DNA of 52,683 nt, taken from IMG/VR virus record IMGVR_UViG_3300042731_003254, positions 1-52,683 of that record; one strand, given 5' to 3'. This DNA comes from a virus. This document shows positions 1 to 52,683 of this stretch, one piece after another (the stretch's first letter is position 1; each line of letters opens with the position of its first letter). The notes beneath the pieces were generated by a model. That model saw only the letters and a list, made by a program, of their open reading frames with translations, made no database searches and was not told the origin of the DNA. The position numbers were made by a program, and so were the translations under genes.

Positions 1-3000
1 TTATTAGTATATACCCCTCCAGTTTGTTTCATTATTTCAGGATAATATTTAGGTAATATACTTTGTAATATACCCATTCCATATTTTTTATTTGCTCCTT
101 CTAATGGTAATAGTGCTTCTGCACCATTTTCACCAAAGATACCAAATGTTGGTTTTGTTGCAATTACACCTCTCTGGTAATTTTCATAGTCTGGATGAGA
201 TGGATGTATAGCAAATCCCTTTTCACTTTTGACTCCAGTACCACTATCTATTTTCATTGTAGTTGTACCCCCACCACCTTTCTTAGATAAACTCTTAGAT
301 AATTCATGTAGCGAATTTGTTGTTCCAATCATATTATTATTAAAGGTTGATAAGGTGGATTCTAATGTAGATATAGTATTGGTTAAATTTTCTGTAGCTT
401 TGCTAGTTCCAGTTGTAAATTCATTAATAGATTGTGTGAAATTATCATTTAAATTTGAAAATGTATTACTTAAATTAGTAAAGATACCTTTCATATATTG
501 TGCAGTATTTAATAGTATAGCCTTAAAAGAAAGACTTCCATCTTTTACTCTCTTATTAAATTCTTCTGAATCAATTTCTAAATCTTCATCACTAATAGAA
601 AATTGAGATATTAAAGTATTTAATTGAGATTGATTAGTTTTTTGGAATAAAGTTAGAATTGCTTCTAATTTTTTATTACTAGTAAATATTGGATTTAATA
701 TATCACTAAATTCTGGTTTTGGAAATACAGGCATTGTAGATGCTATAGGATTATACCCCCCACTACCAACTATACCTCCTCTTTGCATACCATATTCAGG
801 GAAGTATTTTGGTATAATTTCTTTTAATAAATCTAATCCATATTTTCTATTAGCTCCCATTAATGGGATAACTGCTTCTGCTCCCTTTTCTCCAATTAAA
901 GAGAATTCAGGTCCATTAGTTATTCCTCCCTTTTGTAATCCTCGCCAATGCTCTGTTCCATAAGTCAAATATGGATAAGGTTCTCTTTGTCTTTTTTCTA
1001 CAATATTAATTATTGCAGTTTTCTCTGATGGGAAGAACTCATTATTCCACCAATTAGCCCATTCAGTAACCTTAGTAGCATCTATATCTATTGGAGTAGT
1101 TACTCCAGCATCTATTAGAGTTTGTTGTAAAGCTACCAAGTCCTCACCTTCTAGAGAACTAATAAAGTTATTAAATGCTCCCTCTTTTTCCCAATCAATA
1201 TCAATACCTAAAGTTGCAGCAAATGAATCTATTATTGATCTTAGTCTACCAGTTTGTAATCTATTTAAGAAATCTGTTATATTTTGTGGGATTGCTAATC
1301 CTAAATCCCTTCTCTTTTCAAATGCTTGTAAGAATAATAGAGCTTTATCAGATATCTCTATATCACCTGCTAACATAGGGATAATTATGGGATCATATTC
1401 TATTTCATATAAATTCTCTACCATTTCATTAAAGCCTTCTATTCCAGGTGATATTGGTAGTGGTATTTTATATTTTTGGAATAAGGCAATTACTCTTATT
1501 AATTGATTTGCTGATAAATTATTTAGGAAGTTATCAAATGATCCTTGATCTCCCCAATTAATTGTCATATTGACTTCACCAGCTATATTTTGTAGTTTTT
1601 CTTGTAATGATGGTACATTACTTATTTCTTCAAATTGCTTATCAAAGGATTCTCTATCCCATTTAGCATCTATTGTATAAAATAATACATATGTATCTAG
1701 AATATCTTGGAGAGTATCTGCACTTTCATCAACTAAATTAGTAAGATTATTCTCCCAATCTGTAGAACTCCAATCTATCATATCATCAAATGTGAATCCT
1801 TCATCTCTTATAAATGAAGACATAGTCTCCATTAATTCCTTTCCTCTTTCAGTATCCATTATTTGATCCCAAATAGTCCAATCACCAGCAGTCCAATTAT
1901 CCATAAAGTTTCTATTAAAAGTTTCTCCCTCATCCTTTAAAGCTTTAAAGAATAGTTCTAAGTCATTATCAAAACCACTCATTAATTCAGAGAAATTTTC
2001 TTGTATGGCAACATCAAATACTAATCCTTTTTCAGATAGTAATAGTAATGTAGTAACTATGTCAGTTAGATTTTCTAATGCATCAACTGCATCTTGGAAT
2101 GCCTCAGATGCTTTTCTAAATTCTTCTGCTACTTCACCAAAGTCTTCTAGACTTGCTATACTTACTGTAGCCATATTGGATAATGCATCTAAATCTTTAA
2201 TTCCTAGCTTAGTTGCCATATCCACTAATGTCATCCCCTCTTCATACATACCCATATTTTTTGTCGTTTGTGCTAATGTTGCTGCTACTATTAACTGTTC
2301 CTCAGTAAAATCCCCTATAGTTTTTCCAGTTGTTCCATAAATTACATTTAGGAAATCAACTGCATTAGCAATTTGATTTGTTCCTTCATCAATTAATCCC
2401 ATTTCTACTAATAATTCATCAAAGGAATCTTTCATTGTAGCTGTACCTTCTTCTCCATCAGTTAATGCTTTAGATAATGCTACTGTGTTATTTATTAAGC
2501 CCTCTAAGGTTTCTTCAACTTTTCTTTGACTTTCTATTAAGTCAAAGTTTGCTGTTGCTGCTTCTACAGTATTATCTATAATATCATAATAAGCAGTTGC
2601 TGTATCCTCAGATATAGCTCCAACTTCTTTTAATCCCCCAACCAATGGAATTACTGTATCAGAGAAATCCTTAGTTGCTCTAGTTAATTCATCCTGTGCA
2701 TCATTATATCTAACAAAAACATCTATATTAGATATACCTGCATCTCTTAAATCTTGTAGGGTTTCTTCATATCCTTCACCACCACGCTCTGTAGCCATAA
2801 AAGCATCCACTAATGATCTTTGTGCTGGAGTTAATTCACCATATGATTGTGCAAATGCATATTGTTCTTTTGCTACTCCTCCCTGAGCTCTCTTTAAATC
2901 CTTATATAAATCTATTGTTTCTTGACTTAATAATCCTTGTTCAGCTAAGTTTTCAAATAATTCCTCCATTTGCTCATCTTCACCAGTTCTTAGCTTATAT

Positions 3001-6000
3001 AATTTTTCCTCAATATCAAATACCTTTTGTTGAGCTTCTAAGAATATTCTTAATTTTTCTTCCATTACTGTTAGATGATTCTCTTTAATATAATTTAATG
3101 CTTGTAATTTAGCTCCCCATTTCATTTCTTCTTGTTGAGTTTCTATATAAGCATCTCTTGCAACTATTAAATCCATAGCATTTTCTAATAGTTCCCTTTC
3201 TGCTAATGATAATCTTTTTTCTCCAGTGTAATTAGCATCTAATACTTCTGCTAAAGCACTTTCATTAGAATATCTTTCTGCTTCTAGTTCACTTATATTA
3301 GATATTGTCCTTGCTCTATCAGCTATAATGGAATTTAAATTTGCTTGAGCATTTGCTGCCTCTTTTGAATCAGCTCCATATGTAGCTATAGCTCTTGCTA
3401 ATTCAGCAGTCATAGATTCTTGATCATCCATATATCTATTTGCTCTATCTTGTTCTACACTTAGATTAGTATTAGCTTGAGATATATCTTCTACTATACC
3501 TATCCATTCATCTAAGGTACCTTTTTCTACACCATCTCCTAAACTATCTGTAAATTGTCTCATTTGTCTTAATGTAGCATTTATTGCACCTAGGAACATA
3601 CCCTCTGCTTCAGTTGCTGCATTTCTAGAGTTCACATAATCTTCAGATAATGCATTTATAGCTTCTATTTCCTTTGCATACTTCTTAATATATTCATTGG
3701 CTTTTTGTATACCTAGATTAACTAAATCTTGCTCCTCTGCAGTCATGTGAGTTGTGTCAATAGCCTCTCCTTTAGCACTTGCTAGAGCATACTCATTTAC
3801 AGTAGCTTCTTTTGTTAATTTATTAAACTCTCTCATTCTAGAGTTATATATAATGTATTCATCAGATAATTTAACTGCTGCACTTAATTTATAATAATCA
3901 GCTTTTACACTATCATATACTGCTATAACACCATTTTGTATAGATTCAGATAAACTATCAAAATTTTGAGTACCTTTTACAATTTCCTTTAAATTACTTA
4001 CTGATTCCCCAGTAGCATTGGATAATTCCCCTAACATTTTTTCAGTGTCTGCATCACCCCAAACTCTCATCCACCAATCACTTCCTTCCCAACCAGCAAC
4101 TGATTTTGAAAAGTCTCTAAAGAATTCATTTACATTCTTATTAGTTTCCATTATCTTAATTTCGAATGCCTCTAAATCTCCAGTTTGCTTACCTAACTCT
4201 ATTGTAAAATCTGTAGCCTTTTCTTTAGTATCAGAGAATGCCATACTTAATGCATACAGAGCACCTATAGCTAAAGATGCTGCACCTACTACAAAACCAA
4301 TTGGACTCAACATAAAAGTTGCCTTTAATAAAGTGTAAGCCTTAGTTAAACCAGCAACTGCTACGGTATATGCCTTAGCACTTATTGTACTTCTTGCTAA
4401 CATAGCATTATGTGCTTTTAGTAATTTTGTCTTTAAGAATAATTTTGCATTATGTAATTTCTCTACCACTAGAGATATACCTAAAGTTTTTACTAATCTA
4501 CTTTGCATTATATTTCTTCTTAATAAAGCATTATTATTTGCATTCATTGCTATTGTATTTCCCCACACCTGTTTGTTGTGAGCTTCATTAGTTAATGCTA
4601 ATAAAGTCATAGCCTTTATTTGTGCAGCTGTAAATGTTAACCCCCTAGCTTTCATTTGATTTAAGATTCTCATAGTAATGGCTAATTTTGCTTGGCTTGC
4701 TGTTAAAGTTCCAACAGAACTTACTATACCATGATAAATAGGGATTAATCCACCAGTTATTAATTTATGAGCTAACCAGATAACACCAAGTGTTTTAATT
4801 ACTCCAGAAAATCTTTCATATACCATAAGTAAGCCACTAATTGCATCTCCTACAGCATGTGCTGCTGGTGCTATAATATCTTGCATTAATATTGCTAATC
4901 TTTCAACTGCTGGAGCTAATTTTTGTCCTACAACAGTAGCCATATCAACAAACCTATCACCTATCATTTTAAGTGATGCTGCTAAAGTAGTTTCTTGTGC
5001 TTGTGCTACTTGATGAGTTACCCCCTGAGCTTTCTTATATGCAGTTACTAAATTAGATATCTCATCTACATTTTCTACTAATACAATTGCTGCACCAGCA
5101 GTTCTTGCCCTAAACATTGTAGCTGCTTCTGCTGCTCCAAAACCAGCTCCTTGTAATTTATAAAGAATATTTACTAGAGAATGTACATTAGGATCTAAGT
5201 CAGCCATAGATAAGCCCATATTTTCTAACATAATTTTGGCTTTCTCTGTTGGTTTTAACAATTTAGTTAATACCATATTTAGTCTTTGTCCTGCTTGTGA
5301 ACCTTCCATACCTCTATTTGCTAATAGAGCTACAGATGCTGTAGCTTCATCTAATTCTATACCTAATGTTCCTGCCAGTGGACCAACATATTTCATAGCT
5401 TCTCTTAATTTATCCATTGTTAAGAAAGATGATGTAATTGCTGCAACGAATACATCAGTTACCATTGCAGTATCAGATAATTCCATTTTAAAAGATTTAA
5501 TTGTTGCTAATACAGCCTGTGTAGCTGTTTTTAAATCTGATTGAGTTGCTGCTGCATACTCTAATATTGGTAATAATTCATCCTCTGTCATTTTAGTTAT
5601 ATCATAACCAGCAGAGGCTATATCATATAATGCTTTTGCTACTTCTGTAGCACTATATATAGTTTCATTTGCTAATGTCTTTGCTAATTTAGCTGCTGAT
5701 TCTTTTGCTTCTTCAAATCCAGATTCTATTTGTCCTGATATTGCAACTGCATCAACAATAGCTTTTTCAAATTCTTTAAAAGTATCAACTAATTGATTAA
5801 ATCCTTCTCTTACTTTCATAACCATTTGTACACCAATTGAGAAGGTTATATAATGTAAAATCTTACCTGCAAATGCCTTAAAAGATAACATTTGTCTCAT
5901 AACTTCTGCGAAAGATTGTTTAGTTTCAGGTACGAATCTAGCTGGTAATATCTGGAATTTCCCAGATGTTTCTCTCATAGATGTAACCCATTTACCATGT

Positions 6001-7838
6001 TGACCCTTAAATGCATTTAGTCTGGCTATATGTGCATCCATAGCTTGTTTTGCTACTGTTGGATCACCATATAGATTAGCAGATATACCAGTATCTTTAG
6101 CTACACCTGGTAATCCCTTTTTCATTACATCAGTTTGTTCTACAGTTTTATCACCTAAATCACTAGTTTGTTTACCAACTTTATTGTAATCATCAATCAT
6201 TCCTTGAGTTGCCTTATCAATTGTAATATCACCAGTAAGTGGTGCTATTGGTGCTCCAGGTTCTGTAACTCTACCTGGAGTTGGCATACCAATATTAGCT
6301 GCAAATTGTCTAGCTAATACTTGAGCATCAAATACTTGACCTTTTATTAACCCCTTTGCCATTTCTGCTGGAGTTGTAGGTGCCATAGTTTTAGGTAATG
6401 CTTTAACTATTTCAGAGAATTTTGCTGTAGTAGTATCTAACTTTGCTGGAAATTGTGGAGATGGTGCTATTGTTTTAGGTAATCCCCTAACAATATCTGA
6501 GAAAGTGCCTTTGAAATCAGGCATTTTAAAATCAAATTTATCCATTACAGCTCTAATACCAGATGTATCCACTGGTGGGATTTTCTTTAATTGAGCTGCT
6601 AATGTATTCCAATTAGTACCCTTAGTTTTTTGTTCTTCTTTGACTTGTTTTGTTGCTTGAGTTCTAGCTCTTTTAACAGTTTCTTTTTTAGGTTCAGGAG
6701 TTTTCTTGGCATCTATTTGAGCCTTATCGAAGACATCAGTTAATTTAGTTTGAATAGATTTAGCTAATTCATCAGTTTGTATTTTTACAGGAGGAGGTGT
6801 TCTCTCCCTAGTTTTTACATCTTCCTTAGATTTTACTTTAGCTTCTTCTTTTACTTCCTTTCTTGGTGGTGGACCATATGGAGGATGAGTTGGTATTCTT
6901 TCACCGGGCATAGCTATATCAAATTTATCTAGAAATGATTTTCCTAGTTTTTCTCCCATTCTTTCAAAAGTGAGAGCATCATATATAGATGATTTACCAC
7001 CATAGATATCTCCTCTAATTTGTCCTCTACCTATTGTTTTTCTTACAGTTTCTTTAACTCTTCTTTTTTCTAATTGCCATAATCTTTCTTCTTGTTTAGT
7101 TAGTGCAGTTATTTGCTTTACTTGACTAGCAGGCCACTTTGGACTTACTTTCTTAGACCAATCTTCTAATTCTTTTCTACCAGTTACTCCACCTACTATA
7201 GGAGGTTGATAACCTTTTGGTGTTCTACTAGGTAATGCTCTACCAGATTTAGCTAAAGCTTCTTTTTCTATATCAGATAAACCTGCTGCTCCCTTCCTTG
7301 CTCTTTGAGCCATTTCTTGAGCTTTGCTATACTTATCTGTTACATCAAGAACTTTGCCATATCCCTTTAGATAATTAGATACCCATTTACCTATTCTTTT
7401 ATTACCTAACTTCATTGCTGATGCTGCTTTTAGGAAAGGCATATCTAATTCATAACCACCAACTTTATTTACATTAGTGTATAAATCCCTAAAGCCCTCA
7501 GATAGATTCTGTAGTGTTCTAGGCATTTTTAGGAATGATTTTGGAGCTGCACTCTTTCCTAGAGCTTGCATCTCCTTTTTAGAACTTCTTAATTTCGTTG
7601 CAAAGTCCTTAATTCCTTTTTTATTTAGGAGACCAAAATCTTTGTTAATTCCTCTTAAAGATTTCTCCATGACTGCCGCTAGTGCTCTATAATCTCCTTG
7701 AGATTTTTTAAATGCTGAAGCTTGTTCTTTAGTTAACCCAGATAAAAAGTGTGACCACTGTCTCTGAGTACCAGTAGCTGCTCTTATGAAGTTTCGGATA
7801 TTCATTCCGAGGCTAAATTCTATATCATAATCTCCCAT
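1..7838 (-). CDS. Tail tape measure protein (C-terminus cut by window edge)
   Basis: The reading frame is open from the ATG at 7838 to the left edge, at least 2,612 codons, with a GAGGT ribosome site just upstream. Seen: a charged, proline- and lysine-rich stretch at about residues 280-440; a TP901-type tape-measure core at about 680-1000 (for example ALYDIASAGYD, then GMEGSQAGQRL and LQGAGFGAAEAATMFRARTAG); hydrophobic and glycine-rich helices to about 1200; long predicted helices and coiled coils after that; and near the end a conserved tape-measure signature, GEKGAEAVIPL (about 2315), repeated as GENGAEALLPL (about 2564). Known for the family: it sets tail length, is scaffolded by the tail chaperone, and may be ejected with the DNA. 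It is the most downstream tail gene here, after the fibre block. At more than 2,600 residues it is long, implying a long tail. Confidence 0.93.
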   Translation of the reverse strand, partial: MGDYDIEFSLGMNIRNFIRAATGTQRQWSHFLSGLTKEQASAFKKSQGDYRALAAVMEKSLRGINKDFGLLNKKGIKDFATKLRSSKKEMQALGKSAAPKSFLKMPRTLQNLSEGFRDLYTNVNKVGGYELDMPFLKAASAMKLGNKRIGKWVSNYLKGYGKVLDVTDKYSKAQEMAQRARKGAAGLSDIEKEALAKSGRALPSRTPKGYQPPIVGGVTGRKELEDWSKKVSPKWPASQVKQITALTKQEERLWQLEKRRVKETVRKTIGRGQIRGDIYGGKSSIYDALTFERMGEKLGKSFLDKFDIAMPGERIPTHPPYGPPPRKEVKEEAKVKSKEDVKTRERTPPPVKIQTDELAKSIQTKLTDVFDKAQIDAKKTPEPKKETVKRARTQATKQVKEEQKTKGTNWNTLAAQLKKIPPVDTSGIRAVMDKFDFKMPDFKGTFSDIVRGLPKTIAPSPQFPAKLDTTTAKFSEIVKALPKTMAPTTPAEMAKGLIKGQVFDAQVLARQFAANIGMPTPGRVTEPGAPIAPLTGDITIDKATQGMIDDYNKVGKQTSDLGDKTVEQTDVMKKGLPGVAKDTGISANLYGDPTVAKQAMDAHIARLNAFKGQHGKWVTSMRETSGKFQILPARFVPETKQSFAEVMRQMLSFKAFAGKILHYITFSIGVQMVMKVREGFNQLVDTFKEFEKAIVDAVAISGQIESGFEEAKESAAKLAKTLANETIYSATEVAKALYDIASAGYDITKMTEDELLPILEYAAATQSDLKTATQAVLATIKSFKMELSDTAMVTDVFVAAITSSFLTMDKLREAMKYVGPLAGTLGIELDEATASVALLANRGMEGSQAGQRLNMVLTKLLKPTEKAKIMLENMGLSMADLDPNVHSLVNILYKLQGAGFGAAEAATMFRARTAGAAIVLVENVDEISNLVTAYKKAQGVTHQVAQAQETTLAASLKMIGDRFVDMATVVGQKLAPAVERLAILMQDIIAPAAHAVGDAISGLLMVYERFSGVIKTLGVIWLAHKLITGGLIPIYHGIVSSVGTLTASQAKLAITMRILNQMKARGLTFTAAQIKAMTLLALTNEAHNKQVWGNTIAMNANNNALLRRNIMQSRLVKTLGISLVVEKLHNAKLFLKTKLLKAHNAMLARSTISAKAYTVAVAGLTKAYTLLKATFMLSPIGFVVGAASLAIGALYALSMAFSDTKEKATDFTIELGKQTGDLEAFEIKIMETNKNVNEFFRDFSKSVAGWEGSDWWMRVWGDADTEKMLGELSNATGESVSNLKEIVKGTQNFDSLSESIQNGVIAVYDSVKADYYKLSAAVKLSDEYIIYNSRMREFNKLTKEATVNEYALASAKGEAIDTTHMTAEEQDLVNLGIQKANEYIKKYAKEIEAINALSEDYVNSRNAATEAEGMFLGAINATLRQMRQFTDSLGDGVEKGTLDEWIGIVEDISQANTNLSVEQDRANRYMDDQESMTAELARAIATYGADSKEAANAQANLNSIIADRARTISNISELEAERYSNESALAEVLDANYTGEKRLSLAERELLENAMDLIVARDAYIETQQEEMKWGAKLQALNYIKENHLTVMEEKLRIFLEAQQKVFDIEEKLYKLRTGEDEQMEELFENLAEQGLLSQETIDLYKDLKRAQGGVAKEQYAFAQSYGELTPAQRSLVDAFMATERGGEGYEETLQDLRDAGISNIDVFVRYNDAQDELTRATKDFSDTVIPLVGGLKEVGAISEDTATAYYDIIDNTVEAATANFDLIESQRKVEETLEGLINNTVALSKALTDGEEGTATMKDSFDELLVEMGLIDEGTNQIANAVDFLNVIYGTTGKTIGDFTEEQLIVAATLAQTTKNMGMYEEGMTLVDMATKLGIKDLDALSNMATVSIASLEDFGEVAEEFRKASEAFQDAVDALENLTDIVTTLLLLSEKGLVFDVAIQENFSELMSGFDNDLELFFKALKDEGETFNRNFMDNWTAGDWTIWDQIMDTERGKELMETMSSFIRDEGFTFDDMIDWSSTDWENNLTNLVDESADTLQDILDTYVLFYTIDAKWDRESFDKQFEEISNVPSLQEKLQNIAGEVNMTINWGDQGSFDNFLNNLSANQLIRVIALFQKYKIPLPISPGIEGFNEMVENLYEIEYDPIIIPMLAGDIEISDKALLFLQAFEKRRDLGLAIPQNITDFLNRLQTGRLRSIIDSFAATLGIDIDWEKEGAFNNFISSLEGEDLVALQQTLIDAGVTTPIDIDATKVTEWANWWNNEFFPSEKTAIINIVEKRQREPYPYLTYGTEHWRGLQKGGITNGPEFSLIGEKGAEAVIPLMGANRKYGLDLLKEIIPKYFPEYGMQRGGIVGSGGYNPIASTMPVFPKPEFSDILNPIFTSNKKLEAILTLFQKTNQSQLNTLISQFSISDEDLEIDSEEFNKRVKDGSLSFKAILLNTAQYMKGIFTNLSNTFSNLNDNFTQSINEFTTGTSKATENLTNTISTLESTLSTFNNNMIGTTNSLHELSKSLSKKGGGGTTTMKIDSGTGVKSEKGFAIHPSHPDYENYQRGVIATKPTFGIFGENGAEALLPLEGANKKYGMGILQSILPKYYPEIMKQTGGVYTN

Positions 7839-7851
7839 TATATTACCTCAT

Positions 7852-8169
7852 TTAATGTTCTGTAAAGACTATCTGTATTGGTTCTCTTTGGACTAATTTC
7901 ATATTGCCAAAACCACCACCTAAGTTGTGGTAGGCATACCATTCAATAACATAGATACCAAGTGGATCAGTTTCACCTGCTTTAAAAAAGTAGTGATACT
8001 GACCAGTACTATCTCTAATACCATTGCCACCACTTACTAAGTAGGTTCCATCTGGCTTTATTACATGAATATATGATACATTACCAGATGGATCTGTGTA
8101 TGCACCACTCATCTTATAATCTACATCAGTCTTGATGGTGTTTTCTCTCTCATATTTAGAAAGTGCCAT
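7852..8169 (-). CDS. Small beta-sandwich-like virion protein
   Basis: This is a 105-residue protein 13 bases upstream of the tape measure gene. It has no signal peptide or membrane segment. The sequence is rich in alternating hydrophobic residues, glycine and aromatic residues (YIHVIKPDGTYLVSGG, YVIEWYAYHNLGGG), the look of a single immunoglobulin-like or jelly-roll domain. I do not recognise the family. Its position between adhesion genes and the tape measure makes a tail-surface or baseplate accessory role the best inference. Confidence 0.7.
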   Translation of the reverse strand: MALSKYERENTIKTDVDYKMSGAYTDPSGNVSYIHVIKPDGTYLVSGGNGIRDSTGQYHYFFKAGETDPLGIYVIEWYAYHNLGGGFGNMKLVQREPIQIVFTEH

Positions 8170-8196
8170 ATTATCATTTTCCTCTCATATATTACA

Positions 8197-8799
8197 TTAA
8201 GCTGCATCAAATGATGCTGACATATTAAATAAAGATCTATGCTCTGGTTTGGCATAGTCTATAAATGTGTATTTTAAAACAAACATATCAAATATTGAAG
8301 ATTGTTCAGTATATACTGGTACAATGTAAGTTCCTATACTATGGGATAACCTCAATGCATAGGTTAATAAAGTATCTAAAGTATAAGGATGCTCTGGTCT
8401 ATAGATAAGAATTGTATCTAGTAATGACTCGGCTTTAAAGTCTCCACTAACTAGGATATCCATTATATATTCTGATAATGCTAATCCTAGAGATGTGATG
8501 GTATCTATTGTATATCCTTCACTCACTCTTTTTGATAGGTATGTGTCGATGGATTGTTCATTCCTTTCCATAGAAGATAACACAGCATCTAATATATATG
8601 CACTATCATTTGATAATATTTCTATTAAAGTATCAAAGGAATAATCATCTTCACTTATTTTTTCTAAGATTACATCAGATACATAGCCCTCTTGTCCTAA
8701 TTTAGATATTAATGTATCTATTATTTGTTGTGTAGATACATTTTCCTTTTCTAACAGGATATCTAGTCCATATTTTTTAGTTAAGTATCCAACTGCCAT
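8197..8799 (-). CDS. DxLL-repeat virion protein (short paralogue)
   Basis: A 200-residue protein built mainly from a repeat of about 14-17 residues with the core [YF]-x-[IL]-D-[TIA]-[LI]-L (GLDILLEKE, SFDTLIEIL, ILDAVLSSM, TLDTLLTYA). The same repeat fills the 428-residue protein at 15375-16661, so the two are paralogues. The final 40 residues leave the pattern. I recognise no family. The repeat suggests a stack of short helices forming a rod or collar. The reading frame stays open 21 codons upstream of this ATG and encodes ITRGYG and VTRGLGY, but no ATG, GTG or TTG is available there, so the true start is uncertain. Confidence 0.8.
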   Translation of the reverse strand: MAVGYLTKKYGLDILLEKENVSTQQIIDTLISKLGQEGYVSDVILEKISEDDYSFDTLIEILSNDSAYILDAVLSSMERNEQSIDTYLSKRVSEGYTIDTITSLGLALSEYIMDILVSGDFKAESLLDTILIYRPEHPYTLDTLLTYALRLSHSIGTYIVPVYTEQSSIFDMFVLKYTFIDYAKPEHRSLFNMSASFDAA

Positions 8800-8861
8800 T
8801 ATATATCCTAACCCTCTAGTAACTATTAGTTTCTCAGAGTCTTTACCATAGCCACGAGTTA

Positions 8862-8930
8862 TTATGAGACATCACCGTATATTTGTTTTACATATGGCAA
8901 ATGTTTCATATAATATTCTTTACTTGGCAT
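8862..8930 (-). CDS. Possible 22-residue micro-ORF
   Basis: A short frame, MPSKEYYMKHLPYVKQIYGD and two more residues, between the basic small gene and the repeat protein on the transcribed strand. There is no convincing ribosome site. It is included because the gap would otherwise be unexplained and it ends right where the orphan TRGYG-coding frame of the next gene begins. Confidence 0.3.
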   Translation of the reverse strand: MPSKEYYMKHLPYVKQIYGDVS

Positions 8931-8941
8931 TTATATCACTA

Positions 8942-9046
8942 TCATAATATCTTTTTCTTCCTATTTCGTCTATTCCTTTTACTTCTTTTCCTAGGTTTAG
9001 GCTTTTTAGGCTTTTTAGGCTTTTTATCTTTATCATCTTTAGGCAT
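8942..9046 (-). CDS. Lysine/proline/arginine-rich basic peptide (34 aa)
   Basis: The start codon overlaps the stop of the upstream gene (TAATG), which suggests translational coupling. The 34-residue product begins MPKDDKDKKP, then repeats KKP three times, and ends in an Arg/Lys tract (RKRSKRNRRNRKKK). It is almost entirely disordered and strongly basic. It could bind nucleic acid or acidic surfaces, or act as a processed tail of the upstream fibre gene. The family is not recognised. Confidence 0.6.
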   Translation of the reverse strand: MPKDDKDKKPKKPKKPKPRKRSKRNRRNRKKKIL

Positions 9047-11049
9047 TAGACTCGTACTCGTTCAAAGACATCGTCACTTTCAGTTGCTGCTGAACCATCT
9101 GATTGTTTTAAATCAAATCTTGCTATTTCAGTAGTTCCAGATGAATCATAGAATATCATTTGTGTTCCAGATCTATGCCATCTACCACCTTCTATATTAT
9201 GTATGAATGCTAAACCAGAACCAAATGTATTTGAAGTAGTATGATCAGTTAAAGGTTCTTCCCATACTACATGTCTAGTAGTATCATCTAAGAAAGATAT
9301 ACCTACTGCTGGAGAACCATATAAAGATGATTCTCCACCTAATCTTATTGTACCAGATATATTGGATGAATGCATTATACATCCACCTTGTCCGTGTTTA
9401 AGGAATATTGCTGTGTCTTTCTTCATATCTCTTGGACTGCATACTAATGTACAATTTTGTATACCTACTTTTGCACCACTATTCATGTATATTGGGAATG
9501 ATGAGGAACCAATAGATGCACTATCCCAGATATATGTCCAAACATCATCCTTACAATCTAACTCAGATGCTATAATACATTCTATGAACTCACCCTCTAT
9601 ATTTGTGATGTAATTTAATTTACATCCATGAGCATGAATAGAGCTACTACACTGACCAGATAAAGTTAAGTGTCCAAATAAAGAACCTTCTGTTGATTGA
9701 TTATTAAAAATTACCCCCCCAACTTCTGGACTATCACCTTCAAATAACCAATTATTATATTCTTGATCTAATGTGATAGTTCCATTTATATATAGTCTCT
9801 TTAATCCATATGTATCTGCTATGGCTCTGGCATTACCTAAATTGTTAACTGGATAAGTTAATGTTCCTAATGGGAATGCTGTACCAGATGCCCCATTATC
9901 TATATCAATACTAATATATCCTTGGAAATCTGACTCTGGCACTCTTAATTGAGTTTTATCTACAGAGCAATTAGGTCCTGAGTTATCTGTACATTTAGCT
10001 GTACCCCTTACTACCACTGTACCAGAAGTACATGTAGAATCTATCTTACCATGTCCAGATAAGAAATCCATTGATATATTAGAACTATTATTTGTCATAT
10101 TTAGAATTGTTATTCCACCAGCATAATCTCTCATACCAAGTTGTGAATATGTTCCTTGGAAATCTATGAATGGGGTAGCTGAACCTGGGACACCACTATA
10201 ACAAGATAAAATATCTACAACTTCACCAGTTGTTCCAGATATCTTGAGTGTGCCACCTAAGATACAATTCCTCATATATCCATTCACTAAACCATCTACT
10301 GTATAATTAAGTCTACAATCAAAGAAATTAACAACTGAACCACCCAAAGAACCTGATATAGCTGCTGATTCAAATTCACAGTTATCTACTGTACATCCAT
10401 TTTCTAGATATATTGTAGTTTTATCTTGACTTGCTCCAATTAGTGTATAATCAGTTATATCATCTGAAGCAGTTACTGTTAAATTTCCAATGATATAAAA
10501 TGTAGTAAAGCCTCTGTCATCTGCTATAGATTTAGCATCAGTTATATTATCAACTGGTTGCTGTGGAGTTCCTGCTGGATAATCTGTACCTGAATCACCA
10601 GATACTTGATTTATCCAGACACCACCATCAAATGATGAAAATTGGATAGCAGATAATTCCTGTAGTGTTGCAGATGATGAAGCAGTAATTGTAGCCATAA
10701 CATATGCTGATGGCTCTAATGGAAATATATATTCTTCTGCTGTTGTATCATAGCAAACTAGATTACCACCAGTAACAGTACATGTTACCCATGTAGTATC
10801 TAATCTACCTTGAAATTGTACTTTCCAATCATATAAAGTTAATGAAATACCTACTAAAACCCCACCACCCAAATCTTGTTTACCTGCACCATCAGCTATT
10901 CTAGGTATATCCATACCCTCAAAATTATCCTCAAAGTCTCTTATATCATTAATTAACTGTTGAATGGTAACTTGATAATCATTTACTTCATACCAAGATC
11001 TTGGAATGATAATTAATTTATTAACCTTATCAAAGGTGAATGTAGTCAT
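9046..11049 (-). CDS. Adhesion protein with duplicated beta-helix-like module
   Basis: 667 residues, start preceded by a weak ribosome site. The N-terminal about 110 residues resemble the head of the neighbouring 817-residue protein (a short motif around NKLIIIPRS, then a helix), likely an attachment domain. Two copies of a module follow, starting near residues 150 and 380: a YPAGT/FPLGT turn, P-V-[DN]-N, an A-[KR]-[SA]-I-A-D helix, then a ladder of short strands with Cys and Gly (NCEFESAAISG, HGCKLNYI). This ladder is typical of right-handed beta-helix receptor-binding proteins of phages. It is probably a virion adhesin. No catalytic residues are identified. Confidence 0.8.
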   Translation of the reverse strand: MTTFTFDKVNKLIIIPRSWYEVNDYQVTIQQLINDIRDFEDNFEGMDIPRIADGAGKQDLGGGVLVGISLTLYDWKVQFQGRLDTTWVTCTVTGGNLVCYDTTAEEYIFPLEPSAYVMATITASSSATLQELSAIQFSSFDGGVWINQVSGDSGTDYPAGTPQQPVDNITDAKSIADDRGFTTFYIIGNLTVTASDDITDYTLIGASQDKTTIYLENGCTVDNCEFESAAISGSLGGSVVNFFDCRLNYTVDGLVNGYMRNCILGGTLKISGTTGEVVDILSCYSGVPGSATPFIDFQGTYSQLGMRDYAGGITILNMTNNSSNISMDFLSGHGKIDSTCTSGTVVVRGTAKCTDNSGPNCSVDKTQLRVPESDFQGYISIDIDNGASGTAFPLGTLTYPVNNLGNARAIADTYGLKRLYINGTITLDQEYNNWLFEGDSPEVGGVIFNNQSTEGSLFGHLTLSGQCSSSIHAHGCKLNYITNIEGEFIECIIASELDCKDDVWTYIWDSASIGSSSFPIYMNSGAKVGIQNCTLVCSPRDMKKDTAIFLKHGQGGCIMHSSNISGTIRLGGESSLYGSPAVGISFLDDTTRHVVWEEPLTDHTTSNTFGSGLAFIHNIEGGRWHRSGTQMIFYDSSGTTEIARFDLKQSDGSAATESDDVFERVRV

Positions 11050-11075
11050 AGTAGTTTAATCCTTAATACATAATT

Positions 11076-11107
11076 AAAAAAAAAAATAAATAAGGGAAAT
11101 AAATCCC
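11076..11107 (-). terminator. Hairpin plus T-run terminator after the 817-aa gene
   Basis: On the minus strand, GGGA and TCCC pair around a 6-base loop. They are followed after a short AT stretch by an uninterrupted run of 11 T. It lies directly after the stop codon at 11125 and before the next gene, so it may reduce readthrough into the distal adhesion genes. Confidence 0.55.
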
Positions 11108-11124
11108 CTCTACAAATATCTTGC

Positions 11125-13578
11125 TTATGTTACAATTGTATCTTTAGTTCTAATTGCTGCTACTGTCAAACCTGCATTTGTAACTGTACCTGCTACTTGG
11201 AATGGTATAATGTTGTCATTTCCACCATCATCGTAATGTCTAACTCTAGTTATAACATTTCTGTCTTCATCATATAACACCTGTTTATAGATTGTGGTTG
11301 TATTTGCTATATCATCAATGAATGGTACATATGCAGTGTCTCCATTTGCATATGAATAATCTGTATTTAATGTATCACCACCAGTTAGAACAAAACACTG
11401 TGAAGAAACCCAAGATGAATACTGTAACCTTTGTTCAGTTGTGCCAGATATTACTCTTACATACCCAGTTGAAGGAGTATCAGTCTCTAAAGTTCCAGAA
11501 ACCCAGAAGTTAGTACTACCTGAAGATTGTGTACCAGATGCATTATACATCCATTTATCGACATCACTAGATGAACCAGATGTTCTAAATACTGCACAAG
11601 TATCACCAGATACAACTGCATTTATCCTTACTGTAATAGTTGTTGGAGGAGTCTGTGTTACACCAGTTGAATCAATTAATTGGATATTTTCTGTATCATC
11701 TGCATGCATACCTTCTATCCAAACACCTTGTGCACCGAATAATACACCACCAGCGAATGAACCGAAAGGCGATTGTTTAACAGGTGTGTAACCATCATAA
11801 GCTGTAATATATTCTTCTCCATCTTCTATTGATATAGCAGATGCACTCTGTCTATACATAGAGAATGTAGAATCTTCTCTTGTAACGAATTTAAGATATT
11901 CATAGACATCGTCTAAGTATCTACCAGATGTAGCATCATTATAGATATCACCACAATTAATGTGTACATCATATTGTTTAGTTGACTGTTGCTCGAATGC
12001 TCTACCAGATGAGTGACTATATTGTAAGTCTTGTGAGAACTGCCCAGATACACCAGTTATATCACCAATGAACCATTTTGTATTTAGTGAATTTGTAGTA
12101 CAATTTCCTAATACTAAAGAAGTTGTATTGTCTTTTAATAGTATTGCTGTGTCTCCACCAGTGATTTGAACTTGTTCATATTCAGTTGCAGTTGTTGCAT
12201 TTCCATTTGAATAAGTTGCAGTACCATTTACGAATGCTATAGTTATGTCGTCAAATCCAGATGCTATTGTAGCAGAATTACCATTACAAGTAGCTATGCC
12301 TTCAGTTGCACCAGATACACTCTCATCATCCAACCAGACTTCATAATATGGATTTCTATCTGCACCAGTTGCATTAGATGAGGTTGCTAGTACTAAAGCA
12401 CCAGATGTACCTGCTAAATCTACGATACCCTTTAGAATCCTCTGTGCACCACTTTTACCATACACTATTTGATCTAGTGTAGAGAATGCTTCTGTCTGTC
12501 CATCGAATACTATTCTTGTGTCTCCAACTGTTCCATTGACATCTGCAGTACAAGCTGATGTTCCACCAGATATTGCAACTCCATCATAGAATGTACCTTT
12601 TAGACCACCGAGAGTAAGGATACCTTGTGTTCCATAATCAAGAACTTCTAAAATCTCTGCTGTTGAACCACTAACTGTATCATATAAGATTTCATTTTCT
12701 TGGAATGGACCACTTGCTTCATTGTCATAAGCTAAGTAATATTCACCATATACTATAGTAGCTTCTGTTCTTGCATTGTTTAAATCCTCTGCTGTTGCAA
12801 GAGGAACTGCATTTCTACCACCTGCTTGTAAGTTGATTCCAAAGTGATCGAATAAGTCTCCATATTGTCTTCCATAAACTGTTATTTGTCCACTTGTAGA
12901 ACCATCTAACCATTCTCCAGCTTCCCTTACAGGGATAACTATATCAATGTGTCCCCTATCCCAGTTATCTAAGTCACTCCATTCAGGAACAACAGATCCA
13001 CCTTGGAATATATAAATTTGAGGTGGTGGTGTATCTTCAATAGTACCCAATGAATAAATGTTTACATATAAACTTTCACCACTGATAGATGCTCCATTAG
13101 AACTAACTACTGGACCACCATTACCACTAACTGAAGAATCATCAGCTATGGTTGCATGGGTGCCTCTAGTTTCTCTTACCCAAAGTTTGGCATTTGTAGT
13201 ATCAAAGGATAATAAAGGACCAATAGCAGTACTATCATCATATATTGTACCTCCAATATCTGCAAGAGCAGGTGCATCAACGACATTATCATAAGTTATA
13301 TAATGGATTTCTTCCTGTCCATCAGTTTCTATTGCACCACCCTTTAAGTATTTATGAGACTCTCTATATCCTACATCTAGGAACCACCCATTAACCATTG
13401 TATATGCAGTAGGTGTTTGTGCTGTCATAGGTACTTCGTCATCCATTTGTGTAAGCTCATCGAATTCATCCATTAAATATGAATATAATTGATTTACTGT
13501 ATATGTAGTTTTTGATGAACCACTATGATAGATTATTTTATTTGCATAGTCTATCTTAAAATCATCGCCTATTGCCAT
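11125..13578 (-). CDS. Large tail surface protein with conserved N-terminal attachment domain
   Basis: 817 residues. The start region (FKIDYANKIIYHSG, then YTVNQLYSYLMDEFDEL and TQMDDEVPMTAQTPT) matches an N-terminal segment I recall from many environmental tailed-virus structural proteins. It is followed by a W-F-L-D-V and KGGAIETDG block. The rest is Gly/Ser/Thr-rich beta-structure with repeated SGT/GNAT turns and few charged residues, as in fibres and adhesins. There is no signal peptide, transmembrane segment or catalytic signature. The gene sits in the adhesion operon between two beta-helix proteins, so a receptor-binding or tail-decoration role is inferred. Confidence 0.78.
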   Translation of the reverse strand: MAIGDDFKIDYANKIIYHSGSSKTTYTVNQLYSYLMDEFDELTQMDDEVPMTAQTPTAYTMVNGWFLDVGYRESHKYLKGGAIETDGQEEIHYITYDNVVDAPALADIGGTIYDDSTAIGPLLSFDTTNAKLWVRETRGTHATIADDSSVSGNGGPVVSSNGASISGESLYVNIYSLGTIEDTPPPQIYIFQGGSVVPEWSDLDNWDRGHIDIVIPVREAGEWLDGSTSGQITVYGRQYGDLFDHFGINLQAGGRNAVPLATAEDLNNARTEATIVYGEYYLAYDNEASGPFQENEILYDTVSGSTAEILEVLDYGTQGILTLGGLKGTFYDGVAISGGTSACTADVNGTVGDTRIVFDGQTEAFSTLDQIVYGKSGAQRILKGIVDLAGTSGALVLATSSNATGADRNPYYEVWLDDESVSGATEGIATCNGNSATIASGFDDITIAFVNGTATYSNGNATTATEYEQVQITGGDTAILLKDNTTSLVLGNCTTNSLNTKWFIGDITGVSGQFSQDLQYSHSSGRAFEQQSTKQYDVHINCGDIYNDATSGRYLDDVYEYLKFVTREDSTFSMYRQSASAISIEDGEEYITAYDGYTPVKQSPFGSFAGGVLFGAQGVWIEGMHADDTENIQLIDSTGVTQTPPTTITVRINAVVSGDTCAVFRTSGSSSDVDKWMYNASGTQSSGSTNFWVSGTLETDTPSTGYVRVISGTTEQRLQYSSWVSSQCFVLTGGDTLNTDYSYANGDTAYVPFIDDIANTTTIYKQVLYDEDRNVITRVRHYDDGGNDNIIPFQVAGTVTNAGLTVAAIRTKDTIVT

Positions 13579-13624
13579 TTAAATCTCTTTCTTATTTATT
13601 ACATTTCTAAATACATTAAAACAT

Positions 13625-15160
13625 TTAAGCTGCTATTTTGTCTTCTATTAATACAGCAGTAAGAGAATACCCACTACTATCAATTTCACCAGTAGTTTTA
13701 TATGGGAAATATCTTATGCCACTAGTTGGAGTGGATTTCCTTATTCTGATTGTTATATCAGAATTTCCAACATAGTTATATGCAGTTTGTGCTTGCCCAT
13801 TTGTACCTGTGAAATCATTCATTAATTGGGTTGTTCCACTTATAATCGTAACTGCAGCAGTTGATATTGCTGCACCACCTTCATTTTCTACATTTATAGT
13901 TAAATATACTGAATTTACTATAGAGGTAGTTGAGCCATATAGATTTACATATGAACTTACATTAGAATCAACTGATTGAGCTGAAATCCATGTTCCAGTT
14001 GCATTAACTATATGTTTATTAACATTAGTAAATATAAGTTTATTAAATTCATAATTACCACCCTGACTAGAAATAATTACACCAGATGGACAACTAATGA
14101 AATTACAGCTACTTATATTATGTCCAGAAATCATTTCCAAAGCTATATTCTTTGCTGATATAATATTATTTCTTGTAAATTTACTTGTACTAGGATATAT
14201 AGTTGAACAATCAGAAAATGTACAATCCATAGTTTCGTTAGTAACACTTTCACCTGGTAAATAAAAATTACCAAAATTTTGTATAGTGGTACCATATAAT
14301 CTACATCCACTAATCACATTAGTCTTTGCATCAAATATCATTGATAGATTTGAGCCATCTTGAATTAATGTACACCCCTCTACTCCTGCACCACCAACCT
14401 TAGAGCCTAATACAAAGACTGATTTACTACCAGATACTGCTAATTCCATTTGAGTTGATATTGCTATATCTTTAATAACAATAACTTGATTAGTATCATT
14501 AAAGTAAGATAAATCTGTTGAACCTGAACCAAATGTTATTGAACCTTGAAGATAATATATCCCTCCATATTCTTCTATTATCCCATATGCATTAGCTGTA
14601 CTTATATCATAGTCATAAATGTCAGAAAAAGTACCTGGTGTAGATTCTGAACCTGATTTTACTATGTATCCATACCCATATGTTATCATATCAATCCAAG
14701 TATTATCTAAGTTCTTTGCAAGAATTGATTGACTATGTCTCACACCTATAGTTGTTAGGGAAGACATTGCTGGATAAGTTCCCTCCCCTGGAGTTGAAGC
14801 ACTATCTATAACGAAGTTCTTCCAACCACCTGGATAAGTATCTGAACCACCAACAGAATAATATGCTGTATTAGAACCATCCCCAGTTATAATTTGTATA
14901 CCTGTAGTAGAGGATTGTGTATCTAATTGTTTTAGATTATTTGTCATCCACCATACTCTAATAAAAGTATTCTCTACATCAAAAGAACTACTAGATGTAT
15001 AATAGGCATCATGATCACCAGTTGCTCTCGCAATATAAGCTAGAGAATTACTTCCCTGAATATAATAATCATTATCTGGATCTATAGAATTACCAACCCA
15101 ATCAGTATCATTTTCTGCTTGATTTACTATAGTTATATTAGGTTCAATTTCTATACCCAT
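13625..15160 (-). CDS. Beta-rich adhesion protein with C-terminal Ig/regulatory-like domain
   Basis: 511 residues. The N-terminal half looks like a concanavalin-type sandwich (SLAYIAR, FIRVWWMTNN, GGWKNFVID). The middle has short imperfect beta-helix rungs with Cys/Asn (GCRLYGTTIQN, DCTFSDCSTIY, SCNFISCPSGV). The C-terminal about 90 residues (VYLTINVENEGGAAISTAAV, TGTNGQAQTAYNY) look like a carboxypeptidase-regulatory/Ig-like fold. This order, sandwich then helix then Ig cap, fits a virion adhesin. Its C-terminal domain resembles the small protein at 20985-21371. Confidence 0.75.
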   Translation of the reverse strand: MGIEIEPNITIVNQAENDTDWVGNSIDPDNDYYIQGSNSLAYIARATGDHDAYYTSSSSFDVENTFIRVWWMTNNLKQLDTQSSTTGIQIITGDGSNTAYYSVGGSDTYPGGWKNFVIDSASTPGEGTYPAMSSLTTIGVRHSQSILAKNLDNTWIDMITYGYGYIVKSGSESTPGTFSDIYDYDISTANAYGIIEEYGGIYYLQGSITFGSGSTDLSYFNDTNQVIVIKDIAISTQMELAVSGSKSVFVLGSKVGGAGVEGCTLIQDGSNLSMIFDAKTNVISGCRLYGTTIQNFGNFYLPGESVTNETMDCTFSDCSTIYPSTSKFTRNNIISAKNIALEMISGHNISSCNFISCPSGVIISSQGGNYEFNKLIFTNVNKHIVNATGTWISAQSVDSNVSSYVNLYGSTTSIVNSVYLTINVENEGGAAISTAAVTIISGTTQLMNDFTGTNGQAQTAYNYVGNSDITIRIRKSTPTSGIRYFPYKTTGEIDSSGYSLTAVLIEDKIAA

Positions 15161-15172
15161 TTTAATCTCATC

Positions 15173-15373
15173 CTATAATTCTATATTTGGATTACATTTA
15201 ATAAAATCTTCTAATGGATAATATTCTTTCCATGCTCTAACTTTACCAAGAATTCTTACTTCAACAAAATCCATATCAACCATTTCACCAGTTACTTTAT
15301 CTGGTACTCGATGAATTATTTTCTTAGCATAAGCTGCATTTCTTTCTCTTCCATTTCCATCAATTATTTTCAT
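15173..15373 (-). CDS. Conserved short tail-region protein (66 aa)
   Basis: I prefer the ATG at 15373 (MKIIDGNGRERN) to one 18 bases upstream, because the earlier start would overlap the previous stop and lacks a ribosome site. Features: HRVPDKVTGE, VDMDFVEVRI, GKVRAWKEYYPLEDF and NP near the end. I recall small proteins of this pattern beside tail fibre genes in environmental viruses, but no function is known to me. The size and lack of membrane segments suggest a chaperone or capping subunit for the adjacent adhesins. Confidence 0.7.
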   Translation of the reverse strand: MKIIDGNGRERNAAYAKKIIHRVPDKVTGEMVDMDFVEVRILGKVRAWKEYYPLEDFIKCNPNIEL

Positions 15374-15374
15374 T

Positions 15375-16661
15375 TTAATCAGCTGCCTCATTTCTTATAG
15401 ATTGTGAATACAGAGTTGGACTAGACTCTATTATACTATATAGAGTACTTGTGTCTATATCCATAATAAATAGATTTGATGTAGTAACAATTGCATCATC
15501 TATATATTTATACGTAAATGGAGTTACATTAAAGGTATATGGAGCAGTAATTAAATCAGAGTATACTAAAAGATCAATACTATACTTTTGTGTACTGAAT
15601 AAACCTAATATTACATCTAATAATACTCCCTCTCTCCTTATGAAATGTAACATAACATTTTGTAGATAACTTAATTCTACATCTGACATCTCTAATATGA
15701 TATCAGCTATATAACTACTTTCTTGATTTGCTAGAGTTAAAACTATATCAATAGCATAATTTATATAATTGGAATATGTTAAGAGAGCATCCATAACTAG
15801 GGCTTTCTTTATATTTAATGATGAGAATAATGCATCAATGATAAATTGTTTTCTTATTTCATCAGTTTGTAATAGAGCATCTAAACTCATCTTATTACTT
15901 TTTACTAATGTTAAAATTACATCTAAGACTACATTTCTATCTACCATTAGTCTACTTAAGAGGACATCAATTATATTTTCTGTATCAACATTTTCTAAAT
16001 GTAGTAAGATATCCATAATTGCTCTCTTTGGTACATTTATTTTTTCGGATAAAACATCAGAGAAGTAGTTCCTTGACAATTCTGTTTCAAGTAAAGCATT
16101 TAAATCATAATCACTAGTTAATTCCCTAGATACATATATATCAATAATATGAGATACATCTTGTAATCCTAATAATATAGTATCCAAGTTAATCTCTGTT
16201 GATTTTAATGATGTTAGTATTATATCTAATGCAACTTGTTTTTCTACACCTAATACCTCAAGTAAGGTATCAATATTGTAATCTTCTCTTTCATTTAATT
16301 CTTTTATTAAAGTATCTAAAGTATGTTCTGTGTATACTATATCACTAGTAGTTAATATATCGAATACATAATTAAGATGTGGATTACCTTCTAATCTAGT
16401 ATCAACTGAATAATTCCTTGGAGCTAGCAATTGTAATATTACATCTAATGAAATATCTTCTTCATTAATTGCTTCTATTAAAATATCTATTAGATATGAT
16501 TTACTTACCTCACCAGCACTTAAGATTATATCAATAATGTGATTTTTGGCTTCATCAGATTTAAGTAAGGTGTCCAGATTCAATCTCTCTACCATTTCGT
16601 GGTATCTAGATTGCTCATATCTAGCTTCACCATATTTACCAGAATAAAAGTCGTCTGCCAT
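15375..16661 (-). CDS. DxLL-repeat virion protein (long paralogue)
   Basis: 428 residues. After about 25 residues the protein is an almost unbroken array of 14-15-residue repeats whose conserved centre is [hydrophobic]-x-[ILV]-D-[TIVA]-[LI]-L: LNLDTLLKSD, HIIDIILSAG, YLIDILIEAI, ISLDVILQLL, YSVDTRLEGN, YVFDILTTSD and so on, over 20 units to about residue 370. The last about 55 residues are different (APYTFNVTPFTYKY). The regular spacing of Asp and Leu suggests a superhelical or solenoid rod of short helices. The paralogue is at 8197-8799. The gene is coupled by a one-base stop/start overlap to the upstream lectin-like gene. The family is not recognised. Confidence 0.85.
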   Translation of the reverse strand: MADDFYSGKYGEARYEQSRYHEMVERLNLDTLLKSDEAKNHIIDIILSAGEVSKSYLIDILIEAINEEDISLDVILQLLAPRNYSVDTRLEGNPHLNYVFDILTTSDIVYTEHTLDTLIKELNEREDYNIDTLLEVLGVEKQVALDIILTSLKSTEINLDTILLGLQDVSHIIDIYVSRELTSDYDLNALLETELSRNYFSDVLSEKINVPKRAIMDILLHLENVDTENIIDVLLSRLMVDRNVVLDVILTLVKSNKMSLDALLQTDEIRKQFIIDALFSSLNIKKALVMDALLTYSNYINYAIDIVLTLANQESSYIADIILEMSDVELSYLQNVMLHFIRREGVLLDVILGLFSTQKYSIDLLVYSDLITAPYTFNVTPFTYKYIDDAIVTTSNLFIMDIDTSTLYSIIESSPTLYSQSIRNEAAD

Positions 16662-17374
16662 TATGCATCACCAACATTCATTGTTCTTGCTCTCATATTA
16701 GTCTTACCAGTTGTTGGATAAGATGGTATATATGAGAATAATTGCTTATATATTTTTCCATTATTTGTATTGGTGGTATCTGAACATATCTTTCCACCAC
16801 CAGATGAATCTCTTTGTAAATCTAAATTATAAGTATATCCGTAATGATGTTGATCATTATACCCAAAACTCATTGTACCATATACATATCTAAAGTAATG
16901 ATTAGAATCTAAAGTGATGCTTAAAGAATCAACAAAGCCAGAGCTAGAATATATAGTGCATTCTAATGATGTTCCACTTTTTCTTATGGTTAGATAATAT
17001 CTAATGTCAAATCCTGTTGGATTAAAAGAATCATATTCTTCTGTCAAACCAACATTTTCCATTAATTGAAATAAATGTGGTGAACCAGGTCTCATTCTTA
17101 TCGATAAGAAAGTTTCCCCATCATTTGCCATAGGCCAAAATGCTCCAGATGCATTTGCAACATTCCAATAACATAAGAATCTAATATTAGAACCTGCATC
17201 CATTTCTACTTCAACTTTATGTTCAAAGTCATTTAAACTACTAATACCATAGTCTTTGTATACATAAGCTTCAATTTCAGTTGGGGAACATGCATGATAT
17301 ATACTATGCTTATTAACTGTTATTTGAGAAGATGGATCAACTTCTGTGTAAGTAGTAAAATCTTCGTATACCAT
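16661..17374 (-). CDS. Concanavalin/LamG-like lectin domain virion protein
   Basis: 237 residues, one predicted jelly-roll domain: an N-terminal strand (YEDFTTYTEVDPSSQITV), then FEHKVEVEMDAGSN, IRFLCYWNVANASGAF, LTIRKSGTSLECTIYSSSG and FVDSLSITLDSNHYFRYVYG. This is the order seen in LamG/concanavalin-like carbohydrate-binding domains. A Gly/Lys-rich tail follows. The start overlaps the previous gene's stop and the stop overlaps the next start, so it is tightly coupled in the adhesion operon. Inferred role: binding surface glycans. Confidence 0.72.
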   Translation of the reverse strand: MVYEDFTTYTEVDPSSQITVNKHSIYHACSPTEIEAYVYKDYGISSLNDFEHKVEVEMDAGSNIRFLCYWNVANASGAFWPMANDGETFLSIRMRPGSPHLFQLMENVGLTEEYDSFNPTGFDIRYYLTIRKSGTSLECTIYSSSGFVDSLSITLDSNHYFRYVYGTMSFGYNDQHHYGYTYNLDLQRDSSGGGKICSDTTNTNNGKIYKQLFSYIPSYPTTGKTNMRARTMNVGDA

Positions 17375-18750
17375 TAGTCCACTGTTATATTCATAAAGCC
17401 AGTACAGTACTGAACCCCAGTTCCAGAGTATTTGATTCTTATTTCAGTTGGACCACCATTTGTTGTTGCTAATGGAGAACCACTCTGTAGAGTATTTGCT
17501 GAAGTTGAATATACAGATGTAGAACCACTTAAGATTTCTATTAATAAACCTGATACAGAAGCATTACTAGATGTAGCAATTGCTGCTTGCCATACTTTGG
17601 CTGTATCACTAGCAGGACATGTAAATTTAGTTAAGGTTAATGTCTGCATAGATGAAATATACATAGTTTCCATATTGAATGTTAAATATGGAGTACTTGA
17701 AACAACTGCTGATGATATAATAATTGTATTATTACTTGAGTATATATATGTTCCTGATTGTCCAGAGAAATATACTGTACTATTTCCACTATATGGAACA
17801 TAGCTATTTGCAGGATAAATATATAATACTGGTTGCATATCATCCACATATTTCTTATTAGATACTCCAGAATTATATGTAGGTACTGTTATACCAGATA
17901 TCATGTTACCTCTAAAGACAACATTACCAGATAAGTATGCACCACCAGATACTTGGAATCTATAATCACCAAAGTCTTGTCCAGATGGACCTATCTTTAC
18001 TTCACCAGCATTATAATAAATACCATTTGATTGTGAACTCCAATAACTAGTTCCATTTCCACCAGTTGTAGTACTAGAAATTATAATTGTGTTTTGACCT
18101 GAATAAACATAAGTACCTCCTTGTCCAGAGAACTTTATTGTAGTTCCACTCCTTGGAACTTCTATATCTTGTGGATATACCCAAAATGTAGAGCCAGAGC
18201 CACCACCATAGTTTGCATCTCCATATTGTTTTGTTAATACATCATTATTTGCTACTGGAGTATAGGTTGTAGTTATGTGTCCACCTGATATAATAGCAGA
18301 TGAAATATACCCTAAACCAGATATTCCATAATCTGACCAATATTTATTGGCATCTATTGTAAGTTGAGATAAGGAACCTGCTCCCTGTCCAGATACAGTT
18401 GATGGTTTCCATATAGTTCCATCAAATACTAACGACTGTCCTGAAGTAGGAGTAGCTGATGATACATTAGTTAAACCACTTAAAACAGTAAAATGAACAT
18501 CACTATTTCCACTATGTCCAGCATAACTAGAATTTAGTGAATTACCTAGTGATGAAGGGTAATAATTTTGAGCATTATTACTTGATATAGTATCAACATA
18601 ATTCTTATTAGCTGCTGCACTTGGAAATGTTGGATCTGTTAAACCTGATATTGTATTACCTATTAATGTAAATGTGCCAGTTTGAATACTAGCACTAGAT
18701 ATACTCTGTGAAGAGAGATATTCTATATTATTTAATCTTCCTTTTGCCAT
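17374..18750 (-). CDS. Tail fibre protein with ANKxYVD and PASGQSL repeats
   Basis: 458 residues, Ser/Gly/Thr/Asn-rich. It carries phage-fibre repeats of the type PTFPSAAANKNYVD and PTYNSGVSNKKYVDD, a GHSGNSDVHF module, an ATPTSGQSLVFDGTIWKPS module, and paired SGQGGTYVYSGQNTIIISS / SGQSGTYIYSSNNTIIISS units. Several of these also occur in the tailspike at 21353-23758. The C-terminal about 110 residues form a separate beta-sandwich. The N-terminus (MAKGRLNNIEYL) probably attaches it to the tail. No enzymatic motif is seen. Confidence 0.85.
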   Translation of the reverse strand: MAKGRLNNIEYLSSQSISSASIQTGTFTLIGNTISGLTDPTFPSAAANKNYVDTISSNNAQNYYPSSLGNSLNSSYAGHSGNSDVHFTVLSGLTNVSSATPTSGQSLVFDGTIWKPSTVSGQGAGSLSQLTIDANKYWSDYGISGLGYISSAIISGGHITTTYTPVANNDVLTKQYGDANYGGGSGSTFWVYPQDIEVPRSGTTIKFSGQGGTYVYSGQNTIIISSTTTGGNGTSYWSSQSNGIYYNAGEVKIGPSGQDFGDYRFQVSGGAYLSGNVVFRGNMISGITVPTYNSGVSNKKYVDDMQPVLYIYPANSYVPYSGNSTVYFSGQSGTYIYSSNNTIIISSAVVSSTPYLTFNMETMYISSMQTLTLTKFTCPASDTAKVWQAAIATSSNASVSGLLIEILSGSTSVYSTSANTLQSGSPLATTNGGPTEIRIKYSGTGVQYCTGFMNITVD

Positions 18751-18766
18751 AATTATTCCCTAATTT

Positions 18767-19339
18767 TTATACAGTCATAAATTCTAATTTGGTATTGCCA
18801 CCATAAAATGTTAGGTGTCCAGTACCCATAAATCCTAATGCACCATTTCCAGTTGGTGCCCCATCTATGGTATATGTAGCATATACATATATACTAACAG
18901 AATTACTGGAACCATCAGGCCATGATGTATCTACATTAGCAGATGGCCATTGTTCCCATAAAGCATCCTGCCTATATGCTCCACCATTATGATTACTCTG
19001 ATCAGTGTTATCATAACCAATACGAATTACTTGTTCTGATGCAAATCCTATATAATATCTCTGCCCAGATGTTATAGATGCACCAGTAATCATAGAACTA
19101 CTAATCCAATTATCTGCTGATACTTCATTAGTTAGTATATTACCACAATCAAGAAAACTACCATCAAAATTATACATCATCATTCTTCTATCAATAGTAC
19201 TTGTATCAGTAGTTACCCAAACATATACTTGATCTAAAGTACCATTACTTGATGGTTTACCCATAATACACCTAATTCTATCCATACAATCTAAACCAGG
19301 TGAATTTGAGTTACTACCAGAAAACCCCATTTGTACCAT
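18767..19339 (-). CDS. Beta-sandwich adhesion protein
   Basis: 190 residues with patterns of a carbohydrate-binding jelly roll: TLDQVYVWVTTDTST, SGQRYYIGFASEQVIRIGYD, NSVSIYVYATYTIDG. It resembles the strand pattern in the 371-residue protein at 23771-24886 (LVSGTVYCITYINPS there; ITSGQRYYIGFAS here), so the two may share a domain. It lies 4 bases downstream of the SGNH-like gene. Inferred virion surface protein; family not recognised. Confidence 0.7.
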   Translation of the reverse strand: MVQMGFSGSNSNSPGLDCMDRIRCIMGKPSSNGTLDQVYVWVTTDTSTIDRRMMMYNFDGSFLDCGNILTNEVSADNWISSSMITGASITSGQRYYIGFASEQVIRIGYDNTDQSNHNGGAYRQDALWEQWPSANVDTSWPDGSSNSVSIYVYATYTIDGAPTGNGALGFMGTGHLTFYGGNTKLEFMTV

Positions 19340-19343
19340 ATTA

Positions 19344-20981
19344 TCATCCTATTGAAAATGTACGAGAACCACCAACTACAGTACAGTATATATCATATCT
19401 ACCAACACTGTAATCTGGTGTCCAGAATCCTTCAAAGTATGCTTTCCATTCTTGATTATCATGATCCCACCATGCCACCATTTCTCCATTAGCTAATCCA
19501 GATATCTTACTTGCTACTCCATGTAATGTAGTTTCATCATATAAGAAATAGCATGTGTAATTATATCCATTATTAACTCCATCTGTTAAAGATACAGAAT
19601 CTGTAGCGAAGAAATCATGAGCATCATCTATTTGCATATCTATAACTTGAGTATCAGATGTGTCTGTCATATATACTTTTATTACATCATATGTATCAGC
19701 ACTAAAATCAGTGCCAGTATCATCTCCATAATATTTTTCCCATAAGCCATCATCATTATCCCAAGATGATGCACTCCATGTGGCTATATATTCAGCAGAT
19801 TCATCGAATCCATCTATTAAGTCTTCTATATCACTTGCTGATGTAGAATCATCACCAAGCCATGCAAAATAGGATACTCCATCATTATGTATTTCTTGTT
19901 GCATAGCAAAGTCATAATATGCAGCATCATGAAAGCTATAGTCATCTGTTATAAAGTAATCTGTAGATGCATCATTAGCATCTGAATTAGGATGAGAATC
20001 ACCACTATTACCACCATATATAGTTTGTGTACGATATGGATATGCTCCATCAGAATCATAAGCTAGGAAATGGAACCAATCTAAGATAGCTACATTATTT
20101 ACACCAGGATTATCAGTATTATAATCTACTAACCATGTGTCCTTTAACCAGTTTACCCATATAGAGTAGTTTTCTCCTTCTGCTTCAGTGGCTGGTGTTC
20201 CACCCCCACCATAATGTCTAGAGGGAGATGTTACATAGATAAATAATGTATCTGGGTTATCAGCGAATATATCTTCTAGAGGATAATATGTATATTCTGG
20301 ACCACTTGCCCATTGTTTAGTATAAGTATTTCCTGCACCTGATGGATGTCTAAAGATAGCACTATAATTATTTCTATATTGTCCTGATAGAGCATCATTA
20401 AGATGAAAGAATGCATCAAATGGGTCACCAGGTGTGGTGCCTGCTCCCTGAACATCAGCTATAGGATAACATGATTTAAACATTATGATTCTATTCTCAC
20501 CATCAGCACATTCCCATGTCTTGAGTGTATCAAGATAATCATTAAACCAACATATCCAGTGATTCATATTAGTGAAATCACCAGTATAATCACCAGTATC
20601 AGTTTGATTCTCTCCTGTTAATGAATCTGGTCTACCAGAATCTGGAGACATATCTTCATCGTAATATATATCATTCCGTTCATCAATATACCCCTTGGCA
20701 TCTATAGCTGCACCTAGACAATCAGTACAACTATCATATAGCCAGTTACGACCACAAGAGTGGTGTATGAATACCCAATCATCAGTTCCAGATGTTGCAT
20801 CTGTCTGAGGTATTAATATAGGTAAAGAACCTCCTATTATAACTGCAGTTCCTGCTCCTACTGCTATTAATTTCTTTTTATGGTTCTTTATGAATTTAGA
20901 GATTTTATCTCTCTTTATATATGCAACACTACCTATAATTAATAATGTTGCAATTAATCCTAATATTATTAATGGACACAT
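19344..20981 (-). CDS. Membrane-anchored SGNH-hydrolase-like protein
   Basis: 545 residues. Two hydrophobic segments at about 3-21 and 38-58, with a Lys-rich linker between (NHKKKL), make this an unusual virion-region protein. The soluble part starts with a block-I-like motif, VFIHHSCGRNWL (Ser75). Later elements fit an SGNH/GDSL esterase fold: IIMFKSCYP (about 165-172), NVAILDWFHFLA (about 296-307) and a block-V-like DSHPNSDAN (His330). A C-terminal Trp-rich beta domain (VAWWDHDNQEWKAYFEGFW) resembles repeats of archaeal surface proteins. Inferred role: esterase acting on surface glycans, or a host-membrane display protein. Catalytic assignment is tentative. Confidence 0.65.
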   Translation of the reverse strand: MCPLIILGLIATLLIIGSVAYIKRDKISKFIKNHKKKLIAVGAGTAVIIGGSLPILIPQTDATSGTDDWVFIHHSCGRNWLYDSCTDCLGAAIDAKGYIDERNDIYYDEDMSPDSGRPDSLTGENQTDTGDYTGDFTNMNHWICWFNDYLDTLKTWECADGENRIIMFKSCYPIADVQGAGTTPGDPFDAFFHLNDALSGQYRNNYSAIFRHPSGAGNTYTKQWASGPEYTYYPLEDIFADNPDTLFIYVTSPSRHYGGGGTPATEAEGENYSIWVNWLKDTWLVDYNTDNPGVNNVAILDWFHFLAYDSDGAYPYRTQTIYGGNSGDSHPNSDANDASTDYFITDDYSFHDAAYYDFAMQQEIHNDGVSYFAWLGDDSTSASDIEDLIDGFDESAEYIATWSASSWDNDDGLWEKYYGDDTGTDFSADTYDVIKVYMTDTSDTQVIDMQIDDAHDFFATDSVSLTDGVNNGYNYTCYFLYDETTLHGVASKISGLANGEMVAWWDHDNQEWKAYFEGFWTPDYSVGRYDIYCTVVGGSRTFSIG

Positions 20982-20984
20982 ATT

Positions 20985-21371
20985 TTATCCTATCCAAAAG
21001 CTTTTTCCTGGAACTTTGTTTATTTTTACTGGTATCCCAGTATTAGAAAATCTTCCCCCAGCAGGAGAAACAGTTATAGTTATAGCTAAATCTAATCTCT
21101 TTGGTAAATCACCTATTTGAAAGGTGAATGTATCTGTAGAAGAATCACCACTATATGTTGAAGTGACTCTTATTGTATCACCACTTGAACAATAATCTTG
21201 TAGATTAATTTGATATTGACCACTTGTGCCAGCAGTATCAGTTCCATATGAAGCACTTGAATTACCAGATGCTATTACAGAAGCACCAGATAAGTATGAG
21301 CCTGAATTACTACTAATAGCTCCATATACAAAGTAAGGTACTGGTAAAGGCATTATACCATTGCCTGCCAA
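20985..21371 (-). CDS. Carboxypeptidase-regulatory/Ig-like small virion protein
   Basis: 128 residues. The N-terminus PLPVPYFVYGAI is followed by a single domain with the hallmark GASVIASG, TDTAGTSGQYQINLQDYC and GDTIRVTSTYSG, the pattern of carboxypeptidase-regulatory-like (CarboxypepD_reg) beta-sandwiches. The start lies 19 bases inside the 3' end of the tailspike gene, implying coupling. Probably a structural cap or adhesion domain. No membrane segment. Confidence 0.72.
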   Translation of the reverse strand: MAGNGIMPLPVPYFVYGAISSNSGSYLSGASVIASGNSSASYGTDTAGTSGQYQINLQDYCSSGDTIRVTSTYSGDSSTDTFTFQIGDLPKRLDLAITITVSPAGGRFSNTGIPVKINKVPGKSFWIG

Positions 21372-23758
21372 CTAAAGTATCTACTTCCTTCATCTGAATG
21401 ATATACTGTTATATTTGTATCGTCTTTAATAAATGAAAATAATATAGGAGTTGCTCCTGATGGTGCTATAGTTACCCAACTAGGTTCAGATGAACATCCA
21501 TGAGGTATAGTCCCCTCATCAGAAACTGTTGCCCAACCTTTTCTTATTTCAGATATAGTTTGACCACTAGTACCAACTTGGAAGGTATTAGCTGAGAAAT
21601 ATGCTATATTATGAATACCATATGTTCCACCCCAATCTTTATCAGCATCTATTATTAAGTCTGATAAATCTCCAGCTCCCTGACCTGATACTGTACTTGC
21701 TATCCATATAGAGCCATTCCATACTAAAGATTGTCCAGATGCAGGAGTCTGTGAAGAAACATCAGATAATGAAGATAATGGCATATCAATATACATAGTT
21801 GTTGCAATACCATCGTGCCAAATGGTATCAACTGAAGACAAACCAGATGCTAATGTAACTTGACTAGAGGCATCACTTGTAATACCTGATTGAGCATATA
21901 CATTATCTAACCAACTTGTAAATTGTGATGATGGATAATGTATATCAGCATTACTAGAATGTCCATAATATGAACCACTAATTGAATTTCCTAATGATGA
22001 TGGATATGCTGTGATATCCACATAGTGCTTATTGGCTGCTCCTGAATTGTAAGTTGGATCTGCTAATCCAGATAACTCACCTATAAATTCCACTGCACCA
22101 GAAAATATAGAAGGACCAGATACTTGGAAATTATAAGTTCCATAATCATGATCAGTAGGAGCTAATATTAATTCAGTTCCTCTGCCATTAGTAAAGTTTA
22201 AATTATTTGTTGATATATATGGCCATAATGAATCATATATACCTGGGTTATTCTTAATTGTATTTACTCCATCTGCATTAGCCTCATATATCCTCCAAGC
22301 ATCACCATCATATACATCAGTTATTATATTACCTATAATGGAACTACTAACACATCCTGCAGTTATCCTGATACCTCTTGCAGATGAATATATTATATTA
22401 CCAACTACTGTAGCATAATCTGCACCACCTTGTAAATGTATAGCTTCTCTATTAGCATAACCTGTTGATATATTCTCAAAAGAATTGCCAACTATAGTAC
22501 AGTGAGTTCTCTGAACATCTATACCCTTACTAGCTATTAAATTAAATCTATTATTTGCAATTACAGTTTTATTGCCAGCCATATGGATTGCATTATAACT
22601 AGAATCATTAAAGTAATTGCCATCTACTATACAATTTGCAGCATTTTGTATATATACTTGAGCACCACTTGACCATGTAGGATTTCCATTAGATGAAAAA
22701 GCTGCACCCTTACTGAAATTATTATTAGCTATTCTAGCATTAGCTGAATGAGAACCACTGCAATATATCCATGAATGATAAGCATGACCAATGAATGAAT
22801 TATTATTGATACCCCAATTACTCCCAGGTCTAATTGCCCATCTCACTCCACTTGTATCTGGCACAACTCCACTATATACTTCAAAGTAACAATTAGATAC
22901 TATACCCCTAGTAGATGCTACACAACTACCAGATAAATCAGATTCTGCAAATATATCACAATAGTAATTTAACTCAAAGTAAGTATTAAGAAATGCAGGA
23001 TGAGTTGTCTTATCAAAGTTTGCATATAAATAGACAGTAGGTTCTGAACCTGATACTCCACAATATTTAATTACTGAATCACTTAGAGTTGGTCCTCTAG
23101 TATTATTATGCCTAATAGCTATACCTGATATATCCCAAATATTAAGTCTTTCAAATATAGGGAAATGTGCACAGTTACAATTAATACCTATTCCTGTATA
23201 TTGTCTATCATCACCATCTATCATTAAGTCACAAATATGAGTATTCCAAGGAAAACTAAATGGTACTGTTGTTCCACTTATCCATATAACTCCACTTGGT
23301 AAATTAGCACCCATAAGTAATCTAGTTCCATGTCCTGTAGTTGTAGTCCCTCTAGCACCTTGAATAGTTATACCATGTCTCCTTATTATTATTGGTGTTG
23401 TTACAGTATAATTTCCTTGTGGTATAAATACTGTACCACCAGAAGTTCCTAAATCATCTATAGCAACCTGTATATTATCAACTACTGCTGGCCATGCTCC
23501 ACCCTGACTATTTCTTATCATTGTAGCTAATGGACCAGTTATGAGATTACTTGATATAGTGTTTGCTGATATATATGGAAATGTTCCATATCCTGAAGGA
23601 TGATATAAAGTATCTAGAGATGATGATGGAAAATGAATTAAAGCATTGCTAGAATGACCATTTAAATTACTACTAATGCTAGTAATAACATCTATTCTCT
23701 CATTTACATCTCCTGATGGGATTACATCCCCAAGAGATACTTTAGTATTCCATGACAT
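21353..23758 (-). CDS. Tailspike with right-handed beta-helix (pectin-lyase-like) domain
   Basis: 801 residues. The N-terminal part has a GHSSNALIHFPSS module. From about 115 to 480 there is a typical pectate-lyase-like helix: NIQVAIDDLGTSGGTVFIPQ, GNYTVTTPIIIRRHGITIQG, then many N-x-h/I-x-G rungs (IANNNF, IVDGNYFNDSS, VIANNRFNLI, IVGNSFENIS, IIGNIITDV). Fibre modules shared with 17374-18750 follow (SGAANKHYVD, PASGQSLVWNGSIW). The C-terminus (IPHGCSSEPSWVTIAPSG, then WQAMV) is a common fibre tip. Tailspikes of this fold bind or cleave polysaccharide; I could not assign catalytic residues. Confidence 0.88.
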   Translation of the reverse strand: MSWNTKVSLGDVIPSGDVNERIDVITSISSNLNGHSSNALIHFPSSSLDTLYHPSGYGTFPYISANTISSNLITGPLATMIRNSQGGAWPAVVDNIQVAIDDLGTSGGTVFIPQGNYTVTTPIIIRRHGITIQGARGTTTTGHGTRLLMGANLPSGVIWISGTTVPFSFPWNTHICDLMIDGDDRQYTGIGINCNCAHFPIFERLNIWDISGIAIRHNNTRGPTLSDSVIKYCGVSGSEPTVYLYANFDKTTHPAFLNTYFELNYYCDIFAESDLSGSCVASTRGIVSNCYFEVYSGVVPDTSGVRWAIRPGSNWGINNNSFIGHAYHSWIYCSGSHSANARIANNNFSKGAAFSSNGNPTWSSGAQVYIQNAANCIVDGNYFNDSSYNAIHMAGNKTVIANNRFNLIASKGIDVQRTHCTIVGNSFENISTGYANREAIHLQGGADYATVVGNIIYSSARGIRITAGCVSSSIIGNIITDVYDGDAWRIYEANADGVNTIKNNPGIYDSLWPYISTNNLNFTNGRGTELILAPTDHDYGTYNFQVSGPSIFSGAVEFIGELSGLADPTYNSGAANKHYVDITAYPSSLGNSISGSYYGHSSNADIHYPSSQFTSWLDNVYAQSGITSDASSQVTLASGLSSVDTIWHDGIATTMYIDMPLSSLSDVSSQTPASGQSLVWNGSIWIASTVSGQGAGDLSDLIIDADKDWGGTYGIHNIAYFSANTFQVGTSGQTISEIRKGWATVSDEGTIPHGCSSEPSWVTIAPSGATPILFSFIKDDTNITVYHSDEGSRYFSWQAMV

Positions 23759-23770
23759 TTTATAACCTTA

Positions 23771-24886
23771 TTAAATTTGACATATTGACATTTCTCTACT
23801 TTTAGTTCTATAAATTCCATAAATTGAATAGTGAAGAGTAGTTTGAGCATCTCCTAATGGATCAGGCCAAGTAGGCCATCCAGCATAACTATCATATGTG
23901 CATGTACTTGGTGAAGTATCCACATATCTTAATCTACAACTACCATCCCCAGATTCTGCTACAATAGATATATAATATCTTGTATTACCTGATAAATATG
24001 GTTCAGGATTAAAAGTTCTAGTTATCCAATGTGTACCATTACCTTCTGTAACTGGTACAAATTGTGATGATGCTATTATATTTCCTGCATAGGTACTACT
24101 ATAGTCATCGTATTCATATAGTGCAATTGCAATACCACTAGCATAACCAGTTCCTATATTAATATAACCAGATACACTTTCTAGATAACCTGGTTCTGTA
24201 GTTTCAAACCATATTGATCTTATATTATTTTCTAAAACTACATCTAATGATGGTGCAGCAAATGTATTACCAACAATTATTTTATGTTGATTAGTTTCCA
24301 TCTTACCTGTTCCAGCTATCTGTATAACTCCTGGAGTTGTTCCAATTTCACCATATACATAGAATATACCATCAATTGTATATGCTCCCCAAGAACCATT
24401 ATTATAGCGATTTGCATTTCCATTATGTGTTGGTGCCGAAGTATCTACTGCAATCACTGGATGCCAAGCACTTGTTATTGTACCAGAGGATGGATTTATA
24501 TATGTAATACAATACACTGTACCTGATACTAATTGGATTCTATTTTCACCAGTAAAGGTATAAGTTTCTATACTAAATGTTGGAGATGTTGTAAATGTTG
24601 ATACATCTATCGGATCACTTATTGCAAGATAATCCCATGCTCCACCAGATTGATATCCACCACCACCAAATGTACCTGAATGAGCAAATAATGCTGCCCA
24701 AGAATATCCAGTTGGTGAATTAATTTTAGCTAAATAGAATTCTACTGAATCTAATGTACAATTAACTGATGGTCTAAATGATTGTCCAAAGGCACTAGAA
24801 TAAGTGCTATCTGAAGGATGATGATCCCTCTCATTTGCAACTCCATTATAATTACTGGATGGATAACTATCTATTAAAACTGCCAT
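23771..24886 (-). CDS. Two-domain beta-sandwich adhesion protein
   Basis: 371 residues. Two similar sandwich domains appear. The first runs from about 25 to 170 (AFGQSFRPSVNCTLDSVEFY, LVSGTVYCITYI). The second runs from about 205 to 355 (GYLESVSGYINIG, GIAIALYEYDD, YLSGNTRYYISIVAE). The pattern matches the 'choice-of-anchor' type extracellular sandwiches. There is no signal peptide. It is the first gene of the adhesion block, after a 126-base gap that could hold a promoter. Confidence 0.75.
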   Translation of the reverse strand: MAVLIDSYPSSNYNGVANERDHHPSDSTYSSAFGQSFRPSVNCTLDSVEFYLAKINSPTGYSWAALFAHSGTFGGGGYQSGGAWDYLAISDPIDVSTFTTSPTFSIETYTFTGENRIQLVSGTVYCITYINPSSGTITSAWHPVIAVDTSAPTHNGNANRYNNGSWGAYTIDGIFYVYGEIGTTPGVIQIAGTGKMETNQHKIIVGNTFAAPSLDVVLENNIRSIWFETTEPGYLESVSGYINIGTGYASGIAIALYEYDDYSSTYAGNIIASSQFVPVTEGNGTHWITRTFNPEPYLSGNTRYYISIVAESGDGSCRLRYVDTSPSTCTYDSYAGWPTWPDPLGDAQTTLHYSIYGIYRTKSREMSICQI

Positions 24887-25012
24887 TTATAAACCTTATA
24901 TAAACTAAACCTATTTAAATCTAAACAAAATTTACATAAAAGTTGGTATCTATTTTTCTAAGTGTTATCGAGTGTCTTTATAATATTAGATTAGTTGACT
25001 TTAGAATTTAGT
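24887..25012 (-). promoter_or_regulatory. Possible promoter for the adhesion block
   Basis: A 126-base AT-rich gap, one of the largest in the leftward half. On the minus strand it contains ATTTAAATAGG and TTTATATAAGG shortly before the ATG at 24886. The TATA-like strings are too close to that ATG for a long leader, so a leaderless or nearly leaderless start would be implied. Evidence is by base composition only. Confidence 0.3.
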
Positions 25013-25675
25013 CTACACAACTTCAGTATCCCCATTTTCATTTACTTTCATAAGGAACTTTATGTTTGTTCCTCGAGTAGTAAATTGTTTCCCTATATAA
25101 TATTCAATCCATCTATTCTCCTTTGTATGAGAACCAGATGTTATTACTATTCTTTGGAGATATCCCTTTGCTCGTCCACAGACTGAGCACATACCCATAG
25201 AGGCATCATTGAAAGATTCATATATTCTTCCACAAGACTTACATTTGTAGTAGTCTTTTGCTCCACAATGTGGACAAATTGCACATACTTCATCTCTTTT
25301 TATACCAAGTTGCTTATCTACTTTCTTTATTGAGAATCTTGGTTCACCACTGAAATGAAATTTCTTATTACACTTTTTACAGACATGATATACTTCTTGA
25401 CTAATAAATATATCCCTATAATATATAGGTCTGTCCTCCTTATTGAAATTTATTTCGTATTTTGATAGAAATGGTATTGATATACATTTATTACCATTAT
25501 CTGTTACTCCCTTTGCTAGTTTTCTAGAAAAGGGATATAATCCAAATTTTTTTAATTTCTTAATATTAATAGAATCAAATCTATTTTCTTTGTATGTTTT
25601 TTCATCAAATTGTAATAGCTTAGTATTGTCATCATACTCTGCTATCCAATAATAAACCAATGGTCTATTAGACAT
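25013..25675 (-). CDS. Multi-zinc-ribbon protein
   Basis: 220 residues. The N-terminal half (LLQFDEKTYKEN, FGLYPFSRKLAKG) is unfamiliar. The centre holds four CxxC pairs: CKKC, CPHC, CKSC and CSVC, arranged as two or three treble-clef/zinc-ribbon units at about residues 98-170. The C-terminus is charged. It lies between tail tube-side genes and the adhesion block but does not look structural. It could be a nucleic-acid-binding regulator or a metal-stabilised tail component. Family not recognised. Confidence 0.75.
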   Translation of the reverse strand: MSNRPLVYYWIAEYDDNTKLLQFDEKTYKENRFDSINIKKLKKFGLYPFSRKLAKGVTDNGNKCISIPFLSKYEINFNKEDRPIYYRDIFISQEVYHVCKKCNKKFHFSGEPRFSIKKVDKQLGIKRDEVCAICPHCGAKDYYKCKSCGRIYESFNDASMGMCSVCGRAKGYLQRIVITSGSHTKENRWIEYYIGKQFTTRGTNIKFLMKVNENGDTEVV

Positions 25676-25744
25676 AAGTTCTCCTGAGGCTTGTATGCCA
25701 CGATATCATTCATTTTATTGAAGTAATGACAGAATTAACTACAT

Positions 25745-26401
25745 TTAGACTTCAGTGTAAACCCATGTTGCTGTTTTATCGGGTTTATCCCCTTGAACTG
25801 CACCAGATCCAACCCATACTTGAGTTACTATACAATAAGATCTACCACCAGATGTTCCTTGGATGTTACCTGATTGTACCCAATATGCATTGCTTAGTGA
25901 ATTAAAATCAGCAGTACTTGTACAACCACCAGATAATGCACCACCTACACTTCTATAGTATGTGTGACCATTTGAAGTACTTGATATAAAGTAACCAAAT
26001 GAACCAGCTACTCCATCTCCTTGATCATATGCACTAGATGGAAATCCCTGTGTACTTGCTCTTGCTTCTGCTATAGTGCCTCCTGAAATACCAATGTATA
26101 AGTCACCTTTGTTACCTAAGTTCCAATCTTCTCCAATATTAGAGCTTGTATATGTAATATACCATCTAACATTCTTTATATATTGAGTTGCTGGAGATGT
26201 AGCATTAATACAATGAGTTACCCAATATGAGCCACTAAATCCACTATCTGTAGTTGGTATTGGTATAGGATTTGTAGTATTTGAAGCACCAGAATCATCT
26301 GCTGTGTAATATCTAGTTCTAGTTGCTAGACTCTTTACTGTATAAGTAGCTCCTGCTATATTAGGACCTGTTATTTGTTCTATTTGAACTGTTGCTGCCA
26401 T
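25745..26401 (-). CDS. Probable tail or baseplate beta protein
   Basis: 218 residues, no Lys-rich tail or membrane segment. Rich in Thr/Ser/Gly/Tyr with strand patterns: VQIEQITGPNIAG, SLATRTRYYTADDSG, NVRWYITYTSSN, NKGDLYIGISGGTI, SYCIVTQVWVGSGA. It follows the tail chaperone, where many siphoviruses place tail tip or minor tail genes. The family is not recognised. Structural role inferred from position and composition. Confidence 0.72.
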   Translation of the reverse strand: MAATVQIEQITGPNIAGATYTVKSLATRTRYYTADDSGASNTTNPIPIPTTDSGFSGSYWVTHCINATSPATQYIKNVRWYITYTSSNIGEDWNLGNKGDLYIGISGGTIAEARASTQGFPSSAYDQGDGVAGSFGYFISSTSNGHTYYRSVGGALSGGCTSTADFNSLSNAYWVQSGNIQGTSGGRSYCIVTQVWVGSGAVQGDKPDKTATWVYTEV

Positions 26402-26450
26402 AAATATTCACCATATTTAACATATTAAATAATAAACATACAGATTGACA

Positions 26451-26639
26451 TTATCTCTTTCTACCTCTTGGTTTTGCTTTATTATATGCTTTTGCTTTTT
26501 CTTCATATTCGTGAATCATCGCCCTTTCAAGAAAGGCAATACCCACAGGATTCTTTTCCCTATGCTCACCTAATTGATCTGGAGTACAATGTAAGAATTC
26601 ACAAAGTTTATACTCTAGAATTCCATATGGTGACTTAAC
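26451..26639 (-). CDS. Frameshifted extension of the tail assembly chaperone (GT-like part)
   Basis: A 62-codon frame with no start codon of its own at its beginning. It opens in the +1 frame exactly where the upstream chaperone gene stops. It encodes VKSPYGILEYKLCEFL, HCTPDQLGEHREKNPVG and a basic tail ending KPRGRKR. The overlap window is bounded by a TAG in the +1 frame and the TAA of the zero frame and contains TCC TTT CGT TAA. A +1 slip on TTT to TTC by the same Phe tRNA, stimulated by the rare CGT and the stop, would give a 240-residue fusion. This parallels the G/GT chaperones of many long-tailed phages, most of which use -1 shifts. Confidence 0.75.
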   Translation of the reverse strand, partial: VKSPYGILEYKLCEFLHCTPDQLGEHREKNPVGIAFLERAMIHEYEEKAKAYNKAKPRGRKR

Positions 26640-27174
26640 GAAAGGAATCTAGTTCACTAGACTCGAGTCCACCTGTTTGTGATATAGCCATTACAGCCAT
26701 AACAAACCCCATTAGGACGTCTACTGGAGCTGTTTCCCAGAATGTTTGATTAAACTTCTTATCAACTGATAGTTCCTCTGCTAGTTTTGGTAATTGTTCA
26801 TAAATGTTTACCATTTTACTTAGATTCTTTGGATCTGATGTATTATCATAGAGCATAGCTTCTGCTGTTAGTTTCATCATTATAATCATTTGTTTTTGAT
26901 TCGGTCTGTAAGCTTTTATTACTCTATTTGTATCAGACGAAGTTTTGAAAGGGATTCTTAGGATTCCCTCTTTAAAATCCCTTTCTAAAAGATCTCTAGT
27001 TGCAATTTGTCTACTAACATCAGTCATCTTTGTTGTTTTATCTTCACTGATAAGTTTCATAGCATCTTCTTTGGATTCAGCAGTTCTTACTTTTTGATTA
27101 TCTTTTCCTTTCTCAAGTTTCTCCTGATTAGGTAATTTAGCTATAGGAACTTTTTTTACTTTTTCCTCTGGCAT
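26635..27174 (-). CDS. Tail assembly chaperone (G-like short form)
   Basis: 179 residues, hydrophilic and helical (MPEEKVKKVPIAKLP; RDLLERDFKEGILRIPFKT; KQMIIMMKLTAEAMLYDN; VDVLMGFVMAVMAIS). It has the size and position (after the tube genes, before tail tip genes) of the lambda G/T-type chaperone that coats the tape measure before tube assembly. It ends ELDSFR-stop, immediately followed in the +1 frame by a 62-codon extension, so both a short and a long product are expected. A good GGAGG ribosome site (AGGAGGTGAATAAGG) precedes the start. Family assignment rests on position plus the frameshift. Confidence 0.75.
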   Translation of the reverse strand: MPEEKVKKVPIAKLPNQEKLEKGKDNQKVRTAESKEDAMKLISEDKTTKMTDVSRQIATRDLLERDFKEGILRIPFKTSSDTNRVIKAYRPNQKQMIIMMKLTAEAMLYDNTSDPKNLSKMVNIYEQLPKLAEELSVDKKFNQTFWETAPVDVLMGFVMAVMAISQTGGLESSELDSFR

Positions 27175-27224
27175 ACCTTATTCACCTCCTGAATTACCAG
27201 AAATTCAATATTACATTAATGTAT

Positions 27225-27683
27225 CTACAATGGACCATCGCTAATGACTGCCCCTGTACCACCGACTCTATACTGAACACTTGATACTAAATATGGGTAT
27301 AGTAATGAAAAGTCGAAACTTCCTTCACTAATTGTATCTGCATCACCTAATGTAAAATCAAATGATGTTACTTGACAACTTCTGAAATAGAAGTGCAATG
27401 AGTTTGTACCAAAGTTTCCAGATATTTTTACTGGAGTTGCACTAACTAATGCATCGACTAAAACCCCTAAACCAGTTGTAGTTAAGCGACATGCTGTTGC
27501 TGAACCATCTATTGACATTGAACCTGCCAAGAAATAATTACCCTCTTCCCCTAATAGTTCTTGTTCTGAAACACCCTTTGCGAGTGTTAAAGTAAAGTCA
27601 GAGAGAGCGTATGAACTGTGTGCTACTCCAGAGATCCAAATTGAGGTATTATTACCCCTATAAGTTGTTGGTGTTGCTGCCAT
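27225..27683 (-). CDS. Tail tube protein, copy B
   Basis: 152 residues, paralogue of the next gene upstream. Shared motifs are SDFT..KG.SEQELLGEEGNYF, G.MSI.GS.T.C and GDADTISEGSFDF.LLYPY.VS. Tail tube proteins of long non-contractile and contractile tails have this length and beta-rich character and stack as hexamers around the tape measure. Two tube paralogues may form separate parts of the tail or one may be a tail tip or tube-initiator form. Located directly before the chaperone, which supports the call. Confidence 0.75.
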   Translation of the reverse strand: MAATPTTYRGNNTSIWISGVAHSSYALSDFTLTLAKGVSEQELLGEEGNYFLAGSMSIDGSATACRLTTTGLGVLVDALVSATPVKISGNFGTNSLHFYFRSCQVTSFDFTLGDADTISEGSFDFSLLYPYLVSSVQYRVGGTGAVISDGPL

Positions 27684-27701
27684 ATATTACTCACCTCTTT
27701 A

Positions 27702-28154
27702 TTAACAAGTTATTAAACCATTAGAGTAGGATACTTGATATGGGTTTAGTAATTGGAAGTCAAAGCTTAATTCACTTATTGTATCTGCATCCCCTGCTGT
27801 AACTTCATAATTGGTTATCTGTGCTGATGTGAAATGCCATTTCAATGGATTTGTTGAGCCAACTGTTCCAGAGATTAAGACTATTGGATATGTAGCAGTT
27901 TCTACCAAGTTAAAGAGCATATCACAGTTGCCACTAGCTGCAAATTTACAGTTAGTAACTGAACCTTCTATTGAAATTGCTCCTTGATCAAAATAGTTAC
28001 CTACCTGTCCAACTAACTCCTGTTCAACTGTTCCTCTATCCATAGTTACTGAAAAATCAGATATTCCCCATAGTGCTACACCATGAGTTGTTAAAGCTGC
28101 TGCAGATATTGCAATATATACTCTTGCATCTTTACCTGTCACTGTTCCTGCCAT
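27702..28154 (-). CDS. Tail tube protein, copy A
   Basis: 150 residues, beta-rich. It is clearly homologous to copy B along its length: ISDFSVTMDRGTVEQELVGQ, GNYFDQGAISIEGS and AGDADTISELSFDFQLLNPY. An aggregation-prone start (KDARVYIAISAAALTTHGVA) fits a self-assembling tube subunit. The gene order terminator-tube-tube-chaperone is typical of tail modules. No sheath gene was seen beside it, so a siphovirus-like tail is favoured. Confidence 0.77.
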   Translation of the reverse strand: MAGTVTGKDARVYIAISAAALTTHGVALWGISDFSVTMDRGTVEQELVGQVGNYFDQGAISIEGSVTNCKFAASGNCDMLFNLVETATYPIVLISGTVGSTNPLKWHFTSAQITNYEVTAGDADTISELSFDFQLLNPYQVSYSNGLITC

Positions 28155-28195
28155 ATTTTTTCAACCTACTATTTTTTATAACTTTCTAACATACA

Positions 28196-28594
28196 TTAGT
28201 CACTATGTTCTTGTGACAATCTAAAAGACATAAACTTTCTATGAATCATTTTATCATCATCAAATAAATCTACATCCTGCACTTTTCTAAATGCATTATA
28301 AATCATTATTGGGATGATAGAATCAGCAATTTGATAAGTATGATACATACTTGTTCTAGACAAGACATCTATATTGACATTGACTATTTCTCTTCTTATT
28401 CTGCTTCCAGATGGAGATTGTGCATAGCCAGTTTGTCCATAATCTTGTCCTAAACCTTGTGATAGTACAATGGTTGGGAATTGTGCAAATTCTTTTTGCC
28501 AACCAACTTTAATATTAGCTGTATCTACATAAGATGTTACTGCTGAGGATGAAATTAAATATCCTCTAACATTTTGCATAACTAATGCAGACAT
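28196..28594 (-). CDS. Tail terminator / completion protein
   Basis: 132 residues. Features: NVRGYLISSSAVTSYVDTAN near the N-terminus, FAQFPTIVLSQG, RIRREIVNVNIDVLSRTS, QIADSIIPIMIYNAFRK. The combination of an N-terminal helix, a 'P-x-I-V' strand and a central strand with R-x-x-x-V-x-V-x-I is like the tail terminators of lambda U/DUF3168 type. It lies between the neck protein and the tube genes, the standard place for this function. Confidence 0.68.
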   Translation of the reverse strand: MSALVMQNVRGYLISSSAVTSYVDTANIKVGWQKEFAQFPTIVLSQGLGQDYGQTGYAQSPSGSRIRREIVNVNIDVLSRTSMYHTYQIADSIIPIMIYNAFRKVQDVDLFDDDKMIHRKFMSFRLSQEHSD

Positions 28595-28595
28595 T

Positions 28596-29165
28596 TTAGA
28601 ACCCCAATTTAGATTTTAATCTCACATATAGGTTTCCACCAGCTTCTGAAGAATCAGGACATATCTCTTCTATAGCTCTTTGAAGGAATAAATATCCAGA
28701 TTGTATAGTAAATGATTGTGCTGGAAATCCTTTTACTCCAGTTTGAGGATTTACAAGCCCCTGTTGTTTACCAATTGCAAAAAGTCCCCCTTTTACAACT
28801 CCAAAACCACCATATTCCACAGCTTGAGCATGTGGAGATGTGTATTTTAAGGTTACAACTTCACGATTTCCCTCTAATCTTGGTGGGGAAATGTCTACTG
28901 TATTCTCAATTCTCTCTGTTGGATTTTCAGAATGTCCCCATTCTGAACCAGCCATAGAAATTTTAAGGTTTTGCATAGCTTGTTCATGAACTCTATGAGC
29001 TAAGTCTGTAGCAGTTTCACCTGATTCGTGCATCATTGCACCATGAAGTTTATGCATTGCTGCAGAAAACTTGTTATTTGCATGATATGTGGATATTTCT
29101 ACCCCAATTCCAGCCTTTTTTGCATAGGGTCTAAACCCTGCACCACCTAATCTACCTACTTTCAT
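28596..29165 (-). CDS. Neck / tail completion protein (HK97 gp10-like)
   Basis: 189 residues. The signature of the gp10-like neck family is visible: a long helix with LAHRVHEQAMQNLKI, then SPHAQAVEYGG (the 'A-x-x-V-E-Y-G' motif) and near the end GFPAQSFTIQSGYLFLQRA. It is overlapped by the head closure gene upstream. In phages this family sits at the head-tail junction and stops leakage of packaged DNA. It is longer than usual, with an N-terminal extension of about 30 residues. Confidence 0.72.
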   Translation of the reverse strand: MKVGRLGGAGFRPYAKKAGIGVEISTYHANNKFSAAMHKLHGAMMHESGETATDLAHRVHEQAMQNLKISMAGSEWGHSENPTERIENTVDISPPRLEGNREVVTLKYTSPHAQAVEYGGFGVVKGGLFAIGKQQGLVNPQTGVKGFPAQSFTIQSGYLFLQRAIEEICPDSSEAGGNLYVRLKSKLGF

Positions 29166-29479
29166 AGTTTCACCAGTAAAGTTTCTACATGATGATGTGA
29201 AGAATCGGGATATGACTCTTTAACTCTGAAGGAATTAGTACCATGAAGGATTTCATCCCCTCTATTTACATTAGCTCCTGATAAAAAGTACCCTTTATAA
29301 GATACATCCTCCCATCTTCCTGATAATTGTATCAATTCTTCTGCTGTAAGAGGTCTTAAGCGACATTTTGTAGTAGATGTTGCACTTGAAGTTGAATATT
29401 CCCACTCTCCAAAGGCATTTTGAGAGGAATATTTGGTTTTTAAGTAAATTTCATGGATTAATAGACTTTCAAAGCTCAT
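29162..29479 (-). CDS. Head closure / head-tail joining protein
   Basis: 105 residues with features of the SPP1 gp16-like/Phage_H_T_join family: NAFGEWEYS, TTKCRLRPLTAEELIQLSGR and FRVKESYPDSSHHHVETLL. Length and position between adaptor and gp10-like protein agree with this. Its start overlaps the HNH gene by four bases and its stop overlaps the neck gene by four bases, so all are translationally coupled. Confidence 0.7.
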   Translation of the reverse strand: MSFESLLIHEIYLKTKYSSQNAFGEWEYSTSSATSTTKCRLRPLTAEELIQLSGRWEDVSYKGYFLSGANVNRGDEILHGTNSFRVKESYPDSSHHHVETLLVKL

Positions 29480-29724
29480 TTTTTGCCTCTTTTCTTCAAT
29501 ATATACAATTTATCTGCCTTTTTGTGGCATTTTTTACATAAAGGAGTGAGATTTTCCTTGTGATTAGTCCCACCATCCCATAAAGGCTTAATATGATGTA
29601 ATTGTAGGTGTCCTTTCTTGTATTTTTTACAATCTTGACAGATATAACTATATTCTTTAAAGATTGCCCATCGAAGTTTATTCCAATTCCTTGGATATCT
29701 CCTATCTGGGCGTGTATACACCAT
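29476..29724 (-). CDS. HNH endonuclease
   Basis: 82 residues. The zinc pair C29-x2-C32 and C63-x2-C66 frames the catalytic stretch LQLHHIKPLWDGG (His43/His44), N58 and CHKKA, a complete HNH motif. Such small HNH enzymes are often encoded beside the packaging and connector genes, where in several phages they take part in genome packaging with the terminase. A homing role is also possible. It is embedded with 4-base and 5-base spacings in the connector operon, so it is an integral part, not a recent insertion that breaks a gene. Confidence 0.9.
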   Translation of the reverse strand: MVYTRPDRRYPRNWNKLRWAIFKEYSYICQDCKKYKKGHLQLHHIKPLWDGGTNHKENLTPLCKKCHKKADKLYILKKRGKK

Positions 29725-29729
29725 TTTAT

Positions 29730-30140
29730 CTAGTCATTAACCACATAAATCTTAATATCATTGGTATTTGCCTTAGATTTTAGAATATCTAGAGCCATTT
29801 GTTCCCAAGATTTAGCTATAGCCCAAGGATTACTCATTCCACCTCTTCCAGATTCGGTTACATCACCTAATTTATAGGAATAATCACCCAATTTTTCTTG
29901 GGAAATCATGTAATATTTCTCTGAAAGCTTTGGATCATATATTAATTTAGCTGCAACTAGTAATAAAGATGGAATTCTAGCATCTGAAGCTGAGACTCCA
30001 TAAACTGTAGAGACATATTTCTCTACTGATTCTATCTTTAATAGTATTTCTGCCCTTGTTATATCATTATAATCTAAAGGTGGTGAGAAAAAATTCCTCA
30101 CATCTTGTTCAGTTATATATGATGGTACAAAATCACTCAT
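29730..30140 (-). CDS. Head-tail adaptor (gp6/gp15-like connector)
   Basis: 136 residues, mostly helical: YITEQDVRNFFSPPLDYNDI, TRAEILLKIESVEKYVSTVY, RIPSLLLVAAKLIYDP, a tail of WEQMALDILKSKAN. This four-helix pattern with an early 'T-x-x-D-V-R' and a helical core is typical for connector adaptors that dock under the portal. It is followed by the HNH gene and head closure gene, as in other long-tailed viruses. Confidence 0.72.
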   Translation of the reverse strand: MSDFVPSYITEQDVRNFFSPPLDYNDITRAEILLKIESVEKYVSTVYGVSASDARIPSLLLVAAKLIYDPKLSEKYYMISQEKLGDYSYKLGDVTESGRGGMSNPWAIAKSWEQMALDILKSKANTNDIKIYVVND

Positions 30141-30396
30141 TCATTTCACCAGTTCCTTTATTTAATAGTGCCAAATTAACTTTTATACGCTTTCTAATTG
30201 TTGAATTAATTGGAAATGGATATTGCCATACTTCCCATATCTCTGGGTTTGTCCTTCCACCACCATCAGTCTCAGTAATTCCATAGTATATTAGCTCTTC
30301 ATCAGTTAATTTATCTCTATCTAATAGACCTTTTTGTCTTTTCTTTTGAAATTCTTTAGTGAACCAGTTTTGCTCTGATCCTTGACCATGTAACAT
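30133..30396 (-). CDS. Hypothetical connector-region protein (87 aa)
   Basis: 87 residues, charged (FQKKRQKGLLDRDKLTDEEL, INSTIRKRIKVNLALLNKG). The gene's end overlaps the adaptor start by eight bases, indicating translational coupling. No recognised domain. Possibly a small capsid vertex or accessory protein. Confidence 0.65.
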   Translation of the reverse strand: MLHGQGSEQNWFTKEFQKKRQKGLLDRDKLTDEELIYYGITETDGGGRTNPEIWEVWQYPFPINSTIRKRIKVNLALLNKGTGEMNE

Positions 30397-30400
30397 TTAA

Positions 30401-30601
30401 TCACTTATACCTATTTAACAGTTCTTGACATATTTGCCTAATTTCTAATACAGATGAATTAGTAAGTGGAGATAATTCCCACTTATTACCATCTGTTATT
30501 ATTATAATTTGTCTTGCCAATTTAGGATTTATACCTTTTGGTATAAATTTTATCTCCTGTTCTATCTCCTTTGGCTTCTTCTGATCATCAGTATCTGTCA
30601 T
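30401..30601 (-). CDS. Hypothetical protein (66 aa)
   Basis: 66 residues. An acidic, disordered start (MTDTDDQKKPKEIEQEIKFI) is followed by a compact segment, KLARQIIIITDGNKWELSPL, and a C-terminal helix, SVLEIRQICQELLNRY. It has tight spacing to both neighbours. Family not recognised; the size is like small head or tail assembly factors. Confidence 0.6.
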   Translation of the reverse strand: MTDTDDQKKPKEIEQEIKFIPKGINPKLARQIIIITDGNKWELSPLTNSSVLEIRQICQELLNRYK

Positions 30602-30608
30602 ATTACAC

Positions 30609-30860
30609 CTATGCTATAGCTGCACCACTCCATACTAATGTATAGCCTGAAACAGTTCCTATTGTAATTGGAACATAACCTATAATGTTACCTGACACAG
30701 GGTCAGTTGCTCCTATTGGGTTATATGATGTATTAGCTGATGCTTTAGTTCCATCATTTGTATAGGTGAATTGTCCATTATAATCTAAATATGTGTCCTC
30801 AGTCTCACCAAAATAGAATCGATAGCCTATCCTCATAATTGGTTCTGTAGATCCTACCAT
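30609..30860 (-). CDS. Small beta-rich virion-type protein (83 aa)
   Basis: 83 residues without charged clusters. It has repeated Gly/Thr/Tyr turns (MRIGYRFYFGETEDTYLDYN, GYTLVWSGAAIA). It is the first gene after the capsid-gene terminator. It resembles small decoration or head-fibre subunits in composition, but no family is recognised. Confidence 0.6.
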   Translation of the reverse strand: MVGSTEPIMRIGYRFYFGETEDTYLDYNGQFTYTNDGTKASANTSYNPIGATDPVSGNIIGYVPITIGTVSGYTLVWSGAAIA

Positions 30861-30907
30861 AATATCACTCTATATTATAAACATAAAAAATACATTAAGA
30901 CATAAAT

Positions 30908-30931
30908 AAAAAAAGATGGGTGATACCCATC
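30908..30931 (-). terminator. Intrinsic terminator after the major capsid gene
   Basis: On the minus strand a perfect 7-bp stem, GATGGGT / ACCCATC, with a 3-base loop is followed at once by seven T. It begins 5 bases after the capsid stop codon. This is the form of a factor-independent terminator. It should cut readthrough into the connector genes, raising capsid message relative to them. Confidence 0.8.
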
Positions 30932-30935
30932 AATT

Positions 30936-31919
30936 TTATGCTCTATATAACATTTTACAAGCTGATGCTTCACGAAGAACATCAGTTCCAAATCTCATGG
31001 TAATAGCAATTCCCATAAGATCATGAATTGGATCTTCATAGTCTTCTATTGTGATATCTCGTCTCATGACGATTGTAGCGAAATCAGCTTTAGAGAAGAT
31101 CAATGCTTGGATATCAGTTCCTGCATTTGTGTTATCCCATGTTGGTGTTGCCTGTTCAGTAACCGTACAAGTATATGGTGTTAATCCCATTATCTTTGGT
31201 ACTTGTCCAGTATTTAGTGGACTTGAAGAACCTGCATACGCAACATAAGCTAGGTTAGAGTCTTCTAATAGTGATCCTTCTGCATGTGGATGAGTCATCA
31301 TAATATCAGGCATATAATTCTGTCCTTTTATCTTTGCTATAGCTTGTGCAATGTGTCTTACTGCGAATTTGGTTGATGCACCAGGATCCACACTATTTGT
31401 AGAAACAGCATTACTTCCTGCAATCATCTGATAAAGAACACGCCTATTAAGTGCATTTTCCATCCTTGCTCCAGATTTCTTAAGCTCTAATTCGATTATA
31501 TCGAATAATGAATCTTCTATTAGTTCATTGGTTATAACTGGTCTTGTACCCCATTTGTCTATAGTAATATCTTGTTTGGTATATGTTTGTGTGTCGATAG
31601 GTACTTTTGAGCCTTCTGCTACTTTACCAGCATATGTTCCATTTTCTCCCTTGACAAATCTTACACTATAAGTATTTGTAGCTACAACTGGTGTGACTTC
31701 TCTTAAACATCTGAAAGGTTCTGTACCTTCTATAACTGTTCTATAAACTTCTTCTTGTACTAAAGTTGATGCGTTTATAGCATATGCCTCAGTCTGCATA
31801 AGAGTCTTGTATGTCTCTTCGCCTAAGGTGTTCTGGAATGAATCTAATGATCTCATTCGCTCTTGTTTTGTTGGACTTGAAAATCCATACTCCAAAAGTT
31901 TAGTTAACTTACTTGCCAT
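30936..31919 (-). CDS. Major capsid protein (HK97 fold)
   Basis: 327 residues. The regions expected of an HK97-type capsid subunit are visible in order. First an N-terminal helix (about 1-45). Then an E-loop-like segment (VRFVKGENGTYAGKVAEGSK, about 87-106) and the spine strand and helix (TNELIEDSLFDIIELELKKS). The P-domain comes next, and an A-domain stretch near the C-terminus (MRRDITIEDYEDPIHDLMGI, then FGTDVLREASACKML). It is preceded by decoration and protease-scaffold genes and followed by a strong terminator. The N-terminus has no long delta domain; scaffolding is provided by the separate acidic protein upstream. Confidence 0.9.
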   Translation of the reverse strand: MASKLTKLLEYGFSSPTKQERMRSLDSFQNTLGEETYKTLMQTEAYAINASTLVQEEVYRTVIEGTEPFRCLREVTPVVATNTYSVRFVKGENGTYAGKVAEGSKVPIDTQTYTKQDITIDKWGTRPVITNELIEDSLFDIIELELKKSGARMENALNRRVLYQMIAGSNAVSTNSVDPGASTKFAVRHIAQAIAKIKGQNYMPDIMMTHPHAEGSLLEDSNLAYVAYAGSSSPLNTGQVPKIMGLTPYTCTVTEQATPTWDNTNAGTDIQALIFSKADFATIVMRRDITIEDYEDPIHDLMGIAITMRFGTDVLREASACKMLYRA

Positions 31920-31983
31920 TTTCTCACTTATATTATTTACATTAAAACATTAAACATACATAAAGAATTAAATTCAATTATGT

Positions 31984-32361
31984 TTAAATTAGGAGTAATC
32001 TAATAGTTCCACCATCTGTTGATTGTGATTCTAGTGCAATTGCGTTGGCACTAATTAGTGCTGTTGCATCTTTCCATCCACTTGCTGTTGGTGATACTTT
32101 ATCACCAGCTGCTACTGCTGTACCAGAAACTATTCCTCTGACCACATTTCCTGGACCATATACTCCAAGCATATTGCCATTAGTTTGTGGATATGCAGCT
32201 ACTCCAACAAATGAATTTGATTCTGCCGTAAGTCCCTTTGCCTGCATTGTTCCTAATGCATAAACTGGTTGACCACCTACAACTGTACCTGAGCATTCAT
32301 ATCCATACATGAATACTCCTTCCTGAACTATGACATCATCATTTGGTGCTGTCCATGCCAT
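31984..32361 (-). CDS. Capsid decoration protein (DUF2190-like)
   Basis: 125 residues, glycine- and valine-rich with a pattern I know from head decoration/DUF2190-type proteins: an early VQEGVFMYGYE, GQPVYALGTMQAKGL, SFVGVAAYP, VYGPGNVVRGIVSGTAVAAG, and a final GTIRLLLI. It lies directly between protease-scaffold and capsid genes, the classic place of decoration proteins that clamp mature capsomers. Confidence 0.78.
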   Translation of the reverse strand: MAWTAPNDDVIVQEGVFMYGYECSGTVVGGQPVYALGTMQAKGLTAESNSFVGVAAYPQTNGNMLGVYGPGNVVRGIVSGTAVAAGDKVSPTASGWKDATALISANAIALESQSTDGGTIRLLLI

Positions 32362-32401
32362 ATATATCTATTCCTTTATATTTACACATCGCTAAGTACA
32401 T

Positions 32402-33655
32402 CTACGACAATTTTTTGTAAAATTGACCTTTACTATAAACAAACTTACTGTCTTTAATTAAAGGTATATTATCAGTATCCTGTAATGTTTTAGGAGTTTC
32501 TTTTTCTGTTGATTCCTCTGTTTTTGTTTCTTCAGTCTTTGTTTCTTCTTTTTTTGTTTCTTTTGTTTTTTCCTCAGGTTTTGTTAATGATTTAATTTTA
32601 GTTTCTAAGGAATTTAACTTATCGTCTCTTGCTTTAAGTTCCTGTTCTAAATCTCTAGCTTTGTTTAAGTTATTTAAAAGATCAACTATCTGATCTAATT
32701 TACTGGATATAGTATCGTCATTTTTAGGTGACTCCTCAGTTTTTGTATCTTCTGGGGGCTTTTCTTCTGTCTTGGTGTCTTCATCTTCACAACTGCACCC
32801 TTTATCTTCTTTCTTTTCATCCTCATCTTCATCCTCATCCTTTTTTAAGGATTTTTGTAAGAGAGCTTCCAAACTATTCATTTTAGCTTCCATTTTATTT
32901 AGTCTATCCTGAATAGCTTCATAATCAAGGGTTTGTTCAGATTCAGTCTTGGTTTCATCTTTTGGTGAATCGTCAGTTTTAGTGTCTTCTGTTTTGGTTT
33001 CATCAGTAGACTCTGTTTTAGTTTCCTCAGTTTTGGTATCTTCAATTTTAGTATCTTGATCATCAGCTTTTTTCTTATCTTTAGCCATATCAATTTCCTT
33101 GTCATTTACACATTCATCACCCTTAAGCTTAGACTTTGATATTACTACAAAGCCCGAAGTATTATTAGTTGGATGATCACATACTGATACTTCAAAAATA
33201 TTTATTTTATCTAAGACTGTGACACACTTTTTTTCGTCACATTCCTTATGATCCTGAATTACTTCACAACCTATTGAGAATCCTCTATAGGCATTATTTA
33301 ATATATCTTCCCAAATATTATTGGCTATTTCTAAATCTTCTCGTAACTTACATACAACAAATAAACCTTTATCGTCTACATGTGTTTTAAACTTACCGTA
33401 TGATTCTAATATCTGACCTATTTGTATATTTTGATGATATAACATTAAATTTGCAAATTCTGGGTTCTTAATTAAAGAATCTATTCCTTCTTGCAAGACT
33501 TCTAATGGTATAAAATCATTTTCATCATCTACTACAGCAACATTAGCATAACCTGCTATAACTCGATCATTGCCTTTAGATATAATCTTTGTGTTACCTC
33601 TTATTGTAAAGGGGATGTGCTTTAGTTCTTTTATATCTATTTCTATATTGGTCAT
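32402..33655 (-). CDS. Capsid maturation protease fused to acidic scaffold
   Basis: 417 residues. The N-terminal about 175 residues are a prohead protease domain: YANVAVVDDENDFIP, LYHQN with candidate catalytic His74, AYRGFSIGCEV with candidate Ser127, and IFEVSVCDHPTN. The remainder (about 180-390) is a long coiled, very acidic scaffold. It contains repeats of [ED]-[TD]-K-T-[ED]-E-[TS], an SLEALLQKSLKKDEDEDEDE stretch, a CSCED cluster and a Lys/Glu-rich coiled coil. Such fusions let the protease assemble inside the procapsid, cleave scaffold and capsid N-termini, and be lost. Its start overlaps the upstream stop (ATGA). Confidence 0.85.
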   Translation of the reverse strand: MTNIEIDIKELKHIPFTIRGNTKIISKGNDRVIAGYANVAVVDDENDFIPLEVLQEGIDSLIKNPEFANLMLYHQNIQIGQILESYGKFKTHVDDKGLFVVCKLREDLEIANNIWEDILNNAYRGFSIGCEVIQDHKECDEKKCVTVLDKINIFEVSVCDHPTNNTSGFVVISKSKLKGDECVNDKEIDMAKDKKKADDQDTKIEDTKTEETKTESTDETKTEDTKTDDSPKDETKTESEQTLDYEAIQDRLNKMEAKMNSLEALLQKSLKKDEDEDEDEKKEDKGCSCEDEDTKTEEKPPEDTKTEESPKNDDTISSKLDQIVDLLNNLNKARDLEQELKARDDKLNSLETKIKSLTKPEEKTKETKKEETKTEETKTEESTEKETPKTLQDTDNIPLIKDSKFVYSKGQFYKKLS

Positions 33656-33924
33656 AATACTGCACCAACCACTTGAGCTAATACCATTATGAATACTCCA
33701 GACATAAGACTAATTATAATACCAGTCGTATATTTATTGTATTTTAATATAGTTTCTATCTTAGTTATTCTACTTTCGTTGGTTTTTACATGATTATTTA
33801 GATTCTTTTCTAAGTCATCATAACATTCATTTAATCTACTTAATTCTGCTAATACAAACTTGGCATATTCTGGCCAACCGTCAGTACTTGGTATATCCTT
33901 GGATGTTCCACATTCTCTATTCAT
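33652..33924 (-). CDS. Coiled-coil membrane protein, XhlA/holin-like
   Basis: 90 residues from the ATG at 33924, chosen over an in-frame ATG at 34005 because AGGA lies upstream and the longer frame would overlap another gene. The protein has a polar N-terminus, a coiled coil (LSRLNECYDDLEKNLNNHVK, then ESRITKIETILKYNKY) and one C-terminal transmembrane helix (TGIIISLMSGVFIMVLAQVV). This layout matches XhlA-like and related phage membrane proteins associated with lysis or holins. In an archaeal virus the function is open. Confidence 0.68.
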   Translation of the reverse strand: MNRECGTSKDIPSTDGWPEYAKFVLAELSRLNECYDDLEKNLNNHVKTNESRITKIETILKYNKYTTGIIISLMSGVFIMVLAQVVGAVL

Positions 33925-33925
33925 A

Positions 33926-34093
33926 TTATCCTGTCCACGGTACCCATTGATTACCACTATAATAAAACATACAGACTGCCAATGCCCCACCTGGTAATGA
34001 ACCACTAACTTGGAATACTAGAGCATCCCTAGTTTGTGTAGTTGTAGTATCTATAGCACTAGATGGTGCTGGACCCCAAACCTTTGTTCCCAT
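33926..34093 (-). CDS. Small hypothetical protein (55 aa)
   Basis: 55 residues: MGTKVWGPAPSSAIDTTT, ALVFQVSGSLPGGAL, MFYYSGNQWVPWTG. The gene ends two bases before the next start. AGGA is just upstream of the ATG. The beta-rich, Trp/Tyr-containing sequence is similar in style to the 83-residue protein near the capsid gene, so a small virion surface subunit is possible. Confidence 0.55.
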   Translation of the reverse strand: MGTKVWGPAPSSAIDTTTTQTRDALVFQVSGSLPGGALAVCMFYYSGNQWVPWTG

Positions 34094-34107
34094 TTCCTAA
34101 CCATTTC

Positions 34108-34371
34108 CTAACTATTGTCAACATTAAATACATTTTGTAAACTCTTGATATCACTAGTAATTGAATGTATTAAGTCTAGAGCCTCTAATTTACTCTTTTT
34201 CTTACTTTTGCTTCTCCTCCATATGGAGTAGCAAATGGCTGCTGCTTGTTTATTATCTTTAGCAGTTCCTTCGTTTATTACTATGGGAATGCATCTAGAT
34301 ATAAAGTCACTTTGCTTTTCGCCTTTCCCTGGTGTTGGGATATTATCACCTTGTATTCTTAATACATTAAT
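34108..34371 (-). CDS. Conserved short head-region protein (start codon unclear)
   Basis: The frame encodes DNIPTPGKGEKQSDFISRCI, then a helix and AAAICYSIWRRSKSKKK. The 'P-x-P-x-K-x-E-x-x-x-D-F-I-S-R-C' to 'A-x-C-Y-x-x-W' pattern is that of a short protein often found beside portal and protease genes of tailed phages. No ATG, GTG or TTG exists between the in-frame stop and the conserved part. The boundary given uses an ATT near 34371. A start at ATA or ATC behind AGGTGA (near 34345) is the alternative, or there is a small sequence error. Confidence 0.6.
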   Translation of the reverse strand: MNVLRIQGDNIPTPGKGEKQSDFISRCIPIVINEGTAKDNKQAAAICYSIWRRSKSKKKSKLEALDLIHSITSDIKSLQNVFNVDNS

Positions 34372-34672
34372 GAGTTTTTATAACTCTACATATAAAGTGT
34401 TCTTTTAAATTATTCTTTTCTACACGAAGTCTTGTCCCAGAACCAAATAGTAATCTAATTCTATATAGGATTCTACCCCATGCTTCTCTTGTTATAGATT
34501 TTATGTGGTCTCTATAAATAACCATTATTCCATTCTTGTCTTTTACAATAATGAATTCTTGTTCCTTTAGGTTTTCTCTCTTTGTAGGCCAAATGAACTC
34601 CACATTAGTCTCAATGAGGAAATGTTTACACCATTCGCAACCAAGTACCCACAAAGGTTCGTCTTTTACCAA
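34367..34672 (-). CDS. Hypothetical protein (101 aa)
   Basis: 101 residues with two early cysteines (LGCEWCKHFL), a basic mid-section (IWPTKRENLKEQEF, YRDHIKSITREAWGRILYRI) and a basic end. Candidate nucleic-acid-binding small protein. It lies between the first protease gene and the short conserved head protein. Family not recognised. Confidence 0.6.
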   Translation of the reverse strand: MVKDEPLWVLGCEWCKHFLIETNVEFIWPTKRENLKEQEFIIVKDKNGIMVIYRDHIKSITREAWGRILYRIRLLFGSGTRLRVEKNNLKEHFICRVIKTH

Positions 34673-34676
34673 TGCA

Positions 34677-34868
34677 TCACCTACTTAAAAATCTTATACT
34701 TCTCTTATCCTTGCTTTCTACTGCAAAATAATCTATCATTACATTACTAACATTTCTCCTACAGAGATGACATCTCATTTCTCTATTTATACATTTGTTG
34801 TATAATGTACATTTAATTGGGCGTAATAAACTACCCCAAATACCATCTTCTGGATATATTCTCTTCAT
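34677..34868 (-). CDS. Cysteine-containing small protein (63 aa)
   Basis: 63 residues with six cysteines in spaced pairs: IKCTLYNKC, MRCHLC then RRNVSN. This suggests a small zinc-binding fold. Basic throughout. It is packed 6 bases after the protease-like gene. No family recognised. Confidence 0.6.
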   Translation of the reverse strand: MKRIYPEDGIWGSLLRPIKCTLYNKCINREMRCHLCRRNVSNVMIDYFAVESKDKRSIRFLSR

Positions 34869-34874
34869 TTTTAA

Positions 34875-35360
34875 TCACTTTATAATTGCATCCTTACATG
34901 CTGGATGAGTTACTATTGCTGTACCTATGAAAGATATATTCTCTGCATAGATTTTCTCATCATCTTCATCCCATCTATCTTCAGTTCTCAACTCTACTGA
35001 TACCCAATTTACTAAACCAGCATCTACTAAAGCTACTGCAGTTCTTGCAGCTTCTGTTATGGGATAAATGTGTAAATCTCCCTTTACCATATCATCATGG
35101 AATCTAGGATTCATTACATAGCCTATTCTGTCTTTTACACTCCATGAGTGATCTACATTTAAATAGTTTTCTTCCCAATTAGTTGATGCTTTATTTAATT
35201 CATGAGCTGAGTATACAATTGGCATCATAGATGTAGAATCTGTCCATTCTCCAGGAGATATCAAATGTGCATCATTATAGATTCTCACTGTAGAATCCTT
35301 CTTAATTAATTTAGTATTGTAATCTAATTTAGTTAAGACTCTATGAATAGTTTTATTCAT
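34875..35360 (-). CDS. First maturation-protease-like protein
   Basis: 161 residues. Pattern: MMPIVYSAHEL, NYLNVDHSWSVKDRIGYVM with candidate His71, GDLHIYPITEAARTAVALVD, LVNWVSVELRTED with candidate Ser121, then AENISFIGTAIVTHPACKDA. The final motif is characteristic of phage prohead proteases of the DUF2213/S78-like group. It overlaps the portal gene by eight bases, the expected place for this enzyme. A second protease-type domain lies 1.2 kb downstream (32402-33655), which is unusual. Confidence 0.75.
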   Translation of the reverse strand: MNKTIHRVLTKLDYNTKLIKKDSTVRIYNDAHLISPGEWTDSTSMMPIVYSAHELNKASTNWEENYLNVDHSWSVKDRIGYVMNPRFHDDMVKGDLHIYPITEAARTAVALVDAGLVNWVSVELRTEDRWDEDDEKIYAENISFIGTAIVTHPACKDAIIK

Positions 35361-36756
35361 TACTTTCCCTCAATTGATTTATTTCATCACGTAGTTCGTC
35401 AATTAAATCATATAGTTCCTTCACATCTCTTTTAGTTTTCTTTTCTTTCTTTTGCTGTTCACCCTCTGGAGGTTTTTCCTCTCCAGTTGGCTTTTCTGTT
35501 TCTCCTGTTGGTTGTGCAGAACCTAATTCATCACCACCTTCTATTGGTGGATAATCAAATACAGCTCTTATTTCATTTATTGTAAATGGTTTTCTTTCAT
35601 CATCTCTGAATACTTTCAAGAGATTACCTAGCCATTTTGCTTTTATAGCCTCATCAGCATCAGTTACACTATTGAATCGGAATTTAACTTTTGGAGGTTC
35701 CTTTGAAGTTTTTCCTTCATAACCTAACAGTGGATATATAAGTTCTCTTAGAACTTGTTCAGAAATCTTATGTTGGAATGCTTTAATCATTCTCTCATAC
35801 ATAATCTCTTTTACTTTAGATGTAGCCTCCGTAGAGCCTCTTCCTAAACCTAGAGCTTCTTCTGGACATAGTAATCCTATGACAAGTTGGGTTTGGAAGT
35901 AGTTATAATACTCTTCTACACCAGATATCCCCTTTTGATCTATTTCAGTAATTGTAACTGGACCAGGTACAATAAATTCATTAGTAGCTGTTATGTCTTC
36001 TAACTTGGATTTTATAGCAGTGAAAACACTTTCATCTGGAATAAAATCTTTATCACCAACTGTAACTACAAATTTACCTGTACCATGTCTAATGATAGCA
36101 TTTGCTACTGCATCATCAGTTGCTGCTTTTCTATCAATAGTAGCTCTTGTGGGAGCTATAAGTGAAATACCATATGGTGAAGCTGGATTATTAAATAATC
36201 TAATATGAATAATATCTTCTGGTTTAAGTGGAGCTTGTAATTGTCCACGAATTCTCTGTTGATATGATTCAACTCTACCAAATTCATCAGTATTTATCTC
36301 CATTGTTATTGGATCAACTATTTTTAAGGAAGTTATTTCCTTTCCTTTTCTTACTTTTTCTATGAATGCATCTCCAAATATTAAGGCATATGTTATACTA
36401 TCTAACATTACCCCATCAAAGTCAACTTGATTTAAGAAGTTTGAAATTTCTTCTTTCTTACCCTCTTCTTCAGTGACTATAGTGTATCCTGTCATTACAG
36501 TATTCCAAGCAGTAGTGTTTACAGATGCAAAAATTGTACCATCATTTATGTAGTAACTCCAGTAGGCTCTCATTAACTGTTGAGATCTACCTCCTCCACC
36601 ACCAAATGCTGCACCACCACCACCACCTGTCGCTATGACAGTTTTTGGTTTTCCTTCCTTATCCACAAATAATCTAGTGAATTGATCCTGTGGAGTAGGT
36701 CTAAAGAATACATCCCTAAGTCTATCTCTTAGAGTTTTTACATTTTTATCGGCCAA
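35353..36756 (-). CDS. Portal protein
   Basis: 467 residues. Portal hallmarks: an N-terminal clip with RAYWSYYINDGTIFASVNTT, VDFDGVMLDSITYALIFGDAF, ITSLKIVDPITMEINTDEFG, then the stretch KPEDIIHIRLFNNPASPYG that is typical of the family core, LIAPTRATIDRKAATDDAVA and AIIRHGTGKFVVTVGDK. The C-terminus is a Pro/Glu/Lys-rich tail with a coiled coil. It forms the dodecameric ring through which DNA enters. It lies next to the Alba gene and terminase. Confidence 0.92.
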   Translation of the reverse strand: MADKNVKTLRDRLRDVFFRPTPQDQFTRLFVDKEGKPKTVIATGGGGGAAFGGGGGRSQQLMRAYWSYYINDGTIFASVNTTAWNTVMTGYTIVTEEEGKKEEISNFLNQVDFDGVMLDSITYALIFGDAFIEKVRKGKEITSLKIVDPITMEINTDEFGRVESYQQRIRGQLQAPLKPEDIIHIRLFNNPASPYGISLIAPTRATIDRKAATDDAVANAIIRHGTGKFVVTVGDKDFIPDESVFTAIKSKLEDITATNEFIVPGPVTITEIDQKGISGVEEYYNYFQTQLVIGLLCPEEALGLGRGSTEATSKVKEIMYERMIKAFQHKISEQVLRELIYPLLGYEGKTSKEPPKVKFRFNSVTDADEAIKAKWLGNLLKVFRDDERKPFTINEIRAVFDYPPIEGGDELGSAQPTGETEKPTGEEKPPEGEQQKKEKKTKRDVKELYDLIDELRDEINQLRESNE

Positions 36757-36771
36757 TTATATCACCTTTAT

Positions 36772-37053
36772 TTATTCTTCTTTTCCTTTTCTTCTGCCTG
36801 ATAATGCTATCTCAACTGTGGTAACTTGTCTCTTTTCATGAGATTCGCTATCAACAACTACATTGTACTTTAAATCATCTTCTAGATAATCTCTTATCAT
36901 GATTGCGAGAACATCTAAAGCTCTCTTCACATGATTTCCTCTTGCGATAAGTTTTATCTCTTTGTGTTTTCCTAGAGCAAAGAAACAAGCTGTTATGTAG
37001 TTGCCTATAGGTTTTCCACTAATAAAAACCTTATCATCTACTTTCTCTACCAT
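36772..37053 (-). CDS. alba: Alba-family chromatin protein
   Basis: 93 residues that follow the Alba fold: KVFISGKPIGNYITACFFAL, then KEIKLIARGN, HVKRALDVLAIMIRDYLE and, after a turn, VVVDSESHEKRQVTTVEIAL. The N-terminal 'G-K-P-x-x-N-Y' (Lys14) and 'ARG-x-x-x-x-R-A-x-D-V' motifs are the DNA/RNA-binding signatures of archaeal Alba. Alba is found in archaea and eukaryotes, so the presence supports an archaeal host. It sits between terminase and portal genes with short gaps, so it is co-expressed with packaging. Inferred roles: binding the packaged or incoming genome, or regulating late transcription. Confidence 0.9.
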   Translation of the reverse strand: MVEKVDDKVFISGKPIGNYITACFFALGKHKEIKLIARGNHVKRALDVLAIMIRDYLEDDLKYNVVVDSESHEKRQVTTVEIALSGRRKGKEE

Positions 37054-37065
37054 ATGTTTTCCTCA

Positions 37066-38532
37066 TTAAACTTTTATGACATCCCATCTCCTACGTGTTG
37101 TAGGTTTTAATACAGTACTTTTTTTACCCGTAGATATTAAGTTGGGTATAATGGACCAATCTATATTTGATTGCCCATCATTAAAGTGTGCAGCTTCTAG
37201 TGCAAACGACAGTGAATCTATAGCATCATCATGTGCTCCCCTAGGAAACATTGATAGCTCATCTCCATACACAGTAAACTCAGGATTCATAAAAATCCTA
37301 TTAGTTTCAAACAATACAGAGAGTCTTTGTACTCTAGACATTCTATCATTAGTGATACTTGGCTTTACTGGTATTACTGGTAATCCTGGATTCTGTTCCA
37401 TTAAATGTTCAACTATTGATTTTTGTTGTGCTGCAGAATCTATTCCTATTCTTAATGGTCTCCACTTTCTATCCATTTTTAATACTTCTGTGAATTGTTG
37501 TGCCATTGTTAAATCTCCTCGAAATGCATCCACTAGGAATACATCTCCTTCCTTTATAGCAATGACACTTAAAGCAAAGTAATCAGTCTCTTCGCCTTTT
37601 GATGCCAAATCAACTCCCATATAAATCTCATATGGTTTTGGTGGCATTATATAATTATCTTGTGATCTTCTAATTTGATCCCATTTTATTAAAGCATCTT
37701 CTGCTGAAACTACTTCATTTTGATATTGCATATAGAATCCAACAGTACCTGCTTGGGATTTTATTTCCATTAATTTATCATATGTCCATCTATTGGGCCA
37801 TAGTACTTGTGGACCCATATTTTGTTTCTTTTGTTCTTCATCAGGCTCAAAAATTATAGCTCTATATATTTTTGATTTATAGTTAGTTCGATTTTGAAAG
37901 TACGAGTGAATATCTAATTCATGCCACTTCGTACCTATTGATATGATTTTACAATCAGGTTCGAGCATTGGTAATAAAGTCATATTATACCATCGTACTA
38001 GCTCTTGCCTTCTATACTCAGTTCTTGAGTTTTTACCATCAGTTATATCATCTAAGATGATTAAGTCATAGTGACCCCCTACCATAGATGATGTGACACC
38101 TAGAACCTGCAAGGTTGGTTCTTTATGTGGGACACCTGGATGTCCTCTCCTTAATACTCTAATTGATGATTTTGACCATTCATTGGGGTTTCTTAGTTCT
38201 CCCCAGATATCTTTGATTATTTCATTAGTATCTAGAGCATTTTGAACAAAGCTCATCATTTCATTTGCTTTGTCTTGATTTATAGTAACTTGTAATATCC
38301 TAATATTAGGATTTTGTAATATTCTCCAAATAACATAGGCACCTATTATGGTAGATTTACCATGTCCTCTTGGAGCTAATATGGATACATAATTGTTATT
38401 TTCAATTAAGTCTATCCATTCTTTGTGGAACCATTCCACGTCTAATCCTAGAACTTCCTTCATAAAGATTTCTGGACTAGCTGAATATGTTAACATTTTT
38501 TTATAGTTTTTCATTTCTTCTTCAAGACTCAT
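37066..38532 (-). CDS. terL: Terminase large subunit
   Basis: 488 residues. The ATPase domain has Walker A, APRGHGKST (53-61), an SSMVGGHYDLIILDDI stretch with Walker B (about 155-162) and a C-motif-like ISIGT near 200. The nuclease domain has GVDLASKGEETDYFAL with Asp308, IGIDSAA with Asp365 and FPRGAHDDAIDSLSFALE with Asp435/Asp436. All metal ligands are intact. The protein translocates and cuts viral DNA. It is followed by Alba and portal genes. Confidence 0.95.
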   Translation of the reverse strand: MSLEEEMKNYKKMLTYSASPEIFMKEVLGLDVEWFHKEWIDLIENNNYVSILAPRGHGKSTIIGAYVIWRILQNPNIRILQVTINQDKANEMMSFVQNALDTNEIIKDIWGELRNPNEWSKSSIRVLRRGHPGVPHKEPTLQVLGVTSSMVGGHYDLIILDDITDGKNSRTEYRRQELVRWYNMTLLPMLEPDCKIISIGTKWHELDIHSYFQNRTNYKSKIYRAIIFEPDEEQKKQNMGPQVLWPNRWTYDKLMEIKSQAGTVGFYMQYQNEVVSAEDALIKWDQIRRSQDNYIMPPKPYEIYMGVDLASKGEETDYFALSVIAIKEGDVFLVDAFRGDLTMAQQFTEVLKMDRKWRPLRIGIDSAAQQKSIVEHLMEQNPGLPVIPVKPSITNDRMSRVQRLSVLFETNRIFMNPEFTVYGDELSMFPRGAHDDAIDSLSFALEAAHFNDGQSNIDWSIIPNLISTGKKSTVLKPTTRRRWDVIKV

Positions 38533-38611
38533 GTTTCTCCCTTAACATAAATTTTAAAAATATTACAGTATAACATAAAATGAGTTTTTTTTAATGGTTT
38601 GTCCTCTAATT

Positions 38612-38740
38612 CTAGAATGAGAAACCAAAAGTGAAGTTTAGTCCAAACACGTATTGCAAGATGAACAATAACCCTAATGCTGGCAATATTACTTGACCAG
38701 CAGTGTTAAGCCATCCTTTTAGACCTTTATCTTCAGCCAT
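38612..38740 (-). CDS. Small single-pass membrane protein (42 aa)
   Basis: 42 residues: MAEDKGLKGWLNTAG, then a hydrophobic segment VILPALGLLFILQYVFGL and a short Phe-rich end. No convincing ribosome site. The spacing to its neighbours and the membrane segment make it a plausible small holin partner or scaffold of the 100-residue membrane protein. A fortuitous frame is possible. Confidence 0.5.
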   Translation of the reverse strand: MAEDKGLKGWLNTAGQVILPALGLLFILQYVFGLNFTFGFSF

Positions 38741-38795
38741 ACTATCCACTCAATTTTAGGACATAAATAAACATACAGGAATCGTCAGTAAATGA

Positions 38796-39098
38796 TTAAC
38801 CTATGATCTCTTCTTCACCTGTTACGGTATTGACTTTTACGGTTATAGTGTCTTTATAGTGTTTTAATGCATTTATAAGACCGACTAGAAATGCTGAACC
38901 TAGTAATATCAAGAATGAATATTCTGGATATGCCAGTACTAAACTAGGAACTCCTGCATCAACAATGTACGTCAAAGCACTAATACCACCAACAATCAAA
39001 GCTGTATACAGCACCTTCTTTAAGGTGATCCAAGGATCATACGAACTGCGAACTTTTGTAACATACTTTGGTGTTTTAGCTTTCTTTTTTCCTACCAT
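38796..39098 (-). CDS. Two-helix membrane protein, holin candidate
   Basis: 100 residues. A Lys-rich N-terminus (MVGKKKAKTPKYVTKVR) is followed by two membrane helices (about 31-47 and 59-79, the second SFLILLGSAFLVGLINALKH) and a charged tail (YKDTITVKVNTVTGEEEIIG). This size and layout is that of small holins, but no family is identified. In the packaging operon it could also be a membrane-associated factor. It has a GGAGG site. Confidence 0.62.
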   Translation of the reverse strand: MVGKKKAKTPKYVTKVRSSYDPWITLKKVLYTALIVGGISALTYIVDAGVPSLVLAYPEYSFLILLGSAFLVGLINALKHYKDTITVKVNTVTGEEEIIG

Positions 39099-39112
39099 TT
39101 TTTGTCCTCCTT

Positions 39113-39667
39113 TTAATCTTCTTTAATTTCTAATATATTAACTAATTCATTACGACATTTTGGGCAAAGTCGTTTGGAGATATCAAGAAGCATAATCTTT
39201 ACATTATACTCCTTTTTTAAATTTACATTTTGAATATTTTTACTTTCTCTTTCACCAAACTGTATAAGAGATTCTTGACTTTTTCTCATTTGGGTTAGAG
39301 TATCTCTAGCTTCTTTAATTGCTCTGAACTTGGTTGAATTATCGTCTGTATTTTGTTCCACTTCATCAAGTATGCTGATACACTTATCATATAACTTTTG
39401 ATTCATACTATATATACTTTCAACTTTATCGATAAATTCACCAACTGGGTTTCTGCCCTCTTTCACTGCCTGTTCAATGTTATCTTCTTTCATACTCTTA
39501 ATATATCTACCCACAGACATTTGAGATAGATTCTTTAAATCTTCTATCTCTGGATGATTCTTAATTAGGACTCTAGTAATTTCAGCTTGATTAGTATAAC
39601 CTAATTTCATTAACTGCTTTACTTCATCCTCTAAATTGTATTTTATAATTTTACTTTCTCTTGGCAT
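39113..39667 (-). CDS. Terminase small subunit candidate
   Basis: 184 residues. The N-terminal part has a helix-turn-helix pattern (EVKQLMKLGYTNQAEITRVL, then MSVGRYIKSMKED). A long coiled helix region follows to about residue 150, and the C-terminus has a CPKC pair. An N-terminal HTH plus oligomerisation helix is typical of small terminases that recognise the packaging site. It is the first gene of the leftward operon and two genes ahead of the large terminase. A late-gene regulator is the alternative. Confidence 0.65.
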   Translation of the reverse strand: MPRESKIIKYNLEDEVKQLMKLGYTNQAEITRVLIKNHPEIEDLKNLSQMSVGRYIKSMKEDNIEQAVKEGRNPVGEFIDKVESIYSMNQKLYDKCISILDEVEQNTDDNSTKFRAIKEARDTLTQMRKSQESLIQFGERESKNIQNVNLKKEYNVKIMLLDISKRLCPKCRNELVNILEIKED

Positions 39668-39686
39668 ATTTTTAACTACCTATTAT

Positions 39687-39752
39687 TTAAGCTAATATGA
39701 AATCCCACCGACAACCCGTGCTAGCTTCACGCTCCTGATTTTTACTTTTCAT
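39687..39752 (-). CDS. Leader micro-ORF (21 aa) upstream of the late operon
   Basis: On the minus strand, MKSKNQEREASTGC, then RWDFILA and a stop. The ATG lies about where transcription from the TATA box at 39770-39781 would begin, so a leaderless start is possible. The DNA here (39700-39745) is clearly richer in G+C than its surroundings. This could be a leader peptide, or the sequence could be an RNA or DNA element and not a gene. Confidence 0.35.
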   Translation of the reverse strand: MKSKNQEREASTGCRWDFILA

Positions 39753-39769
39753 GCTAACTTACTTTTAAG

Positions 39770-39781
39770 TATATATATACC
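39770..39781 (-). promoter_or_regulatory. TATA promoter of the leftward late operon
   Basis: On the minus strand GGGTATATATATAC lies about 100 bases before the small terminase start and 25-30 bases before 39750. It is the strongest TATA-like string in that orientation in the divergent region. Direction is inferred, because the core is nearly symmetrical. Confidence 0.5.
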
Positions 39782-39875
39782 CAAAGTAAAAATACTCTGA
39801 GTGTATATATTACTCTCACTATATTATATGGTGGGGAAGATTTTGGAAAATTTGTGATTTACTCCTGTTGGCATT

Positions 39876-39912
39876 CCGAAAGCTTTATATACTATGAGTT
39901 GTAAAAATCGAA
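39876..39912 (+). promoter_or_regulatory. Archaeal promoter P1 with structured transcript downstream
   Basis: BRE-like CCGAAAG followed by CTTTATATACTATGA. The transcript would start near 39912 and run into a segment with TAAGGG/CCCTTA and AGTTACTC/GAGTAACT stems (39935-40010) but no gene before promoter P2. It could make a small RNA or a long leader for the operon at 40240. Confidence 0.65.
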
Positions 39913-39934
39913 CAACTTTTTACCACAAAATATA

Positions 39935-40010
39935 TAAGGGAGGGGGTGTATATAGACCCTTAAAGTCCCATTGGGGTAGCCTATCTAGGAAAAGTTACTC
40001 GATGGAGGAG
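39935..40010 (+). ncRNA. Self-complementary leader segment
   Basis: Two stems are visible: TAAGGG (39935-39940) with CCCTTA (39957-39962), and AGTTACTC with GAGTAACT around 39993-40015. A short G-rich piece lies between. No tRNA-type T-arm is present. Could be part of a small RNA from promoter P1. Evidence is base pairing only. Confidence 0.35.
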
Positions 40011-40026
40011 TAACTAAGCAAGCATA

Positions 40027-40044
40027 AATTAACAATTGTTAATT
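40027..40044. promoter_or_regulatory. 18-base palindrome, possible operator
   Basis: AATTAACAATTGTTAATT is a perfect palindrome. A near-identical copy with one change lies at 42576-42593, directly ahead of promoter P3. Two spaced copies near promoters suggest a dimeric repressor or activator site. Confidence 0.5.
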
Positions 40045-40070
40045 AAGAAACCTTTATGTTTTATCCCATC

Positions 40071-40128
40071 ATTTTTATATTAATATTTATATATTAATAT
40101 TTTTATATATATTTAATATATATTAAAA
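40071..40128. other. 58-base pure A/T tract
   Basis: No G or C occurs over 58 bases. It is built of TATATTAATAT-like units. Such tracts are candidates for DNA unwinding at an origin or for curved DNA. It lies between promoters P1 and P2. Confidence 0.4.
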
Positions 40129-40167
40129 GGGAGATTTTAGGTTTTAGGTTTTTGAATTAATGCAAAC

Positions 40168-40223
40168 CTTTATATACTATGAACACCCTACAACTATTTG
40201 AGCAGTTAGTAAATAACTAACTG
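40168..40223 (+). promoter_or_regulatory. Promoter P2 and leader hairpin of the first rightward operon
   Basis: CTTTATATACTATGAACAC (40168-40186) is an archaeal core promoter. About 35 bases later CAGTTAG (40203-40209) pairs with CTAACTG (40217-40223), and AGGA follows three bases after that. The start codon is at 40240. The hairpin directly before the ribosome site recurs in other operons here. Confidence 0.7.
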
Positions 40224-40239
40224 TTAGGAAAGTGAAAAT

Positions 40240-40881
40240 ATGGAATATGTGAAATATAAGGAAATATTAAAAGCATATAGTAAAAAGCAGGTAAAATTGA
40301 CAGATACAATTGAAACAATTGTTCCAAAAGAATTAAACAAAGATTTCATAGTATGGTTAAAAGCAAAAGAAAATCTTGTTGAGGCAATAGGAAATAAAAA
40401 ACCACATTATGTAGATTTTTGGGAAGAAATCATACTAAAAAAACCACTATGGACATTTATAAAACAGTATGGGCTTTGGATAGCAAATCCTCCTAAAAAA
40501 TCTGGATGGTTAACTGATTATGATTTTTCAAAAGGAAAACCAAAAGAATTTCAAATGTTTAGGTTTTTCCCATTTGAGAAAATCTTTTACAAAATTCAAA
40601 ATCTAAAATCACAAAGAAGGCAACAAGAGGGATATGTTCCACAACCAATAAGAGTTGGAATATTTCTAATCAAGTGTTGGTTAAGGGAATACACCGAGAA
40701 ACAAACATTATACAGAATAGATTTCGAGATAAAAGTATTAACAAAGGAATACGAAGATTTAGTAAAATCAGAATATGCAAAGGATTATAACAAAGCAAAA
40801 ACAATTAAAACAAACATAGCATTTCTAAAATCAATAGTGAGGGAATATATCCCCTCCCTAAATTTTCCAAAGGAGGAATAA
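40240..40881 (+). CDS. Hypothetical early protein (213 aa)
   Basis: 213 residues, basic (many Lys) and largely helical. Features: KDFIVWLKAKENLVEAIGNK, FWEEIILKKPLWTFIKQY, PKEFQMFRFFPFEKIFYKIQ, RVGIFLIKCWLREYTEKQ, then a long basic coiled region. No known domain recognised. It is the first gene after promoter P2, followed two bases later by a zinc-containing gene with a strong AGGAGG site. A nucleic-acid-binding or replication accessory function is only a guess. Confidence 0.75.
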   Translation: MEYVKYKEILKAYSKKQVKLTDTIETIVPKELNKDFIVWLKAKENLVEAIGNKKPHYVDFWEEIILKKPLWTFIKQYGLWIANPPKKSGWLTDYDFSKGKPKEFQMFRFFPFEKIFYKIQNLKSQRRQQEGYVPQPIRVGIFLIKCWLREYTEKQTLYRIDFEIKVLTKEYEDLVKSEYAKDYNKAKTIKTNIAFLKSIVREYIPSLNFPKEE

Positions 40882-40882
40882 A

Positions 40883-41224
40883 ATGGCAAAAACCATTACC
40901 CTATCAGATAAGGAAATAAGTATCTTGGATGATATTTTAACCGAGAAAGTTATTTCCCTTGAGGCAGATAACCGAGCAGTTAAAAACCAACAAATTGCAG
41001 ATTATATCTGGGGATACAATGCCCAGATACACGAAATTATCGCCACTATCAGACACCAAATCAATGAGAAGGAGGGCAAAAAGCCCTCTCCTAAGGAGGT
41101 ATCAAGAGATAGATTATTTACTCATAGATGTATCAAATGTGCAGATTATAAGAATGAAAATACAGAAATGACAAGAATAAAGAATGTTAAATTCATATGC
41201 AACAAATGTTTAAAGGAGGAATAA
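40883..41224 (+). CDS. Zinc-ribbon protein (113 aa)
   Basis: 113 residues. The N-terminal 65 residues are helical (LSDKEISILDDILTEKVISL). The C-terminus has CIKCADYKNEN and CNKCLKEE, a two-CxxC zinc ribbon. The ribosome site AGGAGG is 4 bases before the ATG. Likely a small regulator or nucleic-acid-binding subunit; family not recognised. Confidence 0.75.
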   Translation: MAKTITLSDKEISILDDILTEKVISLEADNRAVKNQQIADYIWGYNAQIHEIIATIRHQINEKEGKKPSPKEVSRDRLFTHRCIKCADYKNENTEMTRIKNVKFICNKCLKEE

Positions 41225-41225
41225 A

Positions 41226-41381
41226 ATGGGAAAAATAAGATTAACCAAACAACAAATCGAACAGTTAAAAATACAAAGTGATGCATTAGAACTTGAAAGT
41301 GGTAAGATAGTAAACAAGATTTACAAAGATACTGAATACTCAATATATGGAATAATAGAGAGGGCTAATCAGCCCCTCTAA
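41226..41381 (+). CDS. Small helical protein (51 aa)
   Basis: 51 residues: MGKIRLTKQQIEQLKIQSD, a long helix, and ALELESGKIVNKIYKDTEYS. A strong AGGAGG site and one-base spacing to the upstream stop support it. No family recognised. Confidence 0.65.
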   Translation: MGKIRLTKQQIEQLKIQSDALELESGKIVNKIYKDTEYSIYGIIERANQPL

Positions 41382-41400
41382 TCTTAATGGAGGTAATAGA

Positions 41401-41562
41401 ATGAAAACAAAAGAAACATCTAATACAATAATAATAGAGGCTGATGATGGCAAAGAATTAAAAATATCGAGAAAGTCAGGATATTTCGATGGTATTAATG
41501 GAGGATGGCATATACAGAAAATCTATATATTCGAACAGAAACCACCAAAGGAGGGCAAATAA
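41401..41562 (+). CDS. Small protein (53 aa)
   Basis: 53 residues: TIIIEADDGKELKISRKSG, then FDGINGGWHIQKIYIFEQK. GGAGG lies 8 bases before the ATG and the stop abuts the next ATG directly. Mixed alpha/beta and acidic-basic; no family recognised. Confidence 0.65.
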   Translation: MKTKETSNTIIIEADDGKELKISRKSGYFDGINGGWHIQKIYIFEQKPPKEGK

Positions 41563-41820
41563 ATGCCCTCTGAATGTATCACTTGGACATATGAAGAAGA
41601 GAAGAAGAATAAACATAAATACGATGGCTCAGTAGATGGTTTTATAAGATGGCATAATGATTATTGTGAAAAACCATACTTCGAAATATTAGAAAATGAA
41701 GAGGGTATATATCTAACAGTAATATGTAAGAAATGTGCCCTAACAGGAAGATATCCAATAATGAAGAAAATAACCACAAAAAGTGGAAAATTCTTAAAAT
41801 GGGAGGTAATAAAGTGCTAA
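41563..41820 (+). CDS. Small cysteine-containing protein (85 aa)
   Basis: 85 residues. Features: ITWTYEEEKKNKHKYDGSVD, FIRWHNDYCEKPYFEIL and ICKKCALTGRYPIMKKI. The CxxC with the earlier Cys/His pattern indicates a zinc site. The start codon directly follows the previous stop. Family not recognised. Confidence 0.7.
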   Translation: MPSECITWTYEEEKKNKHKYDGSVDGFIRWHNDYCEKPYFEILENEEGIYLTVICKKCALTGRYPIMKKITTKSGKFLKWEVIKC

Positions 41821-41888
41821 CAGCAGAGGATATAAAATGGATAGATGAAGAAACAAAGAAATTAGTAAAAGCAATAGAGGAGAAATAA
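41814..41888 (+). CDS. Micro-protein (24 aa), GTG start
   Basis: The GTG at 41814 has a good GGGAGG site in front and overlaps the previous stop. Product: VLTAEDIKWIDEETKKLVKA and four more residues. It is a single amphipathic helix. The coupling and ribosome site support translation. Confidence 0.5.
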   Translation: MLTAEDIKWIDEETKKLVKAIEEK

Positions 41889-41889
41889 A

Positions 41890-42396
41890 ATGAAAATGGG
41901 GGAGATTATAATAGGAGGCATTATCCTCCTCTTAATTTTATCTAATACAGTAACAGCAGGAAAATATGATTATATCCAAAGAGTAGACAAACCTACAATA
42001 ATAACAAATAAAATATTTCGAGATACACCTATAGGATTGGCTATATGGAGCAGTAATACGATAGTAATAAACTGTTTATTCATAAATTGCACAGATGAAG
42101 GAATAATAATTTGTAATTCAGTAAACAATCTAATAATGTTTAATTACTTCATAGATTGTGTAGATGGAATAGAATTACAAATATCTGGATATAATAAGAT
42201 TTTATTCAATAAATTCTGGGATATAGAACATATGGGAATTGATGCAATACACCAATCAAATAACTACAATCTAATAGCATTTAATGAATTTAGAAATGCA
42301 CCATATGGGATATACTTTAAAGAGTCCTACAACAACACAATAATAGCAAATAGATTCGAAAATATTTGGACAGAAGAAATATTCTTCTATCCATAA
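41890..42396 (+). CDS. Secreted NosD-like beta-helix protein
   Basis: 168 residues. The N-terminus has a signal peptide (MKMGEIIIGGIILLLILSNT; cleavage near TVTAG). The mature part has beta-helix rungs: IVINCLFINCTDEGIIICNS, NLIMFNYFIDCVDGIELQIS, YNKILFNKFWDIEHMGIDAI, NLIAFNEFRNAPYGIYFKES and NTIIANRFENIW. These are the 'N-x-I-x-x-N-x-F' repeats of NosD/periplasmic copper-binding-like proteins, common in archaea. It is secreted outside the cell or onto the surface, which is unusual among the small cytoplasmic genes around it. Confidence 0.8.
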   Translation: MKMGEIIIGGIILLLILSNTVTAGKYDYIQRVDKPTIITNKIFRDTPIGLAIWSSNTIVINCLFINCTDEGIIICNSVNNLIMFNYFIDCVDGIELQISGYNKILFNKFWDIEHMGIDAIHQSNNYNLIAFNEFRNAPYGIYFKESYNNTIIANRFENIWTEEIFFYP

Positions 42397-42397
42397 T

Positions 42398-42414
42398 CTT
42401 TTTTTTTTATTTTT
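42398..42414 (+). terminator. Oligo-T terminator
   Basis: A run of ten T, then AT and four T, begins 2 bases after the stop of the NosD-like gene. This is the form of archaeal terminators. Confidence 0.65.
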
Positions 42415-42535
42415 AGTGTATTTTGGGGTGTCGGATACCCTCTTATTTTGCCTGAGGATTGTCAGAAGTGCCCCTCTAAGCCATTATCTTTTGTTGCGAA
42501 TGGTTATATACCTATGTGACTATATGACTTGTATA

Positions 42536-42551
42536 GGTAGGTTATCCTACC
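42536..42551. repeat. Spacer palindrome copy 1 (GGTAGG-TTAT-CCTACC)
   Basis: First of eleven copies of an inverted repeat restricted to spacers of the rightward region. It lies 59 bases ahead of the TATA box of promoter P3. Confidence 0.85.
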
Positions 42552-42575
42552 ATTGATTCTTATTGGTTTAACAGG

Positions 42576-42593
42576 AATTAACAATTGTGAATT
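42576..42593. promoter_or_regulatory. Second copy of the AATTAACAATTG palindrome
   Basis: AATTAACAATTGTGAATT differs from the copy at 40027 in one base. It ends 16 bases before the TATA box of promoter P3, a usual position for an operator. Confidence 0.5.
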
Positions 42594-42602
42594 TAGTGAA
42601 AA

Positions 42603-42658
42603 TCGAAACATTTAAATACTATTAACACATTATCCCTCTCGATAATTAAGTTTCGAGA
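42603..42658 (+). promoter_or_regulatory. Promoter P3 and leader hairpin
   Basis: TCGAAAC then ATTTAAATACTATTAACAC (TATA at 42610-42618). In the leader TCTCGA (42637-42642) pairs with TCGAGA (42653-42658) around a 10-base loop. AGGAGG follows 5 bases later, then the start at 42677. Confidence 0.68.
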
Positions 42659-42676
42659 TTATCAGGAGGTTGAAAT

Positions 42677-43318
42677 ATGGAAATAAAAGTCGAAATCAAA
42701 AAGATAGAAAACAAACAGTTGAAAGAAATCGAAATTGAAGGCAAAGTATACAAAATAACAAATGGTACAGATTATGTTGATATTGCAGATTATAACCAAG
42801 TAAAACAAGAGAATGAGTCATTAAAGAGAACGACAACACGAGATATAAATGAAAATCTAATGGAAGAAAATAAACATTTAAAAGAGGAAAATTCTATCCT
42901 AAAAGCAGAGAGTAGAGAACTAAAAGACGAAAACAACACATTACAAAAGGGTATTTTAGCATTAAGAGAGATTGGTTTTAAACCAGAAGATTATATCGAG
43001 AAGGAAACTAAAGTAGAAAAATCTAAAAAGCAAACCCCACAACAAAAATACCAAAAAAGATGGAGAGATAAAGGAAAGAAATCTAAATACTTTGATACTA
43101 CCTATATGACATATATTCGAAAGGATGAAATTGAATATGTTAAAAAGGCAATACTACATACAGAGGTTGACTATATACCTTCTATGGAGGGGATAATGAG
43201 GCAGACAGGGTTAAGTTTACAGAGAGTAAGAAGTACACTACACTGGCTTAAGAAGAGAGGAGAGATAAAACCAGTAACAACAGAGAACAGAGGAACTAAA
43301 TATATAATGGTGGATTAA
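42677..43318 (+). CDS. Coiled-coil, winged-helix DNA-binding protein
   Basis: 213 residues. The N-terminal 40 residues are a small beta domain (EIKVEIKKIENKQLKEIEIE). Residues 45-100 are a coiled coil (ENESLKRTTTRDINENLMEE, KHLKEENSILKAESRELKDE). After a Lys/Gln-rich linker the C-terminus (about 140-213) is a winged helix: EYVKKAILHTEVDYIPSMEG, IMRQTGLSLQRVRSTLHWLK and KRGEIKPVTTENRGTKYIMV. A dimer with two DNA-reading heads is likely. It is the best candidate in this window for the protein that reads one of the spacer palindromes. Transcription from P3, with a palindrome upstream, allows autoregulation. Confidence 0.8.
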   Translation: MEIKVEIKKIENKQLKEIEIEGKVYKITNGTDYVDIADYNQVKQENESLKRTTTRDINENLMEENKHLKEENSILKAESRELKDENNTLQKGILALREIGFKPEDYIEKETKVEKSKKQTPQQKYQKRWRDKGKKSKYFDTTYMTYIRKDEIEYVKKAILHTEVDYIPSMEGIMRQTGLSLQRVRSTLHWLKKRGEIKPVTTENRGTKYIMVD

Positions 43319-43330
43319 TTCCACCTCTCT

Positions 43331-43348
43331 CTTATTTTTTTTTTTTTT
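43331..43348 (+). terminator. Oligo-T terminator after the winged-helix gene
   Basis: Fourteen consecutive T, 16 bases after the stop codon. Confidence 0.7.
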
Positions 43349-43391
43349 AAAACAAAACATTTTTAAATGGATAATTTATTCTTATTTTTGT

Positions 43392-43620
43392 GGAGAGATA
43401 CTTCACAGGATAGGGAACTAAAATAAAGGCGTGAATTACTCACAAATACACATCCCATCTTACCTTTATTCCCTATCCTTCATACGCTATGAGAAGAGAG
43501 GATTAAAGCCTTATTTTGCGAAAATAACCTCCCGACTCTTCGAAGAGGTTTTTACCTTACTAGTTTCAAGCTCCCCTCTTTGGAGAGGGTTATAGTCGCT
43601 TTATAGCCTCTCTTCTCTCC
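43392..43620 (+). ncRNA. Candidate structured RNA S1
   Basis: Two domains. Domain 1: AGGATAGGGAA (43407-43417) pairs with TTCCCTATCCT (43469-43479), 11 bp. After a 6-base bulge TAAAGG (43424-43429) pairs with CCTTTA (43463-43468), leaving a 33-base loop. Domain 2: GAGAAGAGAGG (43491-43501) pairs perfectly with CCTCTCTTCTC (43607-43617). TAAAG/CTTTA extends this helix and encloses three hairpins: TTATTTT-GCG-AAAATAA (43511-43527), a CTCTTCGAAGAG hairpin (43536-43547) and CCCTCT-TTGG-AGAGGG (43574-43589). A TATA-like box at 43360-43368 would start RNA near 43392. There is no open frame. Function unknown. Confidence 0.6.
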
Positions 43621-43668
43621 TTTCCTCTTTACTTCTTAGATTGATTTATACTATCTGATACTATCTTA

Positions 43669-43756
43669 GGTAGGTTATTCCTACCTATTGTCATCTTTTG
43701 TCAGACAAATGATGTCGTTTGTATGATATTGTCTCATATAGGTAGGTATACCTACC
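43669..43756. repeat. Spacer palindrome copies 2 and 3
   Basis: GGTAGG-TTATT-CCTACC (43669-43685) and GGTAGG-TATA-CCTACC (43741-43756), 72 bases apart start to start. Between structured RNA S1 and promoter P5. Confidence 0.85.
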
Positions 43757-43884
43757 ATTCTATTATTATTTTTTTCAAGATATAATAATGTTTTTATATT
43801 TTGATTAATATATTATCCCTATATTAATCTATAACGAGTTAAAAGGATACAATAAAATTATGATTATATTTTTTAAATGGAACA

Positions 43885-43933
43885 TCGGAGGGTTTATATA
43901 CTTTGAATGCATTACGAATGTTGCAGAAATGCA
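43885..43933 (+). promoter_or_regulatory. Promoter P5 and GAAA-loop leader hairpin
   Basis: TCGGAGG then GTTTATATACTTTGAATGC (TATA at 43892-43900). TGCA-GAAA-TGCA (43922-43933) forms a small hairpin with a GNRA-type loop at the expected 5' end of the RNA. It runs straight into AGGAGG. The promoter lies within a longer upstream reading frame, which sets the true start at 43941. Confidence 0.65.
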
Positions 43934-43940
43934 GGAGGAT

Positions 43941-44192
43941 ATGAGAAATATGTCCAAGAATGAATGTAATAAAACAAGAACAAAAGAAAATCCATACGAA
44001 ATATGGAAAAATAATGCTGGTTGGACTTGGTATGTCTTAAGGAAATACCAAAATAAAGAGAATGAAGAAAAAAATCCTTATGCAAGATGGTTTTGTCTTG
44101 TAAAATCTCCCTTTGTCCCTGATGGAGAATTAGGAGATGTATATTGTAAGGATATAAAAAATAGTGCAGAATTGGTGGAGAAAAATTATTAA
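43941..44192 (+). CDS. Conserved archaeal-virus-type small protein (NPYARWFC motif)
   Basis: 83 residues from the ATG at 43941. An in-frame ATG at 43860 is rejected because the promoter TATA box (43892-43900) would lie inside it. The alternative start is 43950, since AGGAGG is only 2 bases from 43941. Motifs: NPYEIWKNNAGWTWYVLRKY, then NPYARWFCLVKSPFVPDGE and LGDVYCKDI. I recall a family of short proteins with an N-P-Y-A-R-W-F core in haloarchaea and their viruses. A function is not known to me. Confidence 0.72.
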   Translation: MRNMSKNECNKTRTKENPYEIWKNNAGWTWYVLRKYQNKENEEKNPYARWFCLVKSPFVPDGELGDVYCKDIKNSAELVEKNY

Positions 44193-44227
44193 ACCAATTC
44201 TCTATTCTTTAATATAGGAGGTATAAA

Positions 44228-44419
44228 ATGAAAAGAAAATGTCCAAATTGTAATAAAGAATACGAAACAGAATTAGAGCGTCCCCCATTAGATACGAGGA
44301 GCATACAAGAAATATTCCCTAATTCTAAACCATACCAGAGGGAACAGTTAATAACAGGTATATGCTCTGATAAATGTTGGAATGAATATTTGGGTATAAC
44401 AGAGGAGGATGAGCCTTAA
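44228..44419 (+). CDS. Small zinc-binding protein (63 aa)
   Basis: 63 residues. CPNCNKEYETE at the N-terminus and CSDKCWNEYLG near the end give four cysteines for one zinc. The middle is PPLDTRSIQEIFPNSKPYQ. AGGAGG lies before the ATG. Treble-clef-like; family not recognised. Confidence 0.72.
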   Translation: MKRKCPNCNKEYETELERPPLDTRSIQEIFPNSKPYQREQLITGICSDKCWNEYLGITEEDEP

Positions 44420-44525
44420 ATGAGACTCATCTTTCCTATCTGGATATGGTTATTTATATATACTAAATTTATATATTTTATAGTATATATTCATAACAAC
44501 TGTAGCATATCTATTGGTTAAATAA

Positions 44526-44542
44526 ACCGAAAGGTTTATAAA
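44526..44542 (+). promoter_or_regulatory. Promoter P6
   Basis: ACCGAAAG followed by GTTTATAAA, a clear BRE/TATA pair. No reading frame begins downstream for over 400 bases. RNA would start near 44565, at the front of segment S2. Confidence 0.68.
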
Positions 44543-44564
44543 CCCATAAAATATACCCTTAATT

Positions 44565-44706
44565 ATCCCTAGCACAATTTGAAGAAATCGAGGGTAAATC
44601 CTCCCCTTTTTCTTCGATGAGGTGGTGAGGGGGTGCATCCTTGCATAGGAGAGGGTTGTTTTTATCTTTCCTTCCCTCCTGATTCCTCCTCTCCTATGTA
44701 TTTTTT
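44565..44706 (+). ncRNA. Candidate structured RNA S2
   Basis: GAAGAAA (44581-44587) pairs with TTTCTTC (44609-44615), with an inner GAGG/CCTC stem. A G-rich linker follows. Then CATAGGAGAGG (44644-44654) pairs perfectly with CCTCTCCTATG (44688-44698), leaving a 33-base pyrimidine-rich loop. Six T at 44701-44706 could end the RNA. Promoter P6 lies just upstream, so this has the full layout of a small RNA gene. Confidence 0.55.
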
Positions 44707-44720
44707 ATATCGTGGATCTA

Positions 44721-44814
44721 GGTAGGTATATCCTACCTGACTCTCTTTCTATTTACAGGTAGGTATTTCCTACCAGAGATGTTGATTCGCATACTACAGG
44801 TAGGTTTACCTACC
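44721..44814. repeat. Spacer palindrome copies 4, 5 and 6
   Basis: GGTAGG-TATAT-CCTACC (44721-44737), GGTAGG-TATTT-CCTACC (44758-44774) and GGTAGG-TTTA-CCTACC (44799-44814). Start-to-start spacing is 37 and 41 bases, the densest cluster. Confidence 0.85.
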
Positions 44815-44922
44815 ATATCTATTTTCTATAAAAATAAAATTATAAAATAATTAATATAAAATCTGGTAAATAAAATTCCAAATTTCTTTAAAAGGTTTGA
44901 GTAAAAATTTGAGTAAAAATTG

Positions 44923-44978
44923 CCGAAAAGTATATAAACCATGAACACCCTAATAAAGAGTGTTGCTTGAAGGCAACA
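44923..44978 (+). promoter_or_regulatory. Promoter P7 and leader hairpin
   Basis: CCGAAAAGTATATAAACC, then ATGAACACCCTA. TGTTGC (44961-44966) pairs with GCAACA (44973-44978). AGGAG begins at the last base of the stem and the start is at 44992. Masking or presenting of the ribosome site by the hairpin is possible. Confidence 0.7.
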
Positions 44979-44991
44979 GGAGAACGAAGAT

Positions 44992-45555
44992 ATGACAGAA
45001 CAAGTGAATTATAAGTTATTAGGTAAGGCAGTAGTGAATAACAGCGAATTTAAGGCACTCATAACAGATACAATTAAAGGGTGTCTATCGGAGGTAACTC
45101 CACCTCAACAGGAGAATAAAAAGGAGAATAAGGCAGATGAACAACCAAAAGAGGAAAGAGTTGTAACCCATGCATATCAGGAGAAAAGTAGGATATTAAA
45201 TACCTTAACAACAAAGCAAAAGAAATCGTATATATCAAAAGATAAATTACTGGAAGATGGTTTCCCTATGGATTATCAGACAGCACTTAAATTCTTTAAG
45301 GATAATGAAATAGGAGGGCGACCTTGGATTTCATATCAGGAACAAATAGATGTATTTATACTTCCGTTGATGGATAGTTATAAATTCACGAAAGCACAAA
45401 AGAAATCAAAACTTTCATCACTACAAGAGTTTCTTCAAGAGCGAATAACCAAGACAGAAGAAAACAGCAAATTAAAAGATTATCAGAAAAAACCACGAAT
45501 ACAGTCATTAGAACTATGCTGGAAGTCAGTAAGTGAGGCACTCGGAGAGATTTAA
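44992..45555 (+). CDS. Hypothetical early protein (187 aa)
   Basis: 187 residues. N-terminal acidic-basic linker (TPPQQENKKENKADEQPKEE). The central part has possible helix-turn-helix character (KKSYISKDKLLEDGFPMDYQ, TALKFFKDNEIGGRPWISYQ). The C-terminal part has basic helices (KFTKAQKKSKLSSLQEFLQE). May bind DNA; no family recognised. First gene of an operon whose next members are two cysteine-rich micro-proteins. Confidence 0.7.
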   Translation: MTEQVNYKLLGKAVVNNSEFKALITDTIKGCLSEVTPPQQENKKENKADEQPKEERVVTHAYQEKSRILNTLTTKQKKSYISKDKLLEDGFPMDYQTALKFFKDNEIGGRPWISYQEQIDVFILPLMDSYKFTKAQKKSKLSSLQEFLQERITKTEENSKLKDYQKKPRIQSLELCWKSVSEALGEI

Positions 45556-45586
45556 ACTCTCCCTCTCTTTTCTTTAAGGTATTTAT

Positions 45587-45685
45587 ATGTGTGAAGGAAA
45601 TTGTAACAAATGTCAGCACAGATTATATTGTGAATTAAATGCTGATGATTGTATGTCATTTACAGAGGTGTGTGATGTCAGATAA
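45587..45685 (+). CDS. Cysteine-rich micro-protein (32 aa)
   Basis: MCEGNCNKCQHRLYCELNAD, then DCMSFTEVCDVR. Six of 32 residues are cysteine in CxxxCxxC spacing, suggesting a zinc or iron-sulfur site. AAGG lies ahead of the ATG. It overlaps the next micro-gene by 11 bases. Confidence 0.6.
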   Translation: MCEGNCNKCQHRLYCELNADDCMSFTEVCDVR

Positions 45686-45773
45686 ATGTAGTTTTGAGCC
45701 ACTATGTAAGAAAACCAAAAAACCATGCAAACTTAAATTGTGTGGGATAGATTTTAAAAAGGGTAAGAAATAA
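45675..45773 (+). CDS. Cysteine-rich micro-protein (32 aa)
   Basis: MSDKCSFEPLCKKTKKPCKL, then KLCGIDFKKGKK. Four cysteines, basic. Starts inside the preceding gene behind GAGGTGTG. The two adjacent Cys-rich products may have arisen by duplication, or may work together. Confidence 0.6.
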   Translation: MSDKCSFEPLCKKTKKPCKLKLCGIDFKKGKK

Positions 45774-45785
45774 ACTCCTTACCCC

Positions 45786-45796
45786 TCTCTTTTTTT
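45786..45796 (+). terminator. Oligo-T terminator
   Basis: CTCT followed by seven T, 13 bases after the stop of the second cysteine-rich gene. Confidence 0.55.
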
Positions 45797-45944
45797 CAAT
45801 TTAAAGGCACTTTAGAGCCACGTAGAGCCATTATCTTTTTGTATAGGTATTTATACCCCCTGGCAGATATATTCGCAGGGAGAAGGGTGTTTCTGATAGG
45901 TTTTTTGTTTCTCTCCTTATATCTCGGAGATATGTCTATAGTTA

Positions 45945-46192
45945 GGTAGGTTTTCCTACCTTTCCTATATGCCGCGAGAGTTGGGTTGTTTTTGGTATAT
46001 ATATAGACTATTTAGGTAGGTATTCCTACCTATTTGGCTTTGTTTTGGGTTAATTTAAGGTTAAATTGTGCTTGTAGGTAGGTATTCCTACCATTATTTA
46101 TTTGTATTTATAGAATTAATTAGCCATAGCAATAATGCTCTTTTGAAATTATGCTTGAAAGATTTAAGTCTATAGGTAGGCAATATCCTACC
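45945..46192. repeat. Spacer palindrome copies 7, 8, 9 and 10
   Basis: GGTAGG-TTTT-CCTACC (45945-45960), GGTAGG-TATT-CCTACC (46015-46030 and 46077-46092) and GGTAGG-CAATAT-CCTACC (46175-46192). The arms are invariant while the loops vary, which argues for conservation of pairing or of a two-fold protein site. Confidence 0.88.
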
Positions 46193-46452
46193 ATTTATGT
46201 CTATATATAGGATTTAAGTTAGTAGAAATTTATGTTAATTTTGAGGGAATAGTTAGTAAATATATATATAATTAAGTATTATTACAATATATAATTAACA
46301 GATTTCTCTATTGTTTACCTATGTATTTAAGACCTCTCTCCTTACACCCCCCTTAAATTATAACTAAACATTTAAGATTACCCCCTATGTATTTACCTTA
46401 ATTCTTGTAACGAATTAACATTATTCTTTAATATTAATACCATAAATAGAGT

Positions 46453-46469
46453 GGCGAAAGGTTTATATA
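46453..46469 (+). promoter_or_regulatory. Promoter P8 of the long rightward operon
   Basis: GGCGAAAG followed by GTTTATATAGTTTGAACAC. The first ATG (46502) is about 33 bases downstream of the TATA box, so the leader is very short. This is the only one of the gene-bearing promoters with no leader hairpin. Confidence 0.7.
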
Positions 46470-46501
46470 GTTTGAACACACTACAAGATAGAGGCGATTG
46501 A

Positions 46502-46603
46502 ATGACGAAATCGAATAGGAATATAATACATATAAAGGCAGATGTTTCCCAAAAGGAATACGAAAAAGAATTTAAATCAACCCATTTAGGTTGGGTATCT
46601 TAA
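46502..46603 (+). CDS. Micro-protein (33 aa)
   Basis: MTKSNRNIIHIKADVSQKEY, then EKEFKSTHLGWVS. It is the first gene of the operon from P8, with weak GAGG upstream. A beta-strand/helix pattern with basic start; family not recognised. Confidence 0.5.
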   Translation: MTKSNRNIIHIKADVSQKEYEKEFKSTHLGWVS

Positions 46604-46616
46604 GGAGGTATTTAAG

Positions 46617-46706
46617 ATGGTTGGTTATATAACAAAAGAGCATTTAATTACCATATATTTAGCACAAACTTTAACTTGTGGTAATAAAATAGATAAGGAG
46701 AAATAA
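46617..46706 (+). CDS. Micro-protein (29 aa)
   Basis: MVGYITKEHLITIYLAQTLT, then CGNKIDKEK. AAGGAGG lies upstream. The start resembles another micro-gene at 50773 (MTVYITKEQI), so the two may be related. Confidence 0.5.
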   Translation: MVGYITKEHLITIYLAQTLTCGNKIDKEK

Positions 46707-46708
46707 AT

Positions 46709-46936
46709 ATGTATTTAAGAAAGAAAGATAGAAAGATATTTAAGGAAATGATAGATGAACATATCAATTCCATAAATAAAATAAAGGCAAATAAAGAACA
46801 AACATTAGTGGAAATAAGAGAGGGAAAACCTCATTTAAATAAAGTGAGAGATAATATACTAATGAGGCAAGTAATTAAACTTTGTGATGATGAATTAAAA
46901 CAACTATATGAATTAAAGGAGAGATACTGTGAATGA
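46709..46936 (+). CDS. Helical protein (75 aa)
   Basis: 75 residues, charged coiled coil: KKDRKIFKEMIDEHINSINK, then KVRDNILMRQVIKLCDDELK. The gene starts 2 bases after the previous stop and overlaps the next start. Likely a small oligomeric regulator or inhibitor; family unknown. Confidence 0.65.
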   Translation: MYLRKKDRKIFKEMIDEHINSINKIKANKEQTLVEIREGKPHLNKVRDNILMRQVIKLCDDELKQLYELKERYCE

Positions 46937-47363
46937 AGAATTTAAGAAAAAGAAAATAAAGAAATGTAAGACAATAAATAAGGCAAGTTGTAATAAAAGG
47001 AAACCATTTACTGATAGGGATATAATGGAAAACATAGCAATAACAGTAAATGAAGAAGAAAGGCAATACAGAAGAATAAATGAATATAAAGGAAGAATTT
47101 ACTTTGATAGAAAAAGGAAACAATTTATTCAGATAAGGGAAACCTTAACAAATTCTGAAATTGTTGATGGATTTGTTTGTGGAGGATTTACTGATTATTA
47201 CGAAGATGCAAAACACAACATTTGTTTCCAAAGATTAACCACTAAATACATAATAGAGAATTTAATTGCAGTTAATTTAGCAAATAGTAGACAATTTATA
47301 CATGATGGAATTGGTTGGAGGGTAATAAATAGAGAAATAAGACATAAATTAAATGTTGAATAA
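46929..47363 (+). CDS. Hypothetical protein (144 aa), GTG start
   Basis: 144 residues from a GTG behind AAGGAGAG, overlapping the previous gene. A basic start (KKKKIKKCKTINKASCNKRK) is followed by a globular domain: GRIYFDRKRKQFIQIRETLT, SEIVDGFVCGGFTDYYEDAK and LIAVNLANSRQFIHDGIGWR. Not recognised. The basic arm suggests contact with nucleic acid. Confidence 0.65.
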   Translation: MNEEFKKKKIKKCKTINKASCNKRKPFTDRDIMENIAITVNEEERQYRRINEYKGRIYFDRKRKQFIQIRETLTNSEIVDGFVCGGFTDYYEDAKHNICFQRLTTKYIIENLIAVNLANSRQFIHDGIGWRVINREIRHKLNVE

Positions 47364-47391
47364 AGAAGGGAAAATTGGATAAGTGGTTTAA

Positions 47392-47694
47392 ATGTGGAAA
47401 GTAATAAGGCAATTTAAAAATGATATGGGATATATTGTCTATGTTGGTAATAACAAACTAATGAAAAAATGTAGATATGAATTAATGAAAAAGATGGGTA
47501 GAAAAGCCCTATTTAATATGTATGTTCATCATATAAATAGAATAAGAACAGATGATACATTTAAGAATTTAGTTATTTGCACTTATGATGAACATAATCA
47601 TCTACATTATTTATTAGAGAGAAATAAAACAAACCTATACAATTTAGAGGTAAATAAATTGAGAAAGAAATATAAAATGGAGAAATTAAAATGA
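47392..47694 (+). CDS. HNH-like endonuclease (reduced)
   Basis: 100 residues. The core VHHINRIRTDD (His46/His47), FKNLVICTYDEHNHLHYLL (Asn59, His68) reads as an HNH motif with the usual 'H-H-I-N/D' and 'N-L-x-x-x-T/C' elements. The zinc cysteines of the other HNH gene are missing, so it belongs to the zinc-free type or is degenerate. It lies among small unknown genes, which suits a homing enzyme or a host-DNA nuclease. Confidence 0.65.
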   Translation: MWKVIRQFKNDMGYIVYVGNNKLMKKCRYELMKKMGRKALFNMYVHHINRIRTDDTFKNLVICTYDEHNHLHYLLERNKTNLYNLEVNKLRKKYKMEKLK

Positions 47695-47819
47695 ATGAGC
47701 AAACATATTTAAGTAAAGAAATTGATAGGCAACTAAAGGAAATTATTACAGTATTAGGGAGAATGACAGAAGATAAATACAAAATAAAAATAGAAATAAC
47801 TATGGAGAGAAAGAAATGA
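47691..47819 (+). CDS. Small helical protein (42 aa)
   Basis: MNEQTYLSKEIDRQLKEIIT, then VLGRMTEDKYKIKIEITMER. The ATG overlaps the previous stop (ATGA) and its own stop overlaps the next start. Family not recognised. Confidence 0.55.
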   Translation: MNEQTYLSKEIDRQLKEIITVLGRMTEDKYKIKIEITMERKK

Positions 47820-47941
47820 TTTCTAATAACATTAAAAATCTAAATAAAGAGATAGAAAAGTTTATATACAAGAAGAAACAAATAGATGGAGAGAAAATTG
47901 AACGAACAAAGAAATATTTAATTAAGATAGGAGAAATATAA
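47816..47941 (+). CDS. Small basic helical protein (41 aa)
   Basis: MISNNIKNLNKEIEKFIYKK, then a Lys-rich helix. ATGA overlap with the previous gene; the next ATG follows the stop directly. Probably translated by coupling; function unknown. Confidence 0.55.
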   Translation: MISNNIKNLNKEIEKFIYKKKQIDGEKIERTKKYLIKIGEI

Positions 47942-48130
47942 ATGAATGGAATAAGTATAAATGAGCAAGAGGCAAATGCTAATGTAAGACACACTCAATT
48001 AAGAGAGTTATTAGAGCAATTTCCAGAAAGTATAAATCCAATTACTTTAATTGGAACAATAGGAATTGCTTTTAATATGGAGGTAAATTATACACAAGAC
48101 AAAAAAATTATAATAATAAAGGAGAAATAA
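47942..48130 (+). CDS. Small protein (62 aa)
   Basis: 62 residues: SINEQEANANVRHTQLRELL, then QFPESINPITLIGTIGIAFN. Mixed alpha/beta. The start is directly after the previous stop with AGGAG in front. Family not recognised. Confidence 0.6.
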   Translation: MNGISINEQEANANVRHTQLRELLEQFPESINPITLIGTIGIAFNMEVNYTQDKKIIIIKEK

Positions 48131-48132
48131 AT

Positions 48133-48333
48133 ATGGAAAGAGAATTTATAAGTAGTAAATTAATAAGAAAGGCAGATGGAACATTAGATTATGACAGAAT
48201 ATTATTAGAGGGAATGTCAGAACATAATAAAGAGGTAATAAAAAGGAATAAAGGAGATGGTATCTTATCAACCAAGAAATTAATTGAATACCATAACAAC
48301 TTAAATGAATTAAGGAGATTAAGAGGTAATTAA
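48133..48333 (+). CDS. Small protein (66 aa)
   Basis: 66 residues, charged helices: KLIRKADGTLDYDRILLEGM, then KLIEYHNNLNELRRLRGN. The next gene begins immediately after its stop. Family not recognised. Confidence 0.6.
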   Translation: MEREFISSKLIRKADGTLDYDRILLEGMSEHNKEVIKRNKGDGILSTKKLIEYHNNLNELRRLRGN

Positions 48334-48567
48334 ATGAGAAGATTAACCAATAAAGAGAAAGATATGTATTTAAATGCAGTTACTGAACAACTCTTATTTA
48401 AGAGAGAAGATGATGATGGAAAGAAACAACCAATTAAAGATTGGAAAGAATTAACTTATGGAGAAAGACATACTCTCTATATCAATTTAATTACAAGGAG
48501 AGTAAGTGAAAATATAACAGATGGACAGATACACCAATTTAAGAAATATATATTTGGAGGTAATTAA
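48334..48567 (+). CDS. Small protein (77 aa)
   Basis: 77 residues, helical: LTNKEKDMYLNAVTEQLLFK, KDWKELTYGERHTLYINLIT, RRVSENITDGQIHQFKKYIF. Stop-to-start junctions on both sides. Family not recognised. Confidence 0.65.
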   Translation: MRRLTNKEKDMYLNAVTEQLLFKREDDDGKKQPIKDWKELTYGERHTLYINLITRRVSENITDGQIHQFKKYIFGGN

Positions 48568-49557
48568 ATGGAAATAGATGAAAGAAAATGGAGAGAATAT
48601 GAATTAAATACAAGAGAGGAATTAAGAGAAAATCCTTCTCTTAAAAATCAAATAAGAGGTAAGAATTTATTTGGTTTAATTGAAGATAGAAATGAGGCAC
48701 AGAAGATAAATACCTATGATTTTACTGATAAATGGGGAAGAAAAGGTAATTCTTTAGATGGTTGTGTAAAGGTAAACTCAAATATAATAAAGTTACCAAG
48801 TAATAACTTTGGTAGTTTAGCAAGTTATTACATAGATACATTACCAATAGGAATAAAGTTTATGAAAGGGCAAGAGATTACCTTTATTTCTCAAAGAGAT
48901 AGAATTTGTAAAGGGAGAGCAATCTTAAATAGGAGAGCATTAAGTAGAATGGTTGCTACATGGGGATATTTAAATGGTATTAGATATTATAAAGGTAAAT
49001 CAAATACACCAAGACACGATACAGCAATAGGATTATGTTGTGTAAGACAGAAAATAAATGGTAAGGAATATGATTTAATATCTGGAATTGAGGCAACTCA
49101 CATAATAAAGGATATTAAGAGGCACATAAGAGAGGGTAATCCTAAATGCTTTTATGAATATAGATTAGAGGTAAATCAATCAAGTGAGGCAGATGAAATT
49201 GTAGTATTAACTATAAATAGAACACCAGAATTTAAGGAGAAATACCAAGATAAAAAGGGAAATTGGAGATGGAAATTAGTTAATTCAAAGGTAATAAATG
49301 CAAGTGAAAAGGTAAAGTATAATAAATATTGGAGATTTCCAAGATATTCAGTAGAATATTTAAATGGATTATTAGAGGAATTGCATAATGGAGATTACTT
49401 TGTAAATTTATATGTTCCAGTAATTTACAACCTCTATAAATATCCAATTAAATGCACTGGTATAAGAGAGGTAAGTTATGCTAAATACAAAGATGTAATA
49501 AAGGCAAGAAATGAATACGAACAAGCAGTTATTGATAATTTACAATATGGAGATTAA
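48568..49557 (+). CDS. Large unknown early protein (329 aa)
   Basis: 329 residues, the largest protein of the rightward region. Segments: TDKWGRKGNSLDGCVKVNSN, IGIKFMKGQEITFISQRDRI, KSNTPRHDTAIGLCCVRQKI, GNWRWKLVNSKVINASEKVK, RFPRYSVEYLNGLLEELHNG. Alternating strands and basic loops suggest an enzyme or nucleic-acid-binding protein. I find no known catalytic motif. It is the last gene of the P8 operon, followed by a T-run and a palindrome. Confidence 0.75.
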   Translation: MEIDERKWREYELNTREELRENPSLKNQIRGKNLFGLIEDRNEAQKINTYDFTDKWGRKGNSLDGCVKVNSNIIKLPSNNFGSLASYYIDTLPIGIKFMKGQEITFISQRDRICKGRAILNRRALSRMVATWGYLNGIRYYKGKSNTPRHDTAIGLCCVRQKINGKEYDLISGIEATHIIKDIKRHIREGNPKCFYEYRLEVNQSSEADEIVVLTINRTPEFKEKYQDKKGNWRWKLVNSKVINASEKVKYNKYWRFPRYSVEYLNGLLEELHNGDYFVNLYVPVIYNLYKYPIKCTGIREVSYAKYKDVIKARNEYEQAVIDNLQYGD

Positions 49558-49560
49558 ATC

Positions 49561-49581
49561 TCCTCTCTCTTTTTTATTTTT
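49561..49581 (+). terminator. Oligo-T terminator after the 329-aa gene
   Basis: TCTCTC then six T, A and four T, starting 4 bases after the stop codon. Confidence 0.6.
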
Positions 49582-49595
49582 ATATTATTATTATA

Positions 49596-49613
49596 GGTAG
49601 GTTTATACCTACC
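49596..49613. repeat. Spacer palindrome copy 11
   Basis: GGTAGG-TTTATA-CCTACC. This is the last copy seen. It lies behind a T-run terminator and 183 bases ahead of promoter P9. Confidence 0.85.
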
Positions 49614-49638
49614 ATTTTGTTATTGTTATATTAATTTA

Positions 49639-49766
49639 TTAATTAATTCTTATTTTATTTAGATTATTCTTATAGAGGTATTTAATTAATTCTGATATAG
49701 TATTTAATGGTATTATTTTATTACCAAGTATTTATTTTTATTATCTATATTCATTTAATTAATTCC
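49639..49766. repeat. Three TTAATTAATTC repeats in an AT-rich tract
   Basis: Copies at 49639-49650, 49682-49693 and 49755-49766 in a stretch with very few G or C. Could be an iteron-like or easily melted region; the spacing is not regular (43 and 73 bases). Confidence 0.4.
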
Positions 49767-49788
49767 TTATGGTATTAATAGTGAGAAA

Positions 49789-49849
49789 TCGGAAGGTTTA
49801 TATACTTTGACTTTTCATCTCTCCGAGAAATTGCCGAAAACTTTATATA
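49789..49849 (+). promoter_or_regulatory. Tandem promoters P9 and P10
   Basis: TCGGAAGGTTTATATACTTTG (TATA 49796-49804) and GCCGAAAACTTTATATAGG (TATA 49841-49849), 45 bases apart, same orientation. No gene starts for over 400 bases, so they may drive a non-coding RNA or a long leader. Confidence 0.6.
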
Positions 49850-50104
49850 GGGCTTAATCGGATTTTTTCGGTTTAGTGAGAATTTCACTCTCCCAACTCT
49901 TTTAGTGAAACATAGTTAATCTTTGATATTATAGTTATTATCAATCTAATTAATTGGGAGATTAATTATTATTGAGAAATAACTAAATCATTATATATTA
50001 ATTATAGTAACTTTTAGAGAATTTATAGTGTTATTCGTAAAAAAACCTATATTATTTATATGTAGTTTATTATAAATAGTATTATCATAAATAGGGTAAA
50101 TTTA

Positions 50105-50276
50105 GGTTGTTTTACACCTTTAGGTTATTGGTTTCCTATCAATCGGCAAACAACCAGAATAATAACAAGTATTACAGAATAACAAGTGTATCAGTAATAC
50201 AGATAGGGAATTAACTTATTTACTTTCTTTACTTTTTACCTCACTACTTGAGGGTGTAATTAAGTTATCCCTATCT
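50105..50276 (+). ncRNA. Candidate structured RNA S3
   Basis: Three stems. GGTTGTTT (50105-50112) pairs with AAACAACC (50148-50155). GTATTAC (50169-50175) pairs with GTAATAC (50194-50200). Directly next to it AGATAGGGA (50201-50209) pairs with TCCCTATCT (50268-50276), extended after a 2-base bulge by TAACTTA/TAAGTTA to 16 bp. The last helix has the same GATAGGGA-type arm as domain 1 of S1, with a bulge on the same side. Confidence 0.5.
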
Positions 50277-50303
50277 ACTCTCTAAATTAAAATTAAATAC
50301 CTT

Positions 50304-50537
50304 ATGGCTAAATTGAGAGTATCAAGACAAAGAATATTAAATCCAAGAATAAATGGGATTTTATTCCCAGATTATAATAATAAAGTTGTTGGATTATTGG
50401 AGAATAATGAGTTGAGTGAGATGAATACCATTAAACTATTATTTAATGTTGGTATGAGATACATTAATCTTCCTCAACTCAAGGGCAAAAACAAACAAAA
50501 AATAAAGAGGTCAGATAGGAGAAAATTCGCCAAGTGA
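50304..50537 (+). CDS. Basic hypothetical protein (77 aa)
   Basis: 77 residues, strongly basic: MAKLRVSRQRILNPRINGIL, then a GKNKQKIKRSDRRKF end. No good ribosome site. The folded segment S3 ends 27 bases before the start, so it may act as its leader. Possibly nucleic-acid binding; family unknown. Confidence 0.55.
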   Translation: MAKLRVSRQRILNPRINGILFPDYNNKVVGLLENNELSEMNTIKLLFNVGMRYINLPQLKGKNKQKIKRSDRRKFAK

Positions 50538-50772
50538 AAAAATTAAATGAATAGGTATGGTATATCCTCTGGAAACATTTAATTAAAAATGACTTAAATT
50601 TAAAAAGCCATAAATTAAATGTGAGGTTTTCCCTGATTATTAAGGGTTTTATTTGGTTCAATTCCGATAGAATGTAAATCCATTCTACCTATTCTATAAA
50701 TAATGGATCAAAATAAGGGAGAGAGTATTTAAAAAGTCCTACCTCTCTCTCCCATATATTTTAATTACCTTA
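50538..50772 (+). other. Short spacer with two hairpins
   Basis: TAGAATG (50668-50674) pairs with CATTCTA (50681-50687), and GGGAGAGAG (50717-50725) pairs with CTCTCTCCC (50745-50753). No gene seen. The second hairpin lies just before the next gene cluster and could be a terminator or leader element. Confidence 0.45.
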
Positions 50773-50832
50773 ATGACAGTATATATTACAAAAGAACAAA
50801 TAAAAAGATGGTTTACTTATGAGAGATATTAA
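50773..50832 (+). CDS. Possible micro-protein (19 aa)
   Basis: MTVYITKEQIKRWFTYERY. Its start resembles MVGYITKEHL at 46617. No clear ribosome site; listed because of the resemblance. Confidence 0.3.
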   Translation: MTVYITKEQIKRWFTYERY

Positions 50833-50848
50833 AAAATAGGAGAAATTA

Positions 50849-50932
50849 ATGAAAAAATGTAGTGATTGTAATACTAAAAATAAAGAAAAGGCAAAAGAGT
50901 GCTGGATATGTGGTTGTGAGGAATTTAAATGA
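50849..50932 (+). CDS. Zinc-ribbon micro-protein (27 aa)
   Basis: MKKCSDCNTKNKEKAKECWI, then CGCEEFK. Two CxxC pairs make a complete mini zinc ribbon. AGGAG upstream; overlaps the next gene by ATGA. Confidence 0.6.
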   Translation: MKKCSDCNTKNKEKAKECWICGCEEFK

Positions 50933-51066
50933 GGTGTCATGGTAGTTGTCTTATATGTAGATTTTATAGTAAATGTAGAATAAGATTTAATCCATATAAG
51001 AATGGAATGAAAGGATATAGATTTTGCTTTGGATTTAAATACCATAATGAAAATAAAAAAAGGTAA
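50929..51066 (+). CDS. Cysteine-containing small protein (45 aa)
   Basis: MRCHGSCLICRFYSKCRIRF, then an aromatic, basic end. CxxxCxxC and later Cys suggest metal binding. The ATG overlaps the previous stop. Confidence 0.55.
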   Translation: MRCHGSCLICRFYSKCRIRFNPYKNGMKGYRFCFGFKYHNENKKR

Positions 51067-51244
51067 GTATCCAGAATTAATATTTGGTAGTGATATTGAG
51101 TTTATATCATTAGTAAGTAGATATGGATATTTAAAATATAGGAATGGAGATAAAATCCCAATTAAATTATTAACACCAAGAGAACATTTAAGACACTATA
51201 AATCAGTAGAAAGGAGATGTAGTAAAATAGCACAAGAGGGATAA
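51047..51244 (+). CDS. Small protein (65 aa)
   Basis: 65 residues from the ATG at 51047 (a TTG at 51029 is less likely). Features: GKYPELIFGSDIEFISLVSR, IPIKLLTPREHLRHYKSVER. It overlaps the previous gene by 20 bases. Family not recognised. Confidence 0.55.
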   Translation: MKIKKGKYPELIFGSDIEFISLVSRYGYLKYRNGDKIPIKLLTPREHLRHYKSVERRCSKIAQEG

Positions 51245-51249
51245 TTAAA

Positions 51250-51315
51250 ATGTGTAATACAGTATTCCCATCAAATATATTATGGTTTTTATTTAAACAA
51301 TTAGTGAGGAAATAA
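51250..51315 (+). CDS. Micro-protein (21 aa)
   Basis: MCNTVFPSNILWFLFKQLVR and one more residue. It has a hydrophobic, aromatic middle. Very short; supported only by tight packing with its neighbours. Confidence 0.35.
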   Translation: MCNTVFPSNILWFLFKQLVRK

Positions 51316-51411
51316 ATGATAAAAATTGTAATGGTTACTAAACTTGATATAGAATACTTACTTGAAAATAAATATGTTTTTGCAGATGGTGTTAAAATAT
51401 TGTTGAGGTAA
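51316..51411 (+). CDS. Micro-protein (31 aa)
   Basis: MIKIVMVTKLDIEYLLENKY, then VFADGVKILLR. The start directly follows the previous stop and GTGAGGA lies ahead. Family not recognised. Confidence 0.45.
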   Translation: MIKIVMVTKLDIEYLLENKYVFADGVKILLR

Positions 51412-51414
51412 ATA

Positions 51415-51555
51415 ATGCAACGAATTAGAAAAAGTAAAAATGCAATTAGGGTTGAGAGTGAAGATATTAAAACTAAATTATATCTTCTACATATAAATGA
51501 AGAATTAATAATAGAAACACCAAAGAGTATGAGAATATTTAAGAGGATTGTTTAA
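51415..51555 (+). CDS. Small protein (46 aa)
   Basis: MQRIRKSKNAIRVESEDIKT, then LYLLHINEELIIETPKSM. GAGG is upstream. Compact mixed fold; family not recognised. Confidence 0.5.
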   Translation: MQRIRKSKNAIRVESEDIKTKLYLLHINEELIIETPKSMRIFKRIV

Positions 51556-51557
51556 AT

Positions 51558-51644
51558 ATGAGTAAAAAATGCCCAAGATGTAAAGAAAAACAAGATGATA
51601 GACAATATCGGTGTGTTGATTGTGGAGAAAGGTTAGGAGAATAA
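51558..51644 (+). CDS. Zinc-ribbon micro-protein (28 aa)
   Basis: MSKKCPRCKEKQDDRQYRCV, then DCGERLGE. Two CxxC pairs, a classic mini zinc ribbon. Third such gene in this operon. Confidence 0.6.
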   Translation: MSKKCPRCKEKQDDRQYRCVDCGERLGE

Positions 51645-51645
51645 A

Positions 51646-51822
51646 ATGATAAGAGAAATATTAATATTATTATTTAATATATTTATAATTATAGGAATAG
51701 TATATTCATTATATAATATATCTAAAGGGGAATATCAAAAAACTGAATACCCTATTGCAAATGCAATTAGTATAATAATAAATTTATTAATATTAATTGG
51801 ATTTTGGTTGTATATATTTTAA
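51646..51822 (+). CDS. Two-helix membrane micro-protein (58 aa)
   Basis: Two hydrophobic helices: REILILLFNIFIIIGIVYSL, a short polar loop (KGEYQKTEYP) and SIIINLLILIGFWLYIF. AGGAG lies ahead of the ATG. Could insert in the host membrane, as in superinfection exclusion or a holin partner. Confidence 0.55.
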   Translation: MIREILILLFNIFIIIGIVYSLYNISKGEYQKTEYPIANAISIIINLLILIGFWLYIF

Positions 51823-51834
51823 AGAGGAATAAAT

Positions 51835-51993
51835 ATGTCTATAATTTGGGATTTACTATGCCATAAATCAAGGATATTAGATTGGGTTGAAGATGATAAA
51901 GGAGAAATACCATTTGTATTCTTTCTTTTTGTTTATTGTGAATGGATACAAGCACTAATGCAAAGATTTATTATGAGAAATAGGAGAAAATAA
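51835..51993 (+). CDS. Small protein (52 aa)
   Basis: MSIIWDLLCHKSRILDWVED, then FVFFLFVYCEWIQALMQRF. One hydrophobic segment and a basic end. AGAGG ahead; family not recognised. Confidence 0.5.
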   Translation: MSIIWDLLCHKSRILDWVEDDKGEIPFVFFLFVYCEWIQALMQRFIMRNRRK

Positions 51994-51994
51994 A

Positions 51995-52087
51995 ATGTTT
52001 AGTCAATTTTTATTTAAGACAGGCAGGAGAATGTTACATATTCAAATGACATTTAGAGAATACCCTAAAATTAAATCTAAAAAGTGA
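51995..52087 (+). CDS. Micro-protein (30 aa)
   Basis: MFSQFLFKTGRRMLHIQMTF, then a basic end. One base after the previous stop, with AGGAG. Family not recognised. Confidence 0.4.
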   Translation: MFSQFLFKTGRRMLHIQMTFREYPKIKSKK

Positions 52088-52093
52088 TTATAA

Positions 52094-52336
52094 ATGATGA
52101 GATTATTTAATACAAAGAAAAAACAAATGATGAATTGTGGTAGTTGGATACCACTAAAGAGAGATACCATAGATAGTAAATTCTTATATGCTTATAGAAA
52201 AGAAGATGGATTAGTATATAGAATTATTGATACTATTGATGAATTTAAATTAATTGAGGGATTATCTGTTGATGAATACCTTAAATGGTTTGATGATGAA
52301 ACCAAAGAAGAATTAAAGAAATTAATAGATGATTAA
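52094..52336 (+). CDS. Small acidic protein (80 aa)
   Basis: 80 residues. A basic N-terminus (MMRLFNTKKKQMMNC) is followed by a compact acidic domain: YRIIDTIDEFKLIEGLSVDE, YLKWFDDETKEELKKLIDD. The acidic C-terminal helix is of a kind seen in inhibitors or DNA mimics, but no family is recognised. Confidence 0.6.
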   Translation: MMRLFNTKKKQMMNCGSWIPLKRDTIDSKFLYAYRKEDGLVYRIIDTIDEFKLIEGLSVDEYLKWFDDETKEELKKLIDD

Positions 52337-52468
52337 ATGATTAGATTATATTTAGGTTGTGATTGTGGTTGTTCAGATTTTAAAGTATATAGAGATAATG
52401 GAATTATAGATATATCTTGTAGTAAATGTGGTAAATTATATGAAGATATATTAACAGTTACTAAATAG
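52337..52468 (+). CDS. Zinc-ribbon small protein (43 aa)
   Basis: CDCGCSDFKVYRDNGIIDIS, then CSKCGKLYED. Two cysteine pairs around a beta-hairpin form a zinc ribbon. The start directly follows the previous stop. Confidence 0.6.
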   Translation: MIRLYLGCDCGCSDFKVYRDNGIIDISCSKCGKLYEDILTVTK

Positions 52469-52503
52469 TAATAGGGTTTTAATGAGTTTCCCTTAAAAAA
52501 CCG

Positions 52504-52520
52504 AATATCTATAAGATATT
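52504..52520 (+). promoter_or_regulatory. Leader hairpin directly before AGGAGG
   Basis: AATATCT-ATA-AGATATT forms a 7-bp stem with a 3-base loop. AGGAGG begins 2 bases later and the gene starts at 52537. Same arrangement as in the other operon leaders of this window. Confidence 0.55.
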
Positions 52521-52536
52521 TAGGAGGAGATAAAAA

Positions 52537-52683
52537 ATGACACAAAAAGTTATAAAAATTGGAGAGGTAATTGGAAACAGTTACTCAAAAGATGATGACC
52601 CAAAAGGACTAATGAGATACCGATTATGCGAAAGGATAATTGTTGATGGAAAGAGATGTATGCTTAACGGCACAATCACAGAA
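52537..52683 (+). CDS. Hypothetical protein, cut by right window edge
   Basis: At least 49 codons: MTQKVIKIGEVIGNSYSKDD, then PKGLMRYRLCERIIVDGKRC. Codon use (CGA, GGC, ACC) is less extreme in A+T than in the preceding micro-genes, so this gene may start a different block. Strong AGGAGG and a leader hairpin upstream. Confidence 0.6.
   Translation, partial: MTQKVIKIGEVIGNSYSKDDDPKGLMRYRLCERIIVDGKRCMLNGTITE

Follow-up and report, generated by a model that had tools for sequence, protein, structure and literature searches.

Palindromic sites ahead of early promoters in an uncultured archaeal tailed virus: a probable virus-specific gene switch

Introduction

What reads eleven copies of one palindrome scattered through the early region of a virus, and does it read them as DNA or as RNA? 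The question arises from a 52,683-nucleotide stretch, called here the window (IMG/VR record IMGVR_UViG_3300042731_003254, positions 1 to 52,683), which belongs to an uncultured archaeal tailed virus. Temporal gene control in tailed viruses of uncultured archaea is almost unstudied. An original prediction described the pattern GGTAGG-N4..6-CCTACC, took it for either a dispersed operator or an RNA hairpin, and named the coiled-coil winged-helix protein encoded at 42677 as its local candidate reader. Drifted forms of the word, found in related viruses beside the gene of one shared and otherwise unknown protein, indicate that a gene switch specific to the virus most likely binds the palindromes.

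The palindromes and their promoters

All eleven predicted copies are present in the window, compared with none expected in 100 dinucleotide shuffles. Each lies outside genes, as predicted, and together they occupy five early spacers. Such placement has a probability of ~7e-10 for random sites over the whole window (15% non-coding) and of ~1.6e-4 for random sites within the early half (45% non-coding). The arms are invariant across the window and the loops measure 4 nt (n = 6), 5 nt (n = 3) or 6 nt (n = 2), in line with the fixed arms and varying loop described originally. A scan allowing ≤2 mismatches and loops of 2–9 nt recovered the known eleven in shifted registers and nothing degenerate. 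Within the early half GGTAGG occurs nowhere but as the left arm of these palindromes, and a single spare CCTACC occurs near 50.74 kb. No palindrome occurs in the leftward half of the window or in the 39.7–40.2 kb spacer, as had also been noted. At the far left, the 7.8 kb without ordinary ORFs consists of a 2615-aa open tape-measure-like frame. Being many, near-identical, short, intergenic and beyond chance, the copies have the properties of dispersed cis-regulatory sites (operator/UAS).

Every one of the five spacers has a T-tract upstream and a BRE/TATA promoter downstream, which bears out the predicted terminator behind and promoter ahead. Palindrome 1 (42536–42551, loop TTAT; the palindromes are given without strand) lies 59 bp before a TATA box at 42611–42618 (PWM score 21.1; this and the following boxes are on the + strand). 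Palindromes 2 (43669–43685, TTATT) and 3 (43741–43756, TATA) precede the box at 43893–43900 (score 15.4), the nearer by 136 bp. Three copies, palindromes 4 (44721–44737, TATAT), 5 (44758–44774, TATTT) and 6 (44799–44814, TTTA), stand before the TATA box that serves the gene of the candidate reader (44931–44938, score 18.7), the nearest by 116 bp. Palindromes 7 (45945–45960, TTTT), 8 (46015–46030, TATT), 9 (46077–46092, TATT) and 10 (46175–46192, CAATAT) form the largest group, the nearest lying 269 bp before the box at 46462–46469 (score 24.4) of an operon that ends in the gene of a 329-aa protein. Palindrome 11 (49596–49613, TTTATA) is found 183 bp before the box at 49797–49804 (score 20.4). 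The distance to the TATA box is thus variable, and all eleven copies precede + strand promoters, none a − strand promoter. Two promoters on the + strand have no upstream palindrome: the first early promoter (TATA 39884–39891, score 28.5), which is the strongest, and the second (40169–40176, score 21.7).

Half-sites in related viruses

The nearest large relative (L133/G002, TerL 62%) carries six exact palindromes and two imperfect ones in the same type of spacer. Other relatives each have one strongly enriched early-spacer word, with the half-site core GTNGG in common: GGTGGG in G005/G006, GTGGGAC in G008, L180, L182 and L184, GTGGGGCG in L245 and GTTGGACC in G010. Relatives keep words that are restricted to spacers and placed upstream of promoters. 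Scans of viral contigs with the palindrome pattern alone gave, among the matches listed, scattered single copies and no further cluster.

Certain distances to TATA recur. At 4/4 promoters of G010 the gap from palindrome to TATA box is exactly 15 bp. In G000, G002 and G005 the nearest site lies 57–61 bp before TATA at five promoters and 83–86 bp at three. More distant kin have other words, 13–16 bp before TATA and in the same strand orientation as the promoter; this same pattern suggests that many viruses of the group may have private early regulons. The first early promoter is siteless in G000, G002 and G010 and has a lone half-site in G005, and the promoter of the 187-aa family gene bears sites in G000, G002, G005 and G010, as do promoters of later early operons in these four viruses. 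Orientation of promoters relative to sites is mixed in L184.

The relatives also bear on the two readings offered originally, supporting the operator and disfavouring the hairpin. As an RNA element for termination, 3′-end processing or protein binding, the palindrome would present a GGUAGG stem with a U-rich loop: each copy tested folds (−8.8 to −11.8 kcal/mol), the loops are T-rich in the sense strand, and all five spacers lie behind genes. The T bias of the loops is, however, not above that of the flanks (p = 0.16), and the palindromes follow T-tracts instead of forming them, unlike terminator hairpins. Half-sites are single or directly repeated in G008, G010, L245 and L184, and in G005 the innermost pair is broken with no compensating change; in the window the invariant arms offer no within-genome compensation. 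A search of Rfam gave no match. Lone and direct-repeat half-sites, together with the fixed 15-bp distance to the downstream promoter in G010, indicate DNA sites rather than RNA hairpins. A DNA-level function is thus well supported; the hairpin was set aside as the main reading for its non-significant strand bias and lack of compensatory change within the genome, and is improbable. Transposon or MITE, integron attC and CRISPR origins were also rejected, since the flanking sequence shows no conservation and associated genes were not observed.

Candidate readers

The protein that best accompanies the sites is a 187-aa, mostly helical orphan (44992–45555, + strand) whose gene has palindrome clusters on both flanks. 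In blind ORF clustering its family is the sole non-universal cluster present in 9/9 viruses with GTNGG words, compared with 2/11 others (G013 and L248, which use other words), in a test that ignores shared ancestry, includes several partial records and draws word and family sets from the same data. Because its family tracks the GTNGG-word viruses, the 187-aa protein is named here as the putative and, on this co-occurrence, most likely reader, an assignment held with slightly better than even confidence. Membership of the window protein rests on an HMM built from the proteins of nine relatives with the window protein left out, which matches it at E = 1.5e-7; the HMM was needed since the G002 and G005 proteins, compared with it as profiles in pairs, gave no significant result. 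Close-homologue scans with the window protein found nothing, and with the G002 homologue that protein alone. Its AlphaFold2 (AF2) model has an all-helical core, with pLDDT of at least 94 over residues 61–187. Foldseek searches with this model gave no significant match to solved structures, and no HTH-like or RHH match. Pfam, PHROGs and PDB sequence searches gave no match for the family, nor was there a significant repressor match for the protein in Pfam and PHROGs or for its family in Pfam. In favour of this reader, the family proteins of relatives have net charges of +9 to +16. Against it stand the divergence of the window member (13–25% identity), its net charge of +4, a fold without HTH-like match, and the two carriers with other words. 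Loops of 4–7 nt would moreover be unusual for a rigid dimer.

On the host side, genome scans returned a single TerL relative, which is a contig of 4 kb from a Thermoplasmata MAG. In Thermoplasmata genomes the 187-aa family had no convincing member; the sole hit was a weak match over 50 residues in one of them.

That the same DNA sites have another reader, either of two further viral proteins or a host factor, is unlikely. The originally favoured 213-aa protein (42677–43318, + strand) keeps its modelled architecture, a plausible coiled-coil dimer with winged helix (single-sequence AF2, with winged-helix matches), and a palindrome lies 59 bp upstream of its own promoter. Its homologues were found in none of the relatives with such sites, a close-homologue scan gave nothing, and the 187-aa family tracks the sites instead. 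A minor rival is the 329-aa conserved early protein (48568–49557, + strand), last gene of a palindrome-flanked operon. Its family is basic (net charge +15) and occurs in G002, G005, G008, G013, L180, L181, L198 and L200; it is present in 6/9 GTNGG-word viruses but absent from three (two of them short records), yet found in L198 and L200. The change of word from virus to virus is not easily explained by a host factor.

A putative autoregulated early regulon

Given the established sites, their spacer restriction, the promoter association in kin, the half-site series and the co-occurrence with the 187-aa family, we somewhat favour a reading in which the palindromes are upstream regulatory sites in double-stranded DNA, belonging to an autoregulated early regulon read by the 187-aa protein. 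The siteless first early promoters (39884 and 40169) would fire with host TBP, TFB and RNAP alone. Later early operons, including that of the regulator itself, would be governed by the 1–4 palindromes upstream of their BRE/TATA; this timing is what we infer for the palindrome-bearing operons. A spacing-tolerant dimer, or pair of monomers, of the 187-aa protein might bind the inverted GGTAGG half-sites; the helical core would make the contact, and the N-terminal part would be flexible. The bound protein would most likely act by attracting the initiation machinery, and would regulate its own gene as well; activation seems a little more probable than repression. The unfixed distance of window sites from TATA (59–269 bp) and the mixed orientation in L184 speak against this reading.

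Repression through the same sites, as dispersed operators or stoperators holding the later early operons off (for latency, for superinfection immunity or as roadblocks behind leaky terminators), is a less likely reading. Sites that are dispersed, peculiar to each virus and matched by a co-varying regulator characterise the stoperators of Cluster A mycobacteriophages (PMC6550527), several palindromes lie 10–40 nt behind a T-tract, and SvtR represses from ~80 nt upstream of TATA (PMC5569661). A lysogeny repressor should, however, act at the strongest, first early promoter, which lacks full sites in four viruses. No palindrome of the window overlaps a TATA box or start region, the G010 site occupies an activator position upstream of BRE, and no integrase was seen in the incomplete record. 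Replication, partition or packaging sites, an iteron or centromere cluster of the early region, would fit the turn of GC skew near 40 kb and the clustering within one 7-kb region; with the palindromes spread one group per promoter-bearing spacer, their tie to TATA boxes in relatives and no replication initiator identified beside them, this reading is very improbable.

If the 187-aa family does bind, it would be a new kind of DNA-binding protein. Tentatively, and with less than even confidence, the reader may belong to a class of archaeal-virus transcription factor not described before. Such a protein would be small and helical, with a fold that no solved DNA-binding domain resembles, and would read inverted GTNGG half-sites at variable spacing; its word would drift from virus to virus, giving each a private early regulon. 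The relatives form a ready series, in which cis-site (GGTAGG, GGTGGG, GTGGGAC, GTGGGGCG, GTTGGACC) and candidate trans-factor change together and the sites are tied to recognisable BRE/TATA promoters.

Comparison with known systems

Archaeal and viral regulators share features with the window. The sites of the archaeal activators Ptr2, LysM and Ss-LrpB lie directly before BRE at a constrained position, with autoregulation (PMC2995911). The placement in G010 (15 bp) and distant kin (13–16 bp) resembles this, the distance being constrained in G010, L188, L189, L206 and L209 but not in the window; unlike those systems, no Lrp-family protein was identified here by Pfam or fold match. SvtR, AvtR and F55, RHH proteins of crenarchaeal viruses, are virus-encoded and autoregulating, with several sites per genome up to ~80 nt upstream of TATA (PMC5569661), whereas the 187-aa family, all-helical in its model, is not RHH. 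The virus-specific GTC element of SIRV1/2 is a cis element in most promoters (PMC5569661) but lies downstream of TATA and is not palindromic. Halovirus HF2, an archaeal tailed virus, has repeats scattered among its intergenic regions and connected with promoters (PMC8707807); these are 29–58 bp long and include the promoter, whereas the window word has 16–18 bp and excludes the TATA box.

A further likeness in layout is with Cluster A mycobacteriophages (L5, Bxb1, Trixie), where tens of short, intergenic, virus-specific stoperators have a word that drifts with the phage-encoded DNA-binding protein (PMC6550527), as dispersed words drift here between relatives. Cluster A stoperators are bacterial, asymmetric 13-bp sites at which a known repressor, homologous to Rep of L5/Bxb1, halts elongation. 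In the window the sites are inverted repeats with symmetric arms and variable spacing (loop 4–6 nt), they stand upstream of archaeal BRE/TATA and spare the first early promoter, and the candidate is an unrelated orphan protein. If the 187-aa family binds these sites, it would offer a case in which to study the divergence of regulator specificity between co-occurring viruses, an archaeal counterpart of heteroimmune stoperator systems.

Dispersed words in the early regions

The window is the IMG/VR record of a tailed virus with promoters of archaeal type. Structural genes occupy its leftward half (terminase, 37066-38532; portal, 35353-36756; HK97-type capsid, 30936-31919), and many small early genes its rightward half, from ~40 kb. 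The record is incomplete, since a tape-measure-like open frame of 2615 aa (3-7847, minus strand) extends past its end. The host is unproved, the cellular link being only one 4-kb contig in a Thermoplasmata MAG.

All 11 noted palindromes GGTAGG-N4..6-CCTACC (42536-49613) are present where chance would give none, and all are non-coding, as originally proposed. No degenerate copy occurs in the window, and GGTAGG is absent from the early half outside the palindromes. The five spacers concerned each show the order upstream gene, T-tract, palindromes and strong BRE/TATA promoter. Early-region side features include a NosD/right-handed beta-helix protein among regulatory genes (41890-42396; Pfam 1e-13), with a hydrophobic N-terminus before it, and a small HNH endonuclease-like protein (47392-47694; PHROG 6e-8) inside the operon putatively controlled by palindromes 7-10. 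Long inverted repeats in the spacers 43410-43480 and 50190-50265 (stems GATAGGGAA...TTCCCTATC) are candidate structured RNAs; a similar structure lies 3' of the gene of the conserved 329-aa early protein in the relative L133. At 44535-44710, a strong promoter lacks any downstream ORF; a T-tract and then palindromes 4-6 come next, and its product may be a small non-coding RNA.

Terminase searches yielded 16 related records of 51-65% identity, besides dozens of remoter ones, and complete records were retrieved (G and L handles). The palindrome recurs in G002 (also L133; TerL 62%), six times exactly and twice imperfectly, in spacers of the same kind, and is absent from the other relatives. When over-represented words in spacers were sought blind, many relatives showed a virus-specific one in the early region. 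Nine viruses have words with the core GTNGG, namely GGTAGG (the window virus, G000, and G002), GGTGGG (G005/G006), GTGGGAC (G008, L180, L182, L184), GTGGGGCG (L181/L245) and GTTGGACC (G010); none was found in the terminase relatives G001, G004, G007 and G015. A second dispersed word, CRTGCTAGAC/CATGCTAAC, occurs in L184, L180, L139/G008, L245 and L144/G013, often 2-4 nt 3' of GTGGGAC; a second reader may be involved in this composite element of ~30 bp.

Position relative to promoters

Scanning with a weight matrix derived from strong BRE/TATA matches of the window virus and relatives gives ~10 plus-strand and no minus-strand promoters in the window's early region. Five operon promoters have upstream palindromes, at 59, 136, 116, 269 and 183 bp; nearest-site distances recur in G002 and G005 (57-61 and 83-86 bp). 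The first and strongest early promoter is free of sites in G000, G002 and G010; in G005 it is preceded by no more than a single half-site, at 175 bp. The distant relatives L188, L189, L206 and L209 carry, in the first 10 kb, other private spacer words (AAGAGGAA, AAGCGGAA, GCGTAAG and GGCGGACCC) 13-16 bp before TATA, oriented as the promoter and often arrayed together with GAATATTAAT; a search of these four turned up no member of the 187-aa protein family described below. Collectively, the promoter distances, the siteless first promoter and the words of distant relatives indicate that the words serve as regulatory sites ahead of non-immediate early promoters.

Whether such sites act as DNA or as RNA hairpins is addressed by three results on relatives, all of which favour DNA. 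The half-site is found alone, as a direct repeat and inverted (G008, G010, L245, L184); in some G005 sites the innermost bases are no longer complementary, with no compensating change (GGTGGA/GGTGGT ... CCCACC); and in G010 the TATA box lies exactly 15 bp past the palindrome end in four of four promoters. The T-rich loops of the window's palindromes are no pointer to a sense-strand RNA, because the flanks are alike in composition (p=0.16).

A candidate reader

The gene at 44992-45555, encoding a 187-aa protein, has palindrome clusters on both sides, and its family occupies the same setting in relatives. An HMM of nine relatives, the window left out, ranks this product best of ~13,000 ORFs after the training set (E=1.5e-7). 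In single-linkage clustering of all ORFs of at least 55 aa from 20 viruses, the family is the only non-universal cluster to include every one of the nine GTNGG-word viruses, and occurs elsewhere only in G013 and L248 (Fisher's exact test, 9/2/0/8, p=0.0007, ignoring shared ancestry and leaving out G011, a truncated record with a GTGGGAC). The family gene's own promoter bears a site in G000, G002, G005 and G010. In the AF2 model, residues 61-187 form a helical core of high confidence (pLDDT at least 94), for which no solved or viral structure gave a significant match, and the family corresponds to no Pfam family. Basic charge is strong in relatives' members and less so in the window's.

The reader originally favoured was the 213-aa protein (42677-43318). 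Its coiled coil and winged helix stand in the model; no homologue was found in site-bearing viruses. The start of this protein (42677-42780) resembles an N-terminal motif, EIVxIxGxxYLIxxGxAYxI, common to some 187-aa family members (N-termini of L133:3876-4376, L136:4630-5112 and L181:4747-5268), a likeness not significant in profile comparison.

The analysis establishes the sites, their confinement to spacers, their link with promoters, the series of half-sites and the co-occurrence with the protein family. We infer that the 187-aa protein binds the half-sites. A flexible N-terminal part would allow a pair of core domains to contact half-sites that are 4-7 bp apart. By analogy with archaeal activators, which act from just upstream of BRE (PMC2995911), it probably acts positively and would also control its own gene. 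The main rival is a repressor or stoperator role of the sites, for which there are precedents in stoperators (PMC6550527) and in SvtR-like action from ~80 nt upstream (PMC5569661).

Comparison with known systems

Dispersed private operators are already known in bacteriophages, and intergenic repeats of halovirus HF2 bear promoters (PMC8707807). The present system is set apart by its host domain, the architecture of its sites and its candidate protein. Should binding by the orphan 187-aa protein be proved, it would represent a new class of protein.
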